Source: Coptis chinensis
Taxonomy: Eukaryota; Streptophyta; Magnoliopsida; Ranunculales; Ranunculaceae
Length of the DNA stretch: 64,000 nucleotides
Direction: 5' to 3'
NCBI GenBank assembly: GCA_015680905.1
Contig: CM027378.1
Location: forward strand, 76,909,501 to 76,973,500
The translations under genes and the position numbers were made by a program. The notes beneath the pieces were generated by a model, which worked only from the letters and a program-made list of their open reading frames with translations, had not been told where the DNA came from and ran no database searches. Below, piece by piece: positions 1-64,000 of the stretch (position 1 is its first letter; every line of letters begins with the position of its first letter).

Positions 1-358
1 TTACTTTGTCACCAAATAAAACAGGATTTGGAGGTATCCTTAGAGATGAAAAAGGAGTAGTTTTATTGGTCTACTAGAGGAAGTTCTACTCAAAGATCAA
101 TACTTTGCTTCAAGAGCTTAATGGAATTGCCGAAGGTCCGAAGGTATCTCGATGATTGGCATTCGGCATTTGATGGTAAACTATGACTCTCGTCGCAAAG
201 GCAAATAGTTAATAGAAATGAAGCTATTCCGTGGTAATGCTTGTAGGAATGTTATGCAAGCTATAGATAATCACATAAGAGACTTTGACTCTATTGTGGT
301 TCGTGATGTTTATAGGGAGGGAAATAAAGTTCTTGACATTCGTTGGTCAAGTTAGTAG
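1..358 (+). pseudogene. LINE RNase H-like domain fragment
   Basis: Translating the plus strand gives, across more than one frame, pieces typical of the C-terminal RNase H-like domain of plant L1-type retroposons. Near base 15 there is NKTGFGGILRDEKG, the first RNase H strand. Near 210-345 there is NACRNVMQAIDNHI followed by a motif resembling VRDVYREGNKVLD, the last conserved block. The fragment is frameshifted, carries stops and runs off the left edge, so only the 3' end of the element can be described. No poly-A tail is obvious directly after it. It could instead derive from a host RNase H-like gene of the same domain family. Family assignment is by motif recognition only. Confidence 0.55.
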
Positions 359-750
359 ATATGAGCTCTATAGGAATTTTGTACTATATATAGGTCCTCT
401 AGAGGATGATTTGCATGTAATAGTGGAAAATGATGCAAAAGGAACTGTGTATAGCAGATAATTAAAATGAATGCAAGTTTAGGTCTGCTATAACCCATAA
501 CAGTTTCAACCTCTCCCATGAGGAGAGGGGTACACAACCAATCCCACCTTTCCTTTTTCCTTCTTAATACAAAAATTAGCAAATTTAGGAAAAAAAATCA
601 TTGTAAAAGAAAATCTCCATGACTGTATGGTTGAGAGATTATCATACATTCGTAAATCTAGTAACTGCCAATTGGTTTTTCATTAATGTGGTTGAGACAA
701 ATCCGATTTGACATTTTGGTTTTCATTAAAGTACTCTTCATAGAGGCCTC
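359..750. other. Intergenic sequence, nothing recognised
   Basis: AT-rich sequence with no protein similarity I can recognise on either strand. The short open frame on the minus strand at 352-582 has no family features. Confidence 0.5.
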
Positions 751-2546
751 TCCATGTTCAGTGGCGGAGCTAGGTACACCCTGGCATACCCTCACTTCCC
801 AGAAAAACCTTTGATACATACCTATTCATTCGCACTAAAAAAACCCAACGCAAATAGGGAAAAATACATACCTATTCACTTCCCGTTGTCAGACTTAAGA
901 GCTTCAGAACCATATTCTTAGGAGTTGTGGTCCAATGCCGTTGGATGAGATTCTTGTTATTGCTAGTAGTGCATGGAGTCTCTGTCTACCCGATTTTGAC
1001 CTCAATTCTTTGGCTATAAATGCTACCGTCCCCGTTTTGGCAGAAGCGTTCTACAGTAAGATTGTTGCTGGTCTTGAGAGGGAGTTTGAGTTATCTGCTC
1101 ATCAAAAAGCAGTCATTGGATGCTTGCAGTCAGAACACACAAAGGATTTTCTACTTGCTATTCCGATAGAGGGACTTGGACAGCGTATGTCACTGTTGGA
1201 GTATCGTTCTATTCTCTGGTACCGTCTCATGATTCTTTTGTACCCTGAGGGTAGTCTATGCCCTATTTGCCAAAAGAGTAAACTAGATGCTTTCAGGGAC
1301 TATACAGTACATTGTAGACATTTTCTAGGTTTCAAATATCGACATGATCATGTTAGAGACATTTTATGTTATGCATTTTAGAGAACTGGGGTACAAGTAG
1401 AGAAGGAGGCTCCTATCAATTTTCTCACTGATCCGAATGAGGGTAGATCGACGCTTCGGCCTGCGGATGTATTGATCTACAGTTGGTCTGAGGGAAACAT
1501 GCATGTGTTGATGTAACTAGAACATCTTCGTTGGTAGGGCTTGGGAATGGAGTCTTTGAGGTGGGAGAAACAGCTAATAGAGCAGCGACAGGAAAGATTG
1601 AGAAATACGAGGATGCTTGTAGGGCTAATCAACATTGTTTCATTCCGTTCAGTTTCGATATTTTCGGTTTCTTAACACAACAGTTTGTTGAGCTCCTTAA
1701 GAGCTTGCATAAAGTTATGAACCGTAATGACAGCTAGTTCTAACGAGTTTACATTTAGGATGATAGGATTTGTCATTCAGAAAGGACTTGCGGCGCAGCT
1801 TGTTGCACGTTTGTCTTAATCATTTGTAAAACTCATTATCATTATTAATAAAAAATTTCACTTCCAAAAAAAAAACAAAAACAAAAACCCCAAAAACAAA
1901 AACCTTCTCCAAAAATTAAAGAAAATATCCTCAAATATTCCAAATATTCCTCACGTACTCTCTCTCCTTTCTACTCAAAATGTAAAAAGGAAAATTTGAA
2001 TAAAGATATTCCCCTTTATTTACTCTTAACATATGACATGTTCATGATAATCTCTCATAATCTCATTACTTGCTAATTCTAGACAATGCAACTAGATCTC
2101 GAGTTCTCACTAAAATTGTTCTTCTTAAAAAAAATAAAATTAAATCCAAAACCCAAAAAACTCTTTCTCTCTCTTCTTAGTCTCTACTTTTTCACTAATT
2201 TTTTTTTCCAAACAAGAAAACATATATTCTTCTTTAGACTTAAGTAATCACTCTACTCGATAGTCAACACTATAATACAAGGTTTCTTATGACCGCCCGT
2301 GGTAAGTTTAAAGTAAATTTTTTAAACCATTGAATTATTTATTTATTTTATTTTTGGATTCTTTATGTTTTTTTCTAATACACTTATTTCAATCGTTTTA
2401 TATGATTTTTTATGTTCATTTTATACGTGTTTTGTTTTGTGACCAGTTTTGAAATATATTAGTTAAACTTCATTAGTTTTTTTGTTTTTTGGGTTGCCTG
2501 GGTAGTCACCCTCACTCAATTTCCTGGCTCCGCCACGGTCCATGTT
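751..2546. mobile_element. hAT-type inverted-repeat element with 8-bp TSD
   Basis: The left end reads CAGTGGCGGAGCTAGG at 759-774. The right end, CCTGGCTCCGCCACGG at 2523-2538, is its reverse complement with two mismatches. The pair is flanked by a perfect 8-bp duplication TCCATGTT (751-758 and 2539-2546). An 8-bp target duplication with a short inverted repeat starting C-A/C is the signature of hAT elements. The interior (1.78 kb) has no hAT transposase. It holds a reverse-transcriptase-like fragment and AT-rich filler. The element is therefore non-autonomous, having either captured or been invaded by the other sequence. Confidence 0.75.
935..1819 (+). mobile_element. Fossil of reverse-transcriptase-like protein, C-terminal part
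   Basis: The plus strand encodes the C-terminal region of a plant reverse-transcriptase-like family of uncertain class, widely annotated as uncharacterised. Recognisable blocks, in order, are ISGLGQ-like IEGLGQRMS, a CPICQK cysteine pair, YTVHCRHFLGFKYRHDHVRD, LRPADVLIYSW, LVGLGNGVFEVGETA, HCFIPFSFDIFGF and the terminal GLAAQLVARLS. The catalytic reverse-transcriptase part is absent. The copy is broken in a couple of places. An A-rich stretch (about 1845-1895) follows, as expected of a retroposed copy. It lies wholly inside the hAT-type element at 759-2538. Confidence 0.6.
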
Positions 2547-3216
2547 TACGAAAAAAAAAAAACCAAAACGCTCAACATCATGCCATGTGAACGGGTTAGG
2601 ATTGGAATCTCGCAATCGCCAGTCAATTTTAACCTTTACCCAGTTGAATCGGAAGTAGCATATGCATATGCGAGGAAAAGTTGTTGCTTATCGTGGGACG
2701 TCGGTACTAAGCGCGCAGAAAGGGCCAGCTCCATGATCCGGCCCCACATAGACTTGAAGCTAATAACTGAATAATCATTCCAAATTCCCAGTACCTGACC
2801 AAATTCAGCCACTCAAATTTGTGTGACTTCTGAGGCTGTGGAAATCACTGATCTAAGACTGTCCAAGTCAAAAAATCAATGGGGTGAAATAACAACCTAC
2901 ACTGTCTGGCAGGTACTTGCCATCAAGGATATAAAATGTTCACTGTTTTTTACTGCAGTAATGGAACTACAGCAGAGCTCACATTCCAAGGCAAAATACC
3001 ATACTTTCTGTAAGCAAAAATAAAAATAAAAAAATAAACTCGGTAAATGCAAGTGACCAAATAAATCGCTCATGGTAACCTCATGTAAGCATAAAACCAA
3101 TCTCAAAATCGGTCGGGATAATCGATTCTGTTTCCCAATTACACACCTTTGCATTCAGCTACAGGCTACATATGTACCAATTACAAAAACAGGCCCGAAA
3201 AACAATTGTCAAAAAC
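2547..3216. other. 3' flank of the transporter gene
   Basis: This is the region after the transporter stop codon on the minus strand. It probably contains the 3' UTR and polyadenylation signals, but I could not fix a cleavage site. Open frames here (such as 2580-2774, 2823-3023 and 2897-3154) resemble no family I know and are probably fortuitous. Confidence 0.5.
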
Positions 3217-6200
3217 TTAGGGCAAGGAAGTGGCCTGGAGCTTGGCTAGGTACGTTTGGCGACGTCCCAACTGGAATGCTGTAACTATCCACAAGAAACA
3301 GATCTGAATAAAGTCAAGGGAAAAACTGAGAGGCATTGTATTGGTTATCAATCACAAGTAAACTCGTTCATTAGATATTCACACTGCCTGATTTAGGTCA
3401 CATGAGAGAAGAATGAGCAACTTCCGAAAGAAGAAACCGCTTAACAATTTACTCATATAAGAGACCAATCAATTCGATTTTCCAGAGAAATAACAAAGAA
3501 AAAGTTAATCTATACATACAGGCAAAGCATAGAGAGGGAGACTGGAAGTTCTCCCATTTAGAGTACTGAAGAGCAGCTTGTACATTCCCGCAGCTGTAGC
3601 ATCTCCAAGTCTTTGTACAATTACATCTATGCACACCTGCAAGCAGGATAATGTTTGGTTAAAGAGGCTACTACTGTAAATTTGGTCTTGGTCCGAGTTT
3701 GACAGGCAGCCAAAGTGCATTGTAGGTCTAAAATCAAAATGAATTTAAGACGGAAGAATTTAAATCAGGTATGTCCATTGTGTGTGTCCAAACTCCAAAC
3801 TGATAGAGATTCACAATAATGTATATCAAAGAGACAGGTCGCAGTATCGAGTTTACAGTCAAGCTCTAGCACTGCAGCAGGGAGGGGTGGGGGCCCAAAA
3901 ATATCCCGAGTCAGCGGAATTTCGAGACCCAAGTTAATATAGGCCTCTGTCTACACAGGGTTGTTGTGTTAGATGGATTTGAAAAATAACCAGCTTTGAA
4001 AAAAAATCCAGAAGTTTCTGCTTGATTAATTGGGTTTTAATAATGTTAGATGGATTTGATAAAAGAAAAAAGACAAACATATGCATAGTACAAAATATCT
4101 CGATATATCGCGATATTTGGAGATATCTATCCAGATTTCAAAAAAAGATATATAAATATCACGATATGTTCAGAGATATATGCAACTGTAAATATCAATG
4201 ATATTTTGACAATATTTACGATATTTGTGATATTTAGAGATATTTTGCGATATTTGAAGATATTTAGCGATATTTTGTGTATATAACAATTTTATTTAAT
4301 ATTTACCATTATATTTCAAATAAATATAAATAATGTATCATGATATATCAAAAAATATCTACAATATCTATGATATTTATCGATATTTTAAATATATCTA
4401 CGATATTTGCATGTGAAACAATGTCAAATATCCCAAAAAAAAATAATATATCCACAATACATATCCAGAAATTAAATATCGATAAATATCCATATCCTGA
4501 TATTTTGTACTATGAACATAATAGAGTTGGAATTGCATGAAATTTATAACTGGGAGTCTGGGAATGATAACTAAAACTTCTCAGTAAGACAACTTAGGGC
4601 ATCTCTAGGTGGTGGTAGTATCACCTTCAAATTTGAAGAAACTGGACGCAAATTTTGACCAACTCTAAGTGGCCGCAAATTTCATCCACAAATTTCACCC
4701 CACGCGCCATTGGTACTATCGCACGACACTCCCAATGTCGCCCCAAATTGAAAAAAGTTTTAAAAAAAAAACCCACGCGACATTCGCTAAATTGAAAAAA
4801 AAAAAAAAAAAAAAAACCTTTGCGACATTTGCATTGGCGCGCAACATTACCACTGTCGCGTGTGAACAAGGATGCGGCTAGACAGGTGATGCAATTGAAT
4901 TTGCTTCCACCTAGAGTTGGATTTCCGCGAAATTCTGAATTTTGGAAGCAAATTTGAAAAATTTAGGAGGTGATACTACCACCTAGAGATGCTCTTAGTT
5001 AAGATAAATACTAAAACTTTAAACAATTATAAAAAGTATCTATTTATTTTATGGTTTTGATACTTGAAAACTCTAAAATGGAAATCAATGAATCATGAGT
5101 TAATTCTTGAGTACCTATTTATTTGCACCTCCAAATCCATTGTTGGTTCATAACTGGGGTATTCGCCGTCACTTATTATTATTGCAATTGTATTAATATT
5201 TGTGCCTTCAAATTCTGAAATCTTGAAGCTATAAAAGATGTTGAATTTGAAGACGATTTGCTAGTAGTAGATTTCAATTTGGAAAACGTCTCCTAGGTAA
5301 TGTACATTTCGTAGTACCTATTCCCTGAACTACTACTACTAGCAGCACGAAATGCAATACAATACCTAAGAGACATTTACCAATTTAAAGTGTTTAAATA
5401 CCACTACAACGGACTACATGAAAATAGTATGCAAATCCAACATACTCAAAATGAAAACAACACATTGATTTAAGAAATTCAAAATTTAAAAGCACAAATT
5501 GTTAATACAAACATTTATAATAAGCGATTACGAAGACTCATGTTATGAACCAACAATGATTTTGGAGGCTAAAACCGCAGCTTGAAGAACTAACTCAAGA
5601 TTCAATGCCTCTTCGGTTTAGAGTTTTAAAAATTCAAAGAACCTCGAATAAATAGTATATTTGTTTTAAAATTCTAAAATTTAACTTAATTAAGAGACCA
5701 CAAATTTCCAAATACACTTTTGAAGCATTCACGGATTTATAGCACAGATTCCCAAGATTTACAGAGCAAATTCCTAAAATGCCCAAAACAGATGTTAACC
5801 TAGAAAAATGAAAGAAAAAAAAGAACAGACAAAAAGAAAGAGAGAAGCAGAGAAGGCCAGATTTTATGATTCTTTCTTCATTCCCTTGGACTAAAATAAT
5901 AGAAAACTCAAATTCAAAATCATTAGCTAGAAAAACCACAATATAATTTTCATTCTAGTTAAGAATGTTTAAGAGAAAATTGGGGTTTGTAGAAGAGTTT
6001 TGTAGCTGTAACTGAGAACTCCTCGTCAAGTAGTGGTGGAGTCTGAAGTTTGAACATCGATTTGCTCCAACTTGCACAGAGTGCAGCAAGTTAAAGACTG
6101 CTGCTGAAGAAGCCATGTTGACGAATTACTAGAGCTAATTTTAATGCAGAAACTTTGACAGCCCTATTGAAGAAGCAGTGGGAGCTCTGCATAACATATA

Positions 6201-9200
6201 ATGGCGTCCAATAAAAGATTGAATCCAGTGGACTAAATTTGGGTTGCCTATATTCACAAGTACTAAATGGAATAATTGTGAAATGGGATACTCTTTTCAC
6301 CAAACTCATCTACTTGAAATCTTCCATTACAGATTTACAGTATGATATTTTTACAATTTCCATGGCTTTTCAAGTAGTTGACCTCAAAAGGTTGTTGATT
6401 TTTCTGTTGAAAGGTTTCATTAGGTTTTTTTTTTTGGACTATAGAACTGAAAAGGATTTCAGTGGAAGCTTTTTTTTTACCATTTTTTTTTTCTTTTTTG
6501 GTAAAAATTTCAATTGAAGGTTGAAATAGAAGAATCAGATTTTATTATGCTGAAGCTTGGTGATGTGAATTCATATTGATGTAAGAAAGTAAGAAAGAAA
6601 GAGACAAAGAAGAAGTGCGGAACAAACTTCTATCCTCTCTCACTTCTCCTTTTAAATTTGAGCCTCTTTAAATTTTGTCCTTCAATTCTTTCATACTTTT
6701 TTTTCCATCACTTATATGGCTGTGAAGGGGTAAATGGAGGGTCATTTCAGGAAACTGCAGTGTAAATCTGGGTAAGCTTCAAAAGTGTTTTTGGAAATTT
6801 ACATGAGCGTGCAATAGTTCATAGTTTTTCTTACTGGTAAGTTGTCATGCAGGGTAAACTCCCTTTGTTTATGTGCACATCAGGAAGAAGATATAGAAAA
6901 GGAGTAGTGAAGATTAATTTAGCTTCGTTGGAAGTGGAATGGAAGGAAAAGCTTTCAGAGATTGTGAAGATGCTACATTTGATGTTAGAAATTTGTGGTT
7001 GTATAAAGTCTTTTTGTAGAGTTTTAATAATTCTTTGGATGCAGTATTATGGAAGTTTGTTTTTAATGAAAGCCATGCGTTTTACTAATTGTAGAGCTAA
7101 AGTGGTTCTCAACGATGAGATTCAAACAAATCTTCCTGTGTTTGGAAATTGGACTAATAACACGGGTCACTCACCTTTGCTTTGTATTTCTCATCAGTTG
7201 AGACAACTGTGAATAAAAGCTCTCTTCCTGGTCTAGTTACAACATACATAACCACCTACAAGCAACAAAGGAAAACCAATCAGATTAAATTAACATTTCC
7301 ATCTGTCACCCTCGAACAATCTCCAGATTCTGTTCTGTTTTGAAAGAAGTAGAGATTATTTTGTAAAACAAAATGTGCGTTGACAGTTTAACATCAAATA
7401 ATGACTACACATTTTTACAAGACAAACCTTTCGTAGTGTCTCCGAAACAGCCACCACAATCCAGGTCGGATGTACAGCAATAGCAACTATATTTGAGAAC
7501 GCAACACAGGGAGCTGAACAAATAGCTATGGTAACCCCCGCAACTGTAAGGATGCGTCCCTGCAATAGTTGAAAAAAAAAAGAAATTGAATTATAATTGC
7601 AACAAAGAATAGCTAACATAAAGAATCCATTGTCTCCCACGGAACAAAACTTTGACGCACAACATCTATGGATAGGAAGGACAAAGGAGCACTCATGTTA
7701 ATGAATTATCATTTTTGGGTTTGAGACTTGGTCTAAAACGCAAGGAAGGAATTCAAGTACTGATTTGTGAGGACATAATAGTTTTTTCACAGTCAGTTTT
7801 TTTTTTTTTGCTAGTTAAGTTAAAGTTGCATTAAAAAGAAAAAGTACAAGGTGGGTAGGGTAGGGCAACAATCTGCACCTCCCTAGTTCAAAACAAGATT
7901 TTCTTTCATCTAATTCATTTGGTGTGTTACATCTCTTCAAAAGTCTCAACAAAATCTATAGAACTTCTGGAACAGAGCTTCCCATTTGTGAAGCCATGGT
8001 GGTTTCCCTTCAAGGACAATAGCTTCATTCAGTGGTAAAGAGTTGCCAGCTTTCGCCATTGCATCCGCAGTAGTGTTAGCTTCCCTCCACACCGAAGTAA
8101 TCCTGACATCTTGTAGTTCTTTCAAACAGTTCAGCCACCGTGGTTTTAAATCCCATAGTCAGTTCACTTGTATAAAGAGATGAAAGATTCATAGTCTTGT
8201 AGTCTTGTCCATTTGTACTTTCTCAAGTATGGCATTTGTTCTTTTGTATAATAACTCTTTAAATATATCTAATTGCAGGAAATTTTTTATTCATGATATG
8301 CTAGAAGTTTCATCGAAAAAAATTAGGCCGAGAATGCCTACAAGAACAAGAGAAACAACATTACAAGCATACAAGCCTAAGCAAAGTACACCAGATAACC
8401 CCATATCCAAGTACAAAAGGCGACCCATCTAACAAGATAACTGACACCCCACAATATGCAAATGAACCTCAATGAAGGTTCCGTCACATGTGACATTTCC
8501 TACAAAATAGCCAAAAAAGCACAAGAGTCCAAACATGTTTGGTAAGTATGTTGAGGATCAGAGGCTGTAGGTCAAGTTTCTACCAACTTGTTTTTTCCTT
8601 AACAAACCGACTCAACCTATAAAAGGAAGGAATGGATACACCACCTACAATAGGAAGGTGAACTTCATAAACGCCCAAAAATTAAGCCTATGAGATATAA
8701 GACATGCATTCATGGATGCCAATCACCAAAACCTAACGGAGCTCAGACAGACCACAAAAAAATTGAGAAGATATCTCCAAGCAAGGCAGGAGCAGTCACA
8801 TACTCACATCATTCAGCAAATAATGAATCAAAGAAATTAAAGTAAAACACAGCAAAAGTGGCATACCGTCACAGTGAGTTGTCCAGCGAGGATAAATACA
8901 GCAATGAAACTATTAATCTGTGCAAATAACTTTCTTCTGTCAAGAGGGGTTGCAACAGTCAGTGCAATTACTGTTACTTTCTGCCATATTAAAAATAGTT
9001 CGAAAATATTTCAGTAGGATCTACGAAGAACAGTAAAAAAATAAGAATATCATAGGTCTGACATTAAATGAGAAACAGAAAAGATAGGCAAAAGAATCAT
9101 GAAACTATACAAATTTTCCTTCCATATTTTTGATATCAGGCCAAACGAATATAAACTAAGATTTAGGCACTAAAAACACAATGAATCCCAGACGTTTCCA

Positions 9201-12200
9201 CTTTGAATATGAACTAGTGCTGTTTACGGGCCAGACTCAAGCCGGACTTAAACAAGTCTAAGCCCAGCGGGCTCCTAAATATACATGTATGGGGAGGGAT
9301 ATTATGACACAAAAATGACACACTAGATGAAACACGTTTGTTGAAAACACATCGAGAATAGTTATGGGTTGATTTTTTTGTGACAATGTTATCCTCACTA
9401 TGAAGATCATCCTCACAAAAATTCGGCCCATTTGAAAATGCTTTGCCATGTTAAAAGAATGTTGCACAAGTGAATAATTGTGAAACGTTAGATAAATCTA
9501 AAAAATTGAACACAACTTTTGGCAAGGTTAGACACATCAAAATGGGATGAAGTTTTGTTAAAATGATCTCCATGACGTGGTGAACATAACCATAATTCAG
9601 TCCCAACACTTTTCCATGTGCCCCCTCTAATAGTGTGGCATTTAATGTGTCATTTTGGTTTGTCATAATACCCTTCCCCAACAAGTATATATTACTAAAT
9701 CAACAAATGTAACAGAAGAGCTCAAAATAAAGTGCCTCTTTATACCTGAAAATAAAAGAATGAAGAGACGACCGCACTAAGCCAAAGGAATAAAGCCACG
9801 GAGAGGAGGTAACTTGACGAAATTATCAATCTCAGCCCATCTAACATGACCCAAAGTTGAGGTTTCAATTTATAGGTAGCCAAATTAGGTGAAGACCCTT
9901 CATGAGCAGCTCGCCTTTGTTCATCAGTCTGAATTTGCTGATCAACATCACCTTCTCTGGGAGGTGAAAAAGATAATTTAATAAATATGGAAAACACGAG
10001 AACAAGAAGCCAACAGATAAAGAGAACAAACATAAACTCAGGACCCCTATGTTGTCAGTACAGCTATACAAGTACACAAAAGGTTGGCAGAAAAACCTAA
10101 AATGACCACTATTATGTATTTCAGTGTTATCAAATCCATGAGAACCTACATAGCTAGTGAAAAAGTTTCACAGGGAAAACAAAGAGGGAATAGAAAAATA
10201 CAAAATTTGATCATAAATATTATGAAATCTGTCTGTTGGTCAGTTTTTGAGAGGGTAGTAAGAAAAAACCCTATAAGAGCCAATGGGCCCAGTTAATGTG
10301 GTTTATTTCAGCCTATGAGAACCAAATAGCTAGTTCAAACTCTACAAGTGTCCAAGTTTTCTTCCCCTTTATGTTACTTGGATTTCTTTCTTTTGATAAA
10401 CAAAAAGAAAAGGAAACTGATAATAAAGACAAAAATGAGTAAAGCAACAACAAGGTATTATTCATTTTTTCAAAGTGGATAGCCTGCTTCGAAATATTTT
10501 CACATATGATCAGCTCGAATAAAAAATATTTCAAGAGCGCTTAGTCAGAATCTCCCAAACATAACAGGATTGTATTGTCCATATCAAAACAGAAACAAAT
10601 CAAATTGATAAGATATATGAACTAAGTGACTGACCTAAGGGAATGAAGTTCTTCAGAGTCATGAGATAAATCGCGGTTTATGCCTTCAGATGTCCGCGCA
10701 GCAAGCTCCATCAAAAGAGCAGAAACGAGAATTAAATCTAAGAGAATTTATTGATTGAAAATTCCGTTGTCAGAAAATGATAAAAGTAACAAGTATGTAA
10801 AAAACATGACCTAAGAAGAAAAAGAGAGGCAAACGTACAAGGTCCCAACCAAGCCATTCCTGCTGCAAACAATGAGCCCAAGAGCTGTCCAAGTGTGGCA
10901 CCAGCACCAATGAACCCAAACAATCTGGAACCTGACTGAATATGAATCTACGTTAGACCTCTAACTAAGACCAATCATCTCCACAAAACTACCTGAAAAC
11001 CCACTTACCTCATTGTCCATAACATCAATCACTCTGGCCCATGTTGAAGAAATAGTGATGAGATTAAGCAAAGCAACCTTCAGAAAACAAGCACTATTTT
11101 AGTAATAGAACAAATAAAATGCTCTGATAAGATTGAAAGTCAAAACTAAAAATGAAATTGTCAGGAAAGACGAGAAGCAAAGTATACCCAAAGGAACAAA
11201 CCAATTCTAACTGACACGTAAAACCACCCACAGTCACTCCATTTTGCTAACTTTGCAGTATCACCTTGATTAAGGACAGCGGTTTCGTATTCTTTAGAAT
11301 TGGGGGTTTGAGAAACGAAGTCCTGCATGCAGCAGACAAGTAAGAACACCTTACATAGGTTTAAAAAATACGAAAAAGAGGATATTACATAATTACATTT
11401 ATAAGTCCAGAGTTGGTTTTTTACCTTGGGAACTGAAGATGAGTAGCCATAAGAGGAAGAATGCCAGAGAATGAAGAAAAGAACAAGAGATACGCTAAAA
11501 AACCTGTGCATCAAAACCAAAGCCTGAAATTCCAAGAAGCACATATCACACAATGATACAAGAAGAGAAATTGAAATCACAAAGCAAAAGTTCAATATTT
11601 CATTCGACAACAGCTAATAGAGGTGCTAAATGCATTTTGACACCCATTGAGCCAAAACCACAATTCAATGCAGGTGATCTCCCCCACACCATTTTTCCTT
11701 GTGCAATATTCACATGCAAATTTGACATGGGGGATGGCTGAAATTGTGTCGTCTGTCAATTTCTTTGCCATCGACAAATATTATTTCGTTCATATGACTT
11801 GATAGAAGGCAAAATATTGTGCCGTCCACAACTTATTTGGAACCTAAAAAAACACATGTTGCATTGCAACGAAGCTTACTTGGTAAGCCTAAAATGGCTT
11901 CAACCAACATGCCTTCTAAAAGCCAGTCCTACTTGGCATGCTGCATTGGACTTGCTAAGAGATAACAAAACACTATTGGACATATTATTCATATATATAA
12001 ATGTCACTAGCTTTCAATTCTGCTTATAAAAATAAATTTTGCGGAGGTGTTTGCATACCTTGACTTTAGAAAGATTGGGCAATGAGAAAATGAGAGTGGA
12101 AACAGGTGCAGCAACTAAAGTCAACACTAAAGAAGCCACAAATAACTCAGGAAGGTTCGTTAAACCTAATGATATCGCACCATCATCGCGCAACGGAAGA

Positions 12201-12400
12201 ACTACAAAATATGCACTCAATATCTGCAAACCAACAATTGCTATCATATTAACAATAAGAATTTATAAAGTAATAAATATATATAACTAACTTACGAAGA
12301 AGAAAGATGCACAAGAGTGGATTAATGCCGATATTTCGTGAGGATGAACAGTTACGAACGACGAAACAATCGCCTCTAACCGAGATGATTGGTTTGTCAT
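3217..12400 (-). CDS. MFS/TLC-type multipass membrane transporter, 13 exons
   Basis: Coding exons, 5' to 3' on the minus strand: 12296-12400, 12059-12223, 11425-11523, 11188-11322, 11009-11077, 10839-10935, 10635-10737, 9746-9956, 8867-8980, 7428-7559, 7175-7255, 3520-3636, 3217-3303. They total 1515 bp (504 residues) in one frame, and every junction is GT-AG. The protein starts MTNQSSRLEAIV and ends KLQATSLP. Hydrophobic helices alternate with short loops. Conserved-looking blocks are ILSAYFVVLPLRDDGAISLG (residues 36-55), STWARVIDVMDNESGSRLFG (179-198), IGAGATLGQLLGSLFAA (199-215) and TRPGRELLFTVVSTDEKYKA (416-435). These match the plant branch of proteins annotated as TLC ATP/ADP-transporter-like or major-facilitator proteins. 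The substrate is unknown to me. The intron at 3637-7174 is unusually long (3.5 kb) and full of repeats. The start is the only ATG that joins the exon-2 frame. Confidence 0.88.
4095..4515. repeat. AT-rich minisatellite built on GATATTT
   Basis: Inside the long transporter intron, variants of a 12-14 bp unit such as CGATATTTGTGATATTTAG recur for about 420 bp, with spacing decaying toward the right end. The composition is almost entirely A and T with single G or C bases. No coding signal is present. Confidence 0.7.
4594..4997. mobile_element. Harbinger (Tourist-like) MITE, TSD TTA
   Basis: A 398-bp element (4597-4994) with inverted ends: GGGCATCTCTAGGTGGTGGT on the left and, reading inward from the right, GAGCATCTCTAGGTGGTAGT. 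It is flanked by TTA on both sides (4594-4596, 4995-4997). A three-base TTA duplication plus this type of terminus fits PIF/Harbinger MITEs. It sits in the transporter intron. Confidence 0.75.
5008..5690. repeat. Long imperfect foldback (hairpin) in intron
   Basis: The left arm (about 5008-5340) is the degenerate reverse complement of the right arm (about 5345-5690). Examples are CCTCCAAATCCATTGTTGGT (5130-5149) against its near-complement around 5545-5565, and CGTCTCCTAGGTAATG near 5287 against the complement near 5368-5380. The centre lies near 5343, so the transcript could fold into a stem of about 300 bp. Either a decayed foldback transposon or an inverted duplication would explain it. 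No target duplication is certain. Confidence 0.65.
5700..7170. other. Rest of long transporter intron
   Basis: AT-rich intron sequence with poly-T runs (6425-6500). The open frame at 6847-7212 on the plus strand overlaps the antisense of exon 11 and has no recognisable family features. I see nothing else supportable. Confidence 0.5.
7791..8164 (-). mobile_element. 5'-truncated LINE, RNase H-like 3' end
   Basis: Read on the minus strand, 8156 to 7799 encodes the tail of a LINE RNase H-like domain, including WDLKPRWLNCLKELQDVRI and WREANTTADAMAKAGNS. It ends in a poly-A run (T-run at about 7797-7810 on the plus strand). The octamer AGTCAGTT occurs on both sides (7791-7798 and 8157-8164) and is a good target duplication. 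Only the last ~350 bp of the element were inserted, a typical 5' truncation. It lies in the transporter intron between the exons at 7428-7559 and 8867-8980. Confidence 0.75.
9279..9692. mobile_element. MITE of about 414 bp in transporter intron
   Basis: Inverted ends: ATATACATGTATGGGGAGGG (about 9279-9298) and, read inward from the right, ATATACTTGTTGGGGAAGGG. Both continue with a shared ATTATGACA. No coding capacity. The superfamily is uncertain because the target duplication is masked by flanking TA-rich sequence. Confidence 0.6.
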
Positions 12401-12680
12401 TTCTTATATATCTCAGATTCTAGAAAGCCGCCCGATGGATTTATACGATATGGCTAGCGGCCTTGCCTCTTTTTTTTATTGGTTTGAAAATGTTTTGGGT
12501 AGGTCCCAATGATGCAAAATATCATTAACATATCCCGGCATCGATACGCTCGAGTCCACGAAATGATGGTTATGAAAAAGCCGACACCAAATAATGATTT
12601 GCACTGACTTAGGAGTCTTGAACCAACTTAATAGCAGCCGATTTACATCTTACATATACATTACATATAAAAGACTTTAG
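12401..12680 (-). promoter_or_regulatory. Compact intergenic region: transporter promoter
   Basis: Only 280 bp lie between the ETG1 stop codon and the transporter start codon, both on the minus strand. This segment must hold the end of the ETG1 transcript and the core promoter and 5' UTR of the transporter. I could not pick out a convincing TATA box, so only the position is claimed. Confidence 0.5.
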
Positions 12681-15600
12681 TCATTTTCTCATTTCATTTA
12701 GCCTTTCCTTCCTTCGCCTCTCTAATTCCTTCACCATTTGCCAATGCTCCAATGTCAGACGGGTCTCACCAAAGCTGGCTGACACCAATCGGCCCATAGT
12801 CAGCCACCTGAAAATAAAATGATCCAAGACCCTCAGATGACAAAGTAACAAAAAGTAACAAGAGCTGCACTAAATCACTAATGCCGAAATATAACTGACC
12901 TGCTGAAGTCATTACTGCCTAAGCTCCGATCTTCTTGCCTAGCTGCTACTAGATCATCTTCTATTATCTGAAAAATTGGAAACAGGATTTACACTTACAA
13001 TCACTTCCAAATATCAATCACAATGCAGGTCACAGTATTCATATAATGTTTTTCACAATTCCACCAAAACTGGGAGCATAGCCAACTTCACTGTTTCTAT
13101 GTTAATTAGAGTCATGAATTTTGTCCAAAGGGAGAATGGGGTTTGATGGTGTGAGATACGGTCGTTGACATCCACACTTCATTCTACAAACGTGTGTGTG
13201 TAGATATAGTTTTTGGAGGATAGTGTCATTTTCAATCAAATCAAAGGAGAACAATTCAAAAGTGTTTCACTGTTTTGCCAGCAAATAAATCTTCATGAAT
13301 GCCCCCCGCCATCACTTGCATACTGCAACTACATCCAAACTTTCATTTTCCTTAAACGGAACAAAAGCTTAATTATATGTAGTCAGCATTATTTACAGGT
13401 GAGTTGAAGCTACCATGAACCCCTCAATAAAATCAAAAATTCTATATGAACAAACTCTTTTGAACAAACCCTCTTAAACAAACTGATGTGGCATTCGTCA
13501 GGCAGGGTGCGTGTGTATTGCCCCAAGAAATACTGCAATCAAAGTCTCTCTGCTTGCCACGTCAGTTTGTTCTCTAGAGTTTGTTCAAAACAGTTTGTTC
13601 ATGTAGAAAAACTCCAATAAAATTCTAATCTTAAAAGCCAGGAAGGCAGGAACTTGTTGGATATTCAGTTAGTCGTTTTACTCCTTTGAATAAGAAGGGT
13701 TAACGAGTATTACCCCCTACTAGATGAGCCAATTAGGATTTCCCCCCACTAGATGGGAAATTAGAGTCTCTCTCCCCCAAATACACACAAAAAAAAAACA
13801 CAGTCAACCCAATTTGATTTTTTTTTTTGTGTATTTATAGGGAGAGACCCTAATTTCCCATCCATCCAATTGGCTCATCTAGGGGGGTAATACTCGTTAA
13901 TTCTAATAAGAAAACTTCTAGATAATAACTCGAGCCAGTGCCCAACTTGGTTACAACCGGTCATTTTTTCTTTTTCAATTCCAAAATTATCTTTGTAAAA
14001 CCAAAGCCAAAAGGCTTACACAAATGATTACAAAGCTTATTATCTTCAATGGAAGCAATTTGCACTACTGAATGAAAACATAAAAGAATTTGCATCTAAA
14101 TTACGACACCTCATCACTTGCTAGGTGCCAAGTTACACGAACACGCTCTATTTCGAAAATAATCTGTGTTGGATACGTATCCACATGTCCGTGTCGGACA
14201 CACAGATACATATTGTATCTAATAAGATACATATTGTATCTAATATACCTTAGTTTTCGATATTTCGCCATGTTAGATACGGACACACACGACACTATAA
14301 CAGAACATAGGTCTGTCCTCAGTCAAAAATTACACGAACAATAAACATACCTTCTGCATATCTGGGTCGATATCATGTGCTGATGATCTTAGAGTAGCCA
14401 AGTACCATCTCCAAGCTTGCTGCGCTTCTGAGGCACAATTTAACGATGAGCCCACAACAGTAGGCTGAATAGGCAACACTAAATCGGCTGGCAGTATGTT
14501 TGATTTCCCCTCAGAAAGGATTAGTAATTGGACATCAGTGGGCATTTCCAACTTATAGTAATTAAAATCATACTCCACCTGAAATTAAGGAATACTTGAA
14601 TATTAGGAGTTTCAAAAAGGACTTATAGCCTCCATTCCTAAGTGTTCAAACCAAATAAAATTACCATCTGCAAACAAATGTATCACATAGGAGAGAAATA
14701 TTGACATTGTCAAAGAGACTGCGTATAAAATATGTGTGTAGCATGTAGGAGCATGCTTTAGGTCTAAATCATATTGAGTATGATTTCTTTGTTATCAGGT
14801 CCTGTAAATGCAGCTAAAGAATTTGATACTGAAAAGCTTTCTTAATAAGATTCCCTACACACTTAGAATACAATATTTATGTATCTGAGTATCGTAGTCT
14901 GTAATTGAAGTCTTTCTTATTAGTCAAGGGCCATATACAAGTTATTTTTTGGTCTGAAACTCTGAATTATAACAACTTATGAGATTAATTCACAAATGGC
15001 TAATTCGAAATTACCTTTTGCAACTCCATTAGATTCTTCAGCAAGGTCACATTCTCAACCCCAGTAGCGTTTAGCATTCCTTCTTGGAGTTGAGTCTCGT
15101 CAATGGTTACGTGGGTGCCTTCTGCTAGCTGAAGAGCTGAAGTAACTAGCCTGTTTTAAAGTCAACAAACAAGCATTGAAACTTTTCCTTTAAAATAAAG
15201 AATAGAGCATACTAGCATACTCAAAATAGCAGTATCTACCGTGATTATTATTTAGTTGACTTATCATATAGACTAAACGGCATAAATACATGGAAACCTA
15301 CCTGTTCTTCTCGTAATCCTTTTGGGGGGCAAGTGAAGCAGTATTGAGATACTCCACAGTGAAAGGTATTGATTTTGTGAACGGTAAAAGTGTCTGAATT
15401 GCATGGTTAAGCTGACTACCAAAAACTGTCAAGCTTTCCCTGGTGAAGCCAGTAAGGTTTAGTGATAGCTTCCCAAGTGCAACAGAGTCAACTCTACCAT
15501 GGACCTGCTCCAAAAAAAATTGGTATTAAATCCTCCATAGAAACAAGACAATGAAATTTTAGATAAAAAGTCCAGTAATAAAGTAACAGATGAAAACAGG

Positions 15601-18154
15601 GTCTAAAGGAAAGAATATCTGCAGATACTTGGACAAAAGGACATTTGCATAGAATTATTGTGAAAACCTAAGAAAGACAACCAGGAATGTAAAAGTAAAT
15701 ACAATTACCCTGGACAGAAGATGCAACAACACACACTCAGCTGCAAGACCGTCATTTCCAAGAATAGTTGTGAGATGTCCCACCAGAGCTTCCCTTGTTT
15801 CTCTAACCAAGTTTGGTGCTCTCTGCAAAATCAATGCAAGCAACAACTACAAGTAAGAAAATTGGCACAGCTAAGATAAATCAATATTAGAGTGATAAGG
15901 GAGGATACATCTAAGGTGTTATCTATCTCAGATAATGTCAGACAATAGAAAAAAGGAAAATAAAAACTTCTTCGAAGGAGATATGTGAAAGCACCTCAAT
16001 GGCAGGGGAACTGAGAAGGAAATCGTGGTTTGCAAGCTTCCGGTGTATAAGACAATGGAGGCGTGGTACCTGCAAATAGAAGATTCCAAGCACCAAATAA
16101 ACTCGTCATTTTTCTTTACTCGTTAACCAAAACTGAAACATATTAGTACTGGCTTGAATTTGGGAATTAGCAGAATTTCAAACCAGTAAATGTGTCTCAC
16201 AAAATCCACAGATTCAGTTGTGAGTATGTTTTAATATACCATGGATCCAGGTATGTAAGAGCATGTTTTGACAACAAAGAGATCCTAACTTGAATAAATA
16301 ACCAACAGTTCAAATGGCATTCACCCTACTATTATGGTCTATAACAATAAACGTGGCCAGTGCAAAACACCAAGATACAGAGTAGCAACTATTTAGTTCT
16401 CAATACCCCTATGCCTACCAGGATTGTGGTGTTCAAACCTTGTTAGGAGGCAAATGAGACAATGCATCTTCAAAGAGTTCATTTGATACATCTTCTGATC
16501 CGTCTGCCTGAACACTAAGCACCGGATCAAAGGTGAAAACACCAACAAACTCGAGAACATCGTTCAGCTTCAAATCAGACTCTGGTGAATCATACACCTG
16601 CATAGAAAGGGTGGACAATAAAACGAATAAAAAGAGCTATTGGTAAGATCCAGAAGATTCAGAATCCGATTAAAGGATTTGATTACTAAAGTTCATGCAT
16701 CTAAGAAAATAACTTAGAAAAGAAAAATGAAATGATTGAGTCGTCAATGTACCTTCACAAGACATGGAAGGCGATTTGAGTCAAAAGAAGTCAAGACACT
16801 GACTTTGGCAGACATCTCATCATTGAAGGATTCGTGTAACTGGGGTGACTGGCCGGTAAATTCTCCTTCCCTCTGTTAAAATATGCATGTTTTAACGACC
16901 CAAATATACATATATTTACAGCAAATCCTATAATGCTGACATAATAAATGGAGAAGTTTTCAAAACTCATCTCCAATAAGATATTAAATATCAGACAGAA
17001 CCAAATCCATCAAACGGCAGATGTCTCTGATATTTTAATGATTGATCTTGTAATAACTTGTAAGACTAATTTAATTGATGAGAACCATGTTAATTACCAT
17101 TTTTTTGGAGCTTGAAGTAGAACCCTGCGACTCTTGAGGTACCTGCCATCAGATACAGTATGTCAGAGAGATTAAGTGAATACAATATTTTAAACGAGCA
17201 TTTGCACTTCAACAAGTGCTATTCACACAATCACACGAGCAACGCAATATATTTCGGTAATTTCTAGACATAGTAAGGCGAACTCAGGCGTCTGCATGTA
17301 ACACAATTATCACAAGCAGTAACTGACTTTGACAAGTGAAGTAAAGCATGATGTGGGAATCGCAACACCAAAATGAGATTGAAAATATTATTATTGACAA
17401 ATCAAGAAAGTACCATGTAATCTATGACCATTTCATCATCTCTCTGGCGCTTTTCACCATGTTGGGACGTCCACTTGTTACATCTATTAAACATAGACTC
17501 TGAAGAGTGTTGTATGGTCCACGAATTCTGTCCTGGAACCTACAAAACAAATTTGAGTGAAAGGGAATGATTAATTCTGCATGGGCAAGAACCATGAAGA
17601 TTCCAAACTATAAATTTTACCGGAACACAGTACAGAAGTTGGCGTTCCCAGATCCGCGTTTCTGATTGTGAACCCATAGGAAACGAAGCTATATCAGTGA
17701 ATTTGTTTGTTCGCCATGTTGAACCATCCTGGAAAAAAAAACCATAAAATTAATGTAACTAATACAACGAGCAAGAGTTAGCCAAAGAAAAAAAGGAAGT
17801 TACCTTGAAAGCACCAACATAGAATTCATTGCCAAGCATGTCTTGCACCATTCCCCGAAATCGAACTAATGAATTAGGCTGAATCCAACCAATACTTGAA
17901 TGATCAAGGATTGGCACCTAAACAAAATCAACTATTCAAGTTACATAAAACATACTAAAATGTTAAGAGGAGAGAGAGAAATTGACCTGAGAAAGAGCTC
18001 CTTGGTCAAACAGACAGTCACGAAAGACATCAAGGGCGCCCCAATCTTTACCATTTAAGTTTGTTGGATCTATTCCAGATGCAATCGCTTTCTCGAATGT
18101 AACACGTACTGCACCCAGTGGGTTTGAAAGGCAATCGAAAGCTATGCCAACCAT
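12681..18154 (-). CDS. ETG1: MCM-binding protein ETG1 (E2F target gene 1), 14 exons
   Basis: Exons on the minus strand: 17987-18154, 17804-17917, 17621-17728, 17414-17539, 17098-17142, 16753-16872, 16439-16597, 15995-16069, 15709-15822, 15302-15504, 15015-15150, 14351-14578, 12900-12967, 12681-12807. They sum to 1791 bp (596 residues), with GT-AG junctions and one frame. Landmarks: start MVGIAFDCLSNPLGAVR; LVRFRGMVQDMLGNEFYVG (about 74-92); the DVLEFVGVF block (about 254-262); GNDGLAAECVLLHLLSRVHG; end ELERRRKERLNEMRK. The length and this order match plant ETG1/MCMBP. Family knowledge: it is a nuclear partner of the MCM2-7 helicase complex, needed for DNA replication and sister-chromatid cohesion, and transcribed under E2F control. 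The upstream E2F sites agree. The 1.4-kb intron 14350-12968 carries two MITEs. The first ATG after the E2F cluster that joins the family N-terminus is used as start. Confidence 0.93.
13439..13608. mobile_element. Small MITE, about 170 bp, in ETG1 intron
   Basis: Nearly the whole unit is an inverted repeat. The left arm contains GAACAAACTCTTTTGAACAA and the right arm, read inward, contains GAACAAACTGTTTTGAACAA. Both continue to a shared ACAAACTGA(T/C)GTGGCA. No coding capacity. Family not assigned. Confidence 0.6.
13700..13900. mobile_element. MITE of 193 bp flanked by TTAA, in ETG1 intron
   Basis: Element 13704-13896. The left arm reads CGAGTATTACCCCCTACTAG and the right arm, read inward, CGAGTATTACCCCCCTAGAT. 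Both then share GAGCCAATT and GATGGGAAATTAG, giving a hairpin over most of the length. TTAA flanks both sides (13700-13703, 13897-13900). The exact superfamily is open. Confidence 0.65.
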
Positions 18155-18185
18155 TTTCTCTCTCTCTCTCTTTCTATTAGGGTTT

Positions 18186-18273
18186 TTGCGGGAAAGATAA
18201 GTAGGGGAGAATGAGGGAATTTCCCGCGCTAAGTAGGTAATGTTTCCCGCCAATGTACAACACTATTCCCGCC
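18186..18273 (-). promoter_or_regulatory. Cluster of four E2F-type sites upstream of ETG1
   Basis: E2F core sequences matching TTTCCCGC, or one base off, occur at 18188-18195 (as GCGGGAAA), 18220-18227, 18243-18250 and 18266-18273 (TTCCCGCC). They lie 34 to 119 bp upstream of the ETG1 ATG at 18154. E2F control of this gene is established in Arabidopsis. The density here suggests strong G1/S-dependent transcription, which is inference. Confidence 0.8.
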
Positions 18274-19477
18274 ATTTTTAAGGTACTGATACTGTGGCAC
18301 GGCAGCAAGATATGTTATAGAGGACACATGAGGAAAAATCTGAGATTCTGAGAAATAGGTTTGAAACATATCGAAATTTCTGATTTTGTTTATAGAGAGT
18401 TTTTACTTAGGGTACTAAAAAAAATTTGGTAATTTTGGGTTAAGTAATTTTAACACATGGAAGGGAAAGTTGCTCTCCTTGCTCATTTCGTTTGCCTTTT
18501 TCATCTTGCTTTTCGTTGCTTCTTACATGTGGGTTGGTAGATGGCTGAACGGTTGTCGGCTGAACAGTGAACACCCCCCTCCCCTCTCTGCCAGACACCC
18601 AGACTGCATCAAATCATGTGGCAAAATGAGGTGCCTGGATTTTTTCCTCGCTGTGAACAGTTTTTGCTTTTCAAGAATCAATAAAATTTGAAGGGCCCAT
18701 TTACGCATGAGTGCATGACACGTTCAGAAAGTTCGTAAATCCTCCTGAAACGACCCGGTTATAAAACTGGCCCTTGGCACTTTCAGGCGTTTCACTGTTT
18801 TGGCGTCCCATACTTACTCCTAGCCTATAACACTGGGGCAGAGTGGTAGACTAGTAAGACATAGGAAATAGTTATGGCCATTTGTTTTTGCTTTTTATAA
18901 GACCTTGTAACCTATTATAAGAGGTGGACGGGTGATTTTGAACATTTTTTTTATTTGTTTTTTACCTCTTATTATAAGAAGAGTTAGTCTTCAATGCGCG
19001 AGATGTATGGTGCGCAGATAATGTGGGCCTTTGGATCAGTACTTTTACCATGCAATACACACGCACTCTTTGGTATGAGTGGCCCAGATTTGTTAGCACA
19101 CCATACGACCTGCGCACCATAGATTTAGCCTTATAAGAAATATTCTACTAGAAATATTTTATAAGTGGCATGATTTTTGTAACCAAATTCTATAGTGCTC
19201 AAGTTGTACCTGCACTGTGAAATATGGGCCCTCCATCAGGCAAGAGGTGAGGGTGTATTGCATGGTAGATTCTCTAATCAATGGTGTAGAGTATCAACGC
19301 ACTCATAAGAAGGTATACTCTAGAACTGCTTATTTTTGTAAGCACTAAAATTGGATCTACTACAATTTTATAAGTTTTGTAAGCTGGAAAATGACACAAA
19401 CGCCCTGAGCACACTACCCTTTGCTCTTATTCTCTTTTCTTCCTTCTCTAAAAATTCATTCTTCCCCGCCCAAGCCA
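18274..19477. other. Intergenic, upstream of ETG1
   Basis: No gene recognised. Small repeats are present: GTATGGTGCGCAGATAATGT near 19007 has a degenerate inverted partner near 19105-19130, suggesting a decayed MITE. TTATAAGA motifs recur between 18895 and 19150. The open frames at 18470-18708 have no family features. Confidence 0.4.
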
Positions 19478-20300
19478 CTGTTATATCTAGTAAAGCAAAA
19501 CAGAAATAAGATCATATTAGAAACTTATCACTGAGGATTGTGCTCGGCACAATTTCCTTAAGACGAAAAACACCACCGATAAGTTAGCTGCCAGCCTCAA
19601 GCGTATGCCTCCCAGGATACAACAGTGGAAGAGTCAGTCAACAGCAAATGACAAACTCTCTGGAACTTCCTTAAGACAAAAAACACCGCTGGTAACTTAG
19701 CTGCCAGCCTCAGGAGTACGCCTCCTAGGATACAATAGTGGAAGAGTCAGTTAGCAACAAATAACAAACTCTCTAGCTCCAGACATGGTTTTCTTTGTTT
19801 TGGAAGAGAAATAATCGGATCTACTTTGAAACAGGAAAACGTTTTGTTTTATAAAAACTCGAAGTCGCAACTGAAGGCAAGAATCACACAAGCACGCTCG
19901 ATCCTAGGGCAAGAAAGGCGTGATTTTGTTTTCTTGAAATAGCTGCTTTGAAACCAACCAAAAGAGAAAAAAGATTTTTGATTTGCAAAAACAAGCCCAG
20001 TACTCGCACCCACGCGAAGCCCAAATGGGTGGATTTGCACCCACTTGTGTGTGGGCACACGCACACTAAGATTTTCTAGAGCTCCCAAACCAAAACGGTC
20101 TTGTGTGCGCGCAAGCACCTCCTTATATCTCTCTACACTATCCCTCCATAAGAATACAAAGCAATATAAACTTAAAAGACTTAGGTTTAGTAACCAATGT
20201 GGGACTAAAGCCCCCACATTAGAGAGTAGTAGAGACATAAGGTCATGGGTTCAAACCCATGAGGACACAATTTCATTCAAGATTCCAACAACCGCCACAC
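19478..20300. repeat. LTR-like repetitive stretch with tandem duplication
   Basis: It starts TGTTATATCTAG and ends near GATTCCAACA, so TG...CA borders are possible, but I find no clean target duplication. A 113-bp unit beginning TTCCTTAAGAC is tandemly repeated twice (19554-19666 and 19667 to about 19776). Toward the right it contains AACCAATGTGGGACTA, a motif often met in plant LTRs, and a GGGTTCAAACCC box. No protein-coding domain is visible. A solo LTR or short non-autonomous LTR element is the best guess, with low certainty. Confidence 0.35.
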
Positions 20301-20878
20301 CCATTGCCTTCATTTCTAACCTTATTGTTGTTGCTGCTCCACCGTGAGCGTACTGCTGCCACCAATCATGAGCTCTATCTCTACTATCAACCGAGCTACT
20401 TGGTGTTGCTACCACAACCACAAAAAAGTGAAACTGTTGCCGCCACTATCAAGCTCAACCGAGCCACTCAGTATGCAATTGAATTTTATCGGCATTGATT
20501 AAATTGGCAAACTATTTTGTGCTTCGATCTGCTTTTTTTTTTTTTTTTTTAAAGTAATTTGGTGGACTGTTATAAATGTTGGGTGGATTTATATTGAATA
20601 ATGTTGGACTGTTATAAATGTTGGATGCATATATGTTGATTAATGATCGATCATAGTCTATATTTGTTAGGAATGAAGTTAGCATTGTTAAAACTTGGGG
20701 TTCCATCTCGTGTCTGCTTTACTTATTATTGAACATTATTGAAATGTCTATTTGAAATGATAGTATTCATGGACTCTATTCATTATTGGACTCGCACTCT
20801 CATTATTGTTGTTGCCTTGTTTCAATTTCTTTCTATTGATTGTTATGGTGCTTGCTTGTTTACGTTATAACATATCAT
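20301..20878. other. Repeat-rich intergenic segment
   Basis: Contains short direct repeats (GGACTGTTATAAATGTTGG occurs at about 20563 and 20607) and a poly-T run (20533-20550). No coding sequence recognised. Confidence 0.4.
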
Positions 20879-21770
20879 GGCTGACCGTCGACAATGAGAC
20901 TGAGGGTAACACTGAGGGTTGCGCGGCCAAGGTTCAGGATGTATTTACCAATGTCCCTGGATTAGCCCAAACTTTCCTAGACTTGTGTTTGGAAGAAGTT
21001 ACGAAAGAGGGTTATCAAGGTAATTCATCCCTAAAACCTATTAGCTGGAAACACGTGAGGGAATACCTTGGAAACGCACATGAGGGATACCTTGAATGAT
21101 AAGTTTAACTTAAACCTTGAGCAAAAGGCTTTCAAAAATAGGTGGGATGCACATAAAAATAAGTATGTGGCTTGGAGGAATTGTGTTGGCAAGAGTGGTG
21201 GAGGTATCAATTTTGCACTTGGGAGTATTAATTGGCCAAAAAAAATTTGGGTTGATGCTCTTCAGGCAAGTGCTATTATATTGTATAATTTGTTTTGTAG
21301 TAATTCATTTTTTTTTTGTTAATTATGTTATTGAATTATTTTGTTTGGTTCAAATTAATGTAGAGGAACTCGAGTGCAATAATCTATAAGTAGAAGCCTC
21401 TGAGTAATGCAAAAGAGTTGTACAAGGTGGAACTAGTACTGTTGCTAGTGATGGTTCAAAAAAATAGAGAAAGAAAGTAGTTGACAAAGAGGAATCTGGT
21501 GGTGTGCAAGAGTTAATTGGTGTGGTGAAAAATCTAGTGACGCATATGGAGCTTGAAAGGATTGAAGTGAAGAAGAACATGGAGTCATATTCTATGCATA
21601 TATGCATGAGTATTTTGAATTATCTAAAAGAAAATGAATAGATGACTACGGATGTGTATATGGGTGCAATGGTGAAGCTTGCTACAAATAAGGAGTTTAG
21701 AAAAGCCTTAGTTGAATTTGAGGATATAGATGATAAGAAGATTTCTCTCACGGGATTGGTTAGCATGTGA
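20879..21770 (+). pseudogene. Myb/SANT-like DNA-binding domain protein, broken
   Basis: The plus strand encodes a plant Myb/SANT-like domain of the type found in host proteins and in PIF/Harbinger ORF1. Recognisable blocks are QTFLDLCLEEVTKEGYQG (about 20970-21022), ISWKHVRE, KAFKNRWDAHKNKYVAWRN (about 21127-21183), then WPKKIWVDALQ. After a probable intron (about 21265-21362, with a GT-rich donor region) come SSAIIYK, LSNAKELYK, and a C-terminal tail with MELERIEVKKNMESYS and MGAMVKLATNKEFRKA. A ~25-bp tandem duplication around 21048-21098 (TGGAAAC...TACCTTG twice) shifts the frame in the domain. Later in-frame stops also occur. Since the Harbinger transposase gene is not seen nearby, host gene relic or transposon relic cannot be told apart. 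Confidence 0.6.
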
Positions 21771-23539
21771 GTTTAACTTGGTTGGGAGAGGTCTTAAAAC
21801 ATTACTCAATCTTCTATTTTTATTATGTTATAATGTGATACTTAATTGAGATTGGGGTTTAGAAACTGTAGAGATCAAGAGAATATCATCAAAACAAATA
21901 AGCTTCTTTTGATTCATTAATGGAGTTTACAATTTATTATTTCCTCTCTTTCTCTCTCCTCTAATATGAATAAATAGAAATGAAACGTGGAAATGAATTT
22001 GGGGTCCTCTCTCTGTTCTGCATCTAATATTTTTATAGTTGCTCCACATGGTTTCATCCAATAACTCTGTGATATACAACAATTCCTTTCTCTTATCTTA
22101 TTCTTGCAATTTAAAATAAATTTTTCGACTTTCATGCCGATATAGTATTATAAAATTAGTGAAATAATAACAAATATCGGTATGTACGATATTTGGTCAC
22201 CACATAAACGTCACTTTCACTTGAGCAAAATTATTTTTACATTGTATTTGGATTTAAATGCAATGTAAGAGGCTTTCTATTTTGACATGTTGCTTGTATG
22301 TGAATCGGTGATATGAAACTAGGCGTGAATTGGTGCTATATAATGGTATGTAAAATAGGGCTATATTTGTCAAATCACCATTTATAAGATATTGTATGTT
22401 TATTTTTTTCTTTTTTTGTAAGTGCTTATAAGAGGAACTTAAAATGAAAAAACAAATAAACCAGTTTATAAGACCCACTTATAACTTAAACCAAAAAAAC
22501 ATAACCATAAATGATTAATCCATAAAAAGTAATCACATTCAATTTTGAACTCGATTGTATATGTTTCTTTTGAATTCCAACATCTTTTAATTTTTAAATT
22601 TCAAGCCTAAAATCTAAACACTTGCACCTTTTGTGTAATCCGATTCACGCTACAAAGTTACTTTACTATGTAAACAAATTTGATGTGTAAATCAATTATC
22701 ACTTTACAAATAAGATGTTAGAACAATAAAACGTACTCGATCAACTCAATAAATATTTATCAAGTTGCCAAGCTCATGAATTGGACATATGCAATAAAGA
22801 TCATCAAGTTACCAAGCTCGCTCATTTTGCATATATCCTTCTTATGAGATTTTAGGACATGAGGGATAATTGTAAGTTTGAGGCAGGAGCACCGAATGGA
22901 GAAAAGTTGTTGCAAATCACAACCAAACTATATGGGAAATATGTTGTATAGCATTTGAGAAGGCTGATGCATCTTAATTTTGAAATGTGATAGGATATAA
23001 ACGTACAATGGAGCAGAGCAGTATGAGTTGTACTACAATGAGATGAATTCAAACTATTGCATACAAAAGCATCAAGGCTACAACACCAGAAGAGATTGAG
23101 TACTTGCTTGCTGCAAAAGTTGGAGCCATGCATGTTAGCTGAGAAGGAATTGAAGGAGCCTAGCATCTAAGATTAATTAGGTAAGAATAAGGAGATTGAT
23201 AATCAGGCTGCTATAAATGTCTTGATAAATCCTGACATGTCTAACTGGAAAGAGGCCGCAACGTTGTTTTTTCTACCCTTGAACTGCTTAACGGATATAC
23301 GAGTATATATTAGATTGTTTTAGATTCGTAGAATTTATAATGCCAGGCTCATCATGAACTAGCACATTGGGCATCAATAAGGCACAACGACATGTTGATA
23401 TGATGGGTTCTGCCCACCATCATCTTAGTTATTTGTCGCTGATAGTAAACCTCATAAGTTCTAATAGAAGTTATACTAAAAAAAATAGTAATATATTGAT
23501 GTAGTGAACTTTCTATTGATGTTTGTGTCAACGTTTGTG
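21771..23539. other. AT-rich intergenic, nothing recognised
   Basis: No supportable gene. Two segments (22740-22850 and 22850-23170) look like degenerate copies of something: the phrase ATCAAGTTRCCAAGCTC recurs at 22757 and 22803. I see no recognisable protein in any frame. Confidence 0.4.
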
Positions 23540-23544
23540 GATAT

Positions 23545-23940
23545 TGTTTCGACCAAATATGATCAAAACACTAAGTGATGACATCTGAATAACAAAAATT
23601 GAGGAAAGTCATTTAATGATGAGATTTATCTAACCTACGTTAAAAATCAAGTTTCAAGAACGTAATTTTTATAAAAATTTTGGTATTTATATAGGTAGAG
23701 GTTCTTGTAATTTTTCTTGTATTTTGAGTAATCATCTTTTTCAACATAATTATCTCTTTGATAAGAAATGAATCACATAAATCAATGTACATTAGTGGCA
23801 AAAGCCATGTGACTAAGGTTCAGCCTTAGACACATGAGTTAATGGGCCTGTACATTGATCTATGGTATTGCAAATTGGGCTTTAGCCCTATCGATTAAAT
23901 GAATAAAATAGAGACCCCTACTAATGGACGCTTTGCCACA
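23545..23940 (-). repeat. 3' LTR of the minus-strand Ty3/gypsy element
   Basis: Aligns along most of its length with 28580-29030, sharing for example GAATAAAATAGAGACCCCTA and AAATCAATGTACATTAGTGG. It lacks the last ~25 bp seen in the other LTR. Confidence 0.8.
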
Positions 23941-26329
23941 CAAAAATTATGTTATAATTCATTTGGCATGAACAAAGTTCATATGGCATGAAGAAAGAAA
24001 ATGAGGAATGTAAAAGTGTGGTAAATAATTGGAAAATTAAAAAAAATAAGTAATTATCGGAAACGAAATAATGTCAAACTAATGCATACGGGACGCAATG
24101 TAGTTAAATAAAAGATGGCTCAAAATGCTTAAATAAAATATGCACGAAATAAAATTGCAAAAAATTTGATTGACTTATCTCACTAATAATACTTTTGAAT
24201 TGATGCATGCCAACGGAATAGCGATATTTGGATTATACCGTTGAAAATTAAACGTAGGGGCAGTTTAGTAATAATAGAAAGAAAATGAAGTTAACTAAGA
24301 ATTGGATTCAAAAGTTGCGGATAAGAATGCGGAGTAGATAAGAATAAAGATTAGAGACGAAATTGGATTAGAAAAGAATCCCATCAGAACTGAAAAACAG
24401 CTCAACCCTATATAAGTTAGTAATTTGTATAATGTTGGGCACTTTAATCTACACGCTTTGCATTAATGGTCTTCCTTTTCGCTTTTAACTCCGTAAGTAG
24501 TTTATTCTGACTTCGTTTCAAAAATTTAATCTTTATTCATTTTAATGATAGCCCATCACGCTTTTTTTTCTTTTGATTATGTTGGGGTTGATTATTTTAT
24601 TGAATTGTGGGCTTTTTTCTATTGTGATGAATGTGAAGAACCACGAATACAGTGCTGATTTAGATATTTATCTATATTCCAACTGAAGAAGCCCATCAAG
24701 CAATGTATGGAGGTTTAATTTGAATTATGTTTGGGTAATGTAAGAAATTTTAGAATGTTTATTATGTAGGACTTGTTTTCCCTGTTGGGACTATTAATGT
24801 GTTAGTAATTGGAGAGTGGGCGAGAGCCGAAAGGAGTGGTTTACTATATTATTTACTTTTTGTTCATCAAATGTAGTGTCAAACAAGAAGTTAAGTCTGC
24901 TAGAGAATTTTATATCATCAAAAGGATAGTTGACTGTTGACGTACAAATTCGTCTGTTTCTTTAATCTATGGTCCCTTTTAAAGAAGACGGTTTCATTAC
25001 CCGATTGGAATTATTGAACTCGTCTAGGAATTGTCTGTTTTTATTTAAGGGGTAATAAACTTGGGAAACAGTATCTCTACTAACATCGAACATTTAAAAT
25101 GGTGGGGCTTGGAATTGAATTGCCTGAAATTAAGGCCATGAATTATATGGAGCATGTGAACAAAGAATAATGATTTGGGGCAAGTGGAGCATACTAATAA
25201 GAACAGTGAAAAAATGATACGGTGTAGCGCCAGGAAGAAAAGGACACCGTACCTGTGTTGCCTTGATCTGACCCGGGTTTTTTTTTTTTTTTTTTTAGGT
25301 TAAAACGACCGTACTATACGGGCAAAATATAATCGAGAAGAAGAAGATGCGTTGACGATCGTAGACTTGGTGAGGTGGAAAGAAGGTGACAGATATAACG
25401 AATACATGAGGCCACGACATAATCTAGCTCAGGATCGAGCAGTTTCAAATTGGATCGGCTAGGATATTAAGCTTAAATTATTGAGTTTCGATAAAAACTT
25501 AAATTTGGCCTGTCGAAGAAAACGGAGAAAAGTGCGGAGAATATGACAAAGCGGTGTCGGAAACAGATATGTTAGTATTTTTTTTTTATCAGTTATCGTA
25601 AAATTTTGGTTAAGTCTGAAAGACTGACGAAAAGTTTATTCTTGTCGTCGCAGGTAGAAACGGCGGTACGACGGGAGAAAGAAATTCACGAAAAGACCGC
25701 GAATAAAAGTTTCGCTCCGCATGATCTCAATGCCTTGGAAAAAATAAATAAGGTGAAGATAATTTTCAATCCGCTCGGAAAGTTAACGTAATGCGAATTT
25801 TTTGCCGCACGGAGAAACGGCGGTAGTACAAGCAAAATATATTCACAAAGAGTCGACGGAGAAAAGTTTTGCATAACAAGGTGTCAATTAATGTCGTAGA
25901 AGAATGAAAGAAGCTGAAAGAAGTTTCGTTGAGAAAGATCAACTCAATGTCTTATAAATTGTCGAAAAGTTTAACTTCGGAAAGATTAAGTTATTCAATG
26001 CCTTAGAAAAATAATTAAAAGCGGCATATAGTTTCGCTTGAAACGGAAATAGTTGTACGAGTTGTATAAGCCAAAACTGATAATGAACCATTGCATTGAC
26101 TTTTCTCAAACCAATGATTATGTGATTGTGTGAATGTAATGCCAAAGAGCTAAAAAATGTTGTTGATGTAAATAAAAATAAAGTATGTTTTGGCAATTGA
26201 ATATAGTTGCGATGTCCGATAACATACCGCGTAAAAACCGACAATGTTGTTGATTTATATAGATGACACTAGAATGAAAATCCAATGCTAACTTTAAGTT
26301 TGCAAAATTAGATTGAGCTTAAAAATGCT

Positions 26330-27045
26330 CCGCCATTAAAAACAATCATCGATGTTGACATAAGCGAAAGTAACCCGACTAAAGCGATCGTAAAAGCGTT
26401 CAATTTAAAACCATCGAAATTAAACGCGGGTAATTTTTAATTTTGTCGTATAGCGATAATAACGACTAAGTGAGTAAAAGCGTTCAACTTAGACTAACTT
26501 TAAACGTGGTAATTTCGTCCGATTTTGTCGTGAGCGATAGTAACGACTTTCAGCGGCGTAAAAGCGTTCATGGTTTGAAATTAAACGTGGTAATTTCGCC
26601 GGATTTTGTTGTAGCGATAGTAACTCTAAACAAATCGGCGTTCAACTTAGGATTTGATTAAACGTGGTAATTTCGTCCGATTTTGTCGTAAAATTAGTAA
26701 ATTCTGATTTAGCGGCGAAAAGCGTTCATCTTAGGATGAAAATTAAACGTGGTAATTTCAAACGATTTTATCGTAGAGATAGTAACGACTAAGCCGAGAA
26801 AAGCCGCTTCATCTTAGGCCCATAAATTAAACGCGGTAATTTCGTGATTTTATCAATAGCGATAGTAACGAATTGCCTAAATGAGAAAGCCGTTCAACTT
26901 AAAGACCCATGAAATTAAACGAATTTCGTCAAATTTTGTTGTAACGATAGAAATAGTAAAGATTAACAAACATCTTAGATTCTAAAAATTAAACGTGGTA
27001 ATTTCGTCAAATTTTGTCGTAAGCGATAGTAATGTTATGCGATGG
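26330..27045. repeat. Satellite-like tandem array in the Ty3/gypsy fossil
   Basis: About eight degenerate copies of a 75-90 bp unit containing TAAACGTGGTAATTTCGTC, GATTTTGTCGTAAGCGATAG and AAAGCGTTCAACTTAG. Copies begin near 26430, 26505, 26587, 26661, 26747, 26832, 26915 and 26994. The array lies between the integrase remnant and the 3' LTR in element orientation. Tandem repeats in that position are known from Tat/Ogre-type plant elements. Confidence 0.8.
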
Positions 27046-28579
27046 AAACAAAATTATAACATTAGAACTCGGTTTTTCATTCAACTTGTTAATTTTGTCC
27101 TCATTTAGTAAAATAATTTGTTGCGACGAGCCGTAAACGAACATGTCGGGGCTGTCCATGGAAATAAACCAACAATGTCAAGGCCCCATTTCACAAAATG
27201 ACCAAGGTTTATGGATTGGATGACGCCGTGGGGAAGTTGACCAATATCATATATCATGTGTTTGACAAGGCACACACACTTCTGACAAACGCTTTAACAT
27301 CCTTTGGCATGTATGTCCACCAATACCATTGGGTCATTGCTATGTGAGCGAGACTTAAGCCCGGGAGTGGTGTTCACATAGTCCCCAATGAATTTCTTTG
27401 AGGCCTAGTAAATTGTTAGCTCACCAAAACAATGAAGGATAGGATTGAGACTTGTCTTTCTTTGTGATAGAGTTTTTTAGTCATTAGAATTCCCGAGCAT
27501 CGGCACCGCGATGATCGGCCGGTAGATACCGGTTTATTATCATCAAGCTCGTTAGAATCATCTTGACGATAAGTGTCTAATCCGGTGTTGTCATAACAAA
27601 GGACGACTTGATTTTCCACGGATAAGTTGTAGAATCTGTCTTACATCATACCACATAATCTTGTGCAATGATAGATATAAAATTTCATGCAATTTTGAAC
27701 CTAAATAAACGCCCATTCTATCATTAAGCGAAATGACCATTCAAATTGGCTAACGACTAACTTAGAATAATTAATTGTAACTTAGTCAGCCCCACCAAGA
27801 GTTGTCGCATACCACAAATGACAGTTTGGACTTCGCCATATTATTTGACGGTCAAATCCCCAATGTAGAGACCTCTCAATTATGTCTTCATTCAAAACTT
27901 CAGATGACACAAACAAGAGTGGAGGCGGACTTATTATGCGAACTATCGGTGTAAATCTAGCAATTAGCTGATATATCCGATAAATATTTCAAGTCATCAA
28001 AGGTAATGACAATTAGAGATCGACGCCTCATCGAAAAATGCTTTCAAATATCATCAATAAGAAAATCAGTCATTAGCGAAACCAAAGTTTGTCTCCTCGC
28101 TTAATTGTATGAGTGTCGAGACAATGTTGTAAACGCTGGTAACTTTTCCATTCTCCTATTATGTAGATGTTTGTTCGCGAAAAACTTCAAGAAGATATTC
28201 GACAAGTATAAACTTCGACTATTCCTTCTTTGAAATAAGCTTAAGGCGTCGACATCATGAAATAAGGCCGTCATGTAATATTTTCAATTCAAGAATGCCT
28301 CGAGACATATGACGGACATTATCCATTTTGATAAAGAATCGCCGAGGCAATAACTTTTCATTTGAATAATTTGGCGATCGGTGGAATCCAGAAGATCGTG
28401 ATGCAATCGGATGTTGAAAAGGAATAGGAGGGAGTTTCGATCCGCCTTGGTTGACCTGAACCGCATATTCGCGATGATCGTCGGTAATGGTGCATCGAGA
28501 ACTTAGGGTTCCTATTCATCATAACTTTTGTAGAACGTGATCGTCGGTTTTGCATAAGAACCGCAGACGGCGCCAATTA

Positions 28580-29051
28580 TGTTTCGACCAAATATGATCA
28601 AAACACTAAGTGATGATTATGAATAACGTTAGAAAGTAGTGAGGAAAGTGATGGTGATTGAGAGAATGATGAGACTGTACCTTTTCGGTTTGCATTACGC
28701 ACAAATTATCGATGGGATCAAGTCTCAAGAACGTAGTTCAATAAAAAATAGTTTGGTATTTATATAGGTAGAGTAGAGAGTCCTTTGTAGCTCAAGTAAT
28801 CTTGTAGCTTGAGTAATTGTGATAGACTATAACTTTCAACCGATAATTATCTCTTTGATAAGAAATGAATCTGGACATAAATCAATGTACATTAGTGGCA
28901 AGCCATGTGACTAAGGTTCATTTTTAGACCGCGTGAGTTAATGGGCCCTGATATTGATCTATGGTATCCTTGGCTTTAGCCCTATCGATTAAATGAATAA
29001 AATAGAGACCCCTACTAATGGACGTTTGCCACGTAGGTGGGGGTCGAAACA
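28580..29051 (-). repeat. 5' LTR of the minus-strand Ty3/gypsy element
   Basis: Complete TG...CA LTR of 472 bp with matching short inverted ends (TGTTTCGACC / GGTCGAAACA). The primer-binding site follows directly on the minus strand. Confidence 0.8.
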
Positions 29052-29056
29052 GATAT

Positions 29057-29368
29057 GATCTAATAACCATTGATAAACATCTCTACAAAAATTAGTCTCA
29101 TTTAGAAATCTCTAACCTAGTTAAAAATCATTTTCAATTTTTATTTTTTTTAAACGGTTCAAATTTTTCAATTTTGCAATCATCTTTTGACATAGTTAAA
29201 CATTATCAAATAAGTTGAAATTTTGTAGAGGTGATCCTCATAATTAGTTAAACACATCTACAAAAAATTATGTTATAATTCATGTTGTACATAGAGTTAT
29301 GGGGCATGGTATAAACTAGGATATAAAAAGTGTGGTAAACGAAACTTACTATATATATATATATATAT
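29057..29368. other. Spacer between LTR element and MULE
   Basis: AT-rich and without genes, ending in a TA microsatellite (29350-29368). The segment 29268-29340 resembles 23939-24030, just inside the other LTR of the neighbouring element; both share AATTATGTTATAATTCAT and AAAAGTGTGGTAAA. Confidence 0.5.
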
Positions 29369-30260
29369 CGGTTTGTCTAGAGTGCCACTCTTATAGTGAC
29401 ACTCTTATCTCACTCTTTTCTTGAACCGTCGGATCTCGCCCTCAAGATCTGAAGATCTAATTTACATAAAACCGATATTTCAAAATTTCGGTGTATTTCA
29501 AAATAAAAAAAAAATAAAAAATAAAACGAAAATAACAAAAAAGAAGGTGTAATTGGGTTCTCTCTCTTTCTCTCTCTCGGCTTCTTCTTCTCTGAGGGTA
29601 TCATTTGGCAATTCGGTTTCTTCATTCGGCTTCTTCTTCTCTGACAAGTATCATTTGGCAATTCAACTACTAGTTGCATCAATTCAAATTTAAACTTCTT
29701 TTGACTGTCTTTGTGGATAGAATTGATAGATATGTAATTACTATAGTGCACTTTTGGTTATGGTGCTTGCCTATTGGAACATTTTAATTGACACTTGGAT
29801 TGTCATTATACCATAAAAACTTGAATTTTGATTTAATTTAGGTTGCTATGATTATAGTTATGATTGATACCCTCGTTTAAAGACGGCGACAATTTCGGTG
29901 AACTCTGTCAGAGTTCTGTGAACTCTATCAAAGTTTTGAACTCTTTCAGAGTTCGGTGAACTCTGTCGTATTCTTCATGCCGTATTCTATCAGAGTTTTG
30001 AACTCGTCGGTTCGGTGAAGAAGATATTCGTGAACTCGTTTAGTTTGAACTATATTGGTGAACTCATTAATTTTGAACTAAATTTCGTGAACTAGCATAT
30101 TATTCGGTGAACTCGTTTAATTTCGAGTTTTGAACTTTGTCGAGTTTTGATGTTTTAAGTTATTTACATTGTTTATGTACATTGGGATTTTTGATTGCTT
30201 AAGTTATTTATATTTTCAATTTTTTCGATTTATAGAAATGGAGACAGGGACATCAATCAA
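29369..30260 (+). repeat. Left inverted arm of the MULE
   Basis: Terminal repeat (29369-29590) with CT-rich tract, then the GAACTCTGTCAGAGTTC-type array (29889-30150), then the transposase leader and ATG. The stretch 30120-30255 is matched in inverted orientation at 38700-38815, sharing TGTACATTGGGATTTTTGAT and GATTTATAGAAATGGAGACA. Confidence 0.75.
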
Positions 30261-32488
30261 TATCGAAGAAGACGAAGTTGGGTCTTCGCCTACTAAAGCC
30301 CCTCGCTCAAGGCACGCAAAACATTAGTCGCTTCCTTATATAGGAATGACTTTTACAAGTGTTGACGGGCAAAGACTTATTACAAAGAGTATGGTCAACA
30401 AGAGGGATTTGAGACTGCGGTTCGGACTACTTCCAAGCAACAAAATCGGTGGATTTGGTTAGTGGTTGTTTACCGTTTTACTCACGGAAGGGGTTAACAA
30501 GAGAGATGAAGTCCCATCAAGAAATACATCAACTATCCGTGTGGTTGCCAAGCTAGAATTGTATAAAGAAAATAATGCATGAGGAGATATATGAGGTCGG
30601 CGTTCATAATGACCATAGTCACGGTCCGGTGACCCCATCGAAGAGAATTTGCATGAAAACTAACAAACATATGCATGAAGCAAAGGCGTTTGACCGAGAT
30701 ATTTAGTGATAACAGTTTATCCGTTGGGAAAGTGGCATCCGTTTTCCATGGAGAGGAAGTCAGGTTTACATAAAAGATTGTTGGAACCATTATTATGGTT
30801 TGACCGTAAAGATGCCTAAAGAAGGTGATGCAACCGCCGCGGTCGCAATATTTTATTTTTGGAAGAGTGCCGAGGATCCCCGGTTCTACTACGCTATTGG
30901 ATTTAGATGAAAATGGGATCCGGTGAACTTTTTCTCGGTTCATGGGAGGTCTCGATCAAATGACTATTTCGGGGATGTTGTGTCTTTTGATACCACATAT
31001 CGCATAATGCATATTCCATGCTTTTTGCCCCCCTTTAATCGAGTCAACCATCATTATCGATGATTCAGTTTGGTTGGATTGTTGCTTGATGAGACGAAGA
31101 TACATTCATATGGCTATTTAAGGCCCGGCTTGCGCCCATGGGTTCTAACCGCAATCATCAACCGTATAGAGCGATAATCGCAGCCATTGCCAAAGTGTTT
31201 CCTAGTACTCGTCATCGTTTCGCCTTTGGCATATTATGTAGAAATTCCAAGAGAAGATGTCATTTACCAAATTTGAGACATTGGTAACCGAAGTTGAAGA
31301 ACACTATTTCTTTTTCATATAGGATTGTTGATTTTGAGAGAAGATGGTGTACAATCATTGAGAAGTATGAGTTATCCGAAAATCCTTTGGTTGACAGAGA
31401 TATATTCAATGCGGAGAAATGGGTTCCTTGTTATCTCGTTTTTTTGTCGGTATGCACACGATCGGGTCAAGTGAATCGATGAATGCTCATTATGACCAGG
31501 TTTGTCAATTCGACGACTCACGCTTTATGCAGTTTGTACATGGTAATGAGAAGTCTTTGGCTTTGCTTGCTAGGAAAGAAAGAGATTCTCGATTACCGCG
31601 ACCGAAAGCATAGTTCACGGATTGTGCCTAACGATGCTTTCCTTCTTATGCATGCCAATGGTCTATAATGATCTCAATATTCAATAAATTTAAAGAGCAA
31701 CTAGAAAAGGCAAAGATGGAGTACAAAATTGATGGGGAACAGATTGACAAGTATGGAACCGGAAGCTACATGGTGAAATGGAGAGACCCGCTGAAGAATT
31801 CTGTTTGGAGAGTGAGTTTCGATAGAGGAACCTTAGAGGGAGATTGCGAATGCAAGTACTTTCAGTTTATGGGTTTGCTTTGTGGTCATATCTTAAAGGT
31901 TTTTATGCGCTACGAGATTGAAGAGATTCCAAACCATTTTAGATTGACGCGGTGGATGCAAAAGGCTAACACTTATAGAGCGGAGTTTGATACTGGATTT
32001 GTGGTCAGGAATGTCTCAAATGAACCTTTGAGAGTGGCTCATTCTATCAAGGTTGCTTCTCAAGTGGCTTACGATGCGTCGCATACTTTTGAGGGTTATT
32101 CATATTTCATTGAAAAGATTGGTGAAATGGCTATTGAAATTTCAAAGTTTAATGAGACTTCCTACAAAGGAGACGCTTGAAGTTGCAGAGCCTCCAAGAG
32201 CCTTTTACCTTCGCTTAATACATCAATTTGAATGTTTAATTTGATATAAATTTAGTGTTTAATTCGGTGTTTAATTTGATATAAATATTTATTTTAATTC
32301 GGTCTTTATTTCAGCTATTGATTTTGAATCCCAACATTTCTCAAACAAAAGGGAGGGGGAAGAAGAAAGCGGATAGATGGAAATCCCCCAAAGGGATAGC
32401 CCTAAACAATTCAGGAAGAAAGTGTCACAGATGTGGACAGATTGCTAACCATGACTCGAGAAATTGTCCGGAGAAAAATAATATGTAA
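30238..32488 (+). pseudogene. FAR1/FHY3-type MULE transposase, broken
   Basis: A probable start ATG is at 30238 (METGTSINIEEDEVGSS). Parts in order: FAR1-type zinc-binding DNA-binding domain (about 30345-30560: FYKC, EGFETAVRTTSKQQNRW, then NYPCGCQARI); the DDE core region (about 30960-31235: YFGDVVSFDTTYR, VNHHYR, LLLDETKIH, IAAIAKVFPSTRHRFAFGIL); a stretch to 31610 (GSSESMNAHYD); and an open frame 31668-32180 with the SWIM zinc finger CxCxxFxxxGLLCxHILxVF and the VWRVSFDRGTLEGDCEC lead-in. After a probable intron there is a zinc knuckle CHRCGQIANHDSRNC and a stop at 32486-32488. Several stops and frameshifts interrupt the first two-thirds, so no full transposase can be read. FAR1-like transposases catalyse cut-and-paste transposition of MULEs. 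The relatives FHY3/FAR1 are domesticated transcription factors, but the flanking arms make transposon origin clear. Confidence 0.82.
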
Positions 32489-33519
32489 TCTGTCAATTGT
32501 AAGTATAGCTTTATTCAAAACTCTTTTGATTCTAAATGTTCACTAGTTCTAATGATATTTTATCTGCGCGTCATGGACTTCATTGATGTCTGGACTTGTT
32601 AAGAGTGGTTTAGATATGGCAGCCTTGTTAGAGTTTTATCAAATGTTGTTAAGTTGAACTGTGTCGAGGGTTGTGTTCTATTGCATCATTATGTCCATTG
32701 GATAGTATCTAATATTGCCAGCTAGGCTCTAGATAGGAAACATCATAATGATAGACCGGTGCTTTTTTTTTATAACTTCTTTCTCCCTTTTTATTTTCAA
32801 AGTTCAATATTGCTAGTTTAGGTTACATTTGGGGAGTTTAATTAGATTGAGTTCTAATCTCATTGATGTTGTAGAAAAGAGAAGTATGGCTCAAAGAGAA
32901 ATGGAGAATCTGGAGGCAAAGCTTTGCTTTAGGTAAAAATACTGCCTACTCATCTGTTCGTTTCCAGCCCCTCGACTTTGCATCAGTCGATCTTCAGTCT
33001 TTTCATCATTCTCTGCGGTTATGTTTATGACTGCTACAGTTCCACAAGATGCCACAGTATCACTGCCACCTTGACTATGCACCATTCGAAGAAAGTGCGT
33101 CAAAATTGAGTTATTAGCTACAACGGGAGAAATTGTCGTGGAAAGAGCGAGAGAAGAAGCAGAAGTGTTGAAAGAAGGTGGAGAAGTTGAAGAGAGCTGA
33201 AACTTGGAGTGAAAGGCTTGAACAAGCCAAAGCTAGGTGCAGGAAGGCTATACTTGTTGCTAATTCATTCTGATGTGCTTAAATGTTGTAATACATAACA
33301 ATAATATTTGGGATTGCATAAAACATTTTGATGTGCTTATTATAAATGTTACTGTTGTTATACAAGCGCGTCCACTTGCAATTTTGTTTCGTAAGTTGAT
33401 ATGATGTATTGATGCAGATACTATACCACCAGTATAATGCCAACGTTTGTCAACAACAAATTTACCTCAACTCATATGATCATCAATCAACATCAACAAA
33501 ATTTAGCTCAACTGATAAA
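32489..33519. other. Downstream part of MULE transposase unit
   Basis: Contains a short coiled-coil-like coding scrap on the plus strand (about 32887-32938, MAQREMENLEAKL) and a lysine/glutamate-rich stretch around 33120-33270. These resemble the tail of FAR1-like proteins. Otherwise AT-rich, probably the 3' end of the transposase transcript. Confidence 0.4.
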
Positions 33520-34157
33520 TTGCCAAAACACGAAACTTATGTTTTTTTGCCTCTTGACTGGTGTGGCCAAGGGGCAAAAAACGATTAACGCCATTTTTAT
33601 GCAAGTTCAAATCCAAACGATATGGCCAAGACGGTTTGGACTTAGTCCCAAACGGTGTGGCCATGCCGTTTGGGGACTAAGTCCAAACGGTGCGCCATAT
33701 CGTTTGGTACTAAGTCTTGCAAAAAAATGGCGCGTGTCTGCTTGGAACTTTGTCCCAAACGGCATGGCACCGTTTGGTACTAAGTCCAAACGGTGTGGCC
33801 ACACCGCTTGGGGACAAAGTCCAAACAGACACACCATTTTTTTTATCCAAGTTCAAATCCAAATGATATGGCCATATACGTTTGGTTTGGACTTTAAAGT
33901 CAAAAAAAATGGACGGTGTGTTTGGACTTTGTCCCCAAACGGCATGGCCACACCGTTTGGGACGGTGTTGCAAAAATGGCCATGCCGTTTGGGGACAAAG
34001 TCCAAACAGAACCACCATTTTTTTTAGACACGGTGTGGCCATGCCGTTTGGGACAAAGTCCAAACAGACACGCCATTTTTTTTGCAAGACTTAGTACCAA
34101 ACGATATGGCCACACCGTTCAAGAGGCAAAAAAACATATCTTTTGTGTTTTGGCAAA
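33520..34157. mobile_element. Foldback element packed with short palindromes
   Basis: The ends are inverted: TTGCCAAAACACGAAACTTA from 33520 and, read inward from 34156, TTGCCAAAACACAAAAGATA. Both continue ATGTTTTTTTGCCTCTTGA. Between them, a GC-richer core repeats inverted versions of AAACGGTGTGGCCA and GGCATGGCCACACCGTTT, spaced by GTCTGTTTGGACTTTGTCCC-like linkers. This gives many nested hairpins. Open frames on both strands here are artefacts of the repeats (NGMATPFGT, AWPHRLGL and similar). No target duplication could be fixed. Confidence 0.7.
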
Positions 34158-35247
34158 AACATTGCGTACTGCATTAGATTTTTGTGTTTTGGCAAATAAC
34201 ATTGGGATTTTTGTTGATAACATTGGGATTTTTGTGTTCTGCATTAGATTATTAATAGAGATACTTCGCTGTGATAAATTAAAATGCGCAAGTTGTCGGA
34301 GAGCACAAGAAGAGCCATTGAATGGATATAAACTAAGATCTAATCAAAGCACATACGCACAGCCCTGGTAAGTAGTATAACTGCATTTAATCAGACGGCA
34401 GACGTCCTATTAAAATCAATGCCTGCTAATCGAAGAAACATAACCAAAGGCCATTCTTTGGCATGCCGTTTTACTAGATCTTGCACCAAAAAACCCTAGG
34501 ATCTTAGGTGAACATGAAAAGAATGACAAGTCCAAAGCAAGATCACTATCATTTCATATTTCAACAATGTGACACCATGTGAAATACATTGTCCAATTAT
34601 CAACATAAAGCTAAGTTGCTACATATCAACAACTTGCACTTACAAAAGAGTCCTAACATAACATTTTTTGACTAAAGAGAGATTTCCAATCTAACTTTCT
34701 GACTTTAGTTGTATATCTAACTCTTTGTTCTTTATCTCCTTCCCGCAAAACAAAAAATTGAATAAACAGATCAGTCAAGCAAAGTTAAATCAAACCTGCT
34801 TTATTAAGGTCCGACAGAAAAACTAACCTCTCCACTTGCTTCCTCATGTTCACCATCTTCCGCCACCACCATTTGCCTAATTACCCCCCAATAAAAACAC
34901 ATGAATCAGTATAAATACTACCACATATGTCAAATCTAACACCAAATCTAGAAACCTCATTGATTGGAAAACTCTTGAACTTAAGTCATGATCAACTCTC
35001 AAAAGAACAAAGAAAAACAAATGCCAATAAACACTCCCCGCATCATCTCAACTAACACAAACTGAAAAGTAAAGCAAAACCCACATCATCTCAAATGCCA
35101 ATAAACACTCCCCGCATCATCTCAACTAACACAAACAAACCATTTCCATTTCCAACACTCGTCCCAACACAAGATAAAAGGAGGTAAACTAACCAAACTA
35201 ACCACTAAACCCTAAACTAACCAAACTCAACATACCTAAATCCTATG
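34158..35247. other. Spacer between the two MULE genes
   Basis: No gene recognised. It contains a direct duplication of CAAATGCCAATAAACACTCC (35017-35036 and 35093-35112), each copy continuing CCGCATCATCTCAACTAACA, and repeats of AACATTGGGATTTTTGT near 34198-34240. Confidence 0.5.
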
Positions 35248-37657
35248 CTCCTTCACGATATCGTCCGCCAATGAACTTGCACCGGATCAAATTGTATGCC
35301 TCCATGAACTCGTTCTATGCATCGTCTGGAATCGCAGTCCCACCCAATTGTAGGCCTTGATTGAGCAAGCGAGAAATTTCATCGACGACGGGGTGCTGTC
35401 AAAATTAAAACGAAAAACTACATTAGTATATACATTTACATTTATAAAATACCAAAACAAAACAAAACAAAAATTAACGTTGTAAGATATTAACTCACTA
35501 GATTATGATATGGAAGACTCTGTAGGGAGTAGTGACTAAGATGATCAGGGTTTATCATTCGAATATGACTATTGTTTTCGTACCAACTCATGTATCTACT
35601 AACACACTCCCATGGATAAGACGGAATGGGTCCTCGTTATTCAAGTTGAATAAAGTGATTCTGCCATTTACTCCAGTAGGAAGATGCAATATTAAATTTC
35701 ACATCATACCCGCGTCCGGAAGTAGTTCGCGTCGAGGTCTTTGGTCTTGGGGGATCTGAGGGTACAAACTGCATATGACCCAACCGACGCGACAACCCCT
35801 CGCAAACATTGTATCGCTTTCGACATTATCAAGAAAGCATATAAATCCCTCGAAAAATGCTATTTCATCCACCGCCGTAGCCGTCGGACTTCAACTTCAA
35901 CATAGGGATACCATTCAACCCGTCAAATAACATATGATCGAGGAAATTAATCATTAACCACATACTAATAATATCAATTAATAAGTAAAACTATTTACAT
36001 ACAAAAATGCTTACATCGGTACAAGTCATATTATCAATGGTGGCTCGGTATGCTTCAATGCATTTGTTGTGCTAGCATAAAAAGACCGAAATGTAATCGA
36101 GTACCTATGAGCATCGGACATGCTCAACCGATAGTCCTCATTTGGGTATGGCCCGAACACCGAGAAGTACTCATAAATCCATGCCTACATTAATATAGAC
36201 ACCCGCCAATATTGTAATAGATAGATAAAATTGACATTGAAAAGAAAAACAAAAAACTAATACACGTAGGAGAGTGAAATAGCCCGAAACACCCTTCACC
36301 TTGGCACTTGTGGCGGTCCCAAGACCCACAGATAAGTAAGCCGGTAAAGCACCCCACGCGTAGTCTCTGATCTCGGCAAATTTCGAAAGCAGTCTCAGAT
36401 AACAAACGGGAATTGCAGTTCCAGACATGTCGGTGAAGGCGGTACATCCAAAGAAAAATAACAGATAAGCTCTCATAGCAAACTACACCTCTTTTTGGGT
36501 TGACGCCTTCTTCACAACAACCCCATTTTCATCACGTAAATCTTCATTTGTTACCTTCCCAGCAAACTGCTTCATCAAGAAATCCATCCTAACTTTGGAA
36601 GTGAACTTATTGGATTTCATCTCCGCATCTATCTTATCCATGGGTATGCCAAGATGTTTGTGGAGGAGTCTTTTTTTGTTCATTCCAGGTCAAATCGTGT
36701 CCCCGATCCACGCTTTGCCTCTCGATCGAAACTCCTAAGAGTTGGGAAACATCGTCCAACATGATTGTCATCTCGCCCCACGGCATATGAAACGTGTTGG
36801 TCTCGGATGCCACCTCTCCACAAACGCGAGACCAACACAAGATCCCGATGCTCAGTATACACCTAAGACCCAGAGCACATAAGCCGGTCCTTTGAAGCTC
36901 CACGTGAAAAGTAGAACGGTCGAACACTCTCCGATGATGATATTCCATTGTACCAACTTGTTTAGGTGCCCATGGCACTTCAACACCCCTCGCCCGCCTA
37001 AAACAACAAAAACTTAGTATTAATGTATGCACAAGTTTCAGTAATACAAAATTTAAATACTAATAGACACTATATGATAATATTACCCCCCTCCCAAACA
37101 TCGCGAGAGCCACGCACACTACATAGTCATACAACGGATGTGACACACAAGGGCCACCTCCATAAACACCTCTCTTGAACTCCAAGTCATTGTTAGACTT
37201 TCTCACAATATTCACCGGAGGTGCAGTACATGGACTTCCTCGTCATTCTCCTCCTCCTCCTCCTCCGTCCTCTTCCTCCTCGTCGGGTCTCCTCTTACGC
37301 ATCATCAACACCCTCTTCTTCACTATCATCATGACTTAGAACTACACTCTTCCCACGATCCATATGTACGTCATCGTCATCGTCATCGTCATCTACATCT
37401 ACATCTACATCACTCAGAATTGTCCTCTTTCTTCTCTTTTGATTTCCTAACTCTACACCACTTACAACATTACTGGGATCATCCGCTTTCCGATCCCCTC
37501 TACGAACTGATGCCGAAGTGGTTGTTCTCCTTCCTCTCTTTTTCTCAGGCTCCTCATCACGACCCGAACTACTACTCCCCCCACCTAACAACTTCTTAGC
37601 ACCCGTGAAAACACTTTTTGCTGCATTTTTCACATTCACATTCTTTGTTCGAGGCAT
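35248..37657 (-). pseudogene. Plant mobile domain (PMD/MAIN-like) gene, broken
   Basis: Minus-strand translation shows a plant mobile domain protein. A basic-acidic N-terminus starts at 37657 (MPRTKNVNVKNAAKSVFTGA) and contains poly-Asp. Next come VYGGGPCVSHPLYDYVV (about 37120-37175), RGVEVPWAPKQ (about 36960-36995), the diagnostic FHMPWGEMTIMLDDVSQLLG (about 36735-36795), FTSKVRMDFLMKQFAG (about 36560-36610), AWGALPAYLSVGLGTATSAK (about 36300-36360) and EYFSVFGPYPNEDYRLSM (about 36115-36170). C-terminal blocks follow: LSRRLGHMQFVPSDPPRPKT (about 35740-35800), YMSWYENN and a tail to 35248. Frameshifts or introns separate the blocks and some in-frame stops are present, so it is probably non-functional here. 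PMD proteins include Arabidopsis MAIN and MAIL1; related copies are known inside MULEs and Ty3/gypsy elements. Function inside the transposon is unknown. Confidence 0.75.
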
Positions 37658-38807
37658 TGCTACAAAATAAATAGGAGTTAAAAATAAGATATTCAACTAA
37701 TTCAAATTGTTGCAATACCAACGTGAAAAAACAAAGAACGAAATAAGGTGGTGTGCATGCTATCTAGGCAAACTATACTCTATTAAATCCCCCCTCCACA
37801 CACTAACAAAAAAAACCCAATCTAATTCAAGCATGCGAAATCGACTAGGAAAACTTTGCGAGAACGACTCATGTAAAACTTTAAAGCCGCCATGGAGATA
37901 ATGAACATCGAAAAAAGAAGCACATTTGTAAAACGAAAATAGTTGACGCGGCATAAGAGAAAGACAATATAAGAGCTGAAGCTCGATGGGGAAAATGAAA
38001 GGGCCATAATCTCACGAGTGGAGGAACGAAGAAAGATCAACATCAAAGGGGAACAACTGTCGATACTCGATCTTAAGTCTCTAACTCAAAAACTAATGAA
38101 TATGAACTGAGTGTAGAAGCTATTAAAGTCACAGTTGTATACATAGCACATCAAGATCAAGAAGTCAGAGAAAACTGTAGAGTCGAATGCATCTACTTTG
38201 CATATATATATATAGCAGGAGGCATTATAGAAAAATTGCTATCAGTTATTAAGTTGGATTCGAGTATATGGCATAGATGCAAGTTAAATGCAGCCACGTG
38301 GTCTTGAGTTTGAGGCAAGTACAGTGTCGGCGATACACATTAATGAATTTTGGCGTCTTTCTTGCTAGTTTGGGACGTCCAACATAAACTAAAATGTCAA
38401 AAACTTTTAATCTTTTAGTTAAGCGTCACACTCCTACTATGATTTGCATGTACAAAATGGGTGTCTAGAATTCAAAAGAATTAAATCAAACATAACATTA
38501 TATAAAAAAAAAAAAGATAGAAAGATAGAACAGTTACCTAAAACAGAGCTATATATTTATTTTGAATCAAGCAAGCAGTACTCCAGTCGATATGGCCTCA
38601 AATAAAAATCTAGTGATATCAACAAGAGAGACAATAAGTTCATAACTTCATTGCTTGATTTAATGATTTATTTATTTTGAACTTGGATAAACATAACATT
38701 GATGTCTCTGTCTCCATTTCTATAAATCGAAAAAATTAAAAATATAAATAACTTAAACAGTCAAAAATCCCAATGTACATAAACAATGTAAATAACTTAA
38801 ACATCAA

Positions 38808-39215
38808 AACTCTGACAGAGTTCAAAACTCTGATAGAGTTCAAAACTCTGACAGAGTTCACCGAATATGCTACTTCACCGAACTCTGAAAGAGTTCAAAA
38901 CTCTGATAGAGTTCACTGAATATGTGTTTGTCACCGAACTCTGATAGAGTTCACAGAATATGTGTTTGTCACCGAACTCTGATAGAGTTCACCAAATATG
39001 TGTTTGTCACCGAACTCTGATAGAGTTCACCGAACTCTGACAGAATTCACCGAATATGCTACTTCACCGAACTCTGATAGAGTTCACCGAATATGTATTT
39101 GTCACCGAACTCTGATAGAGTTCACCGAACTCTGACAGAGTTGACCGAATATGCTAGTTCACCGAACTCTGATAGAATTCAAAACTCTGACAGAGTTCAC
39201 CGAATATGCTACTTC
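38808..39215. repeat. Array of 17-bp near-palindromes
   Basis: About 14 copies of GAACTCTGAYAGAGTTC, alternating between back-to-back pairs and pairs separated by CACCGAATATGYTACTTCAC or CACCGAATATGTGTTTGTCA spacers. Shorter arrays of the same motif lie at 29889-30150 and 40230-40350, so the motif occurs in both MULE arms. Confidence 0.85.
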
Positions 39216-39329
39216 ACCGAGTTTTCAATGTTACAAAAGCAATTTTGTCAATAGTGTTAAACTCTTAATGGATCATCGAGTAAAACCTCTAGCGATCATC
39301 AAGGTAGTAGTAAGTCACTACCTTCTATA

Positions 39330-40010
39330 TTTCTAGCCTAGCAGGTGTCGTTGAAAATTGGCATGGGATTGATGATTTTATTCACAACCAATAGAAATGG
39401 CATTTAGAGATTGGCTATAAACACCCCACGGTATAGAAGAACATATTGGAGTTTTAAACAAGCAAATTGAGGGAGATGACATTACTTGTTCTGCTATAAA
39501 CACCTCTAAGTTGTCGAATGGCTTCAACTTCAACTAGAAGTTGAGAATTTGCATAGGAAATCAGAAGCAACTTCCACGGTTAAATGCACGGCTTATTCAT
39601 ACCGCTTCTATTGCCTTGAGTTCTTGGAAAATGATGAGATCATTCCTCCGTAACTGTAAAGCTAGGCATTACATGCCCATAATAATTCCTTAGTACCCCC
39701 TCTATAGCCCACACTATGTGAGTTTACAAAACCATCGGTGTTTTATGCGACACCACATAAAATGAGCAAATGCAATAGCATCTTTTGAAGGAGGAAACCA
39801 TGTGTTGCTCACCGATCTATTATATAAACCACGGATCATCACTAAAATCATTCTTCGTCATTTCGGGCCGATAAAGAAAAAACATGTGCACTTTCAACAT
39901 TTGAGATCCTAACCGATGTGATCAAGTCTAGGAGTAGGACCCAAAACGGTGCTATTGCCATACCAAACTTGTACATATAAAGAGTAAAAGGAATATGAAT
40001 AAACCATAAG
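39330..40010 (-). pseudogene. RNase H-like (LINE-type) fragment inside MULE arm
   Basis: On the minus strand, pieces such as FQELKAIEAV, ISRAFNRGSCF and LKLKPFDNLEVFIAEQ resemble the middle of the LINE-type RNase H-like domain (E-L-K-A-I-E-A helix). Stops and frameshifts are present. It interrupts the near-palindrome arrays, so it arrived after they formed or was captured within the arm. Confidence 0.45.
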
Positions 40011-40988
40011 CTTAGGCAGGTAGGACAGAGAGAAAGAGAGAGAGAGAGATTGAGTGAGTTAAGGTTTGGTTAAAATGATAACTTATAATGAAAGCGAATG
40101 AGTACATATTTCTAAGCGATTGATATCATAGATTAGTAGCGAGACTAGCAAAGATTGATATCATAGATTATCACCGAACTCGGCGAATCACGGCATGAAG
40201 AATAATAACGAGTTGAAAGCTCGACAAAGTTCACGAACTCGACATAGTTCAAAACTCTGACAGAATACGGCATGAAGAATACGACAGAGTTCAAAACTCT
40301 GACAGAGTTCACCAAACTCTGATAGAGTTCAAAGCTCTGACAGAGTTCAAAACTTTGACAGAATACGGCATGAAGAATACGGCAATGAAAATACCATTAA
40401 AGCAAAGTTTACCTCAAACACAGAAACTTGTTTACTTCCAAGTTTCGCGTTTTAAACAACAATATAAACAATTTCATACCCAATTCATACTTGTTTACTT
40501 GTCTAAGTTCATAAACAGTTGAACCAAGCGTTTTAAACTTGTTTACTTGTCTAAGTTCATACCCAATTTCGTGTTTTAAACAACAATATAAACAACATCC
40601 AAGAATAAAGTTTACTACTAGGTTAGTTCATACCCAATTTCGTTTTAAACAACAATATAAACAACATCCAAGAATAAAGTTTACTAGGTTTATTTCAAAC
40701 GAATCCAAGCTAATTAAATAAAAAATCAAACGAATTAAAAGAGGAAAAATACCTTAATCCAGAAGCTTGGTTCAAACTGGAGAAGAAGAAGCTGAGAGAG
40801 AGAGAGAACCCAATTTCGTGATTTTTGTGATTTTCATTTTTTTTATTTTTATTTTGAAATACCTCTAAATTTTAAAATATCGGTTTTATCAGTGGTTTAG
40901 ATCTTCAGATCTTGAGGGCGAGATCGGACGGCTGAGGAGAAGAGTGAGATAAGAGTGTCACTATAAGAGTGGCACTCTGAAGACAAAC

Positions 40989-40990
<2 letters not shown>

Positions 40991-41039
<49 letters not shown>

Positions 41040-41451
41040 TATCCCCTTTAAATTTCCTATAAATAAAACTCCCCACCGGGACAAATTAGGAAACGAAAAA
41101 ATCAAATGAAAACGTAACTGTTATGTTTCCATTGACTGGATTTTTTCGTTTCCTAATTTGTCCTGGTTGCTCTTATCTAATTACATCAACCAAGACAAAA
41201 TATAATACATAAATTGTTGTCTAACAAGGACATATGTATCATTCAATACGTTAATGATTATTTATTATAGTAGGCCCAAAAAATAAAACTCAAATAGCAA
41301 CTTTCGTAGACGTTGGATAATTGTTGTTTATCTTTATCAAACTACCTTTAATTCACATTCATAATTACCAGATGTGCCTTCTCTTCTCTTTTTCATTTGC
41401 AGTTCATAGGGACACACGTGCACTATTATTGGGATTCCAAACTTTCCTTAC
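40991..41451. repeat. TA microsatellite and 24-bp perfect inverted repeat
   Basis: A TA run at about 40992-41042 borders the MULE. Next, 41080-41103 (GACAAATTAGGAAACGAAAA...) is the perfect reverse complement of 41139-41162, leaving a 35-bp loop. No gene recognised in the remainder. Confidence 0.7.
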
Positions 41452-42192
41452 GGCTCTGTTTGGCAGTGTGAATAGAGAGTCCATATTCAGAAATTGGTGA
41501 CGTGGCAGTCATGTTTATCTTGTATAGGTGTTTTTGGTCCGTCAAAATGTGGATACTCTAGTAAGCCTTGAATTGCAGGAACACAAAAGTGTGGATAAAA
41601 GCAAATCCAAAGGAAAAGTCCAGATTCACTAAAAACGTGTTTTTCTATCCATGAAAGAGAAAAAAAATAAAAATAATAAAACACATAAAGAATGTTTTTC
41701 CCATCTCTTTCTCCTCCTCCTCTCTCTCTTTTCATGGGAATCTTATTAATGGAACTATAAATCTTATGTTTTTTTTCTCCACCTTTTTTATTTTCTCACA
41801 TTAAAACTTTTTTTTCCTCCAAAAGTAGTGTTTAAATCTTCACATTATTAATCAAATTGGGATTTTTTTTTTTTTTTGAGATGTTTTTGTATAAATCAAT
41901 TGGGTGCTTATGTATTCAATATTTAATTAGAGTTTTTTTTTTTTTTTTTTTTCTTTATTTTGTTTATTAGTTTTTAAGTTTTATTTTGCAAATTTTGTAT
42001 ATGATTTTTTTTTTAGTTTTTCTTTTGTATGATATAAAAAATGAGTATATAGGTGTGAATGTCAACCAAACAGTAGCCAAGTAAAACATGTGATAGGATA
42101 AGAGGCAGACACACAAGTACTCCATCTCATGACTTGTATCACCTAATCATAGTTACGTAATACAATATCTCTTGCAGCCAAACAGAGCCTAC
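41449..42192. mobile_element. Harbinger-like MITE, 738 bp
   Basis: Perfect inverted termini GGCTCTGTTTGG (41452-41463) and CCAAACAGAGCC (42178-42189), flanked by TAC on both sides (41449-41451, 42190-42192). A 3-bp duplication and a GG-CTGTTTGG-like end fit PIF/Harbinger, though the classic duplication is TWA. The interior is T-rich without coding sequence. Confidence 0.65.
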
Positions 42193-43730
42193 ACCAACTC
42201 CACCATTTATCAATCTCATAACCTCATTCATTGGTTGATGGGTTTAGGGCCGGTTACTTTTCTATTTTATATCCGCCTAAAATTTTTGGAAGGTTTTATG
42301 GACTTGTTTTGTTGAGGAGGTTTATGGGCTTGGCTAATTGAATTGGGAACTGCCATTACTAAATTTGGATCGACAAACCCAACTACCAATTCCAAACTCT
42401 TCCACAGCCTATTTTTTCATCTCTAATCACACAAGTCACTTTGACTGATAACAATAAAAAAATTGTTTCCCACCATTATATAGATAGATATATATATATT
42501 TTTTATTTTGGAAGTACAATATATTGTCTTTGCTTACATTGTACACTATTCTCCTTTTTTTTAATTTGATTAGTTCGGTAAGAAAAGTATAGAGATACAC
42601 GTAATCTATGTGGGTATTAACAGCTCATGGTTAATTTCACGCTCATCAAGCGTGCACAAAATGCTAGTAGTAATAATATACCGTCCGTAGTACTGTACAT
42701 AGAGTATAAACATGGGCTCAACTACATATAGTAGAGACAGGCAGACAGTCAACTTTATTGTTTCGTTGTTGTCAGCAGTGTACAACCTATGGCAGTTCAT
42801 AATTCATACACATGTGAAGACGCACGTAGCCAAGCCAACCACAGTATGCGCGCCCCGTATGCGCGGGATGTTGTCTTCAGAAGTTTCATCCTTGCAGCGT
42901 AGCTTTATACACGTTTTGCATTTTCCGCGCCTTCCAACTTTTTCCACTTTTCCGCACTGGGTTCTTTATTCTTTAATAAACATCTACAATTCTACATTAT
43001 ATACACTGGTTGTTGCTGTTTAGGCGTTTAGCATTATATATGGTGCAAGTGTGCAACGTCCCTTGCTGTACACCAAATAAAATAATCCTCATTCCGATCC
43101 TCTAGAGATTTTTGTACGCATGCACTAACTAGTAACCACAATATGCTTTTGGAACAGCGAACAGATTACCGAATATGATTTGCGTCCAACATCCTAAATC
43201 CACACCTCACAATTAATAATTTGGTGGAACATGTATCCACACCTCGCAAATCCATGTCCATGTATTTTGATGAGTAACTGAATTTGAAGTGGGATGGATA
43301 TTGTTCAATGCCCTCTGGGGAAATGGAATGGGTTTAAATACATTGTAACTTGTGATTTTGTTGGAACGGGATTTTGCATCATATGTACAATATCTAGAGA
43401 TAAATCAGACTTAAGTAGCTGCCGTGATTGATTCTGAGGATAAGCAACAATATTGGGACAACAAGCACTTGGGCGGCATTCATAATGTACCTAAAGTAGT
43501 GTTTTCTAATTATACATAAATGATAAATCAATAATTTTCATTCTGTCTTCGACACCCTTTAATGGAGATACGAAAATATATGGAACCCAAGCTGGGAACC
43601 TCATGAAGCAACTAAATAGGTAATGTAACTAAGTACTGATCCTAATACAAGCTATAACCAACGCTCAGCTGGTACGCTGAAGACTAAGGTATAGAAACTC
43701 GGAAAGAAATTCACACTAATAATTGAACAC
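42193..43730. other. Intergenic, 3' of the EPFL gene
   Basis: No gene recognised. It includes a TA-rich patch at 42480-42500. The open frames at 42606-43023 have no family features. The EPFL transcript 3' end must lie near 43730 and below. Confidence 0.45.
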
Positions 43731-45166
43731 CTAAGGCATGTACAACTTGTTCCCACATTTGCATCTCCAGGCTTCTGGATAGTACTCGGTGGGGGCAGAT
43801 GTTCCTGGGGGGACTGGGACATGAACAGGTTTGCATGGAGTGCATCTCCCGCATTTCGACGTACATCGAGGAGGATAGGATCCAAGCCCATTCAAATGCC
43901 TCCTGCTCGTCCTCAATGTGTTGAACCAATTCCTTCGGCTTATAGATCTTGAGCTTGAAATCACCTCTTTTTCTCCTGATTTCTTCGTAGACTTCTCTGT
44001 TCCCTGCATCATATTTCATATATATGATTTCTTTAATAATCAGTCAGGGTCACAATGCGTAGTATACCAATATATGTTGGCAGTGCAATGCTCAATGTCC
44101 AAATGAATTTGAGAAATAAATAACTATGAGGTTACAAAAGCTTCCGAAAATTTGCTTTACACTAGTATAGAACTGTAAATGATCATACATGTATCAAAAA
44201 ATGTATATCAGTCGCGTTAAAGAAATACATCATATACACAATTCATCTTGCAACATAGACTCCATCATAAAGCATAAAACGATAATTGGGCATGACAATT
44301 TCCATGAATTTTTGTCAGATTCCTATTGGATTATCCAAAATGCCACTGCGTACTTCTTTCGCACTTCCATGGTCCATGGACGATTCATAGACACCCCTAA
44401 AACAAAAACAAAGCTTCCAATAATGTTTTATTTTATTTCTTCTTTTTGCACTAAAATTTTGTCCATTTCGTCAAACCACCCTTACTAATCCAATGACTAT
44501 AAGTACTAAGAAAAGTGTATGATATGCTGCACTTGTTTTCACTGTTTTATCTGATAAAACAGTAATTTAGTTCAGTTTAACAGTTAAAACTAGCTATACT
44601 TCTACAGTTCAACTTCACGGGTTTGGAATTTGATTAAACACAGTTCCGGTCAAACCGCTGACTATGTAATCCGTAAAACTACCGGTGCCAAGACCCCACG
44701 TACGAAAAAACTCGAAATTGCAAGAACCACCTTATCGTTTCCAACAGTGAACCCGGCACATTGTAGCATGAACTAATATTCATTTCGAAACGAAAATTTG
44801 GAATTTAAGCTATACCTTGATATAGCCATGTGAGTCTTTAAGAGATGAACTTAAGATATCTGCAATAGATAAGAGAGAAAGTGAGAAAGAAAGAAACGAG
44901 AAAATGATGTGAAATTTTGCATTGAAATCTGCTAAATATTGCTGAAAATCAAGATGGGAAATCTTACATTTGCTTATAAATGACTAAACTTAGCAGAAGC
45001 AATAAATGGAAAAATAAGATATTTTGAACTTACCAAGACGCACAGTTCTGGAACCAATAGTGCAGAGTAGAAGAACAGAGATAGTCAATAACAGACATGT
45101 GGATAATACACAGTAGAAAAAAGGTGTTCTAGAAATGAAACGCCTTCTAATTCTTTTCCACTCCAT
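43731..45166 (-). CDS. EPIDERMAL PATTERNING FACTOR-like peptide (EPFL4/5/6 clade)
   Basis: Three exons on the minus strand: 45034-45166, 44816-44859 and 43731-44003, joined by GT-AG sites into 450 bp (149 residues). Residues 1-18 are basic (MEWKRIRRRFISRTPFFY). Residues 17-38 form a hydrophobic signal or signal-anchor segment (CVLSTCLLLTISVLLLC). A basic linker with RRNWFNTLRTSRRHLNGLGS precedes the mature peptide. The C-terminus PPRCTSKCGRCTPCKPVH ... EAWRCKCGNKLYMP has six cysteines and is nearly identical to EPFL4/5/6 peptides. These are secreted, disulfide-bonded ligands of ERECTA-family receptor kinases that control stem growth, inflorescence architecture and stomatal patterning. I do not assign one paralogue number. 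The ATG at 45166 is the first in frame; an upstream in-frame TTG at 45172 is not a start. The 812-bp intron 44004-44815 holds nothing recognisable. Confidence 0.9.
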
Positions 45167-47242
45167 GAACAAGTAAGAGAAAGAGAGTTGAAACAGAAGA
45201 ACAAGTGTTGATCAGGTTATGAGCTATGTTTTGCCTTTTTTAGCTTGAGTTCTCGAGATCTACGTTTTGGGTTTTATTCCAACCCCCCATGCAAGTGTCA
45301 GTGCTAACCATCCCTTCACAACTCACTTCTTCTCCAAACCCAAAACCCAAAACCCAGTCCTTTTTTTACACTTTTTGGTTTGGGGAAATTTCGTTTGATG
45401 AATAAAGAAAGAAGAGAACAAGTACTAGAGTTTTTTGTGAAAAGAACCTTTCAAAGGGTTACAGATATAGAAGACAAAGGAAAGAATTTAATAAATATTG
45501 TTGCAGTGGAACCTATCCTTCTCTCTTCCCCTGCTTCTGCTTCTGCTGCTGCTGCTTCTTCTTGGCGTCTAACTTCTCTGTTGTATGGAGTTGTCTGTCA
45601 CCAAGTGAAGAAAATATACGTAACTTTCTTGGTCATTGGCTTATAAACCTGATTGGCTTATTAACTGACGAAACTGCCCTCAGGTTCTGTAAAATAAAGT
45701 GTGAAGGTGTGATGTCAAAAGAGAATTGGCAAATTCTTTCTAATATCATTTTATACAATTTTCTATCATTGATTGATGAGATCAATTATTCACCTCGAAA
45801 CTTAATTTTGAGCCGAAAAACTTCGACAAACTGACCAATGTGAGCATTTTAACTTATATAATAAATAATCAATGGAAAAAAAAAATAGTAATAGTAATAA
45901 TAACAATAATAATCTGAGCCCTAATTGATTTTAGAGCTCGTGAAATTATAATCATGTATGCCTAGTGATGCTACAACTTTTATTGTCCTATCAAGCAAAA
46001 GATGAAGAGTTCTCAAATTATATGAGATAATGCAGAGTTTTCTTTTTTGAAAGGTTTGCTTTTATTTTCTAATTACATGCTTGAAAAAAAAAACAAGGAA
46101 AAAGTGCAACTTTCTATTGCCGCGATATGAGTAATAAATTATTGAAGCTTTATATTTGGCTTGTACTAGTTCATTTAAAACCACTTTTATGTTATGCGCA
46201 TGCATGCGACACTAAAATACTAAATGGGCCAAAGGATCACGGTTCTTCTATCTTCACGTCTTCTAACTTAATTGAAGTACACCAAGCCAATAACCCAATC
46301 ACTCGATGTACTATGTGATCTAAATTTTGGCCCACACTAGTCTTAAATTAAACAAGATAATTATGTATGGTACCATGTACAAGTTCATCAATGTGATGTT
46401 GCATTCATTTTATATATTTTGGTCAAGAGGGGTAGCATATTTTCTTAATGTCTTATTTAATTGGCTCTTTGCTGCTACAGGAACCAAATTTTGTGCCATT
46501 TTTACGGGCGAAAAGGATTCAAAGCTCACCAAATTCGGCCTTTGTTTTAGGAGATGAAACATATGATGGAGAAAGCTTATAAAACTAGAGTGATTTAAGG
46601 AACTTGTAAGGAAGAATGTATCCAATTATGAAGAAATAATTGAGTACGTGAAGGAGAGAACAGACACATTGTTTACTGCTGGAAAACATGTAGAAGTTCT
46701 GAAGTCTGGAGCATCTCTAGGCAGCTTGTCGGAAACATGTCCTCTACTATTTCCCTGAATTCATCTACATGGACATCGTCAGCTGTGACTTGATCAAATA
46801 TTTTACCCTCATCGAACAACTTATCGTCTTATACTGGGTCGATCTAAAACAGATGCCTAAGAGCACCGATCAGCATTATGAATTTATGATTAAGACCGTC
46901 AAATTATAATTTGGTAATGAAATTGGACCACTATTGTTTTTTTCTCTTTTTTTGCGGCATTGGAAAGGGATATATATTTTTCCCTCGTTCTGAAAGGCCC
47001 TTTTAACATTGTGCTGAATAGCATTGTTAAATTTCACCATGCATGAAAATTAAAGTGTCCTCACAGCAGTTTTAATATTGTACGGTTATGTAGTCGTTCT
47101 TTAAATTCTAAATGTAACTTGCGTAGTGTTTTTTGCTATTTCGGAATTCAGACATCTACTCGATCGGTCTTGTACAAGCTACACTAGCATCTGGTCGACT
47201 GATTTTGTAAATGCCAAAACTGATACTAGCTAGTGCTAGTCC

Positions 47243-47276
<34 letters not shown>

Positions 47277-47440
47277 TTTTCCTGTTTTTTGGCCTGGTGA
47301 AGGTGGTGAAGGCTAGTCCTACTCAAGAAATTAAATTTTGTTTTTGGTTATTGTTTTAGTGACCACAGAAAACAAAAATATAAATTTTTTCACAAAAAGT
47401 AAGAGAGAAAATTAAATATGCGAATACATCAACAAAAATA
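45167..47440. other. Intergenic, upstream of the EPFL gene
   Basis: Includes the EPFL promoter, but I could not choose a specific TATA box. A GA-rich tract lies just upstream of the ATG (45173-45190). An ATT microsatellite lies at about 47243-47276. Short open frames (45380-45834, 46127-46625) resemble no family I know. Confidence 0.45.
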
Positions 47441-47444
47441 AAAA

Positions 47445-47930
47445 ATACTAGCTTGTAGGCCCGTGCATACGCACCGGTTCTTTTGAAAACATTTAGATTT
47501 TTTTTAGAAAATTGGGACTACTGTTTTAGTTGCTAATCCGTTTTAATTTTCTAACAAATTGTTTTAAATGAAGTTTTAATTAAATTTTAAAAACCCGTTT
47601 TTTCAATTGGGAGAGAGATCCTGTTTTAATAGGAGAATAATTTCTATTTTAATTAGATATGTTAGATTTTCTCTTTTCAATAGGGGATCAATTCTTATTT
47701 TAATTGGAGAATGATTACCGCTTTAATTAGAAGTGTTAGGATTTGTTTTAATAGGAGAAGAATTCCCGTTATAATAGAAAATGAATTCCCGTTGTAAAAA
47801 AAAATTATCGTTTTTCAAATATGAGAGAAATTCTCATTTTAATAGGAGATGACGTGGAATTTTAATAGAGCTCGAAAAATACCCCTTGTGGGAGCTTTAA
47901 TATTAAGATATAAATAGGTAGCAACTATTT
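47445..47930. repeat. Possible non-autonomous element with degenerate internal repeats
   Basis: Starts TACTAGCTTGTAGGCCCGTG, a type of terminus common in plant repeats. The interior repeats TTTTAATAGGAGAA and GAATTCCCGTT-like units at 60-80 bp spacing. A related start occurs at 50966 (TACTAGGGGTTGTCCGTGCC). Superfamily and right border not fixed. Confidence 0.3.
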
Positions 47931-50900
47931 TTTCAAATTTAAATGTCTATACACAAAAAATGACCAAAATAAGACATATATGATATATCCATAGTCACTT
48001 TCTCAAAATTAACAATCTTATCAAATATAGACATATATAATATAATATATCTTAATAATCAAATGTCCATCAATAAAAAAATAAAATTAAAAAATTAAAA
48101 GGAAAATACAAAAAAGATAGCAAGGTGGACACTAAATTCTAAATGTTTGTTTGAGAAAAATTAGGTCTTTAATATTTAGTAACTAGTAAATACTAAATAC
48201 TAAATGCTAAATTGACAAAAGTAAACTATATTTAAATTATTTATTGCACTTGGTACAATTTAAAATTTTATGTAAATTTCGTGAAAAACTGCATATTACT
48301 ATACAAAATGAACTAAATCGAAAAAATAGTTGAAATTTTCGTGAAATTACTTTGAAAACTTGCAAACATAAAATGTAGGGTTCAAAATATTTCTATACCC
48401 ACCAAAAACGAAAATTTTTGTGAAAATTTCACAAATTTTTTCGAAATTTAGTTCCTTGGCCCTACTTGATCAAACAAAATCCACAAACTTGCCACAAGCT
48501 AGAGTGCCAAAGTATATCCGCTGAAACTCAACATCTTTTTGATACATTTTCGTACTTTTCAATAGCTTTCTCGGAAACTAGAGTGAAATTTTATATATTA
48601 TTGCTAATGGAGAAGAAAGTTGAGAAAGAAGAGAGTTTGACTTGGTTAATCTTAGACCTCCTATTTCTTTTCTTATATAGGAAAATACAAAATAGTATGT
48701 TAGTTTACAATATAAAAAGCCCAAGTCCCACCTGACCTGGCACGGCTTACATTAACTCTAACAACTAGAAAAGCTAAAAATTTCAAGCTAATTATATAAT
48801 GATGGGACCTAGATTGGATTAATTATAGATGAGAAATGGGCTCTCGATCTCAATCTCTCTCTCTTTTGGAGGGTTTGCAGGGGAACACTACCTAGCTCAC
48901 AAGCTGTCAAACAGATATGGTCATATATTTTGATCCAAAGAGTACAACTGTACAAGTTGTTGCAGGAATGGGTGGTGAAAAACTTGAAAGTTAGTCATTC
49001 CTAGTAGCACGGTTGATCAGGGGAGTGGGTCGTGCAATGTCTCTTCCAAGCATTCCTCCGGTTTACTATGTTTGAGTCCCCTGCTGTAATGTAGCTTTGT
49101 TGTGTCTTTCATTTCTTTCCATACCTAATAAAGCTTGAACCTAGCTCATACAGTACTACTACAACTCCACCCTTACATGATGTAACTATATGTAAGCATC
49201 TAAGCATCTTATCAAATCTATATGGTGTTTGAGGACTTGAGGCCCTTATGGCTGGATGTATATGGCTTTGGAAGTTTGGTGGATGGCCAATGTTAATTAG
49301 TGGGAAAATAAAAAAGGAAAGGTAGGGACTTGGCTTCTACGACCAAGATTCAACTATGGGGTATTTTAGTCTAATGAGAAAAAACAGGAAGGTTAAAGTA
49401 CGCCAAAGCTTCTTGAATTGAAAGAAGAAATTTGAAAGAGATTGATAGAGAAAGATGAGCTTACTACGCTCTTTACTTCATGTGGGGAACAAAGCTAAGC
49501 ATATTACAGTAGCACTTACAAGCCTTGTTATGCCAATTTGTAGCAAAGAAAATGATACATCTAACCTATTCACTTGTTTGTTGGCTCTTGTTTGTATATT
49601 CCCTTGGCATGACACATACACACCTAATCCATCCTCGACCTCTTTATTCACATAGCATATTACATACAGAATCAACTGTTGTAGTGTTCTGGCGATAAAC
49701 CCACTTCCACTTTGAATTTTGACAATGATGTTGTGGTGCTTTGAAATAGAACCGCACATGGTGCATGAAGCAGATCGAAGTAAGCCTCGAAATAATATGT
49801 TGTTGGTTTGTTTTTGTTTTCTCCTACTACTATTATTATTATTATTATTTTAATTTTAATTTTTAATTAAATATTTAATATGACAAGATTATTACAAGGC
49901 TTGAAAAGGAATTTAAGTTATCACTATTCAGAAAACTGTTATTAGTTGCTTCTAGTATGGACACTACTCCAAAGAGACTTACTCCTCACTATTCCTAATT
50001 CCCTAGGGAAGGCCACTCTTCGCCAGCGTATGTCATCAGTTCAGTATCATGCCACTCTCTCCGTCCAGAATATAAATCCAGAGTCTTAAAAGTGAGTTTA
50101 GAGGTTATAGATAAAGAATCCTGTCAGTTGGTAATACACTAGTACTATCTGTTTTAGTTATTTGGGGGACATGTGGAGCTCACATTCTCAATCAATGCTC
50201 TAATGAAGATGGCGCACCTTGGGTCAAGTGTACTTATAAAACGTCATTTTGAAACTATGGCCACACTTTAGACTATGAATGTCGTTTCATTGTTGGTGTC
50301 CTTATCATATTGATACTGTATAAATGTTTTGTCTCTATCGAATTTGAGTTTAAAGGTTCGAAAACACTGTATTTATACTTCTGCTATACGTTGATATTTG
50401 GTTTTGAAGATCTAGCAGAATTGGATGTAGCTATTGACCAATTGCGCCATTGTGAGGTTGTGCCGTTGTGGGTGCGGATATTGCATTATAAGTTCAATAC
50501 CTCATGTCTGTCAGTGCATTTGAATCTGAGATCACATGAACTAATTTGTATGTAAGTGTGTAACCCATACGCACATGGTCTTAAGAGTCCAACTATAGTT
50601 CTTTGCAAAATTTACTGTACTGACGGACGTGTTTTGATCACAACACCAGGCCCATAGCCTTGTCAAGGCAATTTTTTTTTATAACAATGTATGCAAGATC
50701 CCCATTATGTAGATTGTTTCAGAGGTTGCTGCTAAAACTGATTGCTACCTCTATTTCTTAGTAATTCGGAATAGGAAAATTATTCGGTACGGAAATAATT
50801 TGAGTTTCATTTATTTATATATTAGAAAATTTTGGTTAATAATTCGGTCAAAAATTCGCAATATGTTAATAATATATAGTATGTTTTATACGAGTATTAA

Positions 50901-51085
50901 TCATTTTGAAATAAAAAATTTGGATTTCAAAAATTCGGTACACTTAAGGAAAAATTATAATATACTAGGGGTTGTCCGTGCCTACGGCCCGACGATGAAC
51001 AATCAAGGCACAGACCCTTTAAACCTTTTACCTAGAGGCCCAAAACCCAACAGCCTTTGTTAACTTGTAAGTCTGATCCATTGTC
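47931..51085. other. AT-rich intergenic, no supportable gene
   Basis: No gene recognised on either strand. The open frames at 48466-48735, 49455-49759, 50310-50555 and 50800-51063 show no known family features. An ATT run lies at about 49829-49849. Confidence 0.45.
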
Positions 51086-51753
51086 ACCCAACAGTAAGGT
51101 TGGTCATCGAGTCGAGTTGTTCGTGAATAACTTGAGCTCGGCTCGACTCAAACTCGCTCATTCAATAATATGAGTCGAGTTTGAGCACATTTTAAAACTC
51201 GAACTCGAGACGCTCACGAACTACTCGCAATTCGCACTTTACATAGTTATGTTAACGTTTATTTGGGATAATTATTTATGTTAGTGTATTAGATTATAAT
51301 TACTTAACACATATTGATTGTATTTATACTGTGCACACCTTGAAATAGTTGTTTGATAGTGGTTATTGTAGTATTAGTGAATTGTGATTGCATTTTAGTA
51401 TTTTATTTAGTTGAGTTTAGCAAATTATTTTGGTCTTGAGGTAAAATTTAGAGTCTATTTGTGTTTAATTATCTCTAATTTGTGGTTGAAGTCGAGCCTA
51501 TACATAATACAAGTCAAATCAAACTCTAGAGCCTATGATCGAATTCAAATTTGTAGTCTAGAAGAATATGAATCTAGGCTCATTGAGCTACTCGAATACT
51601 CGATGAGTCGAGCTTGAGCACAAAATAAAGCTCGAACAAAATTTGAGCTCGACTCAAGCTCGGCTCGTGTGACTCGAGAGATACACGAGTCGAGCTTGCA
51701 TTGAGCACCCTAGTACTTGACATGAGTAGCTCGATGACTAGCCCTACCCAATA
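51086..51753. mobile_element. Probable hAT-type element with 8-bp TSD
   Basis: Element about 51094-51745. The left end contains AAGGTTGGTCATCGAG and the right end, read inward, AGGGCTAGTCATCGAG. The flanks ACCCAACA (51086-51093) and ACCCAATA (51746-51753) form an 8-bp duplication with one mismatch, as in hAT elements. Both ends are rich in TCGAG/CTCGA motifs (GAGCTCGGCTCGACTC and similar), giving extra inverted homology. No transposase is present. Confidence 0.55.
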
Positions 51754-52046
51754 ACCTTTAGCTAACCATCATATCACACTACTTGAGCTCACTTGAAAGT
51801 GTCATGTCACAAGTCACAACTTGTGAAATACAATGTTAGCAGTCATATGGGGCCCTACATGGCCCCACATGCACCAAGCCTTTTTATTTGATAGATATTT
51901 GTCAATATAATTAAAATGTTCTACTGATTTTACTCAACTTATTATAATTTTACTCTAACTATATATAATATATATTATAATGTTCTACTTATAATTTTAC
52001 TTATAATTATATATTATAATGTTCCACTAATTTTACTCTAGTATAA
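51754..52046. other. Spacer before the Pack-MULE
   Basis: AT-rich, with repeated GTTCTACT / TATAATTTTACT motifs between 51920 and 52046. No gene. Confidence 0.4.
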
Positions 52047-53559
52047 TTATAATATGGGTTATTTAGGCTTTGGTCCTACTTATTATGGGGTATTTAGGTT
52101 TTAGTCATAAAATTATCGATTATTAGGTTTTAGTCCTATTTCTATCTATTGACCGTGAGTCATCTCAGTTGACCGTGGTCACACCGTTTTCTAATAATAT
52201 ATTTTTCAATTTTTTTTGCAAATGGCCAAACGACCTTTGAGCATGCTTGATACGTGTCCTTCAAACTAGAAGACGGTGACTGAAAATGTGCTGACAATAA
52301 GTGGGCAAGTCCCTGTTGTTAAATCAACATCTATTTCTATGCCGAGAACCTTAAATGTTCTTAACGCCTCATACATTTTCTCTAAACTGGTGAATAAGAA
52401 AAACAAAATTAGAAAATAATGCAAATTAAAATAACTACTTAACATCTCAAAATTAATAATTAAAAACCTTTGAAGGAAAGATCTAGTGTTGTTGAAAACT
52501 TGTAATGCATCAGATCGATAGATTTGATTTGTAATAGGTTGATGATCCGATTACAAGAAATGATGATCCGATTATTAGATGATGATAAAATAATCACAAC
52601 AACTATCATTAATGAAATCAATGTATTAGCTTGGTTCAAACTTAATATCCGGAACAATTTCGAAAGGTTTGAATAATTGTACTAAGTTGACTTACTTGGA
52701 TCTTTCTATGAATTCATTTAGTGGAGTGGTGCTAGATTTTCCTTCTCTTACTGGACTGACTTTCTTGAATATGAATAATACTGGATTTTTTGGCGTTTTT
52801 CCATGGAAATCACTTGAAAATATCACGGGTCTCCAGTTTTTAATCGTTAGGGATAATTTGTTCAAGAATAGTTCGTTTCCTGTGGAGATTCTAAAGCTTG
52901 AAAGGCTTTACTGGCTTTATCTCACAAACTGTAGTCTAGAAGGGAGAATTCCACCAGAGATTGGAAATTTGATGGAGTTTACCAATCTAGAGCTCTCTGA
53001 TAATACTTTATCTGGACCGATACCACCTGAAATCAACAAACTCAACAAACTGTTGCAGCTTGAACTTTACGACAACTATCTCACCGGAGACTTCCCTGTG
53101 GGTTTTGGAAATCTTTCTAGCCTTATAAAATTTGATGCTTCGAATAACAATCTTAAAGGAGATCTCTCGGAGTTGAAATCCTTTACACAATTGGTCTCTC
53201 TGTAGTTGTTTGAGAACAAGTTTTCTGGACAAATGCCAGTGGAATTCGGTGATTTCAAGTTCCTACTTAATCTCTCGCTGTATACCAACATGCTCACAGG
53301 TAATTTGCCTCCATTGTTTAACTTGGTGTTCCAACAGTCCAATATAAAGTCACATGCCAAGCACGCTCAAGGGTAGTTTGGCCATTTGCAAAAAAATCAA
53401 AAAATATATTATTAGAAAAGGGTTTGACTACGATCAACTGAGACGACCCAGTGTCAATAGATGGAAGTAGGACTAAAATCTAATAATTGATAATTTTAGG
53501 ACTAAAACCTAAATACCCCATAAGAAGTAGGATCAAAGCCTAAATAACCCTTATAATAT
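52047..53559. mobile_element. Pack-MULE carrying an LRR receptor kinase gene piece
   Basis: Element 52056-53550 (1495 bp) with a perfect 9-bp target duplication TTATAATAT (52047-52055, 53551-53559), the Mutator signature. Inverted arms of about 200 bp begin GGGTTATTTAGGCTTTG (left) and, read inward, GGGTTATTTAGGCTTTGATC (right). Both arms run through TTTAGGTTTTAGTC, ATTGACC/ACTG and CAAATGGCCAAAC. The interior has no transposase. It holds a fragment of a host LRR receptor-like kinase gene plus about 360 bp of other sequence (52259-52620) of unknown origin. Confidence 0.9.
52620..53345 (+). pseudogene. Captured LRR fragment of HAIKU2/RLK7-like receptor kinase
   Basis: The plus strand reads, from about 52632, GSNLISGTISKGLNNCTKLT. 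Leucine-rich repeats follow: YLDLSMNSFSGVV, FPSLTGLTFLNMN, FPWKSLENITGLQFL, FPVEILKLERLYWLYLTNC, IPPEIGNLMEFTNLELSDN, INKLNKLLQLELYDNYLTG, FPVGFGNLSSLIKFDASNN, GDLSELKSFTQLVSL. A single in-frame stop (TAG at 53203-53205, where family members have Gln) is followed by LFENKFSGQMPVEFGDFK and LSLYTNMLTGNLPPLF. This order and wording match the N-terminal LRR ectodomain of IKU2/RLK7-type (LRR XI) kinases. Signal peptide, transmembrane and kinase parts are absent. The long frame with one stop suggests fairly recent capture. Confidence 0.8.
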
Positions 53560-54059
53560 ATATTTGTCAATATTTATCTCTATTCTATATTTACATCTCT
53601 TTTAGAATGTAGATTTGTTAATTGTATAGGAAAATAAGAATTAGAAACAAAACATTCATGTCTTTATGTTAGTTTACTCGATCATTTGATTTGCAAAAAG
53701 AAAAAATAATGCTCTTCACATAGATATACAAAAGTTTTTAAGTCAAGGTAATAATCCCATATCTCTTTTCCCTTCTATTTTTTGTTTCTTATTTATGTTT
53801 ATTCTTGTTACTCATCCTTATAAGATTTTTTTTTTATGAAGTATTTTTTAAATGAATTTTTAAATAATTTGGTAATTCGTGTTTTATACGTTAATAGTGA
53901 AAAAAACGTGAATTATTGAAAGGTTTAGAACGAAGCATTAAACGTTTAGGCCTTAAAATTTTCGATTCGTGAATTATATGCAAATTATTTGGAGTATTAC
54001 TAACAAGGCTCACTGTTAATGTAGGAAGAAAGGCAAGCTCAAATGATAACTTGGTGGTG
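53560..54059. other. AT-rich spacer
   Basis: Nothing recognised. The minus-strand open frame at 53891-54136 has no known features. Confidence 0.4.
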
Positions 54060-54908
54060 GATGTTTGTCCTTGATGGATGCATAATGATAATCTTAATGA
54101 AAGAAATGTTAGGGAAATTGCAAGTAGAATGTGCAATTATCGAAATAGTGACGACTTTCGGGATTGGATCAAATATATGGTTGTGCCTTTAGCAACCAAC
54201 TTGGGGATATCATCAGGTTTGGAAGGTACTGGCATGGTCTTGAAATTTTTTTGGAAATTACATAGAAATAATGGAAAGAAGTGTGTTGGGGACAACGAAA
54301 CCAATCAATCCCCACTACTAAGATAACTTGCTCTTGGACCAACTACAATCTCTAGAAAAAAAATCTAAACTTTCACTACAACTAACCTAGCTCTTGGACC
54401 AATTACTAAGTGCCCAAAGCAACCTCCCAGAGCAACAATTCCTTCAGTTGCTTTAAGAGTAACACCACCAACAGTACCAATGGGCAGGCAAGAAAGGACT
54501 AATAAGACTACTGTGGCTCAAGGTATGACAAGGGAGACTCAAGTTTGGCAGCAAGTGAGACAACATAGAGTTGATACTAATCCCTTTCCAGGCATCACGA
54601 CAGCAGAGGCCCACCCAAATGTGGTTGTAGTAAACAATATGGAGGGATCATTGTCTATTGTTGATACTGCAAATGAGGAGACTGTGGTGACAACTATTAA
54701 CTGTGCTCCAGTAAGCATTCCTTTAGAACCGGTTCATATCACACAAGGAACCTTTGAGATTTTACTTTCTCTTGAAGAAAATACCCAAGAACCAGTGCAA
54801 CAACAAACATAAATTCATTCATGTGGTAATGAAGGACAGGTTCGAGAAGAGACCATTTTAACAGATGAAGTCCAAGGTACTGAGATGGTTTCGTTTATTC
54901 CACCTGAA
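54060..54908 (+). mobile_element. L1-type LINE, ORF1 C-terminal part (split, left piece)
   Basis: Open stretches at 54078-54326 (RDWIKYMVVPLATNLG) and 54480-54812 (low-complexity linker rich in Thr, Val and Glu) resemble the region between the ORF1 zinc-knuckle and ORF2 in plant L1 elements. It continues beyond the LTR-type insertion at 61695 onward (same strand), where ORF1 ends and ORF2 starts. A left border or 5' end was not identified. Confidence 0.55.
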
Positions 54909-56089
54909 GAGCATGTAACACCCTCATTTTATTAAATGTCCAAAATTAATTATTTTGCAAAATAATAATAATAATAATAATATAATATTAACTAAGTCTT
55001 AAGTTAAGTGGAGTGAATATGTATGTTTGACTTTTTGGGGAAAAAGAGGGAAAATAGTTTGTTTGGTTTGAAAATGATTTAATATGAAAGTTTTTAAGTT
55101 TTAAAATAATGTGTAGAGATTGTATTAATAAGGAAACAGAGAGAATAATTCCGAAATTTATGGGAGAAAATATGAAAAGTTTCTTAAAGTAAAATATGGC
55201 AGAATTCTTTAGAATGTGATGATTTTTAAAAATGGAGGTTTTTAAGAAAAACTAATTTTTCATTAGAACTAGACAAGTTAAAACAAAGAAGAACACATAT
55301 TCTAGCTGGCGCGGAATCGATTTTTCTTTCATATTCTAGATACGTTTTTCGCGATATAGGTGAGTAGTTATTGTTTTGTTTTTATTCACCGAACCTAGAA
55401 TTTTATGGGTATGAAGAAAACTTTACTGTCAAAAAGTCTCCGTTCAGTTTTTGTGTTATGTTTTCTTTTTCTCTGTCGTGATTTTTCTCATACTGTCGAA
55501 TTTTCAAATTGGTTAGATATCTTTATATTCATTTGCTTAATTAGTGAAACTATGGAAATTTAATCTGTTGGAGCTCGGACGAGGCTGTTAATGGCGGCAC
55601 TAAGAAATCGCCAGTAAAATTTATGTGAACTGTTATTGTTGTTTTTTTTGTTGATTGAAGATTGGTGGTAGTAAGGGAATGAATGTTGGGTTGTTGTGGT
55701 ATATTGGTTGAGTGATGGAGATCGGGGGTTGTCGAACCTTTAAAAAAGGTTGTAATGGCATCGAGATCAATTGGTGTAGAGATCAATTGGTGAGGAGTGA
55801 GGATGTTTGGGTTTGATTAGAATTAGGTGTTTGGGTGGAGATCAAAACCCGAACCGATTGGTGGTGGTTGGAGGTTGGTAGTGGTGCGGATGAAGCTTCG
55901 ACAGGCGTTAATGGCGGCGCGATTGAGTTTTGGAGCAGTGAGGGTTTTGAGTTTTGATGGTATCAAATTGTTGGGTTTTTCATCATGACCAAAACCGCTG
56001 GGATGAAAGGGGAGGCGGAGGAGAGTTGGTGGCCAAAATTCGAGCTGGTGGTGGAGGAGAGCGCTGGTGAGGTGAGGGAGACGACCTGT

Positions 56090-56350
56090 TGGTGTGGTTG
56101 GGCTTGGGCTTGGGCTTGGGCCGAAGCCAATGGGTTTTGTTTTGGTTGGGCTTTAGATCTGTTTGGTTTGGGCCGGACTAAGTTAGTTAGTTGTTTGGGC
56201 CACTTTCAGTTTAGTCTTTGGGCCAATTTTCTTTTATTTCTTTGGGCCGAACCAATTAAAGTTTTGGGCCAGTTTAAGTTTCATTTTTTTAGTTGGCTTG
56301 GGCCGAAACCTATTAGCTTTCTTTAGGCCAGTTTCAAGTTTGTTTTGAGG
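56090..56350 (+). repeat. GGGCC-rich degenerate subrepeats in outer LTR
   Basis: Units like TTTGGGCCRGTTTAAGTT recur roughly every 30-40 bp. The same array type recurs in the nested copy at 58065-58480. The open frame over it is a translation of the repeat. Confidence 0.6.
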
Positions 56351-57117
56351 CTGGTCCATATAAATTAAATAGATCCAATTGGGTCTTTAAATGTTTAGAC
56401 TTTTGGGCTTTGGTTTTGGGGCTTTATCTTGTTTAATTGGATTAGGACAACGGGTTGAACTGTTTTAGACATGGGTTTGGGTTAGGACCTGTTTGGAGAA
56501 ACACTGGTTTAGGACTGGTGACTGTTGGGTTTGACCCTTTGACTGTCTATTTAATTGTGCTACGTTTTTTTATATTAAATTGTATGGACAAATCAAATGC
56601 TAAAATGGTGCGAAAGCCTACATAAATTGATTCGTCACTATCTAAGAAAGATTTGACATTGATATTGTGCAATTTTTGACACGTGACGAGATAGAAATCT
56701 TAGGAGACATAATATTCCTAAAACGCTATAAAAATGTTATGCGGTACGTTTGGAGAAATTGTGATATTATGTGGTATGTGAAAATTGTTGTTATGTTAAA
56801 TGATATAATATGTTAGGATATCTATTAAATGCAATATCTTTGAGAAATTTATATAAACGCTCCATTATTATATATGTGAGATGCTACTATGAGGTAGTAT
56901 AGTATTTGTAGATATTTTCCACGGATTGTGGCTTAGTACAATAATATATTTGGCACGTGAAAGAATGAAAGTTGTTATGAGATATATTGAGATATTTCCA
57001 AATATGGTGGCTTAGTACAATAATTTATTTGGCACGTGATAGAGTGAGATGGTTATGAGATACTAATGCATGACACCTGAATAAATTACGTAACGAAAAT
57101 CCTAGAACCTAGCTACC

Positions 57118-60100
57118 ACAACTGTAACGCCCGTATTTAAAATATGTAATTATTAATTAATTGATTAATTTAATTATTTATTTAAAATTGGTTGGATTGG
57201 ATTTGAGATATGTGGGCCTGGTTTCTGGGCTCGAGTCTGTGTTGGGCTTGGGTTTCAAACCCAAGTATATAATCACATTGTTCTAGAGAATAGGGTTTTT
57301 AGAGAATAAAAAAATAATAAAAATGGAGGCAGAGCTAGAGCGTTGGAGCGCGACGATTTGGACTAGGAGGAATTCGTCGGGCTTTTAATACAGGTGAGGA
57401 GCTATTTTGCTATTTCACCAAATTTCTAGTTTTCCGTGTATCGGTGTATACTGTTAAAAGTCTCTGCTCCTGTTTTCGGTTCATTATTATGTTATTATCA
57501 TTCGTCCTGTCATTGTTAAAATTGGGTAAACTGTCGAAACTCTGTTAAGGCTAGGAAATCCACATTTGACTGTCCAAGATTTATAAGCTAATGGCGTCCT
57601 GCAACAGAATGAACGAAATCCTATTGGCTTGTTTGAACTTTCTTTACTTGTTGGGGTATGGTTGGTTGTTGAGGTATGATGGAAATGTTATTGGATGGGG
57701 CTGTCGAAGCGTTGCATCCGGCACTAATGGCGTCGACTGTCGTTTTGATTGTTGTTAGATTTGTCGGCTTGAATGGGTTGTTGGTGAGGGGGTAGCTAGT
57801 GTAGGGTGTGAAGGTTGTTAAGGGGTGCTATTAAAGCTTGGGAAAAGCTTGGAAACAAGCTGTTAATGGCGGCGGTAATATTTCCAGATCTAGTTTTGGA
57901 GAAGATGGTGGATTTAAGAGTTGGGGTTTTAGCTTTTGTTAAAGTGGTGGGGGTTTTTACCCTCTCCATTTTCGGGTATGTTTGGAGGGGTGGCGATCGG
58001 AATAGATGGTGGCCGATTTTGGTGGCTGGAGGCAGAAGAAATTTGGAGAAGATAACTGTTGGTCGGTTTGGGCTTGGGCCTAGGTCGGTTTCAGTTCTTG
58101 GGCCTTAGCTTGTTTTGTTTGGGCCAGACCTATTTGGCTTAGTCTATGAGCCAGTTCATTTGTTGTTAGGCCCGATTCTATTTTGGTTTTGTTGGGCCAG
58201 TTTTGATTAAGTTGTGGGCCAGTTCAGTTTAAGTTTTTGGGCCTAAACATTTGTTAGTTATTGGGCCGGATTAATCCTTCGTTTCGGACCAGTTTAGTTT
58301 AAGTTGTGGACTAGTTTTAGTTTAAGTGTTGGGCCGGTTTTAGTTAAATTCTCCGGGCCGAACCCAATGGTGTTTTGAGCCAGTTTCTAATTTTGGTTTT
58401 TGGGCTGGTCATATAACTTAAAATATATCTAATTGGGTCTTTAAATGTTTAAACTTTTGGGGCCGGGTTTTAAGGTTTGGGCTTGGCCAGTTGGGTCCGA
58501 ACCATTTCCTTAGTCGTGAGCCCTTGAGCCAATGCACCTTTGCCCTTAGCCATGAACCATGGCTATGACCCTGAACTTGTCGAACATGGAAATGATAGTT
58601 TGACTTTGACAATGATGTGTTGACTTTGACTTTGACTTTGACCATTGACCATGGAATATTGACTTTTTCCAGTTTTTCATATATTTAAGAATATGGACAA
58701 ATATAGTAATAAAATATTGTTGAAAATTATATAACGTTGTTTGTCATTATCTAATTAAGATTTGACGTGAGTAGTGTGTAAATCATATATATATTGGGCT
58801 TTGATTGTGGACTGTTGACTGTTTAATTGTGTTACGTTTTTATATATTAAATTGTATGGACAAATCAAATGCTAAAATGCTGTGGAAGATTGTATAACTT
58901 TAGTTGTCATTATCTAATTAAGATTTGACGTTGATATTGTGACCTTATATAATATGTTGGGATATATATATTAAAGGCAATAGTTTTGGAGAAATAAATG
59001 TATAAACACTCCATTATTATAAATGTGAGATGCTACTATGATGTAGTATAGTATTGGTGAATATTTGCCCACGGAATTGTGGCGTAGTGCAATAATATAT
59101 GGGCACGTGAAAGAATGAAAGTGGTTATGAGATATAATTGAGATATTTCTAAATATTGTGGCTTAGTGCAATAAGGTATTTGACCTGCACATGATATAGT
59201 GGAATTATTATGAGTCATAAATGTATGACACCTGAATAAATTACGTAACGAAAATCCTAAAACCTGACTACCACAACTCATGTGATTTGCCCTGTGTGGG
59301 CGTATGTGATATGATTGACCCTTGTGTAGGGTGTATATATAAGATGTTGATTGACCCATGTGTTGGGCAATCGTAGCCGAATAGTGGCTTGATTATTCCG
59401 TTCGAAATATTAGAACGAGACTCGCGATATTTTATGCCGAATAGTGGCAGTACTTGCATAATGGCTTTCGTGTGAGGGTTACCTGGTGTGCGGCATCCCG
59501 CTCAGGGTAGTTACGCACGGAGTGGTTCATTATGTGAGGGGAGGCATGTGGATGTACATGTTCGGCGTTGGAAAGCGATTGTGGTAGCTAGGGAAACTAG
59601 GTAAGACATAGATACGACGTGATTTTAGGGACACGCAAAGAAAGCCTGAAATAATCTAATTATGGTAATATGTTGGTTATTGGTTTAGTTAGAACCTAAA
59701 AACTCGATGGAGGAACTATATGCCTTATTTATTATCGTATAGTTTGTTGTGTGGTTAGTGGGAAGTTAAAGGCTTCGATTGGAGGAACTACCTGCCTAAA
59801 TTATTGTACTTAAGGATGTTGTATTAGTCGTTGAAAGTTAAGGCGCCTCGGTGGAGGAACTAACTGCCTTATGGATTGTGTATATATTTGTATAAGAATA
59901 TGTTGTATTTTAGAGCTACTCACACCAGCATTTTTATAATGCTGACCTGATTTGCATGTTTGCTTATCGGGTGTGTTCATTAAATGAACATAGTTGATAA
60001 GTCTTGACAGGTTTAGTGTTGAAGAAGATTGGTTGCTGCTTGTGGTTTGCGTTAGCGTCGCATTTCAAGATAGGCTTTGTTTTCCTTTGAGGTGATATAG

Positions 60101-60324
60101 ATTTTCAGTTGAAATAAGATTATTTGCATTTTCATTTGTTAAATTTTTGTAATGAAGAGGACTTTTGTTTAAGTTAAAATTTTTATTGGTTTTTAATTAT
60201 CCGCATATTTAAAACTGTTTATGGGTTTTTGGAAGTGGAGAGTGCGTCACACCTCGGAGATCGAAGAGTCGGGAACAAATAATGTTTTTTCGAATTCTGT
60301 CGAAATTCGGGGTGTGACAACAAC
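57118..60324 (+). mobile_element. Inner solo-LTR-like insertion (fossil), TSD ACAAC
   Basis: 57123-60319 (3197 bp) begins TGTAACGCCCG, ends GGGTGTGACA, and is flanked by ACAAC (57118-57122, 60320-60324). It belongs to the same family as the copy it interrupts: 59255-60319 aligns with 57090-57117 plus 60325-61689, for example CTACCACAAC followed by a GTGATTTGSCC block. No gag or pol is seen. Confidence 0.8.
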
Positions 60325-61694
60325 TTAGGTGATTTGGCCCTTGTGATGGGTGTATGTGATATGATTAGCCCTTCTAGCGTTTCAGTGAATCTGAATGACC
60401 CTTCTAGCGTAAGTAATTTGATTGGCCCTTCTGGTGTTTCAGTAAATCTGAATGGCCCTTCTGGCTGTAGTCGAATAGTGGCTTGATTATTCCGTTCGCA
60501 AAAATTAGAACGAGACGCGCGACATTTTATGTCGAATAGTGGTAGTACTCACATAATGGCTTTCGTGTGAGGGTTACCTGGTATGCGATATCCCGCTTAG
60601 GGTAGCTACGCACGGAGTGATTCATTATGTGAGGGGAGGCATGTGGATGTACATGTTCGGCGTTGGGTAGCAATTGTGGTAGCCAGGAAAACTAGGTAAG
60701 ACATAGAGACGACATGATTCTAGAGACACTTGAAGAAACTATAAACAATCATTGTAATGATATATCAAAGTTTACGTTAAATCTATAATAAATAATTGAT
60801 GGTGGTTGTGAAATTTGGTTCAATGAGATGATTGGAATTATGTATATGATATGTTTGTTTTATTGTAATTTATGTTGTATTCACAAAGGTTTTGTAGAAG
60901 GGTAGGTTGAATTGATTATTTATGCAGGTGTGACCCACTCTGTGATTTGGCTTACACCAGTGTAAGTATAGAGTGAATTTTAGTTTGGTTATTCTATTAT
61001 TAGATACAGTTGATCTAGTACGGGTTGAAGTTAAGGCGCCTCAGTGAAGGAACTAAATGTCTTATTATTATTGAATTGGAAGCTAAGGCGCCTCAGTGGA
61101 GGAATTACCTGCCTTAATTATTGTACTTAAGGATGTTGTATTAGTCGTTGGAAGTTAAGGCGCCTCGGTGGATGGAATTAACTGCCTTATGGATTGTGTA
61201 TATATTTGTATAAGTATATTTTGTATTTTAGGGCTACTCATACCAACATTGTTTATAATGCTAACTCAATTTGCATGTTTACTTATCGGGTGTGTTCATA
61301 AAATGAACCAAGTTGATAAGTCTTGACAGGATTAGTGTTGAAGACGGTTGGTTGCTGCTTGTGGTTTGCGCTAGCGTCTCATTTCAGGATATGTTTTGTT
61401 TTCCCTTGAGGTACAATAAATTTTCAATTGAGACAATGTGGTTTTGTATTTTCAGTTGTAATTATAATTAAAGAGTTATTGAAATGAGATTTGTAATTTA
61501 ATCATATTTGTGAGTTTTTGGTAATGAAGAGGACTTTTGTTTATTTAAAATTTTTTATTGGTTTTTAATTATCCGCGTATTTAAATTGATTATGGGTTTT
61601 TGGAAGTTGAGAGTGCATTACACCTCAAAAATCGAAGAGTTGGGAACAAATATTGTTTTCTCGAATTCTGTCGAATTCGGGGTGTGACAGAGCA

Positions 61695-63480
61695 AGAGAG
61701 AGATCAAACAATGGCACTGTATGATGAAGAGCAAGCAATGTTTAAAGACATGGAGGAGAGTCTGATAACTGAGATTATCACAGAAACAGAGAGTAATCAA
61801 GTTTTCAATGATCATATTGAGAAAGTTGCTGGCCTATCACTTCCAGTTACTCATAATAAGAAGCAGACTCAAGAAGCAAGGTCTGAAGCTGGAAAGAGAG
61901 ATAAACAAGTGGCAAAGTGTAACCAGCCACTGCAGAGTTCTTCAAAAGGAAGAGGTTCAGGACGAGGGACTCACAAGAAGCATTAACACTCACTTTATTC
62001 TATGTCAAAACTAGGAGTATGGAATGTTAGGGGAATAAATGAAGTAGTGAAAGCAAGGGAAGTTAATAAAGTTAGAAGTGAAAACAAGCTATACATGATG
62101 GGGATTCTCGACACCAAGGTCAAGATTGGTAGCTATGATCTTATTAGGAATACTTGTTGTCCTTTTTGGTCTCATATGAATAATTATAACTCTGATCCTT
62201 CGGGGAGGATATGGTTTTGTTGGGATCCAGGTATGATACAAGCAGTTTGCATCAAAGAGACATCCCAGTTGATTCACTGTGAGGTTAAGGTACTCCCTAC
62301 CAATCATAGTTTTTACTTAACTATTATCTATGCAAGCAATTCTATTGTGTAGAGGCAGAATCTGTGGCATGATCTGGTTACACTAAGTGCAGGCATTACT
62401 TCACCTTGGTGTGTTAGTGGAGATTTCAACAACATTTTGCAGTCTTCAGAGAGAATTGGCAGTAATCTAGTGCTTCCGAGAAAATTAAGAGACTTCTCAA
62501 ACTGTGTGAATTCAGTTGGGCTAGTAGACTTACAGTTCAAGGGCAGCTTCTTTACTTGGTCCAATAATTTAGACGGAGTAAGGAGAAAATGCTCTAAAAT
62601 TGATAGGTGTATAGTGAATGTACATTGGAGTGCTCTGTTTCCTGCATCAGAAACTGAGTTTATACCTCAAGGTGTTTTAGATCATACTCCAATGATTCTC
62701 TCTTTGTACACTATGGTGAGACAAGCATCTCCTTTTAGGTTCTGTAATGCTTGGGCATTACATCCGAAGTTCAAAGAAACAGTGGCAACAACATGGGCAA
62801 CCCCTATCATAGGTAATCCCATTTATATTCTTGCACAGAAACAAAAGATGTTAAAAGGTGTTATGAAGAATTGGTCGAGACTACATTTCTCAGACATAAG
62901 CAAAAGAACAGAAGAAGCAAGAATGAGAATGTTCTCAATACAACAACTGCTGAGTTCTGATGAAGGTAATACAAATCTCATATCACAAGAAAGACATGCA
63001 AGAAAGGAATATACTAATCTCATGAACATGGAGTATGAAGATGTTAGACAGAGAGCAAACAGTCAGTGGCTACAGGAAGCAGATAGGTGTATGACTTTCT
63101 TTCACAACATGGTGAATGAAAGAAAGCTAAGGAACAAAATTCGGTCTATTGTTGACCAAAATAGGGGAAAAATCACTGAATCATTTGAGGTGATTGAAGA
63201 TATTGTTAAACACTATAAGAATTTGTTGGGAGAAAGTGACACTATCAATCAAGACATTCTGGAGGGTCAACAATTGCAAGCCACAGTTCAAGCACAAGAA
63301 GGCATAAATCTAGAACTGGATGTGACTCCGGAAGAGATTACGGAGGTCTTATTTGCTATAGATAGCTCCAAAACACCAGGACCAGATGGATATTATGTTT
63401 GTTTCTATAGGACTTGTTGGTCAGTGGTAGGAGAGGATTTAAATACAGAAATATGCAACAACGTACTTAGGCCATATTAA
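61695..63480 (+). mobile_element. L1-type LINE, ORF1 end, endonuclease and start of RT
   Basis: ORF1 ends at 61984-61986 (GRGSGRGTHKKH). ORF2 begins at 62002: MSKLGVWNVRGIN opens the apurinic-type endonuclease. GILDTKVK lies where the family usually has an ETK motif. WCVSGDFNNIL and LDHTPMIL are the later catalytic blocks, and the nuclease ends near 62700. A linker with a coiled-coil-like middle follows. The reverse transcriptase opens with ITEVLFAIDSSKTPGPDG and stops at 63480, well before the YxDD motif. One in-frame stop (TAG at 62350-62352) splits ORF2. Loss of the 3' part is unusual for a LINE and implies a later insertion or deletion near 63470. Confidence 0.85.
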
Positions 63481-63965
63481 CACTTGTATCAACATAATTT
63501 TTTTTTCACAAACGTATCAATGTACTGTGCCCGATTTCATAAAAATAGCAATTTGTTAGCATCCGTCAGTTAAGTGATGATGTGTCCATTTTTTTTTCAA
63601 TTTCGTTTTTTTGTATTTTCCACTCGGCATACCACCTTAGCATGGCCCGAAACTAACCTATATAACCCGACCCATTTGTCCTTCTTCTTCACCCATTAAA
63701 CCTGACGATGATATCATGGCTCGAAATACTCTTGTGCTTCTAGAATTGTAGTTGTTCTTAACCAAGTAATAATAATTCAAGTGACCCCAAACAAAGTGGA
63801 AGACAATTAAAGTTCCTAATTTATTATCACCCCCTTCACATCTACCAACTCATGTGCAACCGACCATCAATTGTTTAATTCACTTCAGTACATCTTCTTC
63901 AAACAATACCAAAAGCTTATTCACTCCTTCAACCTCCAATAGCAAACACACTTTCAGTCACAAGT

Positions 63966-64000
<35 letters not shown>
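63481..64000. other. Right-edge sequence with TA microsatellite
   Basis: No gene recognised. Poly-T runs lie at 63500 and 63590. A TA microsatellite runs from about 63969 to the end of the window. The abrupt change at 63480 from LINE to unrelated sequence suggests an insertion boundary. Confidence 0.5.

Follow-up and report, generated by a model that had tools for sequence, protein, structure and literature searches.

Whether a plant mobile domain (PMD) gene that lies tail to tail with a transposase gene inside one set of inverted arms belongs to the mobile element is the question raised by positions 29369-40990 of a 64,000-nt stretch of Coptis chinensis (Ranunculaceae) DNA (GCA_015680905.1, CM027378.1:76,909,501-76,973,500, forward strand), hereafter the window. 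An earlier note had described long inverted arms around a FAR1/SWIM transposase relic on the plus strand and a PMD relic on the minus strand, with a foldback between them; it called the whole a composite, and proposed that the PMD protein served the element rather than being a random capture. Alignments and Pfam searches agree with the gene content so described, and the foldback, an array of palindromic units amid the convergent genes, is present at 33520-34156. Both genes are broken, and the window copy is a dead Mutator element, Jittery-like by its domains, of a family that resides mostly in TA microsatellites. The full form of this family comprises two convergent genes with the palindromic array between their 3' ends. 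The word composite had to be given up, as the element is a regular two-gene unit; a composite of two nested elements was rejected because its components are found jointly at further loci.

Terminal arms and insertion sites

The outer terminal inverted repeats (29369-29592 on the plus strand and 40780-40990 on the minus strand), delimited by arm alignment and genome matches, pair over 228 columns of a gapped alignment with 82% identity, and the inner arms (29894-30257 against 39091-38698) over 405 gapped columns with 75% identity. Two blocks pair without gaps, one of 82 nt with 94% identity and the other of 133 nt with 89%. The transposase frame begins within the left inner arm (plus strand), which also contains tandem repeats; the right inner arm carries expanded subterminal tandem repeats (38698-39220, minus strand), and a subterminal repeat block lies at 40211-40394 (minus strand). 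The paired arms of the earlier description are real, but they are broken by interruptions and do not form a single long block.

The left arm gave 40 scored genome matches (from 753 first-look candidates), two of which are the window's own ends. The terminal 49-mer matched the genome at 226 places with up to three mismatches, compared with none for a reversed control, which confirms that the termini occur elsewhere. Fifteen other pairs of ends, chosen by eye among 100 listed of these 226 matches and paired by nearness alone (4.7-17 kb, with two wider pairs of ~28 and ~33 kb excluded), were examined for their flanks. A TA run adjoins at least one side in 14 of the 15; as background, such runs with a margin of 2 bp take up 0.18% of the bases at 20 loci. 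A target duplication is legible in a single pair, with 8 of 9 bases alike, and is masked by TA runs in the other 14. The window copy likewise lies between TA repeats (29350-29368 and 40993-41042) that mask any target duplication, and the 9-bp duplication test was rejected there because both flanks are TA runs. Signs of elements stacked within one TA tract were seen at loci L043/L044 and L051.

The transposase

The transposase relic occupies 30236-32243 on the plus strand, as defined by Pfam and by alignment to frames of sister copies, which traverse many stops and frame changes in the window. It is made up of a FAR1 part (~30236-30800), a core (~30694-31904) and a SWIM domain within an open reading frame at 31632-32177. 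SWIM passes the Pfam cut-off in the window and was also found in sister copy L028, FAR1 passes in copies L012 and L019, and the MULE domain PF10551 was detected in L020 (E = 2.6e-33) and L028 (8.3e-11), with both of which the window relic aligns. Hence the element possesses the transposase domain of the MULE superfamily as well as its terminal inverted repeats. A Pack-MULE, which carries gene fragments without a transposase, is ruled out by the presence of the transposase.

The N-terminal FAR1 and C-terminal SWIM correspond to the Jittery arrangement, with the CCHC motif recognized by eye only; the transposase Pfam matches include FAR1 instead of a MuDR-type DNA-binding family. A last transposase exon (32285-32485, plus strand) contains a Cys/His cluster that resembles a zinc knuckle by eye and gave no Pfam match.

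The PMD gene and its recurrence with the transposase

The PMD gene module (35203-37711, minus strand) has several exons and a start codon near 37657, and is preceded by a 5' leader (37712-38690, minus strand). Two window reading frames on this strand match PF10536, one with E = 4.7e-10 and 39.6 bits against a cut-off of 34.9 bits, the other with 1.3e-08, 0.1 bit under the cut-off; in L019 the domain reaches 1.6e-38. A PDB search with the PMD frame gave no match up to E = 1. The sole host-like PMD gene read, L059, is 49% identical to the element's PMD over 43 residues; scoring covered 117 PMD candidates of the genome, so that a host gene nearer in sequence may exist. Among these best-scoring 117 PMD-domain matches, 5 have the first-family transposase as partner and 13 that of a second family described below, counted against the listed transposases, and most of the 117 may belong to other settings.

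Co-occurrence was assessed with 30-mer markers searched at up to three mismatches, with 100 places listed per pattern (total matches: 193 transposase, 374 PMD, 146 second transposase and 104 leader). The second-transposase list also takes in single-mismatch places and protein matches. For C1-C3, transposase and PMD markers were counted where they match exactly; the PMD counts are complete up to C3 121.0 Mb, and copies with a mutated marker are missed. Protein and DNA searches of the genome scored the best 40-150 candidates. Among the matches listed on C1-C3, a convergent PMD marker lies downstream of 39 of 64 exact transposase markers, and 23 of the 64 are without an exact PMD marker within 20 kb. 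By chance, under uniform placement, 0.78 of the 64 would be expected to have any PMD marker within 20 kb. Conversely, 23 of 40 listed PMD DNA matches, window included, have a convergent transposase.

Twenty transposase loci, the best 20 of 39 other places matched, were fetched. A tail-to-tail PMD is present at 16 (one by coordinates only); at five the 10 kb read contains no PMD, although in one case it lies just beyond that stretch. PMD and transposase accompany each other in most copies examined. Termini without a PMD, named in the earlier note as grounds for refutation, do occur in a minority: L028 has both termini and the transposase but no PMD, and none was found in the 10 kb read at L010, L014 and L016. 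More distant relatives of the transposase (68-82% identity) have a PMD in 0 of 4 cases within the 6 kb read. Because termini are common to the copies and the tail-to-tail arrangement is found in most of those examined, transposase and PMD were amplified as one unit with one set of termini.

Selection on the two genes

Changes in the transposase were assessed in three overlapping parts, in which variants shared between copies gave values of 0.45-0.50 and singletons 0.80-0.93. With p = 0.0018 in the core, 0.056 in a longer part and 0.12 in the FAR1 part, this contrast shows purifying selection on the shared transposase variants. The PMD variants gave 0.65 shared versus 0.68 singletons in 23 copies, with no sign of purifying selection in a test of limited power (229 codons; first 16, then 23 copies, three frames). 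The noise of this test is illustrated by one shifted frame with a nominal drop, 0.68 versus 1.17 (p = 0.032).

A second MULE family with the same PMD gene

The same PMD gene, ~2.5 kb with introns and 88-91% identical in DNA, was found convergent with the transposase of a second MULE family. The two transposases share 30% identity over 109 residues. In L074 the second transposase (PF10551, E = 2e-21) faces a PMD 91% identical to that of the window over 1.9 kb; in L073 the same transposase, 94.6% identical in DNA to that of L074 over 3.2 kb, faces a PMD 88% identical to the window's over 2.6 kb. The shared module extends from a splice acceptor just before the start codon to ~40 bp past the stop. 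Both borders are visible in L073; the 5' border is repeated in L080 and the 3' border in L074, where homology to the window ends at 37075, inside the gene, such that the 5' border is not seen. A similar palindromic array is present in both families, and window parts other than the PMD and this array have no match in L073 and L074. The first-family PMD leader is missing from the second-type copies read; elsewhere, 11 of the 100 places listed for its marker (104 matches in all) have a second-type transposase opposite.

The 100 exact PMD markers listed on C1-C3 are partnered by the first transposase in 38 cases, by the second in 29, by neither in 33 and by both in none. Eight of the 33 unpartnered markers have the first-family leader and five lie near its terminus, the two sets overlapping. 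Seven second-type PMDs, among which L075-L079 were assigned through an adjoining marker and not through the transposase itself, form one clade with a support of 100 and 14 fixed differences in 1586 columns. This tree suggests that the gene was exchanged or captured once and then amplified. Among distant relatives of the second-type transposase on C1-C3 (67-75% identity), 0 of 21 are accompanied by the PMD.

Ends of the second family were searched for and not found, L073 and L080 having common patches only, upstream of the PMD. The tail of the second transposase is weakly OTU-like (Peptidase_C65, E = 0.055, below the cut-off) and gave no PDB match up to E = 1; an OTU identity was rejected on these weak Pfam hints, and the term is a label of convenience.

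Origin and role of the shared PMD gene

The two-gene structure and the sharing of the PMD between two families are observations that we hold with good confidence. The best reading is that the PMD is a portable accessory gene, possibly an anti-silencing one. Transcription of MuDR starts in its terminal arms, and by this analogy each of the two genes would be read inward from its own arm. The observed identity and borders are consistent with a module that would have passed between families as DNA with its introns. It is conceivable, if somewhat short of an even chance, that the PMD is an exchangeable accessory cassette of plant MULEs: elements with unrelated transposases would maintain a convergent site, set off by a palindromic spacer, at which a PMD gene is gained, swapped or lost by DNA recombination; its own splice acceptor would permit expression from the leader of the recipient. 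The PMD may be an accessory factor that lessens silencing of the element by mimicking or titrating silencing proteins of the host (MAIN/MAIL1-PP7L). This role, put forward as speculation in PMC5418596, is tentatively entertained here.

The claim that the PMD served the element is borne out as far as joint amplification goes. Service itself is unproven: constraint is seen on the transposase and not on the PMD, and the same PMD adjoins another transposase. A passive passenger, captured by transduplication and amplified merely for lying between termini, is a serious though not the favoured possibility. It would explain why shared PMD variants are not depleted of amino-acid changes while transposase variants are, and why L028 has both termini without a PMD; yet two families here have the same gene in the same convergent slot, antisense PMDs are known from several plant MULE groups (PMC6446971, Table 1), the domain still reaches E = 1.6e-38 in L019 and the power of the selection test was limited. 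That the second family captured this host gene independently, with convergent placement as the outcome, would fit the unlike border sequences of the copies read and the leader markers that face second-type transposases, as junctions may vary. We consider it improbable, given that all seven second-type PMDs fall into a single clade near those of the first family and that the host-like L059 is distant, although a closer gene may exist beyond the candidates scored.

Two further explanations are given very little weight. Descent of both families from a PMD-bearing MULE ancestor, with PMDs that stayed alike, accounts for the equal orientation and similar palindromic arrays but is disfavoured by the disparity between PMDs, introns included, and transposases, by the lack of matches to other window parts in L073 and L074 save the array, and by the distant members of both transposase clades, which have no PMD where looked for. 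A separate mobile PMD element nested in both families, likewise very unlikely, would produce sharp module borders and PMD markers with neither transposase (33 of the 100 listed). Those borders, however, coincide with the gene and show no inverted ends or duplications in the aligned copies by eye, and some unpartnered markers lie near the family leader (8/33) or terminus (5/33).

Because one PMD, introns included, is paired with two different transposases, its fate is not tied to either of them. Had lineages with a PMD outgrown their PMD-less sisters in both families, this would constitute a repeated natural experiment on its benefit. The data suggest that plant DNA transposons can swap accessory genes between families within one genome.

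Comparison with known systems

Convergent PMDs in MULEs have been published for other MULE groups (PMC6446971). PMDs are tabulated there in groups 42 and 45-50, among them MUDR, MUDRAVI2 and VANDAL, as an additional motif or gene that is often antisense; most of the MUDR group have it antisense, as does the element described here. In contrast to these PMD-bearing groups, the present transposase bears FAR1 and fits by domains the Jittery row (group 36, which includes MUMET1), with which it shares an N-terminal FAR1, a MULE core, a C-terminal SWIM and possibly a zinc knuckle; this likeness is one of domains and of the published table row rather than of a transposase tree. The Jittery group is listed with one ORF and no PMD, a tabulated trait and not a strict definition, whereas a convergent PMD is regular here. 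The Jittery-like AutoMuTAnT of Medicago (PMC4486113) likewise sits in TA runs but is described with a single ORF. SaTar/Micron MULEs (PMC5907723) share the insertion in TA microsatellites and signs of stacking; they are mostly short non-autonomous elements, unlike the two-gene form, and the words "mobile domain" are absent from the main text of that paper.

The PMD-C proteins of grasses and Amborella (PMC5418596) also place a PMD on a MULE, fused to the transposase rather than encoded separately on the opposite strand as here. VANC of VANDAL/Hiun is an extra MULE gene that counters silencing and is a different protein from PMD, for which such an activity has been proposed. The convergent PMD in a FAR1-type MULE differs from the published Jittery row, and the unexpected part is the PMD common to two different transposases.

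Structure of the window element

The window occupies C2:76909501-76973500. The inverted arms described in the earlier note are real: in its element, the outer pair (29369-29592 and 40990-40780) matches at 82% over 228 columns and the inner pair (29894-30257 and 39091-38698) at 75% over 405 columns, with tandem repeats blurring the inner pairing. The start of the transposase frame is contained in both inner arms. Pieces of a FAR1-MULE-SWIM transposase extend along the plus strand from 30236 to 32243, interrupted by many stops and frame changes; SWIM exceeds the Pfam cut-off in the window copy, and FAR1 and MULE exceed it in sister copies. The PMD gene relic lies on the minus strand from 37711 to 35203, its frame broken, with two Pfam PMD matches, one above the cut-off and the other 0.1 bit below. 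Both relics bear out their earlier identification, and the foldback noted between them is an array of palindromic units (33520-34156). The 26-base unit occurs at 314 sites with at most one mismatch in the 935.6-Mb, 116-contig assembly. The 50 exact sites among the matches listed form 33 loci; an exact PMD marker (a 30-mer) lies within 12 kb at 13 of these, always with the unit on the 3′ side of the PMD, and none lies within that distance at the other 20.

Co-amplification and target sites

Transposase and PMD gene have been amplified together. A search for other copies with the same termini gave 226 genome matches to the terminal 49-mer of the element. Twenty transposase copies, the best of 39 other genome places, were read over 10 kb each, and 15 have a convergent PMD within that distance; by coordinates a sixteenth (L015) has one just beyond it, and L010, L014, L016 and L028 have no PMD inside the 10 kb. 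Exact 30-mer markers on the large contigs C1-C3 also indicate that the two genes co-occur in most copies: of 64 transposase markers, 39 are followed downstream by an opposite-strand PMD marker and one by a same-strand one; in one case the PMD marker lies upstream, and for 23 there is none within 20 kb. By chance, 0.78 of the 64 would have any PMD marker within 20 kb. Among 150 transposase protein matches, a convergent PMD among the matches listed accompanies 13 of the 37 with at least 87% identity and 7 of the 113 below it, all seven at 79-85%.

TA runs flank the elements. They occur on both sides of 11 of the 15 pairs of ends read, on one side of three and on neither side of one, where the nine flanking bases agree at 8/9 positions. 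Across the 20 transposase loci, runs of this kind with 2 bp on either side account for only 0.18% of bases.

A second transposase partner for the same PMD

Since PMD markers outnumber transposase markers in the genome (374 against 193), two PMD loci lacking a listed first transposase, L073 and L074, were read. Their PMDs match that of the window at 88% over 2.6 kb and 91% over 1.9 kb, respectively, introns included, and both converge with a MULE transposase unlike that of the window family (30% identity over 109 residues in the one piece compared). In L073 the N-terminus of this transposase scores slightly below the FAR1 cut-off; the tail of the second type is weakly OTU-like.

Homology between L073 and the window starts ~55 bp ahead of the PMD start codon, just inside the preceding intron, and stops ~40 bp past the PMD stop. 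The 5′ border recurs in a further second-type locus, L080, and the 3′ border in L074, where homology is lost sooner on the 5′ side, within the gene. In these copies the leader and 3′ flank are unrelated to those of the window family; the PMD is a module shared by two MULE families. A set of 100 exact PMD markers on C1-C3 divides into 38 with the first transposase, 29 with the second, 33 with neither and none with both; the 29 compare with a chance figure of 0.26, and 25 of them are found by marker alone. PF10536 is very abundant genome-wide (3774 first-look candidates, the best 117 scored), and because only 13 of these 117 have the second partner and 5 the first among the matches listed, most high-scoring PMDs may belong to something else. 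One PMD, at L059 (C6:56314396, 447-aa frame), resembles a host gene.

Probable history of exchange

Seven second-type PMDs form one clade (support 100), whose placement among 16 first-type PMDs is weakly supported. Of 100 listed markers for the window family's PMD leader, 53 face the first transposase, 36 neither and 11 the second, one of these from 18.6 kb. Given these 11, identified by marker position, the PMD junction may differ between copies and there may have been more than one exchange.

The distribution of the PMD suggests that particular sublineages acquired it, as distant transposase relatives show none in the stretches read or by marker. Four first-type relatives (transposases 68-82% identical) have no PMD within the 6 kb read downstream. 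One relative, L069, has a related terminal repeat in its downstream 6 kb, and another, L071, matches a 133-bp piece of the spacer at 95% and some of the palindromic array. For second-type transposases on C1-C3, an exact PMD marker, which diverged PMDs would escape, accompanies 13/26 at 84-100% identity, 3/8 at 76-83% and 0/21 at 67-75%. PMD markers with the array on the 3′ side and neither listed transposase occur at C1:26870524, C3:19016696 (which carries the window family's leader), C3:10344917, C2:70946623 and other places, perhaps reflecting a third partner or decayed copies.

Selection and proposed working

In the transposase core (21 copies), amino-acid changes are less frequent among shared variants than among singletons (0.45 vs 0.93, p = 0.0018); an overlapping longer part gave 0.50 vs 0.80 (p = 0.056) and the FAR1 part 0.50 vs 0.87 (p = 0.12). 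No such drop appeared when the transposase frames were shifted. Two parts of the PMD domain show no depletion in 16 copies (0.73 vs 0.73 and 0.74 vs 0.72); the N-terminal part gave 0.58 vs 0.91 (p = 0.20). In all 23 copies, too, shared PMD variants are not depleted (0.65 vs 0.68), which, within the limited power of 229 codons, speaks against the earlier suggestion that the PMD protein served the element rather than being a random capture. One shifted PMD frame dropped nominally (p = 0.032), so the test is noisy.

MuDR genes are transcribed inward from the arms, and by analogy each gene here would be transcribed inward from its own arm, with the palindromic spacer perhaps keeping the two transcripts apart. 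The PMD module starts at a splice acceptor and could splice to the leader of whichever element carries it. Weakest is the last proposed step, a possible interference of the PMD protein with silencing through MAIN/MAIL1-PP7L.

Other features of the window

An LRR ORF (52630-53202; Pfam LRR_1, 2.3e-14) is flanked by inverted arms (52043-52216 and 53390-53563; 174 nt at 88%) that are possibly inverted duplicate gene pieces. A direct-repeat block (56339-61682; spacings of ~1.1-1.4 kb and 2.1 kb) lies where GC skew is strongly positive (54-62 kb). Judged by eye, a 375-aa ORF (62353-63477) resembles a piece of LINE endonuclease; it had no match in a Pfam search.

Comparison with known MULEs

Neither a FAR1-type TA-targeting element with a convergent PMD nor one PMD common to two transposase families was found in the literature searched, which included few subscription papers and lay outside Repbase. 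The convergent layout is already known in kind, since one survey lists PMD for the MUDR group, "in antisense for most", and for several related groups (PMC6446971), and Ikeda et al. describe MULE transposases of grasses and Amborella with a fused PMD-C and speculate about anti-silencing (PMC5418596). For the Jittery sub-group, from dicots and monocots, the survey gives FAR1, SWIM or CCHC, one ORF and no PMD (PMC6446971). The TA-targeted MuTAnT of Medicago is described as having a single Jittery-like ORF in its autonomous copy (PMC4486113), and SaTar/Micron elements are likewise presented as TA-targeted MULEs (PMC5907723). In the present genome, related element ends come in succession across TA runs or close to them (L043/L044 and L051), and same-strand termini are paired ~0.9-1.0 kb apart at C9:50945062 and 50946025 and at C5:91424394 and 91425303; the stacked arrays of SaTar resemble these consecutive ends.
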